DNA of 64,000 nt from Ceratodon purpureus (lineage: Eukaryota; Streptophyta; Bryopsida; Pseudoditrichales; Ditrichaceae). Positions 1-64,000 of this stretch are shown here, one piece after another. The number at the start of each line of letters is the position of its first letter. The first letter of the stretch is position 1. The position numbers and the translations under genes were made by a program. The stretch is taken from contig CM026426.1 in the NCBI GenBank assembly GCA_014871385.1, positions 106,117,281 to 106,181,280 on the forward strand. Direction: 5' to 3'. A model generated the notes under the pieces. The model was not told the origin of the DNA. It saw only the letters and a program-made list of their open reading frames with translations, and searched no databases.

Positions 1-368
1 TCCGCGCGAGTGATGTTCTTTGCGTCGGCAAACTCGTCCCATTCATTTGCAGGATACATTACGTATGAGCTCTTACAGCTTGGAAGCTCCCAACCACAAT
101 AGTTGCTCATCAGCTCGTTCTTCATCAGCCTGACCAGTCGTTCCCTAATCCCTACTTTGCTCCTGCTCTGGCATCGATCTTCACAAACGTGAAGGACTCA
201 GACCTAAAGGACTGCAAGATACCTTTATTGTTTATTGAAGACGGCACGGCCGTTGACCGATGGGTGGAGATTGAGAAACAGTACATCAAGGGGAAGCTGC
301 CAGATGCGCAAGGGAATGTGCAGAGGAACTATGACCTCAAGTGTAAGCCTTTTGTCCAGATGACTTAA
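1..368 (+). pseudogene. unrecognised decayed coding fragment
   Basis: One plus-strand frame reads through this stretch and ends at TAA 366-368, with one internal TGA at 69-71. Its last ~95 codons look protein-like (mixed charge, aromatic residues, few rare codons), including the stretch around FIEDGTAVDRWVEIEKQY. No ATG is visible, so the 5' part lies outside the window or is lost. I do not recognise the family. It stops just before a short tandem repeat and the P1 palindromes, which suggests it was truncated by repeats. Confidence 0.35.
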
Positions 369-370
369 AA

Positions 371-441
371 GCGCTATACGGCATGCACTCGGAGGATATC
401 CGCTACCTTGCGCTATACGGCATGCGCTCGGAGGATATCCG
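371..441. repeat. 39-bp tandem duplication
   Basis: Two adjacent copies of a ~39-bp unit containing GCGCTATACGGCATGC followed by CTCGGAGGATATCCGC, differing at about one position in the shared part. They directly follow the stop codon of the upstream fragment. Confidence 0.7.
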
Positions 442-493
442 CATACCACACGTCGGAGGAGGTGTTAGTAGCGCTCTCCAATGAGGAAGTTGC

Positions 494-587
494 CATCGGG
501 GGATCCCACGATGATATAAAGTATGAGGAATGTTCTAAGAGGCTATAAACATTTCTACAACTCGGATCATCAAGGGATCCCTCGATT
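494..587. repeat. two P1 palindromes
   Basis: Copies at 494-513 and 568-587 of a ~20-bp imperfect palindrome with consensus CATCGAGGGATCCCTCGATG around a BamHI-like core. The second copy forms the 3' end of the minus-strand ORF at 570-1532 and supplies its stop codon. Confidence 0.7.
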
Positions 588-1532
588 AGGGAGGGAATAC
601 AGACTTACCAGGAATTCTTTAGGGTGCTGCCGTCCCTCTAAAGCTGGCATCAGACGGTTCATCTCTTTCCACTTGATTCGGGCATTGAGCACATGCATCA
701 TGAATGTGTGCTCCTTCTGTGGGCCAACCATATCCTGGTTTAGGACACGTAAGAGAAGCATGAGCTTGATGTGCTCAGGCTTGGGCGCCCACACTGGAAT
801 GATTGAGAACTTCGACGCCTTGTCTTTGTCAGCCCCATCAATTTCGCCACTCTCAACGAGATCTCGGTAACACTGAACCGTATGCTGACCCCCAATGATG
901 TAGAAGTTCGTGAAGCTCTTTATCTGATTCTTTTCCGAAGGTTTATTGAAAAACTCTACGAGACCTTTTTCTCCATACGGTCCCCTCTTCAGTGGAAATA
1001 CAGTGATATCTCTATCTGTTCCACTGTACCTCGAAGCGATGCTCGCCTGGTTCGTCAAGGCTTTTAACCTCTCTGCAATAAGTCCTCAGTAGACGTAGGT
1101 ACCTGGAGGGGCCCTGTGCAGCTTTGAGAAATGCACAGTTATTGGCGCTTCCTTCTCATCCTTCAGCCTCTCGTGGCCCCACTTGTACAGGGGTTCAAAA
1201 GCCTCGCTATACAAGTTCTTCATCTCTGTCTGCTTGGTCTTGTCTAGCTTCTCAATATCCAAAGCTAACATTGTCACACACTGCTGAAGAGTAAGCTTGT
1301 CATTAGCCTTTCCCTTCTTGCCCTTCCCTGTGTCAGGCACCGCAATTTCCCCGTCATTGACCAAGGATGATTTCCGTTTTGTGCCCTGCTTCTTGGTAGG
1401 ACTAGACGCACTCGGAGCCTGCGATTGACCAAGAGCAGCAGCTGCAGCCTCAGTGCGCGCCTCCTCGATTTGGTTCCACTGATTTTCAAGATGTTCAGGA
1501 GTCCATTTTGTCCTCTCCTCCGGCATGTACAT
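570..1532 (-). pseudogene. ParB-like 'GGQH' protein of a mobile element (broken)
   Basis: A single minus-strand frame of ~321 codons runs from ATG 1532 to 570, interrupted by one TGA at 1086-1088. The N-terminal half is Ala/Lys-rich and low complexity with a basic KRKSS-like stretch. The C-terminal half contains IIGGQHTVQCYRDL, which resembles the GGQH/DGQHR signature of ParB-like nuclease folds, followed by a helical Leu/Lys-rich part. The last residues (SLPNRGIP) and the stop are encoded by a P1 palindrome, so the gene has probably lost its natural end. A related broken gene with DGNHRLQAW lies at 53849. The family assignment rests on one short motif. Confidence 0.4.
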
Positions 1533-1569
1533 GTACCCCTTGGCAGTGAGGGATGCACACTGAATCAGG

Positions 1570-1977
1570 CTAAGCTTGGAGATGTCCAGGATCTGTCCAT
1601 ACGTTATAGTCCAGGATCTTCTTCTTCACCACCATGATAGCTGTCTCCGCGTCAAGGCCTTTCAGTTCGAGAACGTTTAATCCAATCGGGGAATGGATAC
1701 ACGATTCATTGGTGAGATGGGGGACAATGACGGTCGTGCTTCCTGCCATATCCTTCCACGACATGGCCCATGTGGTGACGTTCTTATCGCAGCGGTAGAT
1801 TGCGCAGGGATTTGATTCTCCATCGAAATTGAAGCCATGGATCCAACTATCAATAAAAGGGTACAACTTCAGGGGTTTGTGGTCACTTCGTGGTTCCAAT
1901 ACTTGTTGTTCCCTGCAGAACAAACATACACCACTGTTGGTCAAATTCTTGCTCCAAATCAATAAACAGTTATACAA
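1570..1977 (-). pseudogene. N-terminal fragment probably of the same broken gene
   Basis: A 135-codon minus-strand ORF directly upstream of the ParB-like ORF but in another frame. Its sequence is protein-like (WIHGFNFDGESNPCAIYRCD, then a Leu/Val-rich part around NVLELKGLDAETAIMVVKKK). It is likely the upstream part of the same gene, separated by a frameshift or an intron. I do not recognise a domain. Confidence 0.35.
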
Positions 1978-1983
1978 ATCGGA

Positions 1984-2755
1984 TCATTGGGGGATCTCTC
2001 GATGACTTTGATTCATACACACGCATGAGGGGCTGTGCACAGCACTTACTGGACAACAACTACCTACAAGGACCATAAAAAACAGCAGAGGAAGGGAAGG
2101 GGCACTAAGGTCATCAAGAGATCCCCCAATGTTCTGCCTTACCCACACGATGGGAAGGGAATACCGACGCATGGAGGGATCCCCCAATGGACCAAAGATA
2201 TGATACCAAAGCATCAAAGGATCCCTGATGCAATTAGCACTGTCCATACAGTGTATTGTCCAGGGTGAGGTTTCCTGGTTATTGGATTATGTTATATGAA
2301 TAGGGTTTCAAGTGATTGGGTCATCGAGACATCCCCCGATGTTCTGCCGTAACAACAGGATGGAAAAGGCATACCGACGCATCGAGGGATTCCCCGATGG
2401 ACCAAGGACATGTGCACAATGCATCAATTCCTCCCTCATGATCAAATTAACACAGTCCATACAGTGCATTGTTCAGGGTGAGGTTCCCTGGTTACGGGAT
2501 AAATAGTTAAAGAGTAGGGTTTCAAGTGAATAAGTCATCGAGAGATCCCCCGATGGCTTGCCGTACCCACAGGATGGGAAGGGGATACTGACGCATCGAG
2601 AGATCCCCCGATGGACCAAGGATATGTGAACAATGCATCAATGGATCACTGAAGCAATTTACACTGTCCGTACAATGTATTGTTTAGGGTGAGGTTCTCT
2701 GGTTACGGGTTTATGTTTGAAGCTTCGGGTTTCAAGTGAATAAGATTAGGAATTA
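1984..2755. repeat. ~210-bp tandem repeat (3 units) carrying paired P1 palindromes
   Basis: Units start at about 2111, 2321 and 2535. Each unit holds two P1 palindromes about 60 bp apart (for example 2321-2341 and 2380-2399; 2535-2556 and 2594-2613), then a third degenerate one, then a shared segment containing CAGTGCATTGTTCAGGGTGA and GGGTTTCAAGTGAATAAG. A lone P1 sits at 1984-2005. Short ORFs here are by-products of the repeat. Confidence 0.75.
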
Positions 2756-2760
2756 GGTTT

Positions 2761-3990
2761 ATATGGATGTGGATACTCCTAATCTGTTACACTACAAGGT
2801 TACGTCGCACTACGGAAACCAATTACACTACCAAGAGAATGTTCAATCAGGGCAGTTTGCCTTCACGACATCCGAGTAAGTCAAATTTATGGCTTGCTTT
2901 TGGTTGTTGAATGCTCCTCACAACACCTCCCTAAATGTTGCTCTTGATTATAAGATTGACAGGGACTACTGCATTTCCAAATGTGGTAAAGGAAATATGT
3001 CACTAAGTATAGAATTTGAGATTAAGAAAAAAACTTACGGGTCCTCCTGGATTCTTGCGGTCGTGGGCGCTCTAGATGAATTTCCTGCCATAGCTGCCTG
3101 CAAACTCTGCACGGCGATGGCACGATGCACGGGAAATTGCATACAAAAAATGAGAGTGAGAAATAAAAGAACACTTTAGAGGAGCAAACATTGTGACGAA
3201 TTTAAGTTCAGCTCTCTCTACTCGTTCTGACAATGCAAGTAACCATACCAACGCATAAGACTAGAGCAATGTTGCGGGAATCGGCAACTGCAAACACAAA
3301 AGAGGAGATAGCATCGGGAGACAGACCCGATTGATCCAAGAATGTATGCAAGAAGTACGTGTGAATGCACTCGCAGGTGGAAAACCCCTCGTCCGCTTCT
3401 TCGTCTTCCTCCTCAAAGCATGTTCCGACGATCCGATTTCCTTGTCCACCCCCTGATCCAAAAGCTCTGCCTCGATCTCAGCTCAGTGCATCTCCCAAAC
3501 ACCTCTCAAATGCCGAAAAAAACACCTCTGAAACACCACTCAGACGCCGCAGGAAACACCTTCCAAACACCTCTCAAACGCCGCAGGAAACACCTTCCAA
3601 ACACCACAACTTGCACCTCCCAAACCTGGGCTATTGCGAATGAACAAGGCCTAAGAGAATAGGTTGCAAATCGACACAGAAGCTTGCAAATTCCCACGAC
3701 GACCTAAGCCCCTCGATACAGAAGTTACCGCAAGCAAACTGACACGGGAGAGGGGGAGCTACAGCAAGGTGGCGCAAAAGCTCAGTACAGCGAAGTTTAG
3801 GTGCAATCGAGCAACCCTCACGATGATGATGGAGAGCCGTCTTTGCACTGTACAGTGTAATCTTAGTACCAAAATAAAAAAGGAGGGCGTTAGCACGTTC
3901 TTGGAGGGGGGACGTACACATTAAGGGGCACCAATTACTCCTTCATGAGTGCATGCAGTGAATTGAAGTGACCCCTTGATATTAACTGGA
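2761..3990. other. no recognisable gene; short tandem repeat at 3495-3610
   Basis: Open frames of up to ~105 codons occur on both strands, but none shows a domain or consistent coding character. Between about 3495 and 3610 a ~33-39-bp unit (core AAACACCTCTCAAACGCCGC and variants) repeats, producing the Pro/Thr/Lys-rich ORFs seen there. Confidence 0.5.
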
Positions 3991-5090
3991 TATTAATGAA
4001 TGATGGGAAATGAACAAAGAAAATAGAAAATTAAATTGGATATTAAAAATAACGGAAAAAAATATATGAGATAGAAAGAAGTGAATCAAAAGAGTTTAGT
4101 GGGATAACTTTTAAAAGTAAATGAGAATTAAAAATTAATTAAACTAAAAATTAAAAAATTAAAATCAAATATAAAAGAGAACCGAATGAAATATAAAAGA
4201 GAAGGGAATTACATTGAATAAGAATTAAAACAAAAATCATAATAGGAAATAATAATATCACGGGCATAAAAGAAAACGCACATTTGAAAATAAAAGATAA
4301 GGGAATGATAGATAAAAGAGAAGCGAATGAAAGATTAAAGAGAAGGGAATGCAATATGGTGGAAAAGAGAATGGCATGTTAAAAGAGACAAGAATGAATT
4401 ATAAAAGAAAAATGGAATTAAAAATAAGAGAGAAGTTAATTAATATTTGGGAAAAAAGGGGATAAAAAATAATAGAGAAGGAAGAGAATAGTGAAAGAAG
4501 GTAATAAAAAATATTAAAAAAGGAGATAAACCTCTAAAGTTCCGAGGGTATTTTTCATCAAAACTGCCTCAAAACAGCCCCTCTTCAAAGCAAGATGGAT
4601 TTTGCAAACTTGGGGTCTTTTTTAGTACATCCAACCGTAAGATCTTGTAGCTAACTTCTATGTCTACGTGTCCACCAAATCTCACACACTTATTTCTCAC
4701 CCATTGCAAGATCGTAACGTTCAAAGTAGAAAAACAAGTTTTTTTTCCCTGCGAAGAAAGGGGACAACAGAATTTTGGAGGCCCAAAAAACCATTTTTCA
4801 AAGTAGATATGGAATAAATCTCTCCATATTATTGTTCCTAATTGAGTTAGGTACATATACAAAAAATATCATATTCCAAAAAGTTGTGAAAAGGTTCCAA
4901 AAAAATCATTTTCCACTAGGGGGTATGCTGAAATTCACATACAAAGGCCATTTTTTGACAATAAAAATAGCATATGAAAAATTCTTGGATTGAAAATCCG
5001 AATAGTGGAAACATGCTCTACTGCCTCCTCTATATATAAAAATTTTTATTTTTGAAAAATACCAAAATCTAAATTTTTGGTGGAATTTCA
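3991..5090. other. AT-rich low-complexity DNA
   Basis: Very A-rich on the plus strand to about 4540, with recurring imperfect AAAAGAGAAGGGAATGAAAT-like words. After that it is ordinary AT-rich sequence without a credible coding frame. Confidence 0.6.
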
Positions 5091-5099
5091 AAGTTTCAT

Positions 5100-5400
5100 C
5101 TTTGGGCAGATTTGGGCAGTTTTGGGCAGTTTTGGGCAGAATTTACTGCATTCACAGTGGCTTAGAAAATTTCAGTAGCTGCCCAACGAGCAGCTTTTGA
5201 CAGTTAAACCTTCATAACTTTTGATCCCAATGTCGGAATTGAAAAATAAAAATATGCACACGGAGCTCTCAGAACGGCACACCTCCATTTAAAATTTCAG
5301 AAAATCACGATTCAAATTGCAACCGTAGGTACATGCCCAAGTTTCAAAAAAGCCCATTCTAGGACTATTGTCCTTTAGGGGTTAAGAACAAAAGAACTGA
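5100..5400. repeat. TTTGGGCAG microrepeat and dispersed repeat R1 (copy 1)
   Basis: TTTTGGGCAG is repeated about four times at 5105-5140. From 5276 to 5390 the sequence matches a second copy at 19977-20095: both begin CGGCACACCTCCATTTAAAA, share GGTACATGCCCAA, and end near TTTAGGGGTTAA. This is a dispersed repeat of ~115 bp. Confidence 0.6.
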
Positions 5401-6800
5401 CATGGAGATCAGAGCGAAATAAAAATAATATCGTAATGATATATCGCTCTGAGCGATATTATTTTTGTATCCATATTATCGTTATATGGATATAAAAATA
5501 ATATCGTAATGTACTACCATCATTCATATAGTATATGAATGGTGTTTTAGATTTGATACTGCCATATAAATACATCTGTGGCTGAAACAATTAATATGGA
5601 GTACGCCTTTCGAGATTTCATGAATTAGATAGATCCTCAAGAGATTTATGTCACTTAGAAGATGCAATAATAGATACTCCTAGATAAATAAATCTTGAGC
5701 TGAAAGAACTAATATGGAGTGTGCCTTATACGATGTCCTACCGTCATCCACATGATACCGCGTATGGATTATAACTCTACCATTCTCAAAAAACCACCAT
5801 TATTTTTTTTTTATATAATTTTCATTTGAATACCTAATAAAGTGGCAACCACTATTGATATATTGTAAGTTATAAATAACTTTTCGTTTTCATACTTGAT
5901 AAGTTCAGACTCATAGTAGATTCAACAAGATTCATTATGAAATCATTATTTTTACAAAGAAAATGGTGCAAGTCATTCTTCTTTGAAATTAGTTTCACAA
6001 GAACTGTTAAATCATTCATTTTACCCTTATATTTTCTTCTTAAAATTTCATGAAATGCCAATCTACACCTGATTTACCAAAAAAAATCCCGGTATAAATT
6101 AAAATCATTGATAACAAAGGTTGGATGATATAAAAATACCTTAATTATTATTTAGCATTTTTATATAACGTTACTTCGACGTTTTTTAAAGAAATTACTT
6201 AGATGTGTGACTTAAATACATAAACCATTCACATCATAATTCAGATTGAATTCAATTTTTACTTTGTGATGCACCATATTTTAAATGGAACTACATTAAA
6301 TCCCTAGAAAATTACAAAAGGGCACGATTAAAAATTCACGTTTTGAAGAGTCACGGCTGAGTTTGAAAAGTTGCAGCGAACTTTCATAATGTATGACTCA
6401 TTTTCATGAAAGGTCACATGAATGAATATAAAAAAGTAACAATGCGATGTACTACCATCATCCAAATGATATATGAAAGGTGTTTTAGATTTGATACTGC
6501 CGTATAAATACATCTGTTACCAAACGACTATGTAGCACGTTAAATTCGAGACACCATAAACTTGACCCTCACGAGATTTATGTGGCTTCAAAAAAAATTA
6601 AAAAATACATTTGAATGGTGTGTAAATGCCAAATGGGGGCATTTGGTGTTGCTTTTCATTTACTTCAAGACACCCTAAATTAAATTGACCCTCACAAGAT
6701 TTATGTGACTTGGAAAAAAAAAAAAAAAAAAAAAACATTTGAATGGTGTGTAAATTAGATAGACCCTCCAAAGATTTATGTGACTTCAAAAATTAAAAAA
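5401..6800. repeat. AT-rich repeats
   Basis: There are nested inverted repeats of AAAAATAATATCG at 5415-5510. A unit containing GGTGTTTTAGATTTGATACT occurs at ~5540 and ~6480. A ~110-130-bp tandem unit containing GACCCTC, GATTTATGTG and CATTTGAATGGTGTGTAAAT lies at 6550-6800, including an A(21) run at ~6714. No gene is seen. Confidence 0.55.
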
Positions 6801-6804
6801 TAGA

Positions 6805-6885
6805 CTAACCCTAAACCCTAAAGCCTAACCCTTAAACCCTGAACCCTTAAACCTTGAACCCTTAAACCCTAAACCCTAAACCTTC
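6805..6885. repeat. degenerate interstitial telomeric repeat (CCCTAAA)n
   Basis: About ten imperfect copies of the plant-type heptamer CCCTAAA/AACCCTA (variants CCCTTAA, CCTTGAA). This is the complement of TTTAGGG and fits a green-plant genome. It is embedded in AT-rich tandem repeats and far from any contig end in this window. Confidence 0.8.
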
Positions 6886-6889
6886 AAGT

Positions 6890-7960
6890 TGAAAATCAGA
6901 GAAGTACCTATTACCCCAGCACTCCCTTGATAAGTGTGGGAACATAAAACGTATACGCATTGAGAGCATATTAGGTACAACTGAATGGTATTTTGTACAA
7001 ATTTAGTGTTCCTATGGACATTGCTGTGTGTAAATATTGTATATGTTGCTTAAAGGACGTGGTACGTGAGTCTAATAAATCATGCCCTGGAGTGGCTATT
7101 TATGTAACAGATCTTGACATATAAATACATCTTGGTCCTTCGTAGAGAGCAACTTTCGTATAATAGTGGACCAGGTGATGACATAGACACTCCTACAGAA
7201 GTAGGGGGGACAGATTGAATGGCGCTGCATCATGATATGGAAACCACCCTCACGAAAGTACTGCTGGATGGTTTATGCATCATGACATGTATGTTCCCTT
7301 CGAATTCAAACCTGAAGGGCTTGATCTTGTTTCCCCCTTCTGAATTGGCAGGGATTCTCCCTTTGAATTGTCTGCTGGACCGCCATCTCCTGATTCATTC
7401 ACATGAATTCAGAGCAGTCTCCTCAGAGTTGTTTCATTAGCGCATTTCAGAGTACGAGTTTCCTACAACATTGCATGTCGTAGATGGGTGGTAGAACCTG
7501 AGATTGAAGGGTTGCGGGGGACCGATGATGGGATTGAGGTGCCGGAGCAGGCTTCGAGGAGGCGGAGGAAGCACCGGCTGGGGTGTCTAGAGCGGCCGAT
7601 TACATTCGCAGGGAGCGCAGGTATCTCGGTCTTTCCTTGGAAGATCTTTTGTCAATCGGGTTTATTTTATTGCTCTTGAATGGTGTGTTCTATCTCCTGT
7701 ACACGTTACATGTGTTGATCATGTGATCCATCGCGGGATCCCCTATTGTAAGTAGAATTGTTCATGTAGTTCTCTGTGGGTTATGTAGCGTTTGCAAAGT
7801 AATCGGGGAATTTGTAGTTAAGATTATGCCTTGTATGTTGGTGGAATGAACCTCACTTATGTGATGACGTGTTCTTGTGGAGATTTTGCTGTACGGACAA
7901 TAATTTTACTGTACGGACAAGGGTGGCGAGGTGGAGGCTGCTGCTTACAGGACCCAACTA
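6890..7960. other. no identified gene; two uncertain plus-strand ORFs
   Basis: Plus-strand ORFs at 7219-7440 (73 aa) and 7488-7679 (63 aa; VEPEIEGLRGTDDGIEVPEQ followed by an Arg-rich stretch) look mildly protein-like. They could be 5' debris of the downstream transposase gene. No domain is recognised. A P1 palindrome lies at 7727-7748. Confidence 0.35.
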
Positions 7961-7963
7961 CCC

Positions 7964-8310
7964 TCATCGAGAGATCCTTCGATGCTGCTTTGGAGATCCT
8001 TATCGAGAGACCCTCATCGAGAGATCCCTCGATCCTATAGAATTTAGACCCTCATTGAGAGATCCCCGGTACTGCTTTGGAGATCCTCATCGAGAGACCG
8101 ACATCGAGAGATCGCTCGATCCTATAGAATTTAGACCCTCATCGAGAGATCCCTCGATACAGCTTTGGAGATCCTTATCGAGAGATCCCTCAATCCTATA
8201 GAATCTAGACCCTCATCGAGAGATCCCTCGATAATGCTTTGGAGATCCTCATCGAGAGATCCCTCGATCCTATAGAATTTAGACCCTCATTGAGAGATCC
8301 CCCGATACTG
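7964..8310. repeat. P1 palindrome tandem array
   Basis: About eight P1 copies (core ATCGAGAGATCCCTCGAT) are separated by short alternating spacers: one contains CCTATAGAATTTAGACCCTC, the other TGCTTTGGAGATCC. The array ends ~20 bp before the first ATG of the transposase gene and may have replaced its promoter. Confidence 0.75.
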
Positions 8311-8327
8311 CTTAGGCTCTCTTCAGA

Positions 8328-11300
8328 ATGGACTCTGGCAGTGACAGTGACGGTCCCCAGATGCCGTCTGTGGGACCTTCCGGTTACGACTTCTCTCAGG
8401 AATCAACTGCTCGTAGTGATGAGCTTCGACTCGGGCAGTTTGTGAAGCTTGTCGTCCCCCGTTTTGGAGATGTTGGAATCGTATCTGCTGTCGACGTTAA
8501 TCCTTCTGGGCAGTGGCTTGGGGTTTGCATTCCACCTGGCTCGTCGGAATTTATTCTTGTGCGACCATCAAGCATCGCTTCGGACGCAGAGGACCTCTTC
8601 CTCAAACCTCGCCAAAGAGGCTGTAGCGTTTTGAGGGATGCTTTGAATCGAACAGTCCTCTGGAGAGCTGGTGATGCGATTGCATTGTTGCAGGATCCTC
8701 CCATGAACGATGTTGAATACGTTCGTCAACAATCTTGGATTGGTCTGGAAGTTTAGAGGCTAGACCTTGCGGGTGCTGTTCTAGCCTCCGGTAGAGTGTT
8801 CTGCTCAGAACCGGAGGAGTTTTTTTGAGACGGAAGATTGGGCGAGGGATACATTGGAGTGACAATCCTCGACGTATTTGTCGGGGACACTGATGCCATA
8901 ATGAGTAATGAGCGTTGGTTGAGATCTAAATGCAAATTCCCGAACGGCCCTTTTCTTCGGTCAACAGTCGAGCACTTCTCCCGAATCTCAATGGAGGTAG
9001 ATCCGCAAGAGCACCTTGGAGGCAGACGGAAGGCACCTTACCGGTTCACAGTGCGGAAACCTAAAACGCATGAATAACGTTTGCTGTACAATATGAAGAC
9101 AGCGGATGCTGAAGTGAGGAAGGTTGGCTCGGAACGATGCTGCTCAAAGCATTGCTGTCAGACATTTCCCGAGGAGCTCACACTAATAGTGGGTCAGAAA
9201 TTCTATTCAAAATCCTTTCAGGATTGCGGCGGGTGGACAGATGCATTCAGTCGACGGTGACCGTAGGAGGAAGTACTTGACGCTGCATGGTTTGAAAGTT
9301 TGCGCGAGTGCGTGGTATCTTATTCACGGAGTTCCCAAGTCAACTTTTCATAGCTATGTCCAAAGATACAACAAAGGGGTTCTCCCAACAGCGCATGGAA
9401 ACAAGGGCTACAAGCGACCGAGGATCGGAACAGTTCAAGTCATGGGTACTATTGCTGCTATTGTAGACGAGAATGCAGATCAAATGCCCCATCAAATGCG
9501 AGGAATCGCAAATGGACGAGTGGACACTCTGAAATATCTTCCAGTAGGCAACAACTGGAAGCCAGTGATGGCTGACGCCAATGAGGTCCAAGTCTCTGCT
9601 TCGCGTGTCTTCTAATGTCATTGCATCGAGAGATCTCCCGATAGAGGTTACTTTCGTATTGACAGTCACTCCTCTGTCTTACAGTATCGTTGCACTCTAG
9701 CTACGTCATGCACTATATAACTCTTTTCCCCTCTTCGGTGATTTGTCATAATTTGTCGTCTAATACTTGGACCTTGTTCGCTTGCGTGCGTCTCTTTCTT
9801 TGCCTCAGAAGCCATTTGGACGTTCCGGTGCTTTGCAGACAAATGTTTCATTAGGTCTGCCTACAGTGAGCCAGTCTACAATTAGTAGAATTAGAAGTTC
9901 ACTCTTCAACAATATCGCAATCAAACCGGTTGGAAGTTCTTTTGCGAAATGCTCGACATGTGACCAACTTCAAGAATTCATTCTGAAGTCAGCTAACGGA
10001 AGTTCAGAATATGTTGACTTTGTGAAGCAACGGGACGAGCATCTTGCTCACCAAGCCTCTTGTTGTCGTCTGTATGGTGCATGGCGCGAAGAATCAAAGC
10101 GCAATCCCAGTGGGATTCTGTGCATTATTCATGACAAGATGGATACTGCAAAAACCGCCCTTCCCCGGATGCGGGTTACAACAAAGGCTACTCAAGGTTT
10201 GGGCCAACTTCCTATGAACGTCACTGGTATGGTTTCACATGGGCACGGGGATGGCGCCTATACACATTACTGTCCTCAGTGTTGGCCAGGATATTCTAAC
10301 GCCACAATATCGTCATTGGCGAGGCTGTTCCGTCGACTGGAAGGCCCCTCATTTCGGGAGTCTGGGAAACTATTTGAGTACCCCCGTAAAACTCAATGTT
10401 CGAGACATTGTTGAGGGGGAAGTCTAGGTGCCTCGACATTTTACCGCGTATCAAGGGATCCCCCGATGTCCGAGGGTTGAAACCTTTACCAAGGAAGTTA
10501 TACCTTCAGCTGGATAACTCCGCCAAAGATAACAAGAACCAATATCTCATGGCATTTCTCTCCCTGCTGACTGCACGGGGTGTTTTCAAGGAAATTCAGG
10601 CTGGATTTCTACTAGTGGGTCATACGCACCAAGATATTGACGCTTATTTTAGCAATTTGTCGGAGGCATTAAAAAGAAAGAATACGTTTGTTCTAGCGGA
10701 TCTAATGAAGGCCTTCATGCAGTCCCAGGAGTTGTCATTCATGCTGGAGTTCATTCAAGAGGTTGCAGACTTCAAGTCTTTCATCAAAGGCTATCAAAGT
10801 AGTGGAACAGCACGCCTTATTGGACTTGGAGAGATGCACCTTTTCAAGTTCTATGTGGACAATGATGGTTGGCCGGTTATGAGGTACAAGAAATCAGCCG
10901 TCGACGCACAATGGCTACCCCTCAACAGACCCCCTATTCGATTGTGGAATGAAAACATGGATGGCGGCCCAAAACTTCCTCACGGCTCACCAAAGCCGGT
11001 TCCGTTCAAACCTATGTGGGGAAGTGAGGTTCCTAAATCTATTGGGAATCAGGTGAAGGCGAGAGAGACCGCAGCCAAAGCTACTGAAAACAAGAAATTC
11101 ATGAAGTGCGGACTCCAGAAGTACATTGAGTAGTGGAAAAATGGAATGGCAAAATGCGAGGGATTTGCAGCAGCTTTTGGGCCTTATGTTGACAACTGGA
11201 CTTGATTGTTGTCTGAGGTTGATAAGCCTCTGGTAGTGACACATCCTGAATTGTTAGAGGATTTCTAGCCAAGGCATGACTGGAGGGCCGTATCCAACGG

Positions 11301-11778
11301 AGTACCGCGCCCAAGATTTTTACCCATTTTACTTGAGGATGTGACTCCTGAGGATGAGGAACCAGAGGCGTATTGTGGCCTAGCAAACGAAGCTCCAGAG
11401 AGTCCTTTCAATCCCCGGCGTGATCTTCGGCCTGGCAGCTGGGTTCTTTTGAGACCTGAAGATCCACTCATTTGTCCTGTATGGCAGGGAAGAGCAGCGA
11501 GTGCTGTATGCAGAGAGGAAGGCCATGTAAACCATGGATAATTTCTAATTCAGTTTTGGGAAGCTCGTAGCGCGGAAAGAGACCTTGCATTTAAATTCCG
11601 TAACTGTTGGTCTGCTAAGTGGGTAGTAGAGACGCGCGCTCCGGAGTGGGTCTCTGTTGGTGCAGCTTTGTTTCAAAATTGGTCAAAAATCAAGGACCCG
11701 TCCACTAGAACCATTCCTAAGAAAGCTATGGAGGCTGCTTTAGCAAACTTAGAGAGAGCTAACTTAGTTGATCCATGA
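8328..11778 (+). pseudogene. DUF7869-type putative transposase (decayed)
   Basis: The pieces line up in order on the plus strand: N-terminal part 8328-9257 (ATG at 8328, in-frame stops at 8754, 8826 and 9075), then 9241-9615, 9767-10414 and 10396-11778. Recognisable blocks are a Cys/His cluster (CCSKHCC), a GVPKSTFHSY helix-turn-helix-like block, SFAKCSTCDQL, and the conserved core LQLDNSAKDNKNQ ... VGHTHQDIDAYFS near 10500-10655. That core is the signature of DUF7869 proteins found in eukaryotic mobile elements. The 3' part (10396-11778) stays in one frame through TAG 11131, TGA 11203, TAG 11266 and TAA 11539 to a final TGA at 11776. GT-AG intron signals are plausible around 9606-9680, with a P1 inside. 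It is clearly non-functional here. Confidence 0.7.
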
Positions 11779-12690
11779 TCTTCTATGCCACATAGGAACG
11801 ACATCGAGACATCCCTGGATGATTACGTCTGAGTCTCATGTCTTCCTCATTTTCTATTAATGACATAAGAGTCATCACTGCTTGACCGCTTCTCACGCTT
11901 CCGTGTAATATCTGCCTTCCTCGTGTCAATGATGTTTGTTTATGTATGTGTTTCAAATATGCTTCACAGTCGAATATGTCCGTCATGTTTTATATTGGGG
12001 TATTGCGTGAAAAATACTTCCGAGCCCGCAGACACTGTACCTGATTGTATGCTCGCCATGTGATATCCCATTCAACTCTGATATCGCGGGATCCCCCTAT
12101 GAACAGTAGAATACTTCCAAGCCCACATCTCTTCCTCTCTTCTGAGGGTCACTGTTGATGCAGTGGTGTATGCAACTTCGTCGTGGATCATGGATCCGAG
12201 GAGTAGAACCATTCCCAAGATAGCCATGGAATCTGCGTTAGCAAATTTATAGGGAGATAAGTTTTTTGATCGGAGATCTTCTATGCCGTTTAGGTACGAC
12301 ATGGGGAGATCCCACGACAAATCCGTCTGAGTTAATTCTCTTCCTGATCATGTGTTAATGACATCGACATCATCCATGCCTGAAGGATCGTCAGGCTTCC
12401 GTGTAATACCTGCCTTCCTCCTGTCAATGATATTTCATTTCTCTAGATATGTTTCGAATCTGCTTCCCATTTCTAATATGTTGGTCATCTTTGATATTGG
12501 GGGCATCCCGTGACAAAATAATGCTGAACCGACATGCCTTCTACTATTCTATATCTCGCTTGCCTTGTACCAATATCTCGTTCAAGTTTGATATCGCGGG
12601 ATCCCCCGATGAATACTTCTGAGCCCCCATCTCTTCTATTCTTTTGTATTACCCTAAACCCAATGTACGTATATCTCGGTCAAGTTGGCT
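11690..12690. repeat. ~495-bp tandem duplication of the transposase 3' end
   Basis: The terminal coding piece (AGAACCATTCC ... GCTTTAGCAAACTTAGAG, from ~11706) and the ~400 bp behind it recur about 495 bp downstream from ~12200, diverged (for example GCGTTAGCAAATTTATAG). Both units share GATCTTCTATGCC, a P1 palindrome, and a segment with CTTCCGTGTAATA and CTGCCTTCCTC. Confidence 0.65.
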
Positions 12691-12905
12691 GCTGGGGATC
12701 TTGTGATGAATATTGTAGAGCCGAAATCTCTTATGTTTTCCGTTCCTTGCTTGGAATGTACGTATAATTATCTGGGTCAAGTTTGCTGTTGGGGGATCTC
12801 GTGATGAATACTCTCGAGCCCAAATGTCCTCTGTTCTTTTATATCTCGCTCGCAATGTACTTACATCTTGGTTAACTTTGGTGTTAAGAGATCCCGTGAT
12901 GAATA
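12494..12905. repeat. P1-containing tandem array (~90-100-bp unit)
   Basis: Degenerate P1 copies occur at 12494-12514, 12591-12611, 12690-12708, 12788-12808 and 12882-12902. Each is followed by GATGAATACT-like text and GAGCCC, and preceded by ATATCTCG ... CAAGTTTG. The ~95-bp spacing is regular. Confidence 0.7.
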
Positions 12906-12949
12906 CTTCTAAGCCCCCCACGACGGTTCTTTCCATACATTGTTACGCC

Positions 12950-14400
12950 AGTGCTCTAAATTTATCAGGTCTATGATAGGTGATTACTTAATTCTGGACT
13001 CTGGACTGTCCAGAAATAATTAAATATGGCATATGTTAAACAAAGAAAATAAACAAATTAAAGAGGGCATTCATCTTAGAGAAAAATAAAAGGATATGAT
13101 GGGAGAGTGATGGGATTAGATATATAAATATAAACAGTTGGAAGCGGTAATTGGATGATAGAAGAATGTTAAACCGAAATAAAAAATTAAACAAATTCAA
13201 GAGAGTAGGGTTATGAAGAGAAGTAAAGGGATAAGGAAAAACAAATGGAAGAGATAATCAAATGGAAGAAGCATGGGATCAAGAGTCTAAATTGAAGAGG
13301 CAACGGATAATAATTAAGCATGACGGGTCAAGATTAGATAGTGCTAGAGTATGAAGTGCTGGAATACGGGCGAGAACATACGGGCGAGTGCATACGGGCG
13401 GGAGATATATAACGCGCACGGGCAACGCTTGGGAGGCAAAAATCATGCTAAGTTCTGAAAATGGAGGTTGGGCGTCGTTGCTCGACCAAATGCGTCTATA
13501 AGCGCGATCATTTCGGGCGCCATCATATCGGGCGAGTAGACGTCTGCGAAATTCAAAAACACTAACACTCTCGAATTGCCAAATCCTAAGGATCGCGCGC
13601 GTGTGATGAGGGCGCCAGCAGTCGGGCGCCTGCAACGACGGATGCGTGCAACATTGTCGAGACATTCCCAGGGAGAAAATTTATTCAGTGCTTTGACGGC
13701 AGTGCGCGCACCCATAGTTCGACGGGTGCGAGCAGTTTGCGCTTGCGCGTAAAGGCGTGATCTATTATTCAGATGAAAGTGTTTTTGCCGGGAGGGGACG
13801 GACTACGGGCGCGAGTAAACATGCGCGTGCATACGGGTGCGCGAAAACGCACGCGTGCATACGGGCAAGTGTACAGTCTTAATCCACTTACCATAAAATT
13901 CAAAGTTTCACATAGAGAACTAGGAACATCTGATCCATCATATTCTTGAATTGAAACTGGATGGTGGCGGGAACAATCGGATTCCTCTCGAAGTTGATGT
14001 GGACATTCATCTCATATTTAAATGACGAATATAAACGGAATAAAATGATACATGAATTATTTTTAGTGTAGGATAAAGGGAGGAAAGATATAGTCTAGCA
14101 CGTACACGGAATATCCATGCAAAAAATTTTAGTGTGCACCAAAATTACGTAAACATTTATCGTACGATGGAAGGGAGATGAGACAAATGATGGAATGAAC
14201 GACATGTTTGGCGACCCGAAAAACACTGGACCTATGCAAGGAGAATAATAGCGTCTTGGAAATCATGAACAAATCCGGAAAGAAAATTAACATCCATTGT
14301 TTGAGTTTAACAAACATTAAACGTATCCATGCAACCCTAAACAATCTAATTCCCTATGCCTTCTACACGTATTTATATTCCGATATCTTTTTACAAAAAC
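12950..14400. other. AT-rich spacer with a GC-rich 'acgggcg' island at 13330-13880
   Basis: 12950-13320 is A-rich without genes. From about 13330 to 13880 the sequence is dense in ATACGGGCGNG-type words and CpG, like the promoter islands of the cassettes at 17.2, 18.3, 22.6, 23.6 and 41.6 kb, but I see no TATA box followed by an ORF. 13880-14400 shows no gene. Confidence 0.45.
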
Positions 14401-14407
14401 GTAGTCT

Positions 14408-16956
14408 TCATTCATCAATCTCTACGACGTCACGTGCAGAGGAACTCGATCCACCTTCATCATGTCCTGGACGAGAGCTTCCCGCTGCACTACTTTCTGC
14501 CCCATCCCCAGCGATGAGTTTCCGCTTGGCAGAACGAGTTCTCTTAACTGGGCCATCTACTCCAAGTATTGCTTCCATGAATCTGCTCTCTCGCATTCGA
14601 TGGAGCTCTTTAAGGGTCTCCGAACTATGTTGTTCGCATAGGAAATCCACGGCTTTACCCTTGAATAGGTCTATCCATTTGGATTCCGCCATGTTCAAGG
14701 CACTAGCGATGTCGAGTTCCATTTGCAGCTCCTTGCGCTGGTCCGCAACCAGTTTCCCTTTGGAATTCCACTTAAACCCTAGAGGATGAGTGCGGTATTG
14801 GAATGTCTTGTTTTATTCATCCCACTACCCACCAAGCAGTTGTAGAAAAACATCCTCCTTCTCTCGATTTCTTCTACACTCCCGCCTCATGTGAGCGCGT
14901 GGCAGATCTTTACAATCTCCTTAGGATGCATGTCCCACCTCCACTGCGCGCTCATTTCATTCTTGTTGGTCACGTGCTTTCCCATAAACCAATTCCAAAT
15001 CAAGTCCTCACCCCACTTGTCCGGATACTCAGGAGTATTTTCCTTATTTTGCTCCCAATGCGGTGGCATGTAGGTCTCCAAGCCAAACCGCTCATAAAAA
15101 TGCTTGTGGAGGGGGGACTTTTATATTGCACACCACGGACGTATCATGGCATGAGAAATCAAGCACAGTGGATGATACATGCAGTGACAGGATCCCAATG
15201 ACCAGCCTCCCTCTCGCCCAAATGGATTGGTACAAATGGGACACTTGGTTCCATCCAACACGTACTTCTGTGGATTGGGCCAGAGCAATCTGCGCTCTGC
15301 ATTATTAGAGATTTCTCATTAGATGTTGCGGTCTTGTACTCCCATACCAACTGCGTCCAATCTATATCCTTACTATTCATTGGTAAGTCGTCAAGAAACA
15401 TATCATCCACATGTGCCCACAAAGTAAGTCCGAATTCACTCTTGGAGTTCGTCTTGAGGTAGTCATGGTCAATCTTTTGGAACTCATTGTAGATCTGTCT
15501 GTAACGGTTAGCGTTTAGAATGCATGCAATCTTCCATTGGTAGTATTGTTTGCTCATCTGGATCAGATACGTCTTGAGCAACTCGTTGGTAGCTTGCAAT
15601 CTAGAGACAGTGGGTACAAAGGGGACCATGGGAGGAATCGCTGAGTGTTGAAATGACAAAGAATCCTCCGTCTCTTGAGAATCCACAAACATGACTTACT
15701 GCTGGGAAGAGGGGGGGGGGGGGGGTGCATCACTTGACTCGTTGATGCGAATGGGATGATTGGCTTACGAGGAACTCGAACAAGGGTATCTTCCAAGACA
15801 CCGTGCATGGCCGATTCAATGATGGCATTCATTTCAGCCTCGTTCATTCCAAGGCTATCAGGGAGTAGAACCTAGCTTTCCTCGGGTACCCTAATCGGAT
15901 TCCTCGCAGCTTTAAGTTGCCCAATCTCTTCATTCTGCCTCTGAATAATCTCATTCATCCTATCAGCTTCTTTCACCATGTTCTGGATTGTCTTCTCCAT
16001 CTCAACAATTATCGCATTTTTTCCGTTGAGGTGATTAAGCAATGTGTCGCCTTGCTGGTCTTGGGCATCATCCCCGGTTAGTGTAGCCTCCAACTCAGTT
16101 GCAAACCTAGCGTCCCCATCTTCACTTACATTGCTCGGGCCTCCAATCTGTGGAATCAATACAAGAGGAGCTACATAATCATTGCTTGGGCCCCCAACGA
16201 TTGCTAGAGGAGCCTGATCAGCAATATCCACCCAGTAGGATTTGCTGGCAGAGCACGTTTCTTCGCGGACAAACATGCAGCAAGAACAGGGTCCTTCTTT
16301 TTAAGTCGTGTGATTGTAGCTGCAGCTGCTGCTCTTGTTTGCAACTGAGGGAGACGTGTTGACGTACCATCAGAATCACTATCTTCCTCTGAAAAAATCC
16401 ATTGGAGTGGCACTACTACACCACTCTCCTCGAGATCATCCCTGTATGGCCAGTTCACATCGGGAAATGTTCGAACCCCTGTAGGTATAGCCATCTGCCG
16501 GGAACGCTGCCGGATGCTAGGAGTTGACCGTATGGTCCTCCTATCCATCGCCCTATGAAGCACAACCTTGCCATATACCAATCTACAAATAAAGAGTGGA
16601 ATCTCGTTTCTTGGGTTGATCCTCTCCCTATATAAAATTTGGTACACCTCCAAACACCGTTGCCCAAACTGACGATTCTTGCACCATTTCATGTTCGCCT
16701 TGTTTGTAGTACGATTGCGATTATGGCGATGCAACGGGAAATACTTCCCAATGTGGCACCATTCAATGAACTCCTCACACGTATTTAAAGTCCACGGTTG
16801 CAGTGCGGCTTCCCACCCTTGATATGCGAGTTTTGCAGGATTCGATAGGACGTGGACCCTCTTACGATGGTTGTTTCCATTCCATATCCGTCCTTCATCC
16901 TTTTCCCGCTTCCTCTGTTCAGCCGCCGAGGGCGGATTTTGTCGGTGCTGTTCCAT
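14408..16956 (-). pseudogene. cassette gene 1, copy A (unknown family; longest copy)
   Basis: On the minus strand it starts at ATG 16956 (MEQHRQNPPSAAEQRKREKD) and stays open for 250 codons. It then continues through frame changes: 16276-15872 (after a frameshift at NPTG), 15847-15563/15692-15159, 15081-14887 and 14722-14408. The total is ~850 codons. It has a basic N-terminus, then a conserved Trp/Cys-rich block (WTLNTCEEFIEWCHIGKYFP, KWCKNRQFGQRCLEVYQ), a Gly/Pro/Ser linker, a short coiled coil (MEKTIQNMVKEADRMNEIIQ), a KIDHDYLKTNSK block, and an acidic Ser-rich C-terminus with a KRTRSAKRK basic motif. Paralogues are copy B (24105-30485) and copy C (42155-43360). I do not recognise the family; a DNA-binding or packaging role would be a guess. 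Confidence 0.6.
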
Positions 16957-17129
16957 CTGAGCTCAAGGTAGATTGTTGTTCAAAGTCTTTAGAAAGCGCA
17001 AAATTAAAAACCTACGATTACCCCAAAATCTCAATCACATTTACAAATTATAAACATTTACAAGATTTTCAAATTTACCACACAAGCACTATAGAAATTT
17101 CAAGTAAAAGTGCGCAAATGTGTCAATGT

Positions 17130-17610
17130 GCTAGGACCCACTTGGGTACCAAGCAATCAGCTATCCGCAGGCTGTTGAAGGCAACGTGCTCGAAGGGGGG
17201 TGGTGCAAAATGGGAGGGGAGCCCCTTTTTTTATTCATGGGCACCAAGGGACGGGTGCAAGCATTTTGTTACGAGCGCAAGCAGAGACCCTACACGCAAG
17301 CGCGGGCACTATAGCTGGGTCTCGGCCGTGTATACCTCCGCGCCTGCGCGGGTATCAACGTGCGAGAGCAGATACCATGACGCGTATGTGACGGGTGCGA
17401 GCGGGTTTTTTTGCGCACGTGTGGGTAGCGACCCGGTCGTCATCGGGCGCGAGCGGGCTTTGTCAAGGTATAGAAGGGGGTTGTGCGGATATCGTCGCGC
17501 GCGCGGTTATGGATCGAGCGCGATCAGAATTGCACGGACGCGATCGCTAGATGGACGGGTGTGAGCACTGTTCTAGGACGGGCGCGCGCGTTACTGGAAA
17601 CGGGCGCCAC
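17130..17610 (-). promoter_or_regulatory. GC-rich promoter of gene 1, copy A
   Basis: A CpG-dense island of ACGGGCGCGAGC-like words (about 17230-17600) lies directly upstream of gene 1. The TATA position is degenerate here (AATAAAAAAAGGGG on the minus strand near 17225). The conserved downstream motif TTGCCTTCAACAGCC ... GATAGCTGATTGCTT is at 17151-17184 (minus strand), as in the other copies. A probable 5'-UTR intron separates it from the ATG. Confidence 0.6.
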
Positions 17611-17724
17611 CACAAACTAGTACAACGTTAAAAATAAAAAATAAACAAAAAAGAACTTGCAAATTCAGAGGAAAAATAAGAACTTTATTTATTTTGTAAA
17701 TTTATCACTTCATGGTAACGTCAA

Positions 17725-18162
17725 TTACAATGCCATGCACTCTAGGTAACGGTCCTCTAAGTCTTTTAAGTGCGTCTCGAAATGGTTCGTTTGAGCATTG
17801 GAGACAATATTGGGAACAGAAAGTATTGTCATCTCCTTCTTCGGTTCTTTGATGAGATCGCCAATCTCACAATCAAGTTCTCCGACGGTTCGTTGGATTG
17901 CCAACTGCTCTTTAGTGGTTGGAGGCAAAGGCCGTCCATTCTCCGCGTATGCCACCAATTTGTCTCGGCGAGAGTACCAATCCTCGAACAACTCGATCAA
18001 TTTCCGGAGACGCTCCAACATTGACCAAATAATTGTATCCGTTCGTTGTGCGGTGCCCGGTGGAGTGGCACAATTTGTTAAACTCATGTACGACTTGATT
18101 TGTTGACGATTACATGCCTTGTAATTCATGTTAGACGGTAGAGCGATTGTAATGAAACCCAC
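17725..18162 (-). CDS. cassette gene 2, copy A: intact 145-aa protein of unknown family
   Basis: Uninterrupted ORF from ATG 18162 to the stop at 17725. It is mostly helical: IIWSMLERLRKLIELFEDWYSRRDKL, then a Pro/Thr linker, then an amphipathic C-terminal helix (HFETHLKDLEDRYLECM). There are no signal peptide or membrane segments. The ATG is placed 9-10 bp after the conserved GTAGCTGAT promoter motif region and matches the start of copy B (22890). Gene 2 precedes gene 1 in the same orientation in both A and B, each with its own promoter, so the two form a cassette. The function is unknown. Because this copy is intact while its neighbour gene 1 is broken, it may be the better-preserved member, but expression cannot be judged. 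Confidence 0.6.
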   Translation of the reverse strand: MGFITIALPSNMNYKACNRQQIKSYMSLTNCATPPGTAQRTDTIIWSMLERLRKLIELFEDWYSRRDKLVAYAENGRPLPPTTKEQLAIQRTVGELDCEIGDLIKEPKKEMTILSVPNIVSNAQTNHFETHLKDLEDRYLECMAL

Positions 18163-18170
18163 CGTAACAT

Positions 18171-18480
18171 CAAGCTATCAGCTACCCTAGGGCTGTTGAA
18201 GGCAAAATGCACAAAGTGGGGAAGTGCGAATCAGAGGAGGGGGGTGGCATTTTATACGCATGGGGGCGACAGTGTGGGCGCGCGCAACCTGGCGACAGAT
18301 TGATCCTACGCGCGCACACGGTTCTCGTAGCTATGGTACCTGGCGGGTATAAGTACGGGCGTGCACGGGTCTCGTCTGGAGAGTTACAGGCGCAAGCAAC
18401 CTTGATCAGGCGAGAATAATCAGGCGCGATCAGTGCAGATGACGAGCGCACGCAAGTATAGACGACGAGCACAAGCAGGC
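18171..18480 (-). promoter_or_regulatory. GC-rich TATA promoter of gene 2, copy A
   Basis: Minus strand: a CpG-rich island (about 18270-18480), then TATAAAA at 18250-18256, then CCCCACTTTGTGCATTTTGCC, then the shared motif (TTGCCTTCAACAGCC, GGTAGCTGATAGCTT) at 18171-18204, directly before the ATG at 18162. The same order is seen upstream of gene 2 copy B. Confidence 0.7.
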
Positions 18481-18499
18481 GCAGACCTAAACATCCCTC

Positions 18500-18914
18500 T
18501 TTGGGTTTGAATGTCTCTCCCACGGGTTTCCACAAATCGCCACCATTAGGCTCCTCAACATATACCATGCTCTCTTTAGTGTAGTAAAATTCAGGAAGGG
18601 GGATGGGGTTTCCAATAGGACCGATCAGTTGCACGGGTTTTCGCTCCAATCCCTGTGATAGCCTATAGGTCCGCAACCAGTACTTGACCCTGTTTTGACA
18701 AGGCAGATTTTATTCCCTTAGAATTAGTGGATTGGTTGAGTTCTTTTGGCACGTGTTGGGATACATACAAAACAGTCTGATCGTAGAGGAAAAAACCAAT
18801 TATTAGAATGAATAGAAAACAGACCAAAGTATGGAGGAAAAAACCATAGACGCAAAGCAGCCCACGTATGTATATGTGAAGATACGAAGCATAGTGTACA
18901 AAAAAAATTCGCAC
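18500..18914 (-). pseudogene. unrecognised coding fragment upstream of copy A
   Basis: Two overlapping minus-strand frames look protein-like: LYVSQHVPKELNQSTN ... SKQGQVLVADL (ending at 18663), and, one frame away, RTYRLSQGLERKPVQLIGPI ... FYYTKESMVYVEEPNGGDLW, which runs into the promoter island. This looks like one exon or gene with a frameshift, cut by the island of copy A. The family is not recognised. Confidence 0.4.
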
Positions 18915-18996
18915 CCATACTTAACTGCCTACAGAAATCAACACAATCCTACACAAGCCTACTACAACAGTTAGTTAGAGGACTCCAGTACGCTGT

Positions 18997-19979
18997 TCAC
19001 CGGCTTGAGTTTTTTCCCGCCTGGCTTGGGCTGCATCCGGGACTACCAACATCGGGGCAGTTACGAAGAGAAGGGGTCTCCTTTGACTTTCTCTTGCTAG
19101 ATTTTTTCTGCCCACCCTTTTCCACCGCACAGTCCTTCTGCCTTTTACCCTTAGACTTCCGTTTCGTTGCCAACTCATCACCTTCGCTCGATCTCCTACT
19201 GGCCCGCGTCCTCTGGGCAGGTCCCTGTTCTCCGCTTCCTGATCTTCCAATCACACCGTGCTCTTCCAACTCCTCCTGAAGCCTCCTCCCTTCTAAGGAC
19301 TTTCTCTTCCCCTTCACCTGTTTCTCCTTCACCTGTTTCTCCTTGGCCTCGTTCTCAACACCTGGGGCCAAGTCATCTCCTTCGTTACTTTGCTCCATGT
19401 CCTTTTGGTTCTCCTCTTCTTGACACTTCTTATCCTGGTTGGCGGGCACATCCACTTCCATATTGGACTTAACCAAGGAGGTCCAAGGCCTGCCCCAAAT
19501 TTCTAGGCTATCCTGTTCCAACGCCTCCTCTTGCCCCTCGTCTAACTCCTCCTCTCCTATCATCTGGATGCATGTACATCCCCCCCTACCTTACACTTAG
19601 TCTCCCCTCCTCCTTCTATCTCACAATCCAACTCCATGTCACTATCTCTCTTAACCTCCCCGGACCCTAAGCCTATGTCACGTCTTCGCACACCTTCCTC
19701 ATCCGCGTCACTCCTTCGGTCGTCTTCACAAGGGCGTTCCACGGTTTGTATGTCTTCTTTGGCCACCACGTGAACGGGTGGACTCTGGATCAGCCCCTCA
19801 TCCCTAAACTTCTTCTCGATGTCCAACCTCAGCCCATTATCTTCTATTGGTCTGTCGTCCTGTACCTGCAGAACCTGGGGACTATGGCCACTTTCTCCCT
19901 CATTGTCTTCATTATCGCTCCCTTCGCTCTCACTATTGCTGCCACTTGCTGTAGTCCCCGAATTCGAAGATAACGGCAC
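18997..19979 (-). pseudogene. highly charged acidic/basic low-complexity protein
   Basis: Two abutting minus-strand ORFs (19979-19560, 139 aa; 19563-18997, 188 aa) in different frames. The first is Ser/Glu/Asp-rich (SNSESEGSDNEDNEGESGH). The second is Glu-rich, then Lys/Arg-rich, with a short direct repeat (VKEKQVKEKQVKGKRKS) and several candidate nuclear localisation stretches. They may be one gene with a frameshift or a removed intron. The 5' end abuts repeat R1. It is charged and probably disordered; no family can be named. Confidence 0.4.
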
Positions 19980-20095
19980 ACCTCCATTTAAAATTTCAAA
20001 TAATATCCATCCAAATTGAAGTCACAGGTACATGCCCAAACTCCATTTGCACCCCCCGGGGGTGCAAAGACGTTTAGGGGTTAAAAATTGTAATC
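19977..20095. repeat. dispersed repeat R1 (copy 2)
   Basis: Matches 5276-5390 at both ends (CGGCACACCTCCATTTAAAA; TTTAGGGGTTAA) and in the middle (GGTACATGCCCAA), with a different centre that includes GCACCCCCCGGGGGTGC, a perfect 16-bp palindrome. Confidence 0.6.
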
Positions 20096-20682
20096 GACTT
20101 AATGGAAATGGCAAACGTGTAGGAAGTAAATTCAAGAATAATAAGTATTGTATAAGGAATTTAAAAAAATATATAAAAAATAGGAATGAAGATAGTTCTT
20201 ACGACTAAAACGTCGTTCTAGCTACAGTGAACTGCAATTACAACTGAGTAGAAGTTATAAGACGTTGCACTAGCAATTAGGACGTTACTTGTTTCTGCTT
20301 CACTTCTTGTGCATGTAAATATCTTGTTGTGGAGGATTATCCACGCAACTTCTTGTAATAGAAGTAATCTGATTGACTCCAATAGACTTATTTTTTAGCA
20401 CATATGATTCATGCAACATCCTCTCTATTCTATGAATCGATAATTCAGTACACTTTTGATACTTTGACAAGGGAGTGTTAACTAGAATTGGCTCCGATTT
20501 CCAAGTGTAACATTAGGTTGCGTCAAAATTGATCCACACTCTAGACATGATTTGAAATTTTTTTTGATCAATTTAGAGCTAGCTCCTCAACGCTATTAGT
20601 GAATAGTTTCCAACTTTATTGAAGCTAAGGATAGTCAAGTTTCATGGATTGAAAAGGGCAAGAGGTTGGACAAGAACCTCGT
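20096..20682. other. AT-rich stretch, possibly LTR/leader of the gypsy relic
   Basis: No coding frame. It lies immediately upstream of a gag-like ORF, so it may be the remnant of a 5' LTR and leader, but no paired LTR is found in the window. Confidence 0.3.
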
Positions 20683-21750
20683 ATGCGACCAGAGATAGGA
20701 TTTTAGTTGGCTGAGTTTATTCAGCAACAAATTCAAATTGTGTTTCAACCGGTCCTTCTCCATATGGTACAACAACTTTCGGAGCGAGTGGTGGCCGCAC
20801 CGCCTCAAACCTTGTCTTTAGCCACCTTCGAGGCCACTAGACAAAATGAGCATTGGTTTTACAGACATGATAGCGCAGAAGACAAAGAATCAAAAGTTAC
20901 AGAGTCAAAGAAAATTTCGGGAAAAAGAAACCAGGAAATATATTGGTGGTTTACTCAACTCTGTTTAGTATTCCGAGGAAAACCACGTACTCACGTAATT
21001 GAAGAGGACAGAGTTGTGTACGTTCTTTCATACTTAACTAGAGCATCGGAAAGTTGGGCGATGCCACTTCTACAGGCTCTAGATGAAGGACACCAACATG
21101 AGCTCTTGTATGATTAGGTCGCTTTCTGAGAAGCAATCATTGCTGTCTATAGACACATCGATCAAAGAGTGAATGGAGAGGACCAATGAGGGAAGATCAA
21201 ACAAACAAGATATGTGGCGACATACATATCAAGCTTCAATGAACACGCTCTCCAGGTTGACTAGAATGAGTCAAGTTTAATAGCACAATTTTGGGCAAGC
21301 TTAAAGGATGAGATTTTGGATTTGATAGCTACAGTAGAAACAAAATCCAAAAGGCTCCACGAGTGGATTGCCATGGCCTCACAAATTGATGAAAGGTTAT
21401 AGACGCAACGACAAACCAAACGGTATTCATACAACTTTTTGTCCCAAAATTCTCGAGTTATTTCACAAATACTACCTCATACACTGAGGGATCAGTATGG
21501 TTGATTCGCGTTGCCATCAAACACACCAGGTCCAATGCCAATGGAATTGGATGCCGCTTACGTGACGACAACGCTTGCAAAGACTACAATTGAACGATTA
21601 AACATTCGGCAACATGGCAAGTGCTGGAGTTGTGGCCAGATTGGTCATGTGAGAAAAAAATGTCCAACCAAACCTTTGAATCCCTTTTCTATATCTGCTA
21701 TAGATGAAAAAGAGGCACAACATGAAGAATCAGGAAAAGACAATGCCTAG
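20683..21750 (+). pseudogene. Ty3/gypsy-type gag relic with CCHC zinc knuckle
   Basis: A single frame from ATG 20683 to the stop at 21750 encodes a gag-like capsid region (NQEIYWWFTQLCLVFRG ... ASESWAMPLLQAL) and ends in a zinc knuckle, CWSCGQIGHVRKKC (CX2CX4HX4C), at about 21628-21669. The frame is unbroken by indels but has stop codons at 20704, 21115, 21127, 21187, 21262, 21400 and 21502. The following 570 bp give no clear pol. This is an old insertion unrelated in sequence to the young element at 43461. Confidence 0.65.
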
Positions 21751-22325
21751 GACTGAGCGGATGGGCTTGGTACCCAAGCAATCCAAAGGTTATGAAGAAA
21801 CGAATTATAAGAGAATAATGGCTTGATCCAGTTAAATAATAATTATGTGGCTCAAAAAGCGATTTGATGTCAGAACCATTGTATATTTGAGCCGCTTTAA
21901 AGCATGAGACGCATTTAATGATGATTGATCACATAAATTCTATATTGATTCAACCGCTTGTTGATTCAAAGAATTTGAGCTCAAGAATAAGTGGTAAAAG
22001 GGAAGCGTTTCTGACCGTAACTTTACTAGGATTCTAAGAATTGATACATACTCAAATCAAACCATCTTTCTTCTTGGCAAACATGATTGGAGCTGAAACA
22101 GGAGATGTAGACATACGAATCTACCCTTTTTCCCAAATTTTCTTCAAGATAACCCTTGAGTTCTTCCAATTATGTTGAAGACATGGGCCGCAATTTTGAA
22201 TTCCGAGGTACTTGTCCGTCCTTAAATTTAATTTTCATATCTGGTTATCCGTAATTCGAGAGTTCATTTGACGACTTCTTACTAAATACTTCATGCGTGT
22301 CACGATATTCTTCTGATATTGAATC
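21751..22325 (+). other. decayed pol-like or unassignable DNA
   Basis: Follows the gag relic in the position expected for protease/RT, but no conserved motif can be recognised. It ends at the hAT-like terminus at 22326. Confidence 0.3.
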
Positions 22326-22416
22326 CAGGGTTATCATAATAGACGGACGGAGCATAAAATTGTCGTCTAGTCATGTGACGCATGTGACGGACGATTTTTA
22401 ACCTGACTATCGGACG
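22326..22416 (+). repeat. 91-bp hAT-like terminal inverted repeat, left end (cassette copy B)
   Basis: Begins CAGGGTTATCATAATAGACG and contains GTGACGGACGA-type subterminal words. The reverse complement of 53192-53282 matches it at about 70 of 91 positions without a gap. The two ends are in opposite orientation, as expected for termini of one element family. The flanking 8 bp (ATTGAATC here, ACGGCAGT at the other end) differ, so they belong to two different insertions or to a rearranged one. Confidence 0.6.
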
Positions 22417-22479
22417 CGCTTATCGGACGGGCTCCCCCTCGCGAGTAAAATTACTGTCTTCACAGTTTACTACTGTTTA

Positions 22480-22880
22480 CCATGGGTGGCGCCCGTCGTC
22501 GCGTGCGCGCGCGTATCTGCGCCAGCTCGCACCCGTCAGCTAGGGTTGATCGCGCCCGTCCTCTGTCTCGCGCGCGCGCGTCACCTGCAGTGACCGCGCC
22601 CGATTGTCCTCGCCGGATCAGGGTCGCCCGCGCCCGTAGCATATCGCTCGCGCCCGAAACTCTCCCGCCGAGACCCGTGCGCGCGCGTACTTATACCCGG
22701 CGGGTACCCTGACTACCGAAACCGCGTGCGCGCGTAGGACCAATCTGCTCGCGCCCGTACCAGCCTGCGCACGCCCACACTGTCGCCCTCGTGAGTATAA
22801 AATGCCACCCTCCTCCCTTGATTCGCACCTCCCCACTTTGTGCATTTTGCCTTCAACAGCCCGAGGGTAGCTGATTGCTT
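22480..22880 (+). promoter_or_regulatory. GC-rich TATA promoter of gene 2, copy B
   Basis: CpG-dense island of CGCGCCCGT-type words (22480-22795), TATAAAA at 22796-22802, then CCCCACTTTGTGCATTTTGCC and the shared motif TTGCCTTCAACAGCC ... GGTAGCTGATTGCTT (22847-22880), ten bases before the ATG of gene 2 at 22890. Organisation is the same as in copy A. Confidence 0.7.
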
Positions 22881-22889
22881 AGTGTTACG

Positions 22890-23326
22890 ATGGGTTTCAC
22901 AACAATCAATGTACCGTCCAACATGAATTCCAACGCATGCAATTGCCAACAAATCAAGTCGTACATGAGTTTAACGAATGGTGCCACTCCACCGGGCACT
23001 GCACAACGAACGGACACAATTATTTGGTTAATGCTGGAGCGACTCCTGAAACTGATCAAGTTGTTCAAGGATTGGATCTCTCGCCGAGACAATGCGGTGG
23101 CATACGCAGAGAATGGACGGCTCTCGCTCCAACCACTGAAGAGCAGTTGGCTACCTAAGGAATCGTCGAAGAACTTGATTGTGAGATTGGCGATCCCATG
23201 AAAGAACTAAAGAAGGAGATGGCAATACTTTGTGTCCCCAATATTGTCTCTAGTGCTCAAACAAACCATTTCGAGACGCACTTGAAAAACCTAGAGGACC
23301 AATACCTAGAGTGCATGGCACAGTAA
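22890..23326 (+). pseudogene. cassette gene 2, copy B (frameshifted)
   Basis: Homologous over its full length to the intact 145-aa copy A (shared QQIKSYMSLTN, ATPPGTAQRTDTIIW, NHFETHLK). Compared with A it has a one-base deletion near 23112 (after ENGR), which shifts the frame, and an in-frame TAA shortly after (EEQLAT, stop). The original C-terminus ends at 23326. Confidence 0.7.
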
Positions 23327-23429
23327 TTGACATTACAATTAAGTGATATATTTACAAAATAAATAAAGTCTTTTTTCAACCCTGAATTTGCAAGTTCTTT
23401 TTGGTATATCTCTGATTTTTATCGGTGTT

Positions 23430-23908
23430 CTAGTTTGTGGTGGCGCCCGTTTTCGGGAACGCGCGAGCCCGTCCTAGAGCAGTGCTTGCACCCGTCCATC
23501 CAGAGATCGCCCCCGACGGCTGCGGTTGCACCCATACAATTTTGATCGCGTCCGATCCATAACCGCGCGGGCGCAATGCTTTCCGCGCACGCGCCCCTCC
23601 CGTACCCGGACGACGCCCGCTACCCGCTCGCGCCCGTCATATACCCGCCATAGGAACCGCTCGCGCCTATTGATATCCGCATAGGCGCGGAGGTATACAC
23701 AACCGAAACCCTGCCTACAGTGCCCGCGCGCGCGTGTAGGGTCTCTACGCGCGCCCGTAGGAGAATGCTCGCGCCCGTTCCCTGGCGCCCGTGACTATAA
23801 AAGGGCGATCCGCCCCCTCCCCCCCCCCCCCCCAAAATTTTGCACTCCCCCCCCCCCCCCCCCCCTTGAGCACCTTGCCTTCAACAGCCTCCAGATAGCT
23901 GATTGCTT
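23430..23908 (+). promoter_or_regulatory. GC-rich TATA promoter of gene 1, copy B, with poly-C tracts
   Basis: Island of CGCCCGT/CGCGCCCG words, TATAAAA at 23796-23802, then two poly-C runs (~23818-23834 and ~23846-23870), then the shared motif at 23874-23908 and a good splice donor (CAGGTGGGTCC). A 5'-UTR intron probably runs to just before ATG 24105. Confidence 0.65.
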
Positions 23909-24104
23909 GGTACTCAGGTGGGTCCCAGCACTTTGACACCTGTCCGCGCTTTTATTCTTCAAAACTCTATGGTGGTTGTGTGGTATGTTTGAGTATATTG
24001 TAAATGTTTATAATTTGTAAATGTGATTGAGGTTTTGGGATAATCGTAGGCTTTTAATTTTGCACTTTTTGAAGATTTCGAAGAAGGATCTACCTCGAGC
24101 AGAG

Positions 24105-25810
24105 ATGGAACAACAACGACCGAATCCGCCCACGGAGGCAGAACAGAGGAAACGGCAAAAGGATGAAGGACGTAAAAGGCATGGAAACAAGCAATGTAAG
24201 AGAGTTCACGTCCTCACAAATCCTGCAAAGCTGGCATTCCGAGGGTGGGAAGCCGCACCGCAACCGTGGACTCTAGCTACGTGTGAGGAATTCATTGAAT
24301 GGTGCCACATAGGGAAGTTTTTCCCGTTCCAATGCCATAATCGCAATCAAGCCACAAACAAGGCGAACATGAAATGGTGCAAGAACCGTCAGTTTGGGAC
24401 CCGGTGTTTGGAGGTGTACCAGGTTATATACGGGAAGAGGATCAACCAGAGAAATGAGATTCCACTCTTTATTTGTATAATAGTATATGCCGAGGTAATG
24501 CTTCATAGGCAGGTGGATTGGAGGACCATACGGTTGACTCCTTGCATCCAGCGGCGTCCACAAGAGATGGCTATACGCACAAGGGTTCTAACATTTCCAG
24601 GTGTGGATTGGCCATAGTAGGATGATCCTGAGGAGAGAGTTGCACATGGGCCACTTTAGTGGAGTGATTCAAAACCGGATAATGATTCTGATGGTACGGT
24701 AGACCGTCCCCCTCAGTCGCAAACAAAAGCAGCGGCTATTGCTAGAATCACACGGATAAAAAAGAAGGATCCTGAGCCGGCTGCCTGTTTGTCGACGAGG
24801 AATCGTGCTTTGCCAGCAAATCCTACTGGGGTGGGTATTGCTGGTCAGGCTCCTCTAGCAATCGTTGGGGGCCCAAGCAATGTTGATGTAGCTCCTCCTA
24901 TATTAATTCTACAAATTGCGGGCCCAAGCAATGTTGATGTAGCTCCTCCTGTATTGAATCCACACATTGCGGGCCCGAGCAATGTAATGGAAGATGATGA
25001 TGCTAGGTTTGCAATTGAGTTGGAGGCTACATTAACCGGGGATGATGCCAAAGGCCAGCAAGGCGACACATTGTGTAACGAGGTGGAAGAAAAAAAATGC
25101 GATAATTTGTGAGATGGAGAAGACAAAACAGAACTTGTATGACGAAGCTGATAGGATGAATGAAATTATCCGGAAGCGGAATGAAGAGATTGAGCAACAT
25201 AAAGCTGCGAGGAATCCGATTAACATATCCAAGGTGACCCAGGCTCCAATCCCTGGCAGCCTTGGAATGAACGAGGACGACATGAATGCCATCATTGAAT
25301 TGGCCACGCACGGTGTCTTGGAAGATACCCCGGTCTGAGTTCCCGTAAGCCAATGATCCCATTCGCATCATCGAGTCAAGTGATGCACCCCCCCAGCAGC
25401 AAGTCATGTTTGTGGATTCTCAAAAGACGGAGGACTCTTTGGGATTTCAAGAGTCAGCAATACCCACTGTCTCCGAATTGCAAGCTACCAACGGAATGCT
25501 CAAAACGTATCTGATCTAGATGAGCAAACAACACTACCAATGGAAGATTGGATGCATTCTGAACGTTGACCGTCACAGAGAGATGTACAGTGAGTTCAAA
25601 AAGATTGACCATGACTACCTCAAGATTAACTCCAAGAGGGATATTGGACTTACTTCGTGGGCACATGAGGATGAAATGTTCCTTGACGACTTACCGATGA
25701 TTGGTAAGGAAATAGATTGGACGCAGTTGGGGTGGGAGTACAAGACCGCAACATCCAATGAGAAATTCCTTGGGAATGCACAGCCAATATTGCTCTGGCC
25801 TAATCCATAG
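24105..25810 (+). pseudogene. cassette gene 1, copy B, 5' part
   Basis: Starts MEQQRPNPPTEAEQRK and follows copy A to WPNP at 25810. Stops in the original frame are at 24615, 24618 and about 24660; a frameshift sits in an A-run near 25090, and a further frame change precedes the KIDHDYLK block (ORF 25520-25810). The linker carries a duplicated GPSNVDVAPP motif not present twice in A. The gene is then split by the element at 25814-29882 and resumes at 29883. 405 bp of it (24041-24445) are identical to copy C. Confidence 0.7.
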
Positions 25811-25983
25811 AAGCAAGGCTGTCACGGACGTCCGAAACGCTCGGCACATGGGGACGTCCGCGGACGTCCGCCAGCGCCACAGGACGTCCTGTGACTTAGA
25901 AAAAAAAAATTACCCGCACAGGTTTCACCTCGAGGTGAAACCACACATTGAACGTGGCGGGAGGGGTTGCGGGAGCAGAAAGC

Positions 25984-26360
25984 GGCCGTCGCCGCGGAGG
26001 AGGGGCCGTCGCCGCCGTGGGGAGGCCGTCCTCGGCGACGGCCCCTTGCCGTCGCCGCGGAGAGGCGCCGTCGCCGCGGTGGGGGGGTCGTCCCCAACGA
26101 CGGCCCCTTGCCGTCGCCGCGGAGGGTGGGCCGTCGCCGCGGTGGGGGGGCCGTCCCCGGCGACGGCCCCTTGCCGTCGCCGCGGAGAGGGGCCGTCGCC
26201 GCGGTGGGGGGGCCGTCCCCGGCGACGGCCCCTTGCCGTCGCCGCGGAGGGGGGGCCGTCGCCGCGGTGGGGGGGCCGTCCCCGGCGACGGCCCCTTGCC
26301 GTCGCCGCGGAGAGGGGCCCTCGCCGCGGTGGGAGGGCCGTCCCCGGCGACGGCCGCGAA
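25984..26360. repeat. ~63-bp GC-rich minisatellite (about 6 copies)
   Basis: Unit built from GGCCGTCGCCGCGG, GGGGGCCGTCCCCGGCGACGG and CCCCTTGCCGTCGCCGCGG. Because the unit length is near a multiple of three and nearly stop-free, all frames on both strands appear open; these are not genes. Confidence 0.8.
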
Positions 26361-26389
26361 GACGGCTGCAAATTTTTTTAAAAAAAATC

Positions 26390-29190
26390 CCGAATCTTGA
26401 AATCTTCATAACTTCTTCAAAACGTATCCAAATTGGGCTTATGAGGTGTTTTTTGGCATCTACATTTCCTGTAGAGGCCAAAAAACATCTCATAAGTCCA
26501 ATGTGGACAAGTTTTGAAGAAGTTACGGGAATGTTGAGATTTCGGGGAGTTGAGGGGTCGGCCGTCGGCGGAGATGGGGGGGGGCCGACCCCGCTGACGG
26601 CCGTGGAGACGGCCGGCCGTCTCCACGGTGACGGCCGCGGAGACGGCCCCCCGTCCGCTTGGAGGCGGGGTCTCGCATGGCCTTCTTTCTGCTCTTGCGT
26701 TTTCTCTAGGGACGGCCTCCCCTCCCCTCTTCCCCTCGTCCAACCTTTGACAGAAGAATTCTATTTCTAGATACTCTAAAAACAAAATCAATACCGAATT
26801 AGAAATTTTAGACATATCCCTGAAATCATGGAAAATGTCCAAAAGATTTTGTAATCGGGATTGTGAGATACGCCTTGATGTTGGGGTATACTTTAGAAGG
26901 AGGTATTTATGCTGTTCAATTGTTGGTGCTCTACTTTGGTTTGCAAACATAATCTCAATGTCTAGAAGGAAGATTACCTTTGTTTTGGAAATGAAATTAT
27001 GGCCCATGGGCCTATAGAAGAAGGAGGTATACAATGGGTGGTACAACTTAAAAGGTAATGAGAAGCTAATAAAAAATAAATTTTTTTTATATGTAGACAT
27101 TATTTCGTTAGGTAATAAAATTAAAGGAGAACTCGACATGGATTTCTCTTACATTAATATGACAAGTTTGTATGTTTTTGGCTTTAATTTTATAAGGCAA
27201 GACAAATCCTTTTTTCCATGAAAATGCTCTTTTCCTAATTAATTGCTTTCTTGGGTATTTAAAATTATGCCCACTGTAGTTTGTATATCTTAGTGTTATT
27301 GAAGTTATTTCTTATGTTTTTAAATACCATTTTATTCTATATAATTATAATTAACTATTTTCCAATTATTGTCTCGTGCTTTATCTAATCCTTTAAACTT
27401 TAAGAAAAAAGTCCTTTCTAAGTTGGATATTTTTATTTAGTTTCTTCTTTTGCCATAATGTTATCACCATGACATGGTTTATTCTATTCACTTCATACTC
27501 CTCATTTCTTCTTGTATGTCATTTCCACTCTTGCAATTATTATTATTATTTTTGATTTGATCTTATATTCTAATTATCTTTTTGATTTATTATTACCTCT
27601 CATGTACTTTTTTTTTTTTTTTTTTCCCCTTGATATCTATCTTCTCTATACACATCTATTTCCTTCAAACCTTTTCCCATTGTAGTTTGTCTGTCTCGCG
27701 GTTATTTGTTATGTTTCATTTACTGTCATATTGTATTTTATTTCAATTGTCTTTTTTTTATTATTGTCTTGTACATAATATAATCCCCTAATCTTTTATT
27801 TATCTTTCCTTTCTTCCGATAGGCAAAAGTAAAAAGATAGAATGGGAGACAGATTAGAGGAATATTAAATAAATAAATAGATGATGGGAGAGGAATGGAA
27901 GGATAGGAAAACGAGAAGATAAAATGGAAGAATAATGTTAAGATAAAAAACTAAAGAGACAATAGAATGGAAAAATAGTGTAATAATAAAAAGTTAAGAG
28001 TATAGAATGGAATAATAATTTAATCATAAAATAACAAGAAGATAGAATGGAAGGCAAATGGAAAAAGTATAAAAATAAAAGGTAGAATCGGAGACTAAGG
28101 AAAGAATACAAAATAATTAAATACTTAAATAAATAAATAAACAAATATAAATTTTTGGCTATGAAGTATGTGTTTGTATTTCCACATTTAGATGAATCCA
28201 CATATTATGTCTTTCATTCATAAAAATAATGATTATGAATCACCTTTAAGATGGAAAAAAATCATAAGTCTCAGAATAAAAAATTGACGAGATTTGTTAA
28301 ACTTTAAGCCATATAAACTCGGTGTTTGTCTAAAAGGAATGGAAGGCAAACAATGTGGCATTCACTTGCCCAAGTACTCAAATGTAATACTAGCATATCT
28401 TTCATTTCAAAAGCAAGAAACAGTTCTCTTAATGTCAACTCCCAAACCTTCAAAATTCACTCACCTTTTAAAATTAAACATCCACCCTTGTCAGATTGCT
28501 TGGTTTTTTAATTAATTAATCAATTTATTTATTATTAGAACTAAAATTTATTGAATTTAAATTTCTATCCTCTATCACTTATAATGAATTTTTTGTCCAC
28601 CATCTTCGACTTCTAATTCAACTTTACAATCCTCAATTCTATTTAATGTGTCCTCCAACCTCCTTCACACAATTTCAACCTCTATCTAATTTGATTTGAA
28701 ATCTAATTTCTAAGTAATACGTCCTCTACATCATACCTTCCAAATCCTCTCATTCAAATTCAATTCTAAATTTCAAGTTTATCCTTTATTTAATTCCAAT
28801 GTTCCATTTATGGAAAAGGGATTTGTCTTGCCAAAAAAGAGATTCTGTCAAAGGTTGGACGAGGGGAGGAGGGGAGGGGAGGCCGTCTCTAGAGAAAACG
28901 CAAGAGAAGAAGGAAGGCCATGTGAGACCCCGCCTCCAAGCGGATGGGGGGCCGTCTCCGCGGCCGTCAGCGGGGTCGGCCCCCCCCCCCCCCCCCCCCG
29001 TCTCCGCCGACGGCCGACCCCTCAACTCCCCGAAATCTCCAAATTCCCGTAACTTCTTCAAAACTTGTCCAAGTTGGACTTATGAGATGTTTTTTGGCAT
29101 CTACAGGAAATGTAGATGCCAAAAAACACCTCATAAGCCCAATTTGGATACGTTTTGAAGAAGTTATGAAGATTTTATGATTCGGGATTT
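26390..29190. repeat. long internal inverted repeat of the hAT-like element
   Basis: About 370 bp at 26390-26770 reappears in inverse orientation at about 28840-29190. Matching landmarks include AACTTCTTCAAAAC, GGTGTTTTTTGGCATCTACA, CGGCCGTCTCCACGG-like GC blocks, and CTGTCAAAGGTTGGACGA. Each arm also contains a smaller inverted repeat around TTTTTTGGC. The loop is AT-rich low-complexity DNA. Confidence 0.7.
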
Positions 29191-29882
29191 TTTTTTTTTA
29201 ATTTGCGGCCGTCCCCGCGGCCGTCGCCGGGTTTGGCCGCGTCTCCACGCGGTCGGCCACGTGGACGGCCGCGTCTCTACGCGGTCGCCAACGCGGACGG
29301 CCGCGGGATCGGACGGCCCTCCGCGGCCAACCATGCCGGCCGCGGGCCATCTGATTCCGCGGCTGTCGCCGTGGCCGAACGCGGGGACGGCCACGGGGAC
29401 GGCCGCGGAATCCGACGGCCCGCGGTCAGCCGCAGCGATCAGGCGGTCCCTGATGGCCCGCGCCGTGGTCGATCCGGGATGTCGGATCCCGCGGCCGTGA
29501 CCGTGGCCGTCGCCGCGGTCGGCCACGGTGACGGCAGCGGGATCTGACGGCCTAGGAGGGCCGCCCACATCCGACGGCCCACGATGTGCCTACACGGCCG
29601 CATCTTGGCCGTCGGATCGAGGTGCGGCCGTCCCCAGCGACCCCGCGGCCGTCTCAGCGGCCGTCCTCGCGGCCGTCCCCGCGAACGGACGGCCGAGATA
29701 GGGCGTGGTGGCGGGACCGGCCGATCGGACGGTTGGGGGATGTTTTTACCCCCTCGGGATCGCAAAATTATTACCGCGACGTAATTCTCGAGCGTCGGGG
29801 ACGCCACGTCCGGGACGGGGGACGTCCGGGTCGGACGTCCGGACGTCCGGAGCCGGGTCGGACGTCTATTTGAACAACCCTG

Positions 29883-30485
29883 CATAGAAGTATGTGTTGG
29901 ATGGAACCAAGTGTCCCATTTGTACCAATCCATTTGGGCTAGAGGGGGGCTGATCATTGGGATCCTGTCAATGCATGTATCATCCACTGTGCTTGATTTC
30001 CCATGCCATGATACGTCGGGTGGTGTGCAGTATGTAAGTCCCCCTTACACAGGCGTTTTTATGAGCAGTTCGGCTTGGAGACCTACATGCCACCGCATTG
30101 GGAGAAAAATGAGGAAAATACTCCTGAATATCCGGACAAGTGGGGTAACGACTTGATTTGGAATTGGGTTATGGGAAAGCACGCAACCTACAAGAGCGAA
30201 ATGAGCACGCAATGGAGATGGGACACAAATTCTAGTGAGATTGTAAGGATTTGCCAGAATGTCACACGAGGTAGGACCCAAGAAGAAGTGGAGGGAAGAA
30301 AGATTTTCTTTAACCAAACGCTAGGTGGGTACTTGGATGAAGAGAACAAGAAATTCCAATTTGGACCTCATCCTCGAGGGTTTCAGTGGAATTCCAAAGA
30401 AAAGAAGGCCGTTAATCAGCGCTGGAGAGGCGGATGCTTGTTGCTACGCCGAATATGCCAAACTACTACATTGGCACATATGTAG
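29883..30485 (+). pseudogene. cassette gene 1, copy B, 3' part
   Basis: Resumes the gene after the insertion. The METYMPPHWEKNEENTPEYP block (30075) matches copy A (15081), and NSKEKK matches A near 14770. A stretch VTRGRTQEEVEGRKIFFNQ is preserved in frame here but frame-broken in A. It diverges from A after about 30420. Confidence 0.65.
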
Positions 30486-30489
30486 ACAG

Positions 30490-31490
30490 GAGTTTACATC
30501 CGGCCGGGTGGATTGTTCTGGTTCCAAATAGGTTCCTATTTGATGCATCATTTCATACAAGAGACATGCCGTCTTAGACCACTAGAGCAGAATAGTGTCC
30601 AAAGTGACGTTAAACGCGGTTTTTAATGCGGATTAACGTAGTTTAACGTGGACATTTTTTTTGACGCAAAAATGGCAAAAAGGTCACGGACGTCACTTTG
30701 GTTTAACGTGCTGCGTTAAAACATGTTAAATCAGTTAACACGTTTTAATGTTTGCGTCAAAAGTGACGCTAACACAAATTATGGAAGTTACTTGGGTGAG
30801 TAACTTTGAGAGTAAGTTCTTTGCCACGTGAGCAGTTCCCTCCTTTTTGCATTCCATGTTGCATGTGACATGGACATTTCGCAATGTTATTCAATTCCAG
30901 GTCAGATATGACGTGGGCAAGCCTCCGTTGTCCTCATGGATGAAAAATTTGCTGATGTGGCATGGAAATCTGACATGTCATTTAGGTTTCCAATGGCCAA
31001 GATTGTGACACGTGGAGTGATCGTGGATTGAGGATATATTTTCACATCAAATTTGGGATTTGTGTTATTTTGTGTTTATATAAACGCAGTGTTACGTGTT
31101 TTGGAAGTGCGTCCCGGATGTTAACTTTGATGTTGTTTGACGCTAATAAACACATGTGTCACTTATTTTAACGCGTTAACGGAAATTTCTTTAGACGTAG
31201 GATGACATAACGTAAGGGGCTGCTCATGCTGGATCCTTCTTAATCTACACAACCCACATCACTGTGCTCACGGTGAGTTCATAGCAACACATCATCCAAG
31301 GCACAAGAGAGGAATAGAGACAAGAAGAAGATGAAGAACAAGAATAAAGTTAGGAGAACAAGAATAAAGTTAGACCGTCTGTTAGTCTGTTAGTCCATTA
31401 GTCCGTCATGATGACAAAACACACCCAAATGTCCGTCCAGTAAGGGCGTTGACCGGTTGACTCTTAGTAAGGATAAAACGTATTTACCTA
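30490..31490. other. no gene; possible MITE with GTTAAACGCG-type repeats
   Basis: Between about 30590 and 31210, words such as GTTTAACGTG, GTTAAACGCG and AACGCGTTAACG recur in both orientations, with imperfectly inverted ends. This suggests a small inverted-repeat element, but a terminal repeat and target duplication cannot be fixed. After 31340 there are short direct repeats (AACAAGAATAAAGTTAG; GTTAGTCTGTTAGTCC). Confidence 0.35.
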
Positions 31491-31494
31491 GCGC

Positions 31495-31800
31495 TGACTT
31501 AGTGCGGGCGCAGGCGCCCTCACGGGCGCGTGCATGTGGGCGCGAGCGCTGTTACATGCGCGAGCATCTGGGCGAGATTGCAATCACGGGTGCGTGTAAG
31601 AGAACGCTCGCGCATGGGAGCGTGCGCTTTTTGGGGTGCGCACGAGCAGGCACAGTCGGACGCCAGCGTTGCGGCGGGCGCAATCCCGTAGACGGGCGCG
31701 ATCATGTGGGCACGAGCATGGATTGGGCGCGATCATTGCCTCGAGCGCGCACAGTGTTGGGCGCGTGCAATCGGGCGCGAGCGCTACAGTGTAGAATTGA
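31495..31800. other. GC-rich 'cgggcgcgagc' island downstream of the kinase ORF
   Basis: CpG-dense words (GGGCGCGAGC, GGGCGCGTGC, GGGCGCGATCA) like those of the cassette promoters. No TATA box followed by an ORF is seen on either side, so a promoter role is only suggested by similarity. Confidence 0.45.
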
Positions 31801-31975
31801 AAGAGCGACATTGGACAACATCACAAGAGAGGAGAGAAGTTTTTGGAGAGGGCAGGTGTGGAGTGTTATGCTTATTGAAAAGTATTGCAAAATTGTGGCA
31901 ATAAACCACTTACAAAGAATGTTCCATCATATAACAAAGAGGGAATATCACATTTGTGTCACCACTTGCGTAATT

Positions 31976-33547
31976 CTAAATCTCGTTTCGATAACAACAC
32001 TCTGGAATCTGGAAATTGTAGGGAGGAGTTGTCAAGACCGTGACGGCCTCGAGCAAGGTGGAGCAGGACTTGGGATCGGGATTTGCGAGCTTCTTCAATA
32101 CCACTGCAAATCTAGACTTTCCCACTTTGTCCTTGAAAAGATCCGGGTCTTCCTCGTTATTCCAAATCTTATTTGCTACTAGTCCAACGGAGTACACGTC
32201 AGCAGCCTGCGTATATAAATATCTCCTCCTTTGGATTTCCAGTGAGGTCTCCAAATTTGGCTTACCATAAGTGTACCACAGCTCTGGAGCTACAAACCAA
32301 TCACGTTGGGCATGGACAGTCTTAAGCGCCTCATCACTTTGGTAACCATAATTTGAAGGAGTTGTCTCACAAGTGCGACTTGCAAGGCCCCAATCGCATA
32401 CCCCAATGTAAACTTGGTTCACTTTATCCTCTGGGAAGTGAAGCAAGACATTTCCCGGGGAGATGTCATTATGCTGCAAATACCCCTTATGGACCTGGTC
32501 CATAATACAGATTATTGTCCAAGCTAGCTTGGCCCTATGGGTGCGGAAGGCATGAACAAGTTGAAGTGTTTCCATAGGGTGACCTTTAAGCTTCTTGATA
32601 TTACGGTTCTCAATACCCTCCGAGACTTTAGTATTCTCCTTGTGCAGAAATTTTTGAATACAATCCCCGTTCGACCAAACTGTGTATGCTTCCATGGTCC
32701 AGTCATTGACTGCAAAAAACTTAATAATGCCGGGATGTTTAATCCTGCAAACCATGGCTTCATTCGCAGTCTCATATCGCTTCTTCGTGTTGCCCTCTAC
32801 CTAGGACATCTTCCCTACAAAATCACAAGTCTCAGGTATGGTTGGCATCCCAACAATACGTAATTTTTGTACTTTACGGAATCCGCCTTTAGTAGAGCTA
32901 GACAGCAAAACCACCTTAAACCCTCTTGGAACTGAGAGCACTGCTCCCCACAAGTATTTCTCCATTGCGTTCTTCAATCCGGCTTGATGCCATCGCCTAA
33001 TTCTTGTCCTATTACCCAAGAATTTGTTACACGCGTTCTGGACATTTCCCAGCTTCTCCAACTCCTCTTTCTGTTGCTTCGAGTAGCCCTCCTTGGGCTT
33101 CTTGTTGACACACTCAAGCATATGCACAATGTTCGTAGTGTTTGTTGTTATTTTTTGGTCCATCCACTTGCTGTAATGGAAGTAGCTAGCATTACAATTA
33201 TTATATCTCTCGGAATTATTTAGTTTCTTGACCAAATGGTATTCCAGGTCATTTTTTAATTTTGTAATTCCCGACTCTCCGCTGCCAATATATTCTCGTG
33301 TAAACATCTCGCAGGTACAAACTCAGTACCACTCCAACGCCTCCTCTCTAATGAAGTTCAGGTACGCAATAGGTGGGTAGTCAACGTCCCGTTAACTCGC
33401 TAGCTTCTGGCTCTTCGTCCCCGAGGATCTGGATGATGGGTTTGAGTCTGTCTGAGATGGTGTTGTGGAAGTTGCTACCACCGCCTCTTCTGGGGCATCA
33501 AGGTCTACATAAGCAGGACGTTTCCCTGAGCCACGGGAGAATGACAT
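31976..33547 (-). pseudogene. protein-kinase-like ORF (FunK1-like motifs) with three in-frame stops
   Basis: One minus-strand frame of 524 codons, ATG 33547 to the stop at 31976, interrupted by TAA 33392, TGA 33323 and TAG 32801 but with no frameshift. The N-terminal ~240 residues are unassigned. The kinase fold follows: a Gly-loop-like STKGGFRKV, a possible beta-3 lysine in FVGKM, KHPGIIKFFAV, catalytic loop HNDISPGNVLL (about residues 359-369; Asp and Asn kept, HRD Arg and the usual Lys replaced), DWG in place of DFG (385-387), APELWYTYGK and ADVYSVGLV. The H-x-D-I-S-x-G-N form resembles the FunK1 kinase group. Promoter-like DNA lies upstream. Catalytic activity is doubtful given DWG and the stops. 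Confidence 0.6.
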
Positions 33548-33699
33548 AATTACTAGCTTAATTGTACACAAAAAAAATCAAGAAATCCCCCCCGCCCGAT
33601 CTGATTGCTCCCATTTCCTGCAGTTCCAAGCAGAGCACGTGGAGTCACGAGCTAGGACAAGGAGCCACCTAGAAGAGGAGGCTTTGCAAAGTATTAAAT

Positions 33700-33900
33700 A
33701 AGAGTTAAGGGGAGCCTTTTATGCTCCCCAGCTGATGCTCGCGCCTGTAACCGCGTACACGCGCCCGTACAGGGTCTGCACACGCGCATAAGCACGGACT
33801 CAACACGCACCCGTCAGCCGTCTTTGCACGCGCCCGATAGGACTTCGCGCGCATGTCCCTGCCCGTACGCGCCTGTCCCCGTGCACGCGTCCGGATATGC
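33700..33900 (-). promoter_or_regulatory. GC-rich TATA promoter of the kinase-like ORF
   Basis: Minus strand: a GC-rich island (about 33730-33900, CGCGCCCG words), then CATAAAAGG at about 33714-33723, ~170 bp upstream of ATG 33547. The architecture is like the cassette promoters, but the downstream TTGCCTTCAACAGCC motif is absent. Confidence 0.5.
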
Positions 33901-33904
33901 ATCA

Positions 33905-34353
33905 TTTTAAGCCTTTTTGACTAGTACAAACTCGTATGATCGTATTATGCACACAATACAAAAACTTTTCAATGGTAAATGGAATTATATTAATCGCATT
34001 TCCGCACATAGATTAATACGGAGCACAACCATACAATTCTTTTGAGGTAGAGATACTAAACTTGGTTGTGTCTAAGTAAAAGTATAGGTCTACGTAATTA
34101 GAACGTACCAAAAAAAAAATACAGTCCTAAATACTAACGTATTATTATTTTTTTGGTTTTTCCTGATACATTTTACAATTAGGTTTACTACTATATCAAG
34201 CGCCAAAAAAGTGGCCATGGTCTATTCTTCCGATGTGGTGCGAGCCCCTTTCTTGCGGGGAGGTTGTTTTTTTTGAGCCATAGGAGGGTCCAATTCTTGT
34301 CGGATTATTACATCCATGTCTGATGGCGCTTAATCGCAATCCGGGTCTTCCTC
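33905..34353. other. AT-rich spacer with possible tail of the neighbouring ORF
   Basis: No separate gene. At about 34226-34353 the minus-strand frame of the hAT-like ORF may continue (Lys/Pro-rich), but stops intervene. Confidence 0.3.
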
Positions 34354-36130
34354 CTATGAACGCTCATTGTCACCTTCATCTTCAGGAGCGACGACCACAG
34401 GAGCTCGTACCTCTCCTTCCACCTCCGATGTAATATTGCGCACTTGGATGGAAATTTCCCCCGTATCGCCATCTCTAGCACTTACCAGGCGCTTCATAGG
34501 CCTCTTCTTCCCTCCATTACGGATGGCTGTGATGCCATCGACATTGAATCCGCGCGTGCGAACCACCCCAGTTCCAATAGATGGCCCACCTTCAGTGTAT
34601 CCTCTATGGAATGAAAGTATGTCACATCCTGTTCTTTTGTCTGTCTTCCGTCTTCGGCCACTGGGTTCTTGTGACGGTGGTTTCCTAACAACCTTTTCTG
34701 TGGATTTCTTTGCACCACGTCGGGCCTCGCTCTGTATGGCGTTGTCTATAGCTGGCGCCACGAGGTCCTTGTTGACGTTGGAGGCGCTGCGTTGACTACC
34801 ACAAGCTTGATGGAGGGGAGGCCTCGCCACTGTAGATGTTCTATGGATACTAGCAATTGTAGCACCCATCGAGATTGTGGGCCTCCATGCCAAACCTTCA
34901 TCCACATTTGTATCTGCTCTGTTGCCCGCTAGTTCTGTTGGTTGCGACGGAGGTATAATTCGTGCGAGGATTGCTCAAACGGTCCTTCTCTCCTAATGAG
35001 GAGGAATCTCTTGAGGCAAGCTTAAGTCTCCTTCCATTGAACCTGCTCCCCAGTTGCCGTCTCCACTGACTAGACCGGTCCAATGATGTCCACCTACACC
35101 CTGTCCATCGCTTCTATCACCTCCTTCATCATTATCGTCGTCATCATCGCCAGCACGGTTATCGTTACCAAGATGGTCTTCACTATAGGAATCATCCGCA
35201 TCTCTGTCATTGTTATCCGGATTGACGTGGGCTAGAATAGCATTTTCTTCATCACGTGTTTCTCCTCCTTCTGCATTAGCTGCTTCATCAAAAATCGGAA
35301 GTGGAAGTACTTCGTCTCCATAGATGTTCATGTCCGGGTTTTCTTGGTTATATTCTGGTTCATTGTTGAAGTCATACGCATCACCATTATCACCATCGTT
35401 GTTGCGATGGTGAGGACCATCGCGATTAGAGTCGTCACCTCCGTCGCCATTATCATTATTGGCCCCATTCATGTCACCGTTATCGGCTCCATGTCCCCAA
35501 ACATCATCATCATCATCATATGCGTGGTCATCCGGCATGCCGTAGTCTTCGTCATCATTGTCCACTTCGCTTGTATCTCCCTCACAATCTGACTCCTCTG
35601 ACCATGCATTGTTCTCTTACCATTGGAGGGGGTTGGGCACTGGTCGTTCACGGAGGAGTTTGCTGTTCGTATAAATGTACACCAAAGCCTCTGACTTCTC
35701 CACCCCTTGGCGGTTACGTACCTTGTTGTGGACAAACGAATACATGCTCCAATTCCTTTCACATGATGAAGCGGAGCAAACCTGAAATAAAATGCGCTTC
35801 ACAATGATTGCCAAGCCCCCGCCCCCAATCCTTTGCTACCATTGATGGGGTTCCAGGTTTGCTGCTACAATATCATATTTGCTTCTGGGCTGTAAGGGCC
35901 ACGTTCCTCATCATATAGGGTAATCTCTGCCACAAGTTGGGCGAATGGAATTCGCAATTGACCACCCACCTGACGAAAGACCTGATTCCACTCTTTTCTC
36001 TATTTGGAATTGGGGCGTGAATTTCTCTCTGGTTTCCCAATCTTGAACGTCAGAACTGAAGTCTCACATATGCTGTGTTCCACGACATTTTGGATTAACA
36101 ATGCTTGCAGGACATTCTCAGTTAGGAACT
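34354..36130 (-). pseudogene. hAT transposase C-terminus with long acidic/basic tail
   Basis: 35814-35617 (minus) encodes IVKRILFQVCSASSCERNWSMYSFVHN, the hAT C-terminal dimerisation signature (SxSxCERNWS). Just upstream (about 35830-36010), FRQVGGQLRIPFAQLVAEITLYDEERGPY also fits hAT proteins but lies in another frame. Downstream the same frame continues through TAA 35617 into a ~200-residue Asp/Asn-rich region (DDDDDVWGHGADNGD), then through TAG 34993 and TGA 34975 into a basic region (GRRRKTDKRTG) ending at 34354. So ~490 codons stay in frame despite three stops. The 5' part enters the inverted repeat at 36132. Confidence 0.6.
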
Positions 36131-36131
36131 A

Positions 36132-37250
36132 AGCTTCTCCGGATTTTGAAGAGTCGACGTAATCTAATTACTCTGTTCAGGTGTCGTCGTCTTTGAGTAC
36201 CGACCCTGACCAGCTTCGTGGAGGAACTCTGCAGGACCGTGGTGCTGTGGACTCTTCAAGAGGCGTAGGGTCCCTCTTGGACTGCTCCTAAAACCTCCCC
36301 AACGTAATTGTTGTATAGGGCACTTAGTTGAGTGTTCCAGTGCAGCGTGTAGTCGAGGATGTAGCTGCATGGGCATCAGTGACCTCAGCGGCCTCGGCAA
36401 TGCCCCCAAGTTGTGGACTACTACACTCTCCCACTGGTTCCCAAACTCCCCCATTCCCGTCTTCTCTTCATTGCCCCTGCTCTGAATGATTACCCTCATT
36501 TTTTCCCAGTGCTCTAACCCATTGAAGCAGCGCTTTGACTGCATCTCCTCACACCGTCCAGGAACCGTCAAGGAGGTTTGCAATTGGCTTTGCCGTACTG
36601 TGGATGTCTTCAAACAGGTGAACTAGGAGGTGGAGATGCCGAACTACGGAGCAATCACACATCTCCTTGATCCTCGTATGGGATTGGTCGCCTGCTTGTA
36701 CTCTCCAGTACGAGGCAGTAGCAGAGCTCACCGGCGTTGTTCACGTCAGTACTGTGGAACGGGCTCCACCTCCGCTTCAATCCCCTCTGAACTCGACGTC
36801 ACCGCTGCATTGCTCGTCCTCCAGAACGGTGGGACGTCCGCCGTCCGTGCTTCTAACTGCCTCCAAAGAAGACGACGCTGAGGTCGGGGACAAAATAGAT
36901 GCGAGGGACGAAGACCATGCTACCGGCTTCTTCAATAGCGCCGACTCGCGCCATTGACGCTGGTGGCGAAGTGTGGCCGCACACGCGTCCAGTAGGGGCA
37001 GTGTTTCATTGCTTAGGCTCTGAACCGCGTCCAGATGTAGAGAACGCACCATGTTGTCTGTGTAGTCGTTCCTCTGCTTTTTTTGTTTGCCGTTATTGAT
37101 TTTCCCGTCTCTCCGCAATGTCCCCCGCTTGGCTAGGTAGTACAGAGTTCCTCGCCCAGTGATGCACACTTAGGTACTCACGCCCGTGAGTAGCTAGGAA
37201 TCAGGCACGTAGTCGAGGAAGGCTTTTCATGGTGTGAAGTATTGCTTCCA
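36132..37250 (-). other. unassigned coding-like region in left arm
   Basis: Minus-strand ORFs at 36164-36613 (149 aa) and 36777-37169 (130 aa), with a further one at 36549-36731. One part reads MQLHPRLHAALEHSTK, weakly like the 'LHAA' block of hAT transposases, so these may be the middle of the hAT gene whose C-terminus follows at 35814. This is not certain, and other frames are equally open. Confidence 0.25.
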
Positions 37251-37271
37251 ACCGCCCCGGCTTTTGTGGTC

Positions 37272-38556
37272 ATGGCCCGAGGAACAAGAAACGTCGATAC
37301 ATGGCGTCAGCGACCGATCAAAGACGACGTCGATTGCCCTTGCCGCATAGGTAAGTGGTCGTTCTTGCCCCTGTTAAGTAGGGAACGACTTCTTCCTCAC
37401 TCCGTAGACTGGAATTCTCCCTCTCTGTGTTATTTGAACTCTCCATGCCTGTTGTCCATGGCTCCCCGTTTCAGGACAAAGAGCGTCCAAAACGACAAGG
37501 ACTAATGCACTGAAGCCGGCAAGTATAACGTCCTGAGGTGCACTTACGGGCGCCGGAAATGAGCCGGTCTAGTTCAAGGGATGACCGCGCACTCGAGTAC
37601 CGCCTTGAATGGATGTGGTCCGAGGTAAGTACCACTGTTCCGTTTGTATCCGCACTGTTCTGTTTGTAGTGCACTATTCGGTTTGTATTCCGTTTGTAGT
37701 GCACTGTTCAAACTTCATGGCTAAACCTCAATTCCCCGAAAATACTCTCAAGTTCCGGGAGGTCATGATCTGTAGGAGTCGCAGAATAGACCAACCTGAA
37801 CAAACCCATTGTGTTGCACCTCTTGCACCAATTTCTCTTCCATGTATTGCGTTTGCGGATGATTGTGACCCCCCTATCCCGTACGCATTGATTGATGCGT
37901 AATCAAACCGACCACCCAGATCAATGCTCCGCCGACTAACCGTGTCCAACATGATGGACGAAGTGACCTCCACGTTAGATATCCGTACCTCCAAATCTTC
38001 TTCTCATCATACGATATGTCGGCGACATCAACTGCCACGTTGGATGTGCCGGTACCGTCATAAATCTTGCTATGTCCCCCCCTTCTAGAGCTCCACCACC
38101 TTCATAGTATAGTACTTCTGTTACCTGTATCACATCGCCTTGCGAGTGCTGTAAGTCCTTACTTGTGTGACATATCGGAATTGTCTTGCCGCAGAGTCTC
38201 TTCTTCCGCTACCTATACTCTTCTTATCCGCCGTCCCTCTCCAACCGTACTGCAGCGATGGCAAAGGAACCCACTGTGATGGAGGTGCTGCGCGAGCTGG
38301 ACGAGGTCCGTGCCCGCTACTTCGCCCTCACCGTCACCTCAACAGGCTCGAAGCGTACTCTGGTATAGTTCCGCACCGTGCCCCGCATTCTTGTACCTTG
38401 TAATTGGATCGCTTGCGTGCTTGCTCTTCTTGTCGACGTTGCTTTGCAGTGATTGACAGTAGCTGACGGTGCATGTCTTGTTCCGATGGTGCAGAAGATT
38501 CCTGCGACCTACACGGCGAAGACGGGTGGCCCGCTTCAGAATCCCATTGCGCGCTC
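37272..38556 (+). other. candidate exons of an unrecognised gene (left arm)
   Basis: Three pieces look like exons. 37272-37350 runs from an ATG to a GTAAGT donor. 38258-38362 gives MAKEPTVMEVLRELDEVRAR, 35 codons in phase 0, followed by a GTATAG donor. 38495-38556 begins after GCAG and gives KIPATYTAKTGGPLQNPIAR. A further open block at 38600-38850 (FRAFLTFEVVDDHSLIVAIY) is protein-like, but the phases do not join cleanly. I cannot name the protein or fix the model; it may be non-functional or partly annotated here. Confidence 0.3.
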
Positions 38557-38919
38557 GTAACCTCTGATTCTTAGATGAAAACGGAGTGGCCTCTTTAGTT
38601 CGAGCGTGTGGAGAAGCTGCAGAGAGGAGTCTCCGCCGTCAGAATCTGGAGTTGTCGGTCAAAATTCATCAAGGACTATCAACTTTCCTTTCGTGCGTTC
38701 TTGACCTTTGAGGTCGTTGACGATCACTCTCTCATAGTGGCAATCTACCGCCGCGAGGCCCCCGGCGAATACCTACGCACAGTGCGTGAGACCAACATCA
38801 AAGTTGATTTCGTGCACACCTCGACAGACGTCTCGAACCTCAGAGCGCCGTCGTGAACAGCAGCGGACATGGCGTCCCCGCTGACTTGCGTCCTGACTCG
38901 CGGCCCAACGTAGACAGCA

Positions 38920-39459
38920 ATGTTGGACGTGGCCAACTCCGCTGCGAAGTTCCGGAAGTGGTCAACACTCACCGTGTTCACTCGCGGCAGCGGAGGTCAA
39001 CGGAAGTCGCAACCGAGGACCGCCCACAAAGACGCTATAGAAATCGCATACGAAGACAAGAGAGTCGAGCAGACTTGTAAGTACTAAACCGTTCTACCTT
39101 CAGATTGTTTCCTCCGCTTCGGACCGCTAATGCTATCGTTCCTTACATTAGCCAGAACCTACGTGTACGAATATGTTCCTAATGTACTACATTCTACATA
39201 TCTGGGGGTAATGGAGGATGTCCCCACTGCCTTCTGGCGTAGCCATGGCGAGGACAACTTGGACGGCGTCAATTACACCCTCACCGGCCCGCTGGCATCA
39301 TGGGTCGTGAAGTCATCCACATATACGTCTAGAAAGCAGACCTTGTGTTGTTTCACAAAGGGTTGGGCAGGGTTTGTTGCTGCGAATTCTGTGAAAATTG
39401 GCGACACGCTGACATTCACCAAGGTTGGAGCTCTCGAATTTCGTGTCACGAAGGTCTAA
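38920..39459 (+). CDS. B3-domain-like protein (left-arm copy)
   Basis: Two exons: 38920-39076 (ATG to a GTAAGT donor, 157 nt) and 39152-39459 (after TTAG, to TAA/stop), giving 154 aa in correct phase. An in-frame TAG precedes the ATG. The second exon carries a plant B3-like fold: VPNVLHSTYLG (cf. the P...F...YL block), SWVVKSSTYTSRKQ, then FTKGWAGFVAANSVKIGDTLTFTKV, matching the GW..F...N.vk.GD...F signature near residues 120-145. B3 domains bind DNA in plant transcription factors; this one is a single short domain. An identical copy lies in the right arm. No frameshift or stop is seen. Confidence 0.55.
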
Positions 39460-40951
39460 AGAGTGCTCATTTTGGTGGATGCAAGCCTGGGGCAGAGTCT
39501 ACCTATTCCGGAATACGGGTGGACTGCGAATGTTACGTCGCAGTAGAGTTCATAGCAATATACAGGTAGTAATTAGATTCGGCAATGCGGCACAGGTTGA
39601 GGGGGATGTTAACTTTAGCCACACTATACTCCACCCTGTTAGCATCACATTTTAGACCCTTTTCTAAACTTCATTCCAAACAATTCCACTTTACAGTGAG
39701 TTTTTGTTATGTGATTTATCCTTTCTATCTCTACAATCTCTAGTTGCATATCTGACGTGTGTAGGAACTCATCTAAATGCCTTCTTCTCTGAATCTGTAA
39801 GATTGCTATGGAGAAGCTGAGACCGCGGTGCCTGTGGACTGTGGAAACGGTTAGGGAGCCCTAGTCCTGGGACTTCTTCCTACGTCACGCCCCCTCCCAG
39901 CCCTCGCTCCCCATTCGTCCACGCACCCTTCTTGCTTGCTCTCCCGGCATGCGGACTTCACGTGATTGGGGGAACCACTTGCCCCGGTAGGGCATCCCTC
40001 CCGCGCGTCACGTCCACCGCGAAGGACATCCGTAGACCGCCGCGAAGGACTCCTGTAGATTTGGAACCTTAATCTTGTGAATCAAAGGAGCAGACAAGTT
40101 ATTTTCACTCAAAAGAAACAGGTGAGGTAACCTCAGGAGTGAGTGGGATACTATCGATTTAACACTATATCAAAGATTATAATTGAAGGTATACTCAGCA
40201 ATTAAATAAAAATTTATTTACATTAACATGTTCAATTTTATTTTTTAATTTGCTACCCCCCTTCAAACAGATATTTAATGCACAAGTGCTTCTAACAAGT
40301 GCCCTTATTTTAAAACCTTTTTAGATTCAATTTATTCTAAACGAAAAAACATAGTTAAAGGTTAATTTACACCTCATGCGGGACGGGCATATTCAATTTC
40401 CAACTAGTGCAGGTTATTTTTTTTAAGTTTTTGAAGAACAAGTTGGACAAGTTGGATATGAAGTAACGGGTTTTGGGATTGGTTTGAAGATTTTCACTTT
40501 CCATTCAAGGTTATTGGACCGCCTCGAACGGCTAAAATTTTGTGAAAAATCAGCACTGATTATGTGAAGTAGTCCAAGGATTATGGCCACATACATAAAT
40601 AACCCCATCAACGTTTGCATAAAGAACTTGGAGACTGCTCATGCTTACAGAGCTTAGCTCTCAGTTTTTGCATTAGATTTCCAGTGACAGGAGGTAGTCT
40701 TCACCATTAAGCAACCGCCTAAGTAAAACACATGCATGTGGAGAGATACTGAGGTGTACGTATGATAGATGTCAACCCCGAAGCAGAGATTCCAATTGAG
40801 TACCACAAAAACGTATACAAGTGATTAATCCCCCAAAACCATCTAGACAATTCCACAATCGAATGAAGAAGCTTAGTTTCTTAAGCAGAACAGCACACAG
40901 ACGAACTTTACACTGAATTTGGATGCAAAGGACCCTCGAAAACAACCTCCT
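39460..40951. other. intergenic DNA of left arm
   Basis: Between the convergent 3' ends of the B3-like gene and the RPS3 fragment. No credible coding frame; ends AT-rich towards RPS3. Identical in the right arm (59181-60672). Confidence 0.5.
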
Positions 40952-41487
40952 CTACAACTCCTCCTTTCCTACATGAGGCTTGTGAGCGAACTCCTCCTCT
41001 TCCTTTGGCATATATATGGTCACCACATCTGGAAGAGGTGTCATGGGTCCTTGCTTGCCCTTTGGGTCCCAGTCAAGCATAATCTTAACCTTGATTCCCA
41101 ACACCCCCTGCAAGATAAATGACAGGTGTCATGTCGATTTATGTCGAATAATAGTTGAAATAATTTTGTACATGGACTACTAGAATTCACAGTATGAGTT
41201 CATTAGAAACAAAATGCAGAGAAGAAATGTAGAAATAATGGTAATGAAAAGGATTACAAAACCGGTTTCTCAAGCATACCTGACGCAACATGACGTGTCT
41301 AACGGCACTGTCGATGTAATCGTTGACAGGGCTTCCTGATGAGATCCTGTACCCATCCTTGAACTTCATGGACTTCGCACAAGCGGCACGCAGCTTTCCA
41401 CTGACAATGACCTGCAATCGAATTTACACAGTAATAAATAACTGTTAAATGAACCCCCTAGACTTTCATAGAGATGCAGTTTGGTGA
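40952..41487 (-). pseudogene. RPS3 3' fragment (exons 5-6 only), left arm
   Basis: Minus-strand duplicate of the last two RPS3 exons: exon 5 at 41280-41411 and exon 6 at 40952-41107, plus 76 bp of intron 4, where the duplication breaks at 41487. Exons 1-4 and the promoter are missing. Compared with the complete gene there are two missense changes in exon 5: Arg to Cys (RAACAK for RAARAK) and Met to Arg (DGYRIS for DGYMIS). The Met is the usual residue in plant S3 proteins, so this truncated copy is the derived one. Confidence 0.85.
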
Positions 41488-41859
41488 CCAATGCTCGTGC
41501 CCGTCCATCCAGCGATCGCGCCCAACTGTCGCGGCCGTGCAATTCTGATCGCGTCGATCAATATCTGTGCGCCCGCAACGACATCCACGCGCGCGCCCCT
41601 TTGCTACCCGGACGACGCCCGCTCGCGCCGGATGAAGACCGGGTCGCTACCCGCGCACGTGCGGGAAAACCAACTCGCGCCTGTCATATACCCGCCATGG
41701 GAACCGCTCGCGCCTGTTGATACCCGAGCAGGCGCGGAGGTATACACGGCCAAAACCCCGCAACCTGTGCCCGCGCGCGCCCGTGGGGTCTCTGCTTGCG
41801 CCCGTAGCAGGATGCTCGCGCCCGTTCCCTGGCGCCCGTGACTATAAAAGGGCGATCCG

Positions 41860-41897
<38 letters not shown>

Positions 41898-41959
41898 ATT
41901 TTGCAGTCCCCCCCTTTGTGCACCTTGCCTTCAAGAGCCTCCGGGTAGCTGATTGCTTG
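41488..41959 (+). promoter_or_regulatory. truncated GC-rich TATA promoter of gene 1, copy C
   Basis: Starts exactly at the inverted-repeat breakpoint, so its upstream part is lost. GC island, TATAAAA at 41843-41849, a very long poly-C run (about 41861-41897), then the shared motif TTGCCTTCAAGAGCC ... GGTAGCTGATTGCTT at 41924-41959 and a consensus splice donor (CTGGTGAGTCC). Confidence 0.65.
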
Positions 41960-42154
41960 CTACTCTGGTGAGTCCCAGCACTTTGACACCTGTCCGCGCT
42001 TTTATTCTTCAAAACTCTATTGTGGTTCTATGGTACATTTGAGTATATTGTAAATTTTTATAATTTGTAAATGTGATTGAGGTTTTGGGGTAATCGTAGG
42101 CTTTTAATTTTGCACTTTTTGAAGATTTCGAAGAAGGATCTACCTCGAGCAGAG

Positions 42155-43360
42155 ATGGAACAACAACGACCGAATCCGCCCACGGAGGCAGAACAGAGGA
42201 AACGGCAAAAGGATGAAGGACGTAAAAGGCATGGAAACAAGCAATGTAAGAGAGTTCACGTCCTCACAAATCCTGCAAAGCTGGCATTCCGAGGGTGGGA
42301 AGCCGCACCGCAACCGTGGACTCTAGCTACGTGTGAGGAATTCATTGAATGGTGCCACATAGGGAAGTTTTTCCCGTTCCAATGCCATAATCGCAATCAA
42401 GCCACAAACAAGGCGAACATGAAATGGTGCAAGAACCGTCAGTTTGGGACCCGGTGTTTGGAGGTGTACCAGGTTATATACGGGAAGAGGATCAACTAGA
42501 GAAACGAGATTCCACTCTTTATTTGTATAATGGTATATGCCGAGGTAATGCTTCACAGGCAGGTGGATTGGAGGACCATATGAACGACTCCTAGCGTCCA
42601 ATGGCGTCCACGAGAGATGGCTATATGCACAAAGGTTCTAACATTTCCAGGTGTGGACTGGCCATACTAGGATGATCCCCAGGAGAGAGGTGCACATGGG
42701 CCACTTCGGTGGAGTGACTCAGAACTGGATAATGATTCTGATGGTACGGTAGACCGTCCCCCTTAGTCGCAAACAAAAGCAGCGGCTATTGCTAGAATTT
42801 CACGAATAAAAAAGAAGGATCCTAAGCTGGTTGCCTGTTTGTCGACGAGGAATCGTGCTCCGCCAGCAAATCCTACTGGGGTGGGTATTGCTGGTCAGGC
42901 TCCTCTAGCAATCGCTGGGGGCCCAAGCAATGTTGATGTAGCTCCTCCTGTATTGAATCCACACATTGCGGACCCGAGCAATGTAATGGAAGATGATGAT
43001 GCTAGGTTTGCAACTGAGTTGGAGGCTACATTAACCGGGGATGATGCCGACGGCCAACAAGGCGACACATTGTGTAACGAGGTGGAAGAAAAAAAATGCG
43101 ATAATTTTTGAGATGGAGAAGACAATACAGAACTTGTATGACGAAGCTGATAGGATAAATGAAATTATCCCTAAGCAGAATGAAGAGATTTCGCTACTTA
43201 AAGCTGCGAGGAATCCGATTAACATACCCGAGGTGAGCCACGCTCCAATCCCTGGCAGCCCTAGAATGAATGAGGACGACATGAATGCCATCATTGAATT
43301 GGCCACGCACCGTGTCTTGAAAGATACCCCAGTCTGAGTTCCCCGTAAGCCAATGATCCC
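42155..43360 (+). pseudogene. cassette gene 1, copy C (truncated)
   Basis: Starts MEQQRPNPPTEAEQRK as in copy B and is identical to B at the DNA level to 42495. The first stop is TAG 42497-42499, where B has CAG. Further in-frame stops (near 42669 and 42762) and the same A-run frameshift near 43090 follow. Homology to copy B stops at 43360, in the region before the KIDHDYLK block; 100 bp of AT-rich DNA then lead to the LTR element. Confidence 0.7.
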
Positions 43361-43460
43361 ATTTATTAATGAATGCAATTATGAACAAAATATAAAACTA
43401 TATTTAACAAGTTTAACTTTAATAGTACAAAAATTAAGATTCAAATCATATAAGAACATA

Positions 43461-44097
43461 TGTTACCCGCCCAAGAAGGCCAAAAGATTTAGGAGACAAG
43501 GAAGACGTGGAAGCAGTCAAGAAGAATAGGAGACTGCTGTTCTAAGCGGTGACACTAGCAGTACTACCGAGGCACCTAGGAAATACCAGCAGTATAAAGC
43601 CATAGAACCATAGTGAAAGGACACTCATTAGTTTTGTACGAGTCGTAGTCCAGTCTTAGAGCGTAGACTCTGGTTTTGCATACTCTTGGCCTCGGCCTTG
43701 GGTTCCATGGTAACCCCATGAGGGCTGTTACTCTATTACTCAGTAAAGGAATTTCTTGGTGATATGTTTGGGCTCGTATCCTCTCCTCAGCTCTATCTCA
43801 CTGTGCATGCCTGCCTACCTTCCTCTTACTCTCTGGTTTCTCCCTAACTGTATGTGGTTATGTTTGCTTGTGCGGCATTCCTTACTCTCTTAATTTCGTC
43901 CTTATTCTGACTACCCTTGAATGTATCCGAGGTTACTAGGTTACCCTTGGTACTACCCTCGGGTTACATGATTAGACTTACTCGTAGCCACTGCCCTATT
44001 CATCTCCCTCAATACGGTTACTCCAAGGGGACTTACACTTCCCTGGCCTACCCTGTTCTCCAAAGCTCACACGCCCATCCTAGATCCCAGTGTAACA
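43461..44097 (+). repeat. 5' LTR
   Basis: 637 bp, begins TGTTACCCGCCC and ends GTGTAACA. It differs from the 3' LTR at one position seen (A versus G, base ~23). Confidence 0.95.
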
Positions 44098-44100
44098 TTT

Positions 44101-44117
44101 TGGCGACCATGCTGGGG
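44101..44117 (+). promoter_or_regulatory. primer binding site
   Basis: TGGCGACCATGCTGGGG starts 3 bp after the 5' LTR. It resembles, with about 13 of 17 matches, the complement of the plant tRNA-Asp 3' end; another tRNA could fit better. Confidence 0.5.
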
Positions 44118-44267
44118 ATGGAGTGTTGAGACTATTTCTTCAAAAATATTCTTACAAGTTTTCTAGCTTAAAACCATGCCACCACGCAAAGTTACCACGG
44201 AAATAGTGAAGCAGAAGAAACTGCACAACAAGAAGACCCTGATGCCACGAAAGATTTCCTGCAATGG

Positions 44268-45041
44268 ATGAAACAACAAATGACTGAGTTAGCTGCCAAA
44301 AATGATGCCACGAACGCTAAGTTAGAATCACTTAGTCTCCAATACCAAAATCTCCAAGGGAGCCGTCTGTACGAAGCTAACAATGTAACTCCCCAAGCTT
44401 CCGAAAATCCCTTGGAAGCAAGTAGATCCCCCACGATACCCCAAGAGAACCGCACTGCTGCAACTTTTCCCAGCAGTGCTAACGGGGACAGGCATGCCAA
44501 GCTACCAAAAATACCCTACCCAGTATTTGATGAAACTGGAGACCCAGATTGGCATATTCGTCGTTTTAAAGTTATTGCTCGCACCAACGGAGTATCCAAT
44601 ACTGCGGACTTACAGAACATATTTGGTACGACACTCCAAGGAAACCACATAAACTGGTACATTGACTTTGAAACCGACCACGCCCATGCAACCTGGGATG
44701 ACATGGAGCGAAGCTTTTTACAAAAGTTCCGAAAGCTTAAAACGAGCTCGGAAATACTAAGGGCCCTAGGAACCATAACCCAGGACCGCAACGAACTTGT
44801 CGATAAATTCTATGATAGGTTTAAGCAACTGGCAGACAAATTAAACCAGCGCCCTGAAGAAGACTATTTATGCGAATGGTTTAAAAAGGGATTATTACCG
44901 TGGATACAACAAGGGATTGTTATCCGTGGAGTAAAAACACTCAGTGATATTCTCACAGCTGCCAATGATATTAGCAGGGAACTAGAAGTTTTAAATAAAA
45001 ACCAAACCCCCTTGCTACCTCTCCCTGCCTACCGAGCATAA
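44268..45041 (+). CDS. gag
   Basis: 257-aa ORF, first in-frame ATG at 44268. The same frame is open upstream from about 44175 (ATKDFLQWM precedes), while an ATG at 44176 is one frame off, so the natural N-terminus may be shifted by an indel. Contains a retrotransposon capsid region: DPDWHIRRFKVIA, LQGNHINWYIDFE, WDDMERSFLQKF and LADKLNQRPEEDYLCEWFKKGL. It ends at TAA 45039; the frame continues into a first zinc-knuckle-like CHTCGKIHPGRC, then TAG 45099, then pol. Confidence 0.85.
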   Translation: MKQQMTELAAKNDATNAKLESLSLQYQNLQGSRLYEANNVTPQASENPLEASRSPTIPQENRTAATFPSSANGDRHAKLPKIPYPVFDETGDPDWHIRRFKVIARTNGVSNTADLQNIFGTTLQGNHINWYIDFETDHAHATWDDMERSFLQKFRKLKTSSEILRALGTITQDRNELVDKFYDRFKQLADKLNQRPEEDYLCEWFKKGLLPWIQQGIVIRGVKTLSDILTAANDISRELEVLNKNQTPLLPLPAYRA

Positions 45042-45176
45042 TCCAAACCTACCGCACAGCCATGCCATACATGTGGCAAGATACATCCAGGGCGTTGTTA
45101 GTTTGCTCCTGGAAACTCCAGGGCAGATGAAAATCGTCGTCCAAGAGCCACCACGGCCGCCCTGTACCCAGACGAG

Positions 45177-48100
45177 GTGAACGTGGATGCCTTTCAACCA
45201 GGGCGTGGGGACGCCTGCTGGGAATGTGGCTCGCTCGAGCATCATAGGAGTCAATGCCCCTTGGTTAGGCAACGCTGGGCCCAATACAGACCCCCCACAA
45301 CTAACCAAGGAACCTCAACCTCGCCAGGCCAAAGGAATAACAGTCAGCCTAGGAGGGGAGGCGTAACTCTTACCGAGGTCCACGGTACAGAGACAAATGT
45401 ATCCACCAGCAGTACTGATGTGGTCAGTACCCGCTCCAAGGCACCCTTGGTAGACCATGTAGTGGAACACAGAAAACCATTCCCTGAAGGCCACTGGGAC
45501 CGATTACATGAAATTAGAACCGATCTCCAAAGGGGACTGGAACAATCAACCAAGGAGCCAGGCATGCAGGCAATACTTGATGACACCAATGTAACGATTA
45601 CTTTATCAAAACTTATTCAACTCAGCCCCGAACTCCAAAAATATTTGCAACAAGCTGCCTTGCCCACCCCACCCAGTGATCCATCTGTGGTAGAGGTCAA
45701 TGCCACCACACTCGATCCCGATGCAGCCGTCATACACCTGCAACTAGGCAACCACGAACTAACCAATGTTTTAGTAGATGGAGGATCCGGGGTGAATGTC
45801 ATGAGCAACCATCTGAGACGACACTTAGGATTACCTTCCCCTAAGACAGCCCAGTTTATTCTAAGGATGGCCAACGATGCCCCAGTAACACCACTAGGGA
45901 TATTATCCACGGTAGCCATTACAACCCACGGAGTCTCCACACCTGCTACATTTGTCATAATAGACATGCCAGATAGCAGCAATTTTCGTGTTATCCTTGG
46001 AAGACCATGGCTCCGGGATATGAATGCCATCCACGATTGGTCTCGGAATCAGATTCGCATCCACCGACATGGGAAAACCGTGGTCATCCCCATAGACGGA
46101 TGTATAACCAGGGCCAAGGCCGAGCAGATACGCCAGAAGGCCGGAACCAGCTGGGTCCAGGGCTTATCCCAGGATCAGGAAGCCTTGGTATTCCACGCCA
46201 ACCCAGACCTCGTAGCCTTGGCAGAATTACATTTGGCCAGTCTGGTCACTGAGCAAGAAAAACTGGACATACCGGCCCATTTCTCCCAAGAAACACAGGA
46301 AACTATCACTATTGATGCCACACCAGCCAAGAAGGCCTTACAAGCCAAGGTGGTTACAGGGTGGACACATGGAGCCAAGGACAAAGTAGAATTGATTAAC
46401 TTGGGAACCACGGAAAAGCCCAGGTTTCTCAAAATAAATGCAGATGCTCCAAGCCAGATCAAACAGGACACTATTCGGCTATTCCATGAGTACCATGACA
46501 TCTTCGCTTGGGGACATGAAGATCTCAAGGGGATCCCAAGAACTTTGGCCGAACACACCATAGATTTAATCCCCGATGCCATACCAGTGCAACAGCGCCG
46601 TTACCGCATGAACCCAAATTATGCAGTACGGGTAAAAGCTGAGTTAGACAAACTCCTCAAAGCCAATTTCATCTCCCAGGTAGACTCAGCCCCCTGGTTG
46701 TCCCCGATGGTAATTATACCCAAGAAAAATGGAACATTACGTATTTGTGTAGATTTCAGGAAACTAAATGCCGCAACCAAGAAAGATCATTACCCCTTAC
46801 CATATATGGAGGAAATAATCGACGAAGTGGCAGGCCATGAGATGTATTCTTTCCTTGACTGTTTCTCAGGATATTACCAAGTAGCCATGGCCGAACATGA
46901 CAAAAGTAAAACCGCGTTTTCCACGGAGTGGGGACCTTACCAATTTGAGCGTATGCCTTTTGGCGCTAAAAATGCACCCATGACATTCCAGCATGTCATG
47001 GAATTAATTTTCCGACCATACTTAAAAAGATTTTTTCGAATCTATTTAGATGATGGGACGGTTTACGGTCAAATGAAGGATCATGTTTCGCACCTTAGAC
47101 AGATATTCCATGCCTGCCGAGTAAATGGGGTAAGCCTCAATGCAGATAAATGCATGTTCCTGTTTTTTGCTGGCGTTATCTTGGGATACATAGTTTGGAA
47201 GTATGGAAAGCTCCCTGATCCTGCAAAAATCAAGGATATCTTAGAAATGACTCCACCCACGGATCAAAAAGGCGTACAAAGACTTCTAGGGCTTTCCCAG
47301 TTCAATAGAATCTACATAGAGAAGTTAGCCCACATTACGGCTCCCATTACAGCCTTGAACCATGCCAAATACACATACCCCAGGGACTGGACCCCGGCCG
47401 CCCAGGATGCCTTGGAAAAAATCAAGTTGGCGTATTCTAATGCCCCCATACTGATTGCCCCAGATTGGTCCAGACCTTTCCATGTACACACTGACGCTTC
47501 TAACATCGCAGTAGGGGTCATGTTAGCACAAAATATCAATGGAAAAAATGATGAACTGGTTGCTTATGCTAGTAGATTGCTTAACCAAGCAGAAAGAAAT
47601 TACTCTACTACAGAAAGGGAAGCCTTGGCTATGATTTATGTTGTAAAAAAGTTTAGACATTACCTTCTAGGCAACAAGTTCAGATTTATGGTAGACCATC
47701 ATAGCCTATCATACTTGGTAAACCAACCCTTGGTAACAGGGCGTGTAGCTAGGTGGATCATGATCCTCTTGGAATACGATTTCGAGGTAGTTTATGTACC
47801 AGGAAAATGGCATATCATGGCTGACTATCTATCCAGGGACTCCGAGGCAACCGAAGAGGGCATAGATGATTCATTTAATGAACCTTACCTCCAAGCAGCT
47901 AGCCTCAACCCCGATTCCCCCAAGGATTGGAGATCCGATATCATCCTTTATCTGACCACAGGCACAGTCCCTGCAGGGTATACAGGGACAAAACGTATTA
48001 GCTTCGTTCGAACCACGCTTCCATATACTGTTATCCAAGGCCAACTATACCGAAAAGGACCTGACAATGAAGTACGTCTGTGTGTACCCACATCCCAACA

Positions 48101-50534
48101 ACAAGAGATCATCCACCATTTACACCATGGGCCTGCAGGAGGTCACCAAGGACCCGAGACTACCATAAAGAAAATTTTATTAGCCAAGTACTGGTGGCCT
48201 ACACTTCATAAAGACGTACATTCCTATGTGAAACACTGCCATCCATGCCAGACTTCTACCACCAATTTCCAATACCAAGGCAAGGTACCCTTGAAATCTA
48301 TTGCACCGCTTGGCCCTTTTCAGCGATGGGGCTTGGATTTTGTTGGCCCTATACGCCCTGCCACCAAACAAGGCTACAAGTATATCCTGGCAGCCACGGA
48401 TTATACAACCAAATGGGTTGAGGCCAAACCACTGCGCAATAATACTGCCATTGTCACAGCCACTTTTATTTATGAAAATATCATTACCAGATTTGGATGC
48501 CCCTTGGAGATTGTCTCGGATCAAGGCACGCATTTCGTCAATGCAGTAATTGAGGACTTGCTAAATAACCACATCATAAAACACAGGACTAGTACAGTGT
48601 ATTACCCACAAGGCAATGGTCAGGCCGAGTCCACCAACAAAACTATCATCAACATGCTATGTAGATTTGTCCATGCAAACCAAGGGGACTGGGATGACTG
48701 CTTACCCGCGGCTCTCTGGGCATACCGAGTAGCTACCAAGACATCCACACAGGTTAGTCCTTTTGAAATGGTCTATGGTACTCAACCCCTGCTACCCACG
48801 GAATACATTGCACCCACGTTCACATCTCTACAGCCCCGGGATTACACGCCTCATAAAGTTTTGGCTGCACGCATACAAGACATACACCACTTGGAAGAAA
48901 TCCGAGCACAAGCCATTCAAAACATTACAGCAAAACAGGCCCTCAGTGCCAAATACTTCCAATCCACACAACCCCCTCGGATATTCCAGAAAGGCGACCA
49001 AGTACTATGGTGCCCAAGGGATCCTAAAATACGAAAATCCAAGTTTGAGTCTATATGGTATGGCCCTTATAGAATCCAATTAGTACTCCCGAATAATACC
49101 GTGTTATTAATTAATAATGATAATTACGACAAATACGCAACCATGGTAAATGCTGGGAAACTAAAACATTATTTTGGCTCAACCACAGCCCCAGTCCCAC
49201 CCATATCCCTCGGGGACATCCACAATTCCTTGGCAACCGAGGCCCAAGAGAACACCCAGGGCTTGGACAACATGGATCCCTTGCCAACCGCTACCCTGGA
49301 CCAGCCAACCACAGCAATACATGTCAGTTACATCCATGTTCAGCTGAACACCCCTACATCCCAGTCAGACAAGACATTCCAAGTGCCCAAGCAGCCCCGA
49401 ATCATCAGGCCTAGGCCGCCACCATCTACGCTAGCCAACCATGATCCCCCTCAACCCATCAACCCCGCCTTGAGCTGTCACACTCTCCCTCCCCAAGTCC
49501 CATCACAGCCCCCAAATCCTTGGGTCCCCTCCTTCTCTCTCCCACCAACAAGCCCCTCCCTCCCACATTGTGATACCTGGTTGTTGCGCCACCCAGTCTC
49601 TCGGCATTCTACACTCTGGAACGCGCTCCAGCGCTGTTTCACCTTCCCACCATCTGCTTCTCCGCGCCTTCTAGCTTTCTGGTTGCCATCCCTCCTTCAC
49701 CTTCTCCTGCACTCAACAGCAGTAGCGTTAGTCACCATGGCACCCAAGAAGCAGCCCCCCATCTTCTTACCCCGGCAGATCTTAGAATGGAAGCGTAGTC
49801 CCGACCTCATCTGGAACACCAAGACTGGTCTGCATCGGTACTGGGCCATGGTAGAAGGGAAGATCAACATCGCACATTGTCAGGCTTTTCTAGCATCATT
49901 GAGGGAGCAGCGAGAGGATGATCCTTACCCTTCAGGAGTTGTAGAAGGCGTGCTGATCCAATACTCCAGCCGATACTTACACAAGTTTTTCGGCTGGGAT
50001 GGAACTGGAGCTACTGAATGGAGCGCGGCGTGTACTTTTCCAAAACCCGACCTCGCCTCCCATGTCAAGGATGAGCAGCCCAAGGAAAACGGCAGGTACG
50101 ATGTGTTTGCTTTGGGAGAAATCATGCAGGACCCTTGGTTCTCTCGGATGCGGGGCGTCCTTAGTCAAGTTTTCTTTCAAAACAATTGTAATGGTATTAC
50201 GCCCAAGCAGTTGTGTCTTCTGTTGATGGCCGATCAGGGGGAAAAGGTCAATTGGGGGCTCCTGGTTGATGAGAACTTCAGGATTCAGCTTCGAGGCCAC
50301 CGCCGCAGCTTGACCTACTCCAGCCCCATCGGCCCGTTCTTAACGGCCTATATCGCTCATTTCCTCGCCTTCACACGCCGCTACAACCAACCACCCCTTA
50401 TGGGGACATTTCTTGATGTTGAGAAGGAGCTTGCAGCAAAGCCGCGACATGATCCCTCAGCCCCGGGCCCCAGCAAGCGTCAGCGTACGACTGAGCTAGC
50501 TGCGCTACCAAAAGACGCAAGCGTTTCCACATAG
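45177..50534 (+). CDS. pol polyprotein with C-terminal extension (1785 aa)
   Basis: Opens with a CCHC zinc knuckle [14 protein letters not shown] (residues 14-27). Aspartic protease with DGGSG at 201-205. Reverse transcriptase with YLDD at 623-626. RNase H with first Asp at 773 (HTDAS). Integrase with an HHCC zinc region near 980-1025, catalytic Asp 1054, Asp 1115 and Glu 1151 (35-residue spacing), then GPY/F near 1294. From about 1350 the protein continues: a Pro-rich stretch, then [15 protein letters not shown] at 1521 and ~260 residues of unrecognised globular-looking sequence to TAG 50532. All key catalytic residues are present. That MAP... start could be the beginning of a separate protein. 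Confidence 0.9.
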
Positions 50535-50573
50535 GGCCCTCGGACTGCTCAATTCCTCACACAGGCCAGAGCC

Positions 50574-51896
50574 ATGACTGCTTGCATGGAAGCCATGGTG
50601 ACTTACCTCAGCAGCATGGAGCAGGACTTGGAAACCATGGGAGCACGTCACCAACGCCAGCTGAACCTCGCTGTCCAAGCCGCCCAAGCCAAGGAGCAAG
50701 CTCGTCTCGAAGCAGCAAGGAAGGAACTCCAACAGCAGTTAGAGGAAGCAAATCAAACACTTGCTAATTTGAGAAACAGGGTTGCTAATCAGGATTTGGA
50801 GCTGGCAACAACTCAAGAGCACGTGGACATGCTGACCAAGGAGAAAACAGCGGCCCTAGAACGTGCAGAAAAATTGGAGCATCAAATTGTGGAATTCAGG
50901 GCACGCTGCAAGGCACTTACCGAGGCTCACGAGGCTATGACTCAGAAGATTGGCACCTCAGCTCAGACTCCCCCAACCACTGAGGAACTCACCCGCATTC
51001 ACCAAGAGCGTCTAGCAGTGGAGCAGGAGAAGGAGACTTTTGAAGCCAATAAAAGCGCATGGATTCACGATGCTGCCCGCCTCATGGCAATCCACGCCTA
51101 TCGGCTTCTCCAAGAAACACCACCAACCACCCAGGAGCCATCACAAGAGTTTCTCGACCAATGTATTGACCATGCACTGGCAAATCTGGACCTTGACAGT
51201 GTGGAGCACGACTGGGAGTCCATGGGCTTGGAGATGTTTAACTCTCCACCATGCGAGACCATACTATCACTCCAAGAATCCGTGCAGACTCCACCTCCTC
51301 ATCCGGTGGTTCAGCTTCCAGAGGGAAATCCTCGAACTCTTGTACCCCTCGACCCCGCCAACCCTGCTGAGCGAGTGGATATCCCAGAGATGTTGACCGA
51401 CACCGAGGTCACCCCACAGCCATCGCCAAGACTACAGATCCCTGCCCCAGCTCCTCCAAGTCCGCCTCGGCCCATGGTACACATCCGTTCTAAACCCATT
51501 AAAAACCATAAAGACGCACTAAAAAGGATTGAGGAAGAATTCAGTCTAGAGGTCGAGGCCAGTGATGATAGCGAGGCAGAAGAGGAATTAGAGACTGCTT
51601 TGTGTGAGGTCAAAAAATACTTTGTTGCCCAACCTGATCTGGTCTTGATCTATGGGAATCCCGAGTCAGAGAATGTCCAATGCCTTGCTTGTAACCGACT
51701 TTTGGGAAAAACAGTCCATGATGTCTACCAGCACGCAGTAACGTCTAGGTCGAAGCACAACTTACTTCACCGAGGTTTTGCTGCAGCCATAGCCGCGTTG
51801 TACCACGACCAAGCTCCCCCTCGCCGCCAAGGACAGGTACCTAGGGAGGAAACACGCCCAGATCGACGCCCAGCTCACCGACGCTCTCGTGGATGA
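50574..51896 (+). CDS. retrotransposon third ORF: coiled-coil protein with Cys/His motif
   Basis: 440 aa from ATG 50574, in the same frame as pol and separated by the single TAG at 50532. Residues ~1-130 form a strong Ala/Glu/Gln/Lys coiled coil (EEANQTLANLRNRVANQDLE). A Pro-rich middle and an acidic stretch (EVEASDDSEAEEELE) follow. The C-terminus has CLACNRLLGKTVHDVYQHAV ... SKHNLLH, a CX2C...H...H zinc-binding-like arrangement, and an Arg-rich tail. It resembles neither a typical env-like ORF nor a known accessory ORF that I can name. It sits where Athila/Tat-type elements carry extra ORFs. Confidence 0.75.
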   Translation: MTACMEAMVTYLSSMEQDLETMGARHQRQLNLAVQAAQAKEQARLEAARKELQQQLEEANQTLANLRNRVANQDLELATTQEHVDMLTKEKTAALERAEKLEHQIVEFRARCKALTEAHEAMTQKIGTSAQTPPTTEELTRIHQERLAVEQEKETFEANKSAWIHDAARLMAIHAYRLLQETPPTTQEPSQEFLDQCIDHALANLDLDSVEHDWESMGLEMFNSPPCETILSLQESVQTPPPHPVVQLPEGNPRTLVPLDPANPAERVDIPEMLTDTEVTPQPSPRLQIPAPAPPSPPRPMVHIRSKPIKNHKDALKRIEEEFSLEVEASDDSEAEEELETALCEVKKYFVAQPDLVLIYGNPESENVQCLACNRLLGKTVHDVYQHAVTSRSKHNLLHRGFAAAIAALYHDQAPPRRQGQVPREETRPDRRPAHRRSRG

Positions 51897-51941
51897 CCCA
51901 GCAATCTCGGGACGGATTGCAAGCTTCAAACGACGGCAAAA

Positions 51942-52578
51942 TGTTACCCGCCCAAGAAGGCCAGAAGATTTAGGAGACAAGGAAGACGTGGAAGCAGTCA
52001 AGAAGAATAGGAGACTGCTGTTCTAAGCGGTGACACTAGCAGTACTACCGAGGCACCTAGGAAATACCAGCAGTATAAAGCCATAGAACCATAGTGAAAG
52101 GACACTCATTAGTTTTGTACGAGTCGTAGTCCAGTCTTAGAGCGTAGACTCTGGTTTTGCATACTCTTGGCCTCGGCCTTGGGTTCCATGGTAACCCCAT
52201 GAGGGCTGTTACTCTATTACTCAGTAAAGGAATTTCTTGGTGATATGTTTGGGCTCGTATCCTCTCCTCAGCTCTATCTCACTGTGCATGCCTGCCTACC
52301 TTCCTCTTACTCTCTGGTTTCTCCCTAACTGTATGTGGTTATGTTTGCTTGTGCGGCATTCCTTACTCTCTTAATTTCGTCCTTATTCTGACTACCCTTG
52401 AATGTATCCGAGGTTACTAGGTTACCCTTGGTACTACCCTCGGGTTACATGATTAGACTTACTCGTAGCCACTGCCCTATTCATCTCCCTCAATACGGTT
52501 ACTCCAAGGGGACTTACACTTCCCTGGCCTACCCTGTTCTCCAAAGCTCACACGCCCATCCTAGATCCCAGTGTAACA
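51942..52578 (+). repeat. 3' LTR
   Basis: 637 bp, TGTTAC...GTAACA, near-identical to the 5' LTR and followed by the ACATA duplication. Confidence 0.95.
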
Positions 52579-52583
52579 ACATA

Positions 52584-53190
52584 TCTACATGAATTTTAGA
52601 ATTTCGGTTTCATTTCATTTGTGTACTTATTTTTTCTAGGCACACTAGTGGCACGCACTAGACCTCCACGAGGTAGTTGTTTATTTCATTTTGGTACGTG
52701 ATTTTTTCTTTTGTGCATGCCTACATGCACATGCCCAAAAGAGGAGCCAACATCAAATTGTAATGAACAACTTCTTGGTAGAAGTTAGCTCCCGGGCACG
52801 TGCGTGCGAGCGCACGCATAGGAGGAACTATCATCAAAATGAAATGAACAACTTTTTTGTGAAAGTCTCACGCTCTCGGGCGCGTGCAAATGTGTGAGCA
52901 TTAAGGTGCATGCATGTGCGCGAGCGCGCGAAAAAAAATAAAAATATACATATATATATACGTATATATATACGTATATATATACGTATATATACGTATA
53001 TATATATGTATATATATACGTATATATATATATATAATTATTTTTTATTTTTATTTTTATTTTTTTGCTTGATCGTCCGTACATACGTACTAGCGCGTGT
53101 AGACGCGGCGACGGGCGCCATCCCATGGTATATAGCAATTAACTGTAAGGTGTGTAATTTTCCTCGAGCGCAACAGCTCATCCAATAAGG
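52584..53190. other. 3' portion of the copy C element: GC/AT islands and (TA)n-CG microsatellite
   Basis: Resumes the DNA interrupted by the LTR element. CpG words (GGGCACGTGCGTGCGAGCGCACGC) occur at 52795-52935 and 53090-53180. 52941-53038 is a TATATATACG-type microsatellite that folds on itself. A short direct repeat (AATGAACAACTT) is at ~52763 and ~52843. No gene is seen. Confidence 0.5.
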
Positions 53191-53191
53191 A

Positions 53192-53282
53192 TGTCCGATT
53201 GTCGGATAAAAATGTGTCCGTCACGTCCGTCACGCGATAAGCCGACAATTCCAAGCTAGGTCCGTCTATTATGACAACCCTG
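53192..53282 (-). repeat. 91-bp hAT-like terminal inverted repeat, right end (cassette copy C)
   Basis: The reverse complement begins CAGGGTTGTCATAATAGACG and aligns gap-free with 22326-22416 (about 70 of 91). The base after the end starts ACGGCAGT, which is half of a P2 palindrome. If the insertion made an 8-bp duplication, its partner is not in the window: the left end of this element was probably lost at the 41487/41488 breakpoint. Confidence 0.6.
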
Positions 53283-53376
53283 ACGGCAGTCTCCTAAAGA
53301 TGCTTATTTTGTGTCATTTTTATGTTTTTTGCTGATGAGGTGCTGCATCGCCTCGGCATCCTCAAAGCACCTCCAC

Positions 53377-53640
53377 GGTACTACCGTTAACGGCGGTACC
53401 TCTTGGCCTCCTTCATTTTATTTTTATTTGCAATTTTCTTGCCGAGGCAAAGCGTTGCCTCGGCAGGCTCACACCCCCTAAGAGTATTGTCATCAACGGC
53501 GTTAACGACAGTAGCCTACTGCCGTTAACGGCGGTGTCGCGGAGCTCGCATTTTGTTTTTTATATTTGTTTTAAGTTCTTGAAGCTGCCTCTCACTGTCT
53601 TCTTTAGATCTCCCTAGGAATACTACCGTTACCGGCAGTA
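53377..53640. repeat. P2 palindromes, first cluster
   Basis: Copies of a ~20-bp palindrome with consensus TACTGCCGTTAACGGCAGTA (HpaI-like core) at 53377-53400, 53485-53513 (diverged), 53517-53535 and 53621-53640, plus a half copy at 53283. They are set in a looser repeated context with CTCCCTAGG before and GGTACC/GTACCCTGA after. Confidence 0.65.
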
Positions 53641-53848
53641 CCCTGAAGGTGCCCTATGTTTTATCTTGGTCACAATTTGATGTTGTCACTAATAGCTACG
53701 TTTGCTGATTTGGTGTTTTGGCAAATGAGCCAGATGTTCCACTTACCCAAGCGAAGGTTGATTTGAAGCTTTACGACCCTTACGGAAGCGCTACGACAAA
53801 CACGGCATCCAGACTTGATCATCTAAAGTGAAACCCACTTAAAACGGA

Positions 53849-55130
53849 TTGCTCAATATCCCTCTTTGTCGAATGCTTGCACTACTTGTCGTAAAGCCAT
53901 TGCTGAAGAACAACGTCCTGAACCTAGCATCCCATTTTATGAACTGCAGATACTTGGCGGGAAACGGCTACTTTTACTTTGCACTCGAGGTTAATCACGG
54001 CTTTACTAAGGATGTCACACATGCAATCAAAGAGAAATGGGGTCTCAAGTGGCAACAAAGAAATGACGAGTTTGAGGATTTTTTCAGCCTTTCAGATGAT
54101 GATATGAAGGTCTTGTCAAATAAGATGTATATGGTCTGGGACGGAAACCATCGTCTTCAGGCATGGCTTCCAATTACTGAACAAAACCATTAGGGGGACT
54201 TGTACTGGCATTTCTCTGTGGAAAGAGTCATATTAGATCTTAAAGGAGATGTTGGATACGTATTGGAGGCTCTTCATGAAGTCAACTAGTGAGTTTTTAA
54301 GTTTTCAGTTCTTATTTTTTAGTTATTATTGAATGGTTTAAATTATTAATATTGTATAAAACCTTTATGCGGTACAAAATTCTCTGTGCAAGCAAAATGA
54401 GAAGTCTCATGTGGAAACCAACATTGTCCACAAGCTCTATTGGATTCAAAACATAGCCCCTCTGCCGTTCGAGTATTTTGAAGGCATGGTTACTAAAACT
54501 ACGTTGGACAGTGCGAAGGCGAAACAAGTTGGGGGGAAGCGCACTTGGTACACATTGACCCTTGAAGGTCTCACAGTTGTGCTTTATCAGGTAATATCAT
54601 AACCAAATTCCATTTTTGAATGATGTGAGAAGTATATTTTCCACCATTGAATCCCTGATTACTAATCTAATTGTCTCCAAGAAGAACTAGGAGTGGCGGT
54701 AGCAGTAGCTGAACGGAGCTTTTACGAGAGATATCCAAATCCAAAAGAATGAACATCAATTTCAGTTGATGCATGGATCACAAAAGCTATGAAGAGGGCA
54801 ATAGACAAGTTTTAGAATGAACTAAAGAAATTGCTTCCCATAGTCGATCCTGAAAACAAACTCGCCTTCCTTGAGCAAATCAGACTTCATTGCAAAAAGT
54901 TCGATGAGTTGCTAGAGATGACATAGGAAAAATTGTGGATGTTTGCAACATCTGCAATGCCCATGAAAATGAAGATCAAATGTCTCCAACGTTGGAAATC
55001 TCCCCAAGCAATTTGCAATTCTCATAGGTTCCCTAAGAAGTAAATCACAGATATATCCTTCTCACCTTGGAGGCACAAGGCAACGTGGTGGGTACATCTA
55101 CTATTCTTTAAATTATGTTTTTAATGTCTA
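53849..55130 (+). pseudogene. second ParB-like (DGNHR) gene, decayed, with introns
   Basis: First exon region (53849-~54290) encodes CRYLAGNGYFYFALEVNHGF ... LSNKMYMVWDGNHRLQAWLP, then TAG 54191 and LYWHFSVERVILDLKGDVGY. DGNHRLQAW is a ParB/DGQHR-like signature. A likely intron leads to exon ~54399-54591 (VETNIVHKLYWIQNIAPLPF ... LEGLTVVLYQ) ending in a GTAATA donor. A third block (54700-~55010; AVAVAERSFYERYPNPKE, PIVDPENKLAFLEQIRLHCK) has several in-frame stops. Probably related to the gene at 570-1532; its role in the mobile element is unknown. Confidence 0.45.
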
Positions 55131-55332
55131 TCCATATTAATTTGTTATTGTTGATGCTTATTTTTATTTTTTGTATTAAATCCTTTAGGACCCCTCTCAT
55201 TAACAAAAGTAAGTGCTCTCTAGGGATATCGCCATTGAGTGCATTGGCTGGGATTGCTTTGTTTTTTTTTTTAAATTTAGTTTTCTTCTAATCTATATTG
55301 CCTGTTGTCAGCAGTGCGAGAGCTCCATACGG

Positions 55333-55652
55333 GTACTACCGTTGACGGCAAGTTCCCAACGTTGTGTTTTTTTTTTTTTTTTTTTTTTTTACATTTTATT
55401 TTAAATCCTCAATGCTGACTCTCATTGGCAACACGAGAGCTCTCTAGGAGTACTGCCGTTGACCGTAGAACCTTGAGGCTACTTTTGTTTTTTAAAAGTT
55501 TTGTTTTTTTCTACTCTTTGCTGTATGTTGTCGGCACCGCAAGCTCTTTGCTGCCTGAGGCTGGTTTTTGTTTTTGATTTTTTTCTCTCTTGTACTCTAC
55601 CTCTAATTGGCGGCGTGAGGGCTCCTTAGGGGTACTGCTGTTGACGGTAGTA
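55333..55652. repeat. P2 palindromes, second cluster
   Basis: Copies at 55333-55352, 55451-55470 and 55632-55652, each in a larger shared context (GAGAGCTC or similar before, CCTTGAGGCT/CCCTGAGGCTG plus a T-run after). Poly-T runs at ~55262 and ~55366 lie between them. Confidence 0.6.
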
Positions 55653-55782
55653 CCCTGAGGCTGCTTCTATTTTTTGAAGATCAAATGAGTCGTAGTTTGG
55701 TAGTGGTGTTTTCGGAAGGGGGAATGGTAGAGGTTGAGCACTGTGATTATGTCGAACAACAACGGCGGGTTTGTAGATAGCG

Positions 55783-56058
55783 GTGGAGGCGGAAGACTTT
55801 TACGGAGGTTTTATAGATGATATGGCGGTCACGATTGACTACGAGCCTAAAGGTAAGAGCCCGATTGAGTCCATTCTTGATTACGTGGAATTGATGAGGT
55901 GCTCTCTTTGGGATACTGCCTTTTTCAGGGAGTTCAAGGGAGATAATGGAGTTCACAAGAACAAGACGTTTGCAGAGATGCCAAATTTTAAGCAGGCATG
56001 TCGTAGAGTTCTTTATAAGTACAGTCGAATACAACATGCTTACGAATTTTCCTTTTGA
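55783..56058 (+). pseudogene. unrecognised 91-aa ORF
   Basis: Plus-strand ORF (FYGGFIDDMAVTIDYEPKGK ... FREFKGDNGVHKNKTFAEMP) with good amino-acid composition and an open frame extending slightly upstream. It may be an exon of the preceding decayed gene or a separate fragment. No domain is recognised. Confidence 0.3.
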
Positions 56059-57057
56059 GAGAGTTTTTCCAAAAAGTTTGAAAATTCATTGTGAAATCAA
56101 AAATGAACTCATTTGAAAATCGTAAAGTGTTTTGAAATCACATCAAAGTGTACTACAAGATTATGATAAAATAATGATTGCTTATTGTAATATCATTCAA
56201 CATGTTACGATTACCGGATACACCATCTACCATTGACTACTCCTAACTTTTGCTTCAATTACGATAAACATTTCAATTGCAGATTTGAAATGAGCTTCCA
56301 AAGTTGTTCTTGAGATACTTGAGCACATATTTATGGTATAATTGATATATGTCTTGCTTGATTCTTGGCTTGAAGAATGAAGCAAGACATATAACCCCTC
56401 CGTAACCTTTTGTCGGATGGGCATTATTTCATGGAATGGTCGAACAGACAGTTTATCCACTGTGGCCCTCCATGGCCAGAATTCTATATATATATATAGC
56501 GAAAGTGAACACACATGCCACCTCCTCGCAGAAACAGGTCACCTAGAGTTACAAAGAACAGAGGAATTTATGTAAAGTGGAGCTAAATTCATAATTAACA
56601 TGGAAGTTATAAAAAATGAAGAGATATGAAGTCTGCGACTCTGTTAGGATCAGAGAAGCGATACGTTAAACACTCCTGGTCTTCGACCCTGTACAAATCG
56701 ACCGACTTAATCCTGCAGAAAATCCTTGGGGCCCGGCGCTCGCGTGTTTAATCGTGCAGTGTACGACTAAATTTTAGTCGTGCATTTGCATTGTAAAATT
56801 GAGCAAAAACTTCGCGAAATTAGCACGCAGCAGGTCCGAGGCTTGATTCTCATCGGAGACCCAACGTGCTCAATGCCGGGTTACACACCGGCCCTCATGC
56901 GTTCCGCAGAATTAAGCACCCTTGTGCGTCCCGCACTCAGGCACTTAATTTCCCGTGACGCATTCTGGCCGATGAGTAACCCTACACGTATAACCGATTA
57001 GCGAGCACACGCACGGCCCGGACAGTAGTAAGTTGTAACTTACGATGCCGGTGGTGC
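56059..57057. other. no recognisable gene
   Basis: AT-rich to ~56600, with a TATATATATATA run at ~56484. It is then more balanced, with a short perfect stem (GACTAAATTTTAGTC) at ~56764-56778. Small ORFs lack coding character. Confidence 0.5.
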
Positions 57058-57455
57058 ATTAGGAGAAAAATGAGCTCAAAATAAGGCCGTGTAAGCCTGC
57101 CCTTTCTAGGTGAACTCCCTACTTTGGGCACCTCTGCCGCTGGCAGCGGATGCCAGAGTTGCTGCCCGCACAGAACTGCGTGGCGCACTCACAACAAAGG
57201 TCCTCGGAATATTAGGTGAGACATGAATGCCTCGGCTCGGGCTTTGGTCCCAAGTGGGCAGGTTGTGTCAGCCCGACACTGTAGATGTGCCCTCCACACG
57301 CCTTGCTCGGAGGTCATTGGTTTGAGCCCCCGTGGCGGTTGCTGGCACCACGGTGGCACCTCAAATGCCATGTCAAAAAGTACGCGGGCAGCGCCCATTT
57401 TTTTCTCTCACGTGCCGCTTACACGGCCTTTTTGTGACCTGATTTTTCTCCTAAT
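57058..57455. mobile_element. MITE-like element upstream of RPS3
   Basis: About 398 bp bounded by 38-bp imperfect terminal inverted repeats: ATTAGGAGAAAAAT ... GGCCGTGTAAG at 57058-57095 and its inverse at 57418-57455, about 31 of 38 matching. No ORF. The interior has a GGTTTGAGCCCC word resembling a tRNA B box. A target duplication could not be defined. Confidence 0.55.
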
Positions 57456-57529
57456 GAAATGACGAATTAGGGCTTCGTTTAAAAAGACGACTGTCTCGGG
57501 GCGGTGAACAGAGTTAGGGCTCCGTTGTG

Positions 57530-57535
57530 TGGGCC
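57530..57535 (+). promoter_or_regulatory. TGGGCC site-II-like element in the RPS3 promoter
   Basis: TGGGCC lies 114 bp upstream of the RPS3 ATG. TGGGCY elements are common in promoters of plant ribosomal-protein genes. No clear TATA box is seen. Confidence 0.45.
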
Positions 57536-57643
57536 GTGTTTAAGGCTGCGCCCAGCCAGGTTTTAATCTTTTTTACAGGAAGCGCTTCGTCGCCATCGCT
57601 TGCAACGAGCTCCCGAGCTCTGCCGCTTCGCATCTCGCCCACC

Positions 57644-59180
<1,537 letters not shown>

Positions 59181-60672
59181 AGGAGGTTGTTTTCGAGGGT
59201 CCTTTGCATCCAAATTCAGTGTAAAGTTCGTCTGTGTGCTGTTCTGCTTAAGAAACTAAGCTTCTTCATTCGATTGTGGAATTGTCTAGATGGTTTTGGG
59301 GGATTAATCACTTGTATACGTTTTTGTGGTACTCAATTGGAATCTCTGCTTCGGGGTTGACATCTATCATACGTACACCTCAGTATCTCTCCACATGCAT
59401 GTGTTTTACTTAGGCGGTTGCTTAATGGTGAAGACTACCTCCTGTCACTGGAAATCTAATGCAAAAACTGAGAGCTAAGCTCTGTAAGCATGAGCAGTCT
59501 CCAAGTTCTTTATGCAAACGTTGATGGGGTTATTTATGTATGTGGCCATAATCCTTGGACTACTTCACATAATCAGTGCTGATTTTTCACAAAATTTTAG
59601 CCGTTCGAGGCGGTCCAATAACCTTGAATGGAAAGTGAAAATCTTCAAACCAATCCCAAAACCCGTTACTTCATATCCAACTTGTCCAACTTGTTCTTCA
59701 AAAACTTAAAAAAAATAACCTGCACTAGTTGGAAATTGAATATGCCCGTCCCGCATGAGGTGTAAATTAACCTTTAACTATGTTTTTTCGTTTAGAATAA
59801 ATTGAATCTAAAAAGGTTTTAAAATAAGGGCACTTGTTAGAAGCACTTGTGCATTAAATATCTGTTTGAAGGGGGGTAGCAAATTAAAAAATAAAATTGA
59901 ACATGTTAATGTAAATAAATTTTTATTTAATTGCTGAGTATACCTTCAATTATAATCTTTGATATAGTGTTAAATCGATAGTATCCCACTCACTCCTGAG
60001 GTTACCTCACCTGTTTCTTTTGAGTGAAAATAACTTGTCTGCTCCTTTGATTCACAAGATTAAGGTTCCAAATCTACAGGAGTCCTTCGCGGCGGTCTAC
60101 GGATGTCCTTCGCGGTGGACGTGACGCGCGGGAGGGATGCCCTACCGGGGCAAGTGGTTCCCCCAATCACGTGAAGTCCGCATGCCGGGAGAGCAAGCAA
60201 GAAGGGTGCGTGGACGAATGGGGAGCGAGGGCTGGGAGGGGGCGTGACGTAGGAAGAAGTCCCAGGACTAGGGCTCCCTAACCGTTTCCACAGTCCACAG
60301 GCACCGCGGTCTCAGCTTCTCCATAGCAATCTTACAGATTCAGAGAAGAAGGCATTTAGATGAGTTCCTACACACGTCAGATATGCAACTAGAGATTGTA
60401 GAGATAGAAAGGATAAATCACATAACAAAAACTCACTGTAAAGTGGAATTGTTTGGAATGAAGTTTAGAAAAGGGTCTAAAATGTGATGCTAACAGGGTG
60501 GAGTATAGTGTGGCTAAAGTTAACATCCCCCTCAACCTGTGCCGCATTGCCGAATCTAATTACTACCTGTATATTGCTATGAACTCTACTGCGACGTAAC
60601 ATTCGCAGTCCACCCGTATTCCGGAATAGGTAGACTCTGCCCCAGGCTTGCATCCACCAAAATGAGCACTCT
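59181..60672. other. RPS3 3' flank and intergenic DNA (right arm)
   Basis: 3'-UTR and downstream sequence; an AATAAA lies at about 59797. No coding frame of note. Same sequence as 39460-40951 in inverse orientation. Confidence 0.5.
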
Positions 60673-61212
60673 TTAGACCTTCGTGACACGAAATTCGAGA
60701 GCTCCAACCTTGGTGAATGTCAGCGTGTCGCCAATTTTCACAGAATTCGCAGCAACAAACCCTGCCCAACCCTTTGTGAAACAACACAAGGTCTGCTTTC
60801 TAGACGTATATGTGGATGACTTCACGACCCATGATGCCAGCGGGCCGGTGAGGGTGTAATTGACGCCGTCCAAGTTGTCCTCGCCATGGCTACGCCAGAA
60901 GGCAGTGGGGACATCCTCCATTACCCCCAGATATGTAGAATGTAGTACATTAGGAACATATTCGTACACGTAGGTTCTGGCTAATGTAAGGAACGATAGC
61001 ATTAGCGGTCCGAAGCGGAGGAAACAATCTGAAGGTAGAACGGTTTAGTACTTACAAGTCTGCTCGACTCTCTTGTCTTCGTATGCGATTTCTATAGCGT
61101 CTTTGTGGGCGGTCCTCGGTTGCGACTTCCGTTGACCTCCGCTGCCGCGAGTGAACACGGTGAGTGTTGACCACTTCCGGAACTTCGCAGCGGAGTTGGC
61201 CACGTCCAACAT
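60673..61212 (-). CDS. B3-domain-like protein (right-arm copy)
   Basis: Exons 61056-61212 and 60673-60980 on the minus strand encode the same 154-aa protein as 38920-39459, with the GW..F...N.vk.GD...F block intact. It is convergent with RPS3, ~1.5 kb from its stop codon. Identity of the two copies fits very recent duplication or assembly duplication. Confidence 0.55.
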
Positions 61213-61575
61213 TGCTGTCTACGTTGGGCCGCGAGTCAGGACGCAAGTCAGCGGGGACGCCATGTCCGCTGCTGTTCACGACGGCGCTCTGAGGTTCGAG
61301 ACGTCTGTCGAGGTGTGCACGAAATCAACTTTGATGTTGGTCTCACGCACTGTGCGTAGGTATTCGCCGGGGGCCTCGCGGCGGTAGATTGCCACTATGA
61401 GAGAGTGATCGTCAACGACCTCAAAGGTCAAGAACGCACGAAAGGAAAGTTGATAGTCCTTGATGAATTTTGACCGACAACTCCAGATTCTGACGGCGGA
61501 GACTCCTCTCTGCAGCTTCTCCACACGCTCGAACTAAAGAGGCCACTCCGTTTTCATCTAAGAATCAGAGGTTAC

Positions 61576-62860
61576 GAGCGCGCAATGGGATTCTGAAGCG
61601 GGCCACCCGTCTTCGCCGTGTAGGTCGCAGGAATCTTCTGCACCATCGGAACAAGACATGCACCGTCAGCTACTGTCAATCACTGCAAAGCAACGTCGAC
61701 AAGAAGAGCAAGCACGCAAGCGATCCAATTACAAGGTACAAGAATGCGGGGCACGGTGCGGAACTATACCAGAGTACGCTTCGAGCCTGTTGAGGTGACG
61801 GTGAGGGCGAAGTAGCGGGCACGGACCTCGTCCAGCTCGCGCAGCACCTCCATCACAGTGGGTTCCTTTGCCATCGCTGCAGTACGGTTGGAGAGGGACG
61901 GCGGATAAGAAGAGTATAGGTAGCGGAAGAAGAGACTCTGCGGCAAGACAATTCCGATATGTCACACAAGTAAGGACTTACAGCACTCGCAAGGCGATGT
62001 GATACAGGTAACAGAAGTACTATACTATGAAGGTGGTGGAGCTCTAGAAGGGGGGGACATAGCAAGATTTATGACGGTACCGGCACATCCAACGTGGCAG
62101 TTGATGTCGCCGACATATCGTATGATGAGAAGAAGATTTGGAGGTACGGATATCTAACGTGGAGGTCACTTCGTCCATCATGTTGGACACGGTTAGTCGG
62201 CGGAGCATTGATCTGGGTGGTCGGTTTGATTACGCATCAATCAATGCGTACGGGATAGGGGGGTCACAATCATCCGCAAACGCAATACATGGAAGAGAAA
62301 TTGGTGCAAGAGGTGCAACACAATGGGTTTGTTCAGGTTGGTCTATTCTGCGACTCCTACAGATCATGACCTCCCGGAACTTGAGAGTATTTTCGGGGAA
62401 TTGAGGTTTAGCCATGAAGTTTGAACAGTGCACTACAAACGGAATACAAACCGAATAGTGCACTACAAACAGAACAGTGCGGATACAAACGGAACAGTGG
62501 TACTTACCTCGGACCACATCCATTCAAGGCGGTACTCGAGTGCGCGGTCATCCCTTGAACTAGACCGGCTCATTTCCGGCGCCCGTAAGTGCACCTCAGG
62601 ACGTTATACTTGCCGGCTTCAGTGCATTAGTCCTTGTCGTTTTGGACGCTCTTTGTCCTGAAACGGGGAGCCATGGACAACAGGCATGGAGAGTTCAAAT
62701 AACACAGAGAGGGAGAATTCCAGTCTACGGAGTGAGGAAGAAGTCGTTCCCTACTTAACAGGGGCAAGAACGACCACTTACCTATGCGGCAAGGGCAATC
62801 GACGTCGTCTTTGATCGGTCGCTGACGCCATGTATCGACGTTTCTTGTTCCTCGGGCCAT
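61576..62860 (-). other. candidate exons of an unrecognised gene (right arm)
   Basis: Mirror copy of 37272-38556: exon-like pieces at 62782-62860, 61770-61874 (MAKEPTVMEVLRELDEVRAR) and 61576-61637. The gene model is unresolved for the same reasons as in the left arm. Confidence 0.3.
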
Positions 62861-62879
62861 GACCACAAAAGCCGGGGCG

Positions 62880-64000
62880 GTTGGAAGCAATACTTCACAC
62901 CATGAAAAGCCTTCCTCGACTACGTGCCTGATTCCTAGCTACTCACGGGCGTGAGTACCTAAGTGTGCATCACTGGGCGAGGAACTCTGTACTACCTAGC
63001 CAAGCGGGGGACATTGCGGAGAGACGGGAAAATCAATAACGGCAAACAAAAAAAGCAGAGGAACGACTACACAGACAACATGGTGCGTTCTCTACATCTG
63101 GACGCGGTTCAGAGCCTAAGCAATGAAACACTGCCCCTACTGGACGCGTGTGCGGCCACACTTCGCCACCAGCGTCAATGGCGCGAGTCGGCGCTATTGA
63201 AGAAGCCGGTAGCATGGTCTTCGTCCCTCGCATCTATTTTGTCCCCGACCTCAGCGTCGTCTTCTTTGGAGGCAGTTAGAAGCACGGACGGCGGACGTCC
63301 CACCGTTCTGGAGGACGAGCAATGCAGCGGTGACGTCGAGTTCAGAGGGGATTGAAGCGGAGGTGGAGCCCGTTCCACAGTACTGACGTGAACAACGCCG
63401 GTGAGCTCTGCTACTGCCTCGTACTGGAGAGTACAAGCAGGCGACCAATCCCATACGAGGATCAAGGAGATGTGTGATTGCTCCGTAGTTCGGCATCTCC
63501 ACCTCCTAGTTCACCTGTTTGAAGACATCCACAGTACGGCAAAGCCAATTGCAAACCTCCTTGACGGTTCCTGGACGGTGTGAGGAGATGCAGTCAAAGC
63601 GCTGCTTCAATGGGTTAGAGCACTGGGAAAAAATGAGGGTAATCATTCAGAGCAGGGGCAATGAAGAGAAGACGGGAATGGGGGAGTTTGGGAACCAGTG
63701 GGAGAGTGTAGTAGTCCACAACTTGGGGGCATTGCCGAGGCCGCTGAGGTCACTGATGCCCATGCAGCTACATCCTCGACTACACGCTGCACTGGAACAC
63801 TCAACTAAGTGCCCTATACAACAATTACGTTGGGGAGGTTTTAGGAGCAGTCCAAGAGGGACCCTACGCCTCTTGAAGAGTCCACAGCACCACGGTCCTG
63901 CAGAGTTCCTCCACGAAGCTGGTCAGGGTCGGTACTCAAAGACGACGACACCTGAACAGAGTAATTAGATTACGTCGACTCTTCAAAATCCGGAGAAGCT
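62880..64000 (+). other. unassigned coding-like region in right arm
   Basis: Mirror copy of 36132-37250. Plus-strand ORFs at 62963-63355 and 63519-63968; possible hAT-transposase middle part. Truncated by the window end. Confidence 0.25.

Follow-up and report, generated by a model that had tools for sequence, protein, structure and literature searches.

What is the two-gene unit that recurs in this part of the Ceratodon purpureus genome? The window (the whole stretch of DNA analysed, 64,000 nucleotides) is part of a 110.5-Mb contig, which accounts for 30.5% of the 362-Mb genome. The first-pass annotation described a cassette of unknown function between 14408 and 25810, in which gene 2 and gene 1 recur in fixed order, each behind its own promoter, and suggested a single mobile system that both proteins serve. 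Self-comparison of the window confirms the repetition, with copies A, B and C matching at 79.0-86.7% pairwise. The gene order is kept, but the unit is larger than was foreseen and also carries transposase and kinase genes; the cassette makes up the front half of a hAT-type element of ~13 kb. We consider it highly probable (roughly 0.88) that the cassettes in the window are degenerate copies of a ~13.3-kb hAT-superfamily DNA transposon with four genes on one strand, ordered in full copies as gene 2, gene 1, hAT transposase and protein kinase. The termini, target duplications, gene order, protein families and many open-frame loci of this element are directly established, and we infer its activity.

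Copy A (13035-18463, minus strand) was delimited by blastn of the full element L013 against the window. It is the left part of the element, 83.7% identical to L013 over 5389 columns with weaker pieces down to 13035, and covers L013 positions ~237 to ~5750; the first ~236 bp, including the left terminus, are missing. Its gene 2 (17728-18162, minus) is an open frame of 145 codons, 87% identical to P0003, and its gene 1, encoding a RING protein (14411-16956, minus), is broken by stops and frame changes. The start codon of gene 2 is GTG in A and ATG in B, and the start of P0003 corresponds to 18129 in A. Copy B begins at the left terminus of the element, CAGGGTTATCATAAT, and its left half (22326-25813, plus) includes gene 2 (22923-23320, plus, by match to P0003), with a frame change near 23120, and the broken first part of gene 1 (24105-25813, plus). 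Positions 15265-18470 of A (minus) match 22554-25813 of B at 79.0% over 3343 columns. Since 14758-15272 of A also matches 29883-30399 (85.1% over 517 columns), copy B is split by a 4.07-kb insertion (25814-29882), which has an 8-bp duplication, CATAGAAG, and ends CAAGG.../...CCCTG, and which is itself hAT-like. The second part of gene 1, with a RING remnant, follows at 29883-30419 (plus), and similarity stops near 30419.

Copy C (41490-43363, plus) had been annotated as promoter plus gene 1, and does retain the promoter and the N-terminal half of the gene (roughly codons 1-418 of 850); it matches A at 79.9% over 1838 columns and B at 86.7% over 1943. The annotation was also right that gene 2 of A is intact and that gene 1 is disrupted in A, B and C. 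The extent it gave was too narrow, as the feature runs past both sides and the window holds two more fragments. One is copy D (31373-35987, minus; 79.3% over 4741 columns against L013), the right part of another copy, which comprises the C-terminal part of the transposase (35472-35987, minus, with two stops), its acidic tail, the kinase gene (31979-33644, minus, with four stops in the match and 69% identity to the L013 kinase) and the right end minus its last bases. The other is a left-end scrap (53094-53282, minus) that starts CAGGGTTGTCATAATAGACGG. A recent inverted duplication also lies in the window, where 36132-41487 matches 58645-64000 at 99.9%, and copies A and B are arranged head to head.

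The promoter-like modules before both genes are real: those of gene 1 and gene 2 are homologous (69% over 216 nt). The module of gene 2 in A (18163-18420, minus) contains a motif array, TATAAAA, TTGCCTTCAACAGCC and TAGCTGAT. The core TTGCCTTCAACAGCC occurs with at most three mismatches in all five modules (two in A, two in B including that of gene 1 at 23600-23940, plus, and one in C), and TATAAAA in four, with no exact copy before gene 1 of A (17110-17420, minus). Another candidate promoter, at 37242, gave no blastn match to any of the five modules and is attributed to chance. Every gene of the element has its own GC-rich promoter block. The motif CGCGCCCG (at most one mismatch) is found 90 times in L013 versus 9 expected; 88 of these lie outside the approximate gene bounds and none in the flanks.

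Beyond the window, 53 gene-1 loci were scored; at 50 of them gene 2 precedes gene 1 on the same strand at a distance of 750-792 bp, and no other arrangement occurs within 6 kb. Gene 2 is also upstream in 19 of 20 fetched older relatives. The co-occurrence that the first-pass annotation named as a genome-wide check is borne out at these loci, and the genes are not mostly found apart. A kinase gene occurs within 16 kb downstream of gene 1 at 32 of the 53 loci and within 8 kb downstream of the transposase at 21 of 61 (13 at exactly 2384 bp); no opposite-strand kinase was found in the ranges tested after either gene. No listed kinase within 16 kb (21/53) or listed transposase within 12 kb (41/53) does not mean absence, as the lists are scored subsets.

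The data on ends and duplications come from the older relatives and window copy B. A sharp left end, typically CAGGGTTATCATAAT, is common to copy B and 18 of the 20 fetched relatives, which answers the terminal-repeat check proposed alongside co-occurrence. Copies with this end have mostly differing flanks; copy B and L025, being duplicates, have a flank in common. Right ends were located in 5 of 12 copies examined, and four of these five have 8-bp target duplications, three exact (AACGGCAC, CTTGCATG, GGTATGTG) and one, CCTTGC[A/T]A, matching at 7/8. The duplication of L019 mismatches its own left flank and matches that of the near-identical L018, as might be seen after an exchange. The terminal inverted repeats are imperfect and ~24 bp long, the left reading CA(G/T)GGTTATCATAAT.. 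or TAGGG.. and the right, inverted, CATGGTTGTCATAAC... Both the 8-bp duplication and the short CAGGG/TAGGG-type inverted ends are those of hAT elements.

The transposase is likewise of hAT type. In L031, two overlapping frames encode DUF659 (PF04937, 117.2 bits, cut-off 34.7) and Dimer_Tnp_hAT (PF05699, 25.6 bits, cut-off 21.4), both above curated cut-offs. The frame contains CSD, CTDN and CCAH, which are candidates for parts of the DDE and CxxH motifs of hAT transposases, and a PDB sequence search gave nothing at E<=1. The protein has an acidic tail. Of 63 listed rows of the transposase search, 25 give a frame of 1151 codons, two of the 25 with a stop. Given the linkage of gene 2 and gene 1, their common ends and the transposase in the same element, supported further by the 8-bp duplications, the idea that both proteins belong to one mobile system holds.

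The fourth gene probably encodes a protein kinase. The window copy scores 35.8 bits against Pkinase (cut-off 31.7), and the kinase of L013 27.0 bits, below the cut-off. The L030 frame contains HNDISPGN, DWG (not DFG) and APE, presumably the HxDxxxxN, DFG and APE kinase motifs. No PDB sequence match to the element kinase was found at E<=0.01.

The gene-1 homologue P0001 has an open frame of 850 amino acids, so the length of ~850 codons given at first pass was correct. The protein consists of a conserved N-terminal region, a coiled coil, a RING finger and a C-terminal region. Neither protein had been thought to match a known family; in Pfam and NCBIfam this stands for gene 2, but gene 1 has a RING domain. 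The RING profile matches RNF24 in PDB (E 6.5e-7), and eight zinc ligands in RING spacing are present in 11 of the 17 proteins of the family; the six without them are short or incomplete in this region. Pfam zf-RING_2 was detected at E<=0.01 in 9 of 18 family rows (P0001 itself scores 9.4 bits). The predicted model is poor (mean pLDDT 55.4), and its fold search returned weak RING matches alone (best RNF38, E 0.72). The ligands and their spacing are shared with RING-H2/C4HC3 E3 ligases such as RNF24 and RNF38, from which gene 1 differs in having Cys rather than His as fourth ligand (in P0001, P0007 and, by eye, window copies A and B) and in the rest of the 850-aa protein, which has no Pfam match except a sub-threshold coiled coil. 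On this resemblance, the protein would be a putative E3 ubiquitin ligase. The single autosomal young-type gene 1 that was fetched (L042) has three stops in its first part, which counts against the transposon reading. The other strand of L024 carries a gene-1-like stretch 44% identical to P0001.

Gene 2 encodes a protein of 134-150 amino acids in the element. Nothing scored above cut-offs in Pfam and NCBIfam scans with it; profile and structure searches had been suggested at first pass for both proteins, and those with gene 1 gave a family. Apart from two short strands at its N-terminus, where confidence is low, the gene 2 model (mean pLDDT 55.5, poor) is all helix, so that the protein is predicted, with low confidence, to be helical.

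We predict that the transposase would bind the element ends and carry out cut-and-paste movement. Together with the kinase and gene 2, the RING protein may act as an E3 ubiquitin ligase in support of expression or movement; its most likely targets, and theirs, would be host proteins involved in silencing or restricting the element. A more specific and tentative proposal is that the ligase and kinase, with gene 2 as partner, act at the element to modify or remove factors with which the host silences or repairs DNA, with the CGCGCCCG arrays as guides. We know of no such counter-silencing system in hAT elements. Alternatively, but with low probability, the three genes could be passengers: by transduplication a hAT element would once have taken up RING, kinase and small-protein genes from the host, with no role in movement. 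RING proteins and kinases are common host families, and constraint on gene 1 among old copies is weak, with dN/dS (a further check named at first pass) of 0.60, a little under the 0.71-0.74 of a non-coding pseudo-control. Gene 2 is at 0.32 (190 pairs) and the kinase at 0.43 (3 pairs only), which argues against passengers, as do the constant order and spacing. Frames lack stops at 40 of 53 scored loci for gene 1, 58 of 79 for the kinase and 139 of 150 for gene 2, and the promoter blocks are separate for each gene, those of gene 1 and gene 2 being homologous. Moreover, the N-terminal region is conserved in gene-1 relatives of ~36-43% identity, as are the RING ligands in the 11 long enough to include them; the protein has therefore been long maintained.

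The same loci could be imagined as an ordinary multi-copy host gene family, spread by segmental duplication and merely near transposons. The inverted duplication in the window, the head-to-head placement of A and B, and fetched copies that are duplicates of one another (L018 and L019; B and L025) would suit this, but we consider it very improbable given the sharp common terminus within mostly unrelated flanks, the 8-bp target duplications, full copies with a transposase, and young gene-1 loci on 13 contigs; gene 1 proved to be no ordinary single host gene. The best 53 matches to intact gene 1, the young loci, fall on contigs C1-C13 in proportion to length, 14 of them on the 110.5-Mb contig. 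That contig holds 38 of the best 40 DNA matches to copy A, and longer lists mixing old and young copies lean towards it (77 of 150 for gene 2, 34 of 61 for the transposase, 30 of 79 for the kinase). Searches with intact relatives rejected confinement of the family to this contig, which is true of the best copy-A matches alone. Copies A-D are old inserts whose function is lost, and a young lineage is spread over C1-C13. The 110.5-Mb chromosome is large and probably non-recombining, and the element may offer a natural contrast in transposon fate between such a chromosome and elsewhere, a picture that the lean of the longer lists makes less simple. If the counter-silencing proposal is true, the old dead lineage and the young one would be a built-in comparison.

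A virus-derived or polinton-like element, suggested by the gene density, the one promoter block per gene and the kinase and RING genes that are frequent in large DNA viruses, is equally hard to credit, as two scans of 2.9 million viral contigs, with P0001 and P0003 and limited in reach to close relatives, found none, no capsid or DNA polymerase family occurs among the element proteins scanned, and ends, duplication and transposase are all of hAT type.

Most hAT elements are one-gene transposons. A family that retains four genes in constant order, including those for a RING ligase and a kinase, at many open-frame loci suggests that DNA transposons can encode proteins directed at their host, much as large viruses do. 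Annotation pipelines may mistake copies of gene 2 and of the RING and kinase genes for host genes, and we advise masking them as transposon genes.

The element shares with the DUF659 branch of the hAT superfamily the 8-bp duplication, CAGGG/TAGGG ends and a transposase with DUF659 and dimerisation regions. Textbook hAT elements (Ac, Tam3, hobo, Tol2) have one transposase gene and are ~3-5 kb long; the element here is ~13.3 kb, with three further genes and separate promoter blocks. Among the literature matches listed, none concerned hAT in Ceratodon or hAT elements in which several genes include a RING or kinase gene, and we do not claim that such elements are unpublished. VANDAL21 of Arabidopsis, with the transposase VANA, VANB and the anti-silencing protein VANC, is likewise a plant DNA transposon that has several genes and repeats short motifs in its non-coding parts; the motifs of our element may have a comparable role. 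VANDALs are Mutator-like, whereas the transposase here is of hAT type. The regions bound by VANC21 are reported to consist of such motifs (PMC5735166, PMC10398659), and DUF1985 and DUF287 are the domains named for VANC (PMC5735166). The Pfam hits of the element proteins include neither domain.

The two-gene cassette (promoter, gene 2, promoter, gene 1) occurs in three copies in the window, as the first-pass annotation had described. Copy A is on the minus strand, copy B on the plus strand, and copy C is a plus-strand fragment retaining roughly half of gene 1 together with its promoter. Also as described, gene 2 of copy A is an open frame of 145 codons (the start codon is GTG in A and ATG in B), and gene 1 is broken in A, B and C. 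Copy B is split by a 4.07-kb insertion (window 25814-29882) with an 8-bp duplication, CATAGAAG, ends CAAGG.../...CAACCCTG, and abundant GC palindromes; this is probably a second hAT-like element.

The RING region of A's gene 1 (DNA) served as query to define the extent of the unit. The best 40 of 295 candidates were scored, of which 38 are on the window's contig, C6 (A counted), one is on C8 and one on C11, and 10 kb was fetched around each of 20 of these loci. Of these, 19 have gene 2 upstream of gene 1 (no gene 2 was found inside the stretch fetched for locus L010). In pairwise alignments, 18 of the 20 loci and copy B lose similarity at one shared left position, and L010 and L017 begin later. 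The left end is mostly CAGGGTTATCATAATGGACGG, with variants TAGGG, CATGG, CAAGG and two more decayed. Flanks beyond it are unrelated among copies, except for B and locus L025, which have the same flank.

Downstream, a further 10 kb was added for four copies (L011, L013, L014, L027). L013 and L014 are homologous over ~13.3 kb apart from gaps, with a joint right end at TTATGACAACCAT(G/A); the match of L011 ceases at 10.8 kb of its stretch, and L027 extends past the end of its stretch. The eight flanking bases are AACGGCAC at both sides of L014, and CCTTGCAA and CCTTGCTA (a 7/8 match) in L013. Another nine stretches, from eight new copies plus a second one for L027, yielded three additional right ends: CTTGCATG flanks L022 twice, GGTATGTG flanks L009 twice, and the right flank of L019, AATCAATT, differs from its own left flank and equals the left flank of L018. 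Thus, right ends were sought in 12 copies and located in five, with an 8-bp duplication in four of the five. L018 and L019 are near-identical and in opposite orientation on C6 (~13.30 and 13.47 Mb, ~170 kb apart), and their flank pattern (right flank stretch L035) fits an exchange or inversion involving this pair. Copy A shares 83.7% identity with the L013 element across 5.4 kb.

Downstream of gene 1, full copies encode a frame with DUF659 (117.2 bits) and an overlapping frame, continuing into an acidic stretch, with Dimer_Tnp_hAT (25.6 bits). Thus, the third gene is a hAT transposase. It is followed by a protein kinase gene (552 open codons in L013) with the motifs HNDISPGN, DWG and APE. The right-part copy of the window, D, retains matches to this kinase (31979-33644) and to the end of the transposase (35472-35987). 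A kinase relative ~10 kb left of the window (G000:C6:106105927-106107549, minus strand, as copy A) may represent either A's displaced right end or another copy.

Neither cassette protein was thought to match a family. This stands for gene 2, for which family scans gave no match above cut-off, but not for gene 1. Two of 5.8 billion proteins are related to the gene 1 read-through of A: P0001, with 64% identity and 850 aa, and P0002, with 36% identity and 790 aa. Their joint profile recovered 16 proteins (P0001 and 15 others; P0002 itself was absent). Invariant columns of a 17-protein alignment fall in the N-terminal part, beyond which several rows have no remainder. The RING ligand pattern is present in 11 of the 17, the remaining six being short or truncated there. 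Against PDB sequences the profile matched RING finger protein 24 (6.5e-7) and other RING E3s, and Pfam zf-RING_2 was matched by 9 of 18 family rows at E<=0.01 (P0001, at 9.4 bits, is not among them). Gene 2 has three relatives, 70-87% identical; a low-confidence model predicts a mainly helical protein. Loci in this genome are up to 98% identical to P0001 and up to 100% to P0003, a database relative of gene 2, so both proteins are probably from this species or a close one. At L024:7-882 (+), on the strand opposite the old copy there, a gene-1-like stretch with no stop (44% identity to P0001 residues 544-840) is a more distant family member.

Genome-wide gene lists are scored subsets, not copy numbers. 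The P0001 query gave 53 best loci of 1675 candidates (95-98% identical, C1-C13, 14 on C6), with gene 1 frames lacking stops at 40 (9 of the 14 on C6). For gene 2, 150 of 323 were scored with P0003 (up to 100% identical, 77 on C6, 139 without stop); the transposase query, with 1694 candidates, gave 63 matches at 61 loci, of which 34 are on C6; and 79 of 1454 kinase candidates were scored (58 without stop, 30 on C6). The expected co-occurrence was borne out: at 50 of the 53 gene 1 loci, gene 2 sits 750-792 bp before gene 1 in the same orientation, with no other arrangement of the two within 6 kb. Downstream of gene 1 and on its strand, a listed kinase occurs within 16 kb at 32 of 53 loci, a listed transposase within 12 kb at 12, and both at eight. 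Kinase follows transposase within 8 kb at 21 of 61 loci, at exactly 2384 bp in 13 of these. No opposite-strand kinase or transposase neighbours were found in the ranges tested (53 gene 1 and 61 transposase loci), and three kinase matches precede a gene 1 in the same orientation by at most 18 kb. At L042 (C2), a transposase with a frame of 1151 codons is preceded by a young-type gene 1 whose two pieces share 81% (first piece, 3 stops) and 95% identity with P0001.

The linkage searches and the C6 shares (38 of 40 best A matches versus 14 of 53 young gene 1 loci) distinguish a young family spread over C1-C13 from an old, decayed one (the best A matches) almost only on C6. The window is at C6:106117281-106181280 in a genome of 362,488,568 bases and 151 contigs; C6 (110,524,308 bases; C8, C11 and C2 are 18.0, 17.2 and 26.6 Mb) makes up 30.5% of it. 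Relative to that share, binomial p is ~1e-17 for the A matches, which are not independent because they were picked by similarity to A and include mutual duplicates, and 0.65 for young gene 1. The C6 excess also appears in the mixed-age lists of gene 2 (77/150) and transposase (34/61). For the moss Ceratodon purpureus, a review puts the genome size at 360 Mb and the U and V sex chromosomes at >100 Mb each, ~30% of the genome (PMC8000587), and we infer that the window lies on a Ceratodon sex chromosome. Terminal branches in a tree of 23 copies measure 0.036-0.085 for 18 of them and are shorter for B, C, L025, L018 and L019. L025 is closer to C than to B despite the flank common to B and L025; conversion between these three copies is possible.

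Beyond the window, L025 holds sequence corresponding to window 19972-21600 as well as a copy B relative that has B's left flank, so the arms of an inverted duplication in the window (36132-41487 and 58645-64000, 99.925% over 5356 columns, reaching the window edge) may be longer. One of its boundaries separates exons of a gene for ribosomal protein S3 (exon matches at 57644-59138, with a partial minus-strand copy at 40994-41414). The blocks of this gene are 84-95% identical to a plant S3, apart from the last block (66%). A Gypsy-type LTR retrotransposon (43460-52578) has 638-bp LTRs 99.8% identical, a 5-bp duplication (ACATA), a 1810-codon frame (RT, RNase H and integrase domains) and a 453-codon frame. 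A DUF7869 gene remnant (9764-11130, plus strand, 131.5 bits) is possibly from another transposon. The broken gene at 573-1983 (minus strand) includes a stretch, IGGQHTVQCYRDL, that we take to resemble ParB-like proteins; the frame carrying it had no Pfam match.

The suggestion that the two proteins serve one mobile system holds: the element is hAT-type, its four genes are linked, and open frames occur at many loci; the additional proteins would be helpers. A hAT transposase excises its element at the ends, and insertion is into targets with an 8-bp stagger. Here too the transposase would cut the element out at its ends and reinsert it at an 8-bp target, while the RING protein as a putative ubiquitin ligase, the kinase by phosphorylation and gene 2 as a helical partner might jointly act on host factors. 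The rival view is that RING protein, kinase and gene 2 are passengers. Median dN/dS among old copies (L025 excluded) is 0.60 for gene 1 (231 pairs, 22 copies), barely under the 0.74 and 0.71 that the same estimator gave for two non-coding blocks in nine copies. Values further under this control were obtained for gene 2 (0.32; 190 pairs, 20 copies) and, from few pairs, for transposase (0.49; 10 pairs, 5 copies) and kinase (0.43; 3 pairs, 3 copies). Any selection signal is diluted by dead copies.

A GC-rich block containing a TATA-like box lies in front of every one of the four genes in the copies that were read, and the gene 1 and gene 2 blocks are homologous to each other. Counted on both strands with <=1 mismatch, the octamer CGCGCCCG is present 90 times in L013 and 89 times in L014, against 9.1 (sd 3.1) and 8.4 (sd 3.5) expected from first-order simulations of the whole element rather than of the GC-rich blocks alone. 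In L013, 88 of these 90 sites are outside the approximate bounds of the genes, and the 6.6 and 6.7 kb of flank (L013, L014) contain none. The motif is mostly inverted before the kinase. By analogy with the motif arrays described for VANC proteins of Arabidopsis VANDAL elements (PMC5735166, PMC10398659), the arrays are candidate binding sites.

Among the papers listed by a literature search, none was seen to describe a hAT element with such a gene set, and we know of none that combines RING, kinase and gene 2. The transposase, ends and duplication are those of the known hAT superfamily; the novelty is the gene set.
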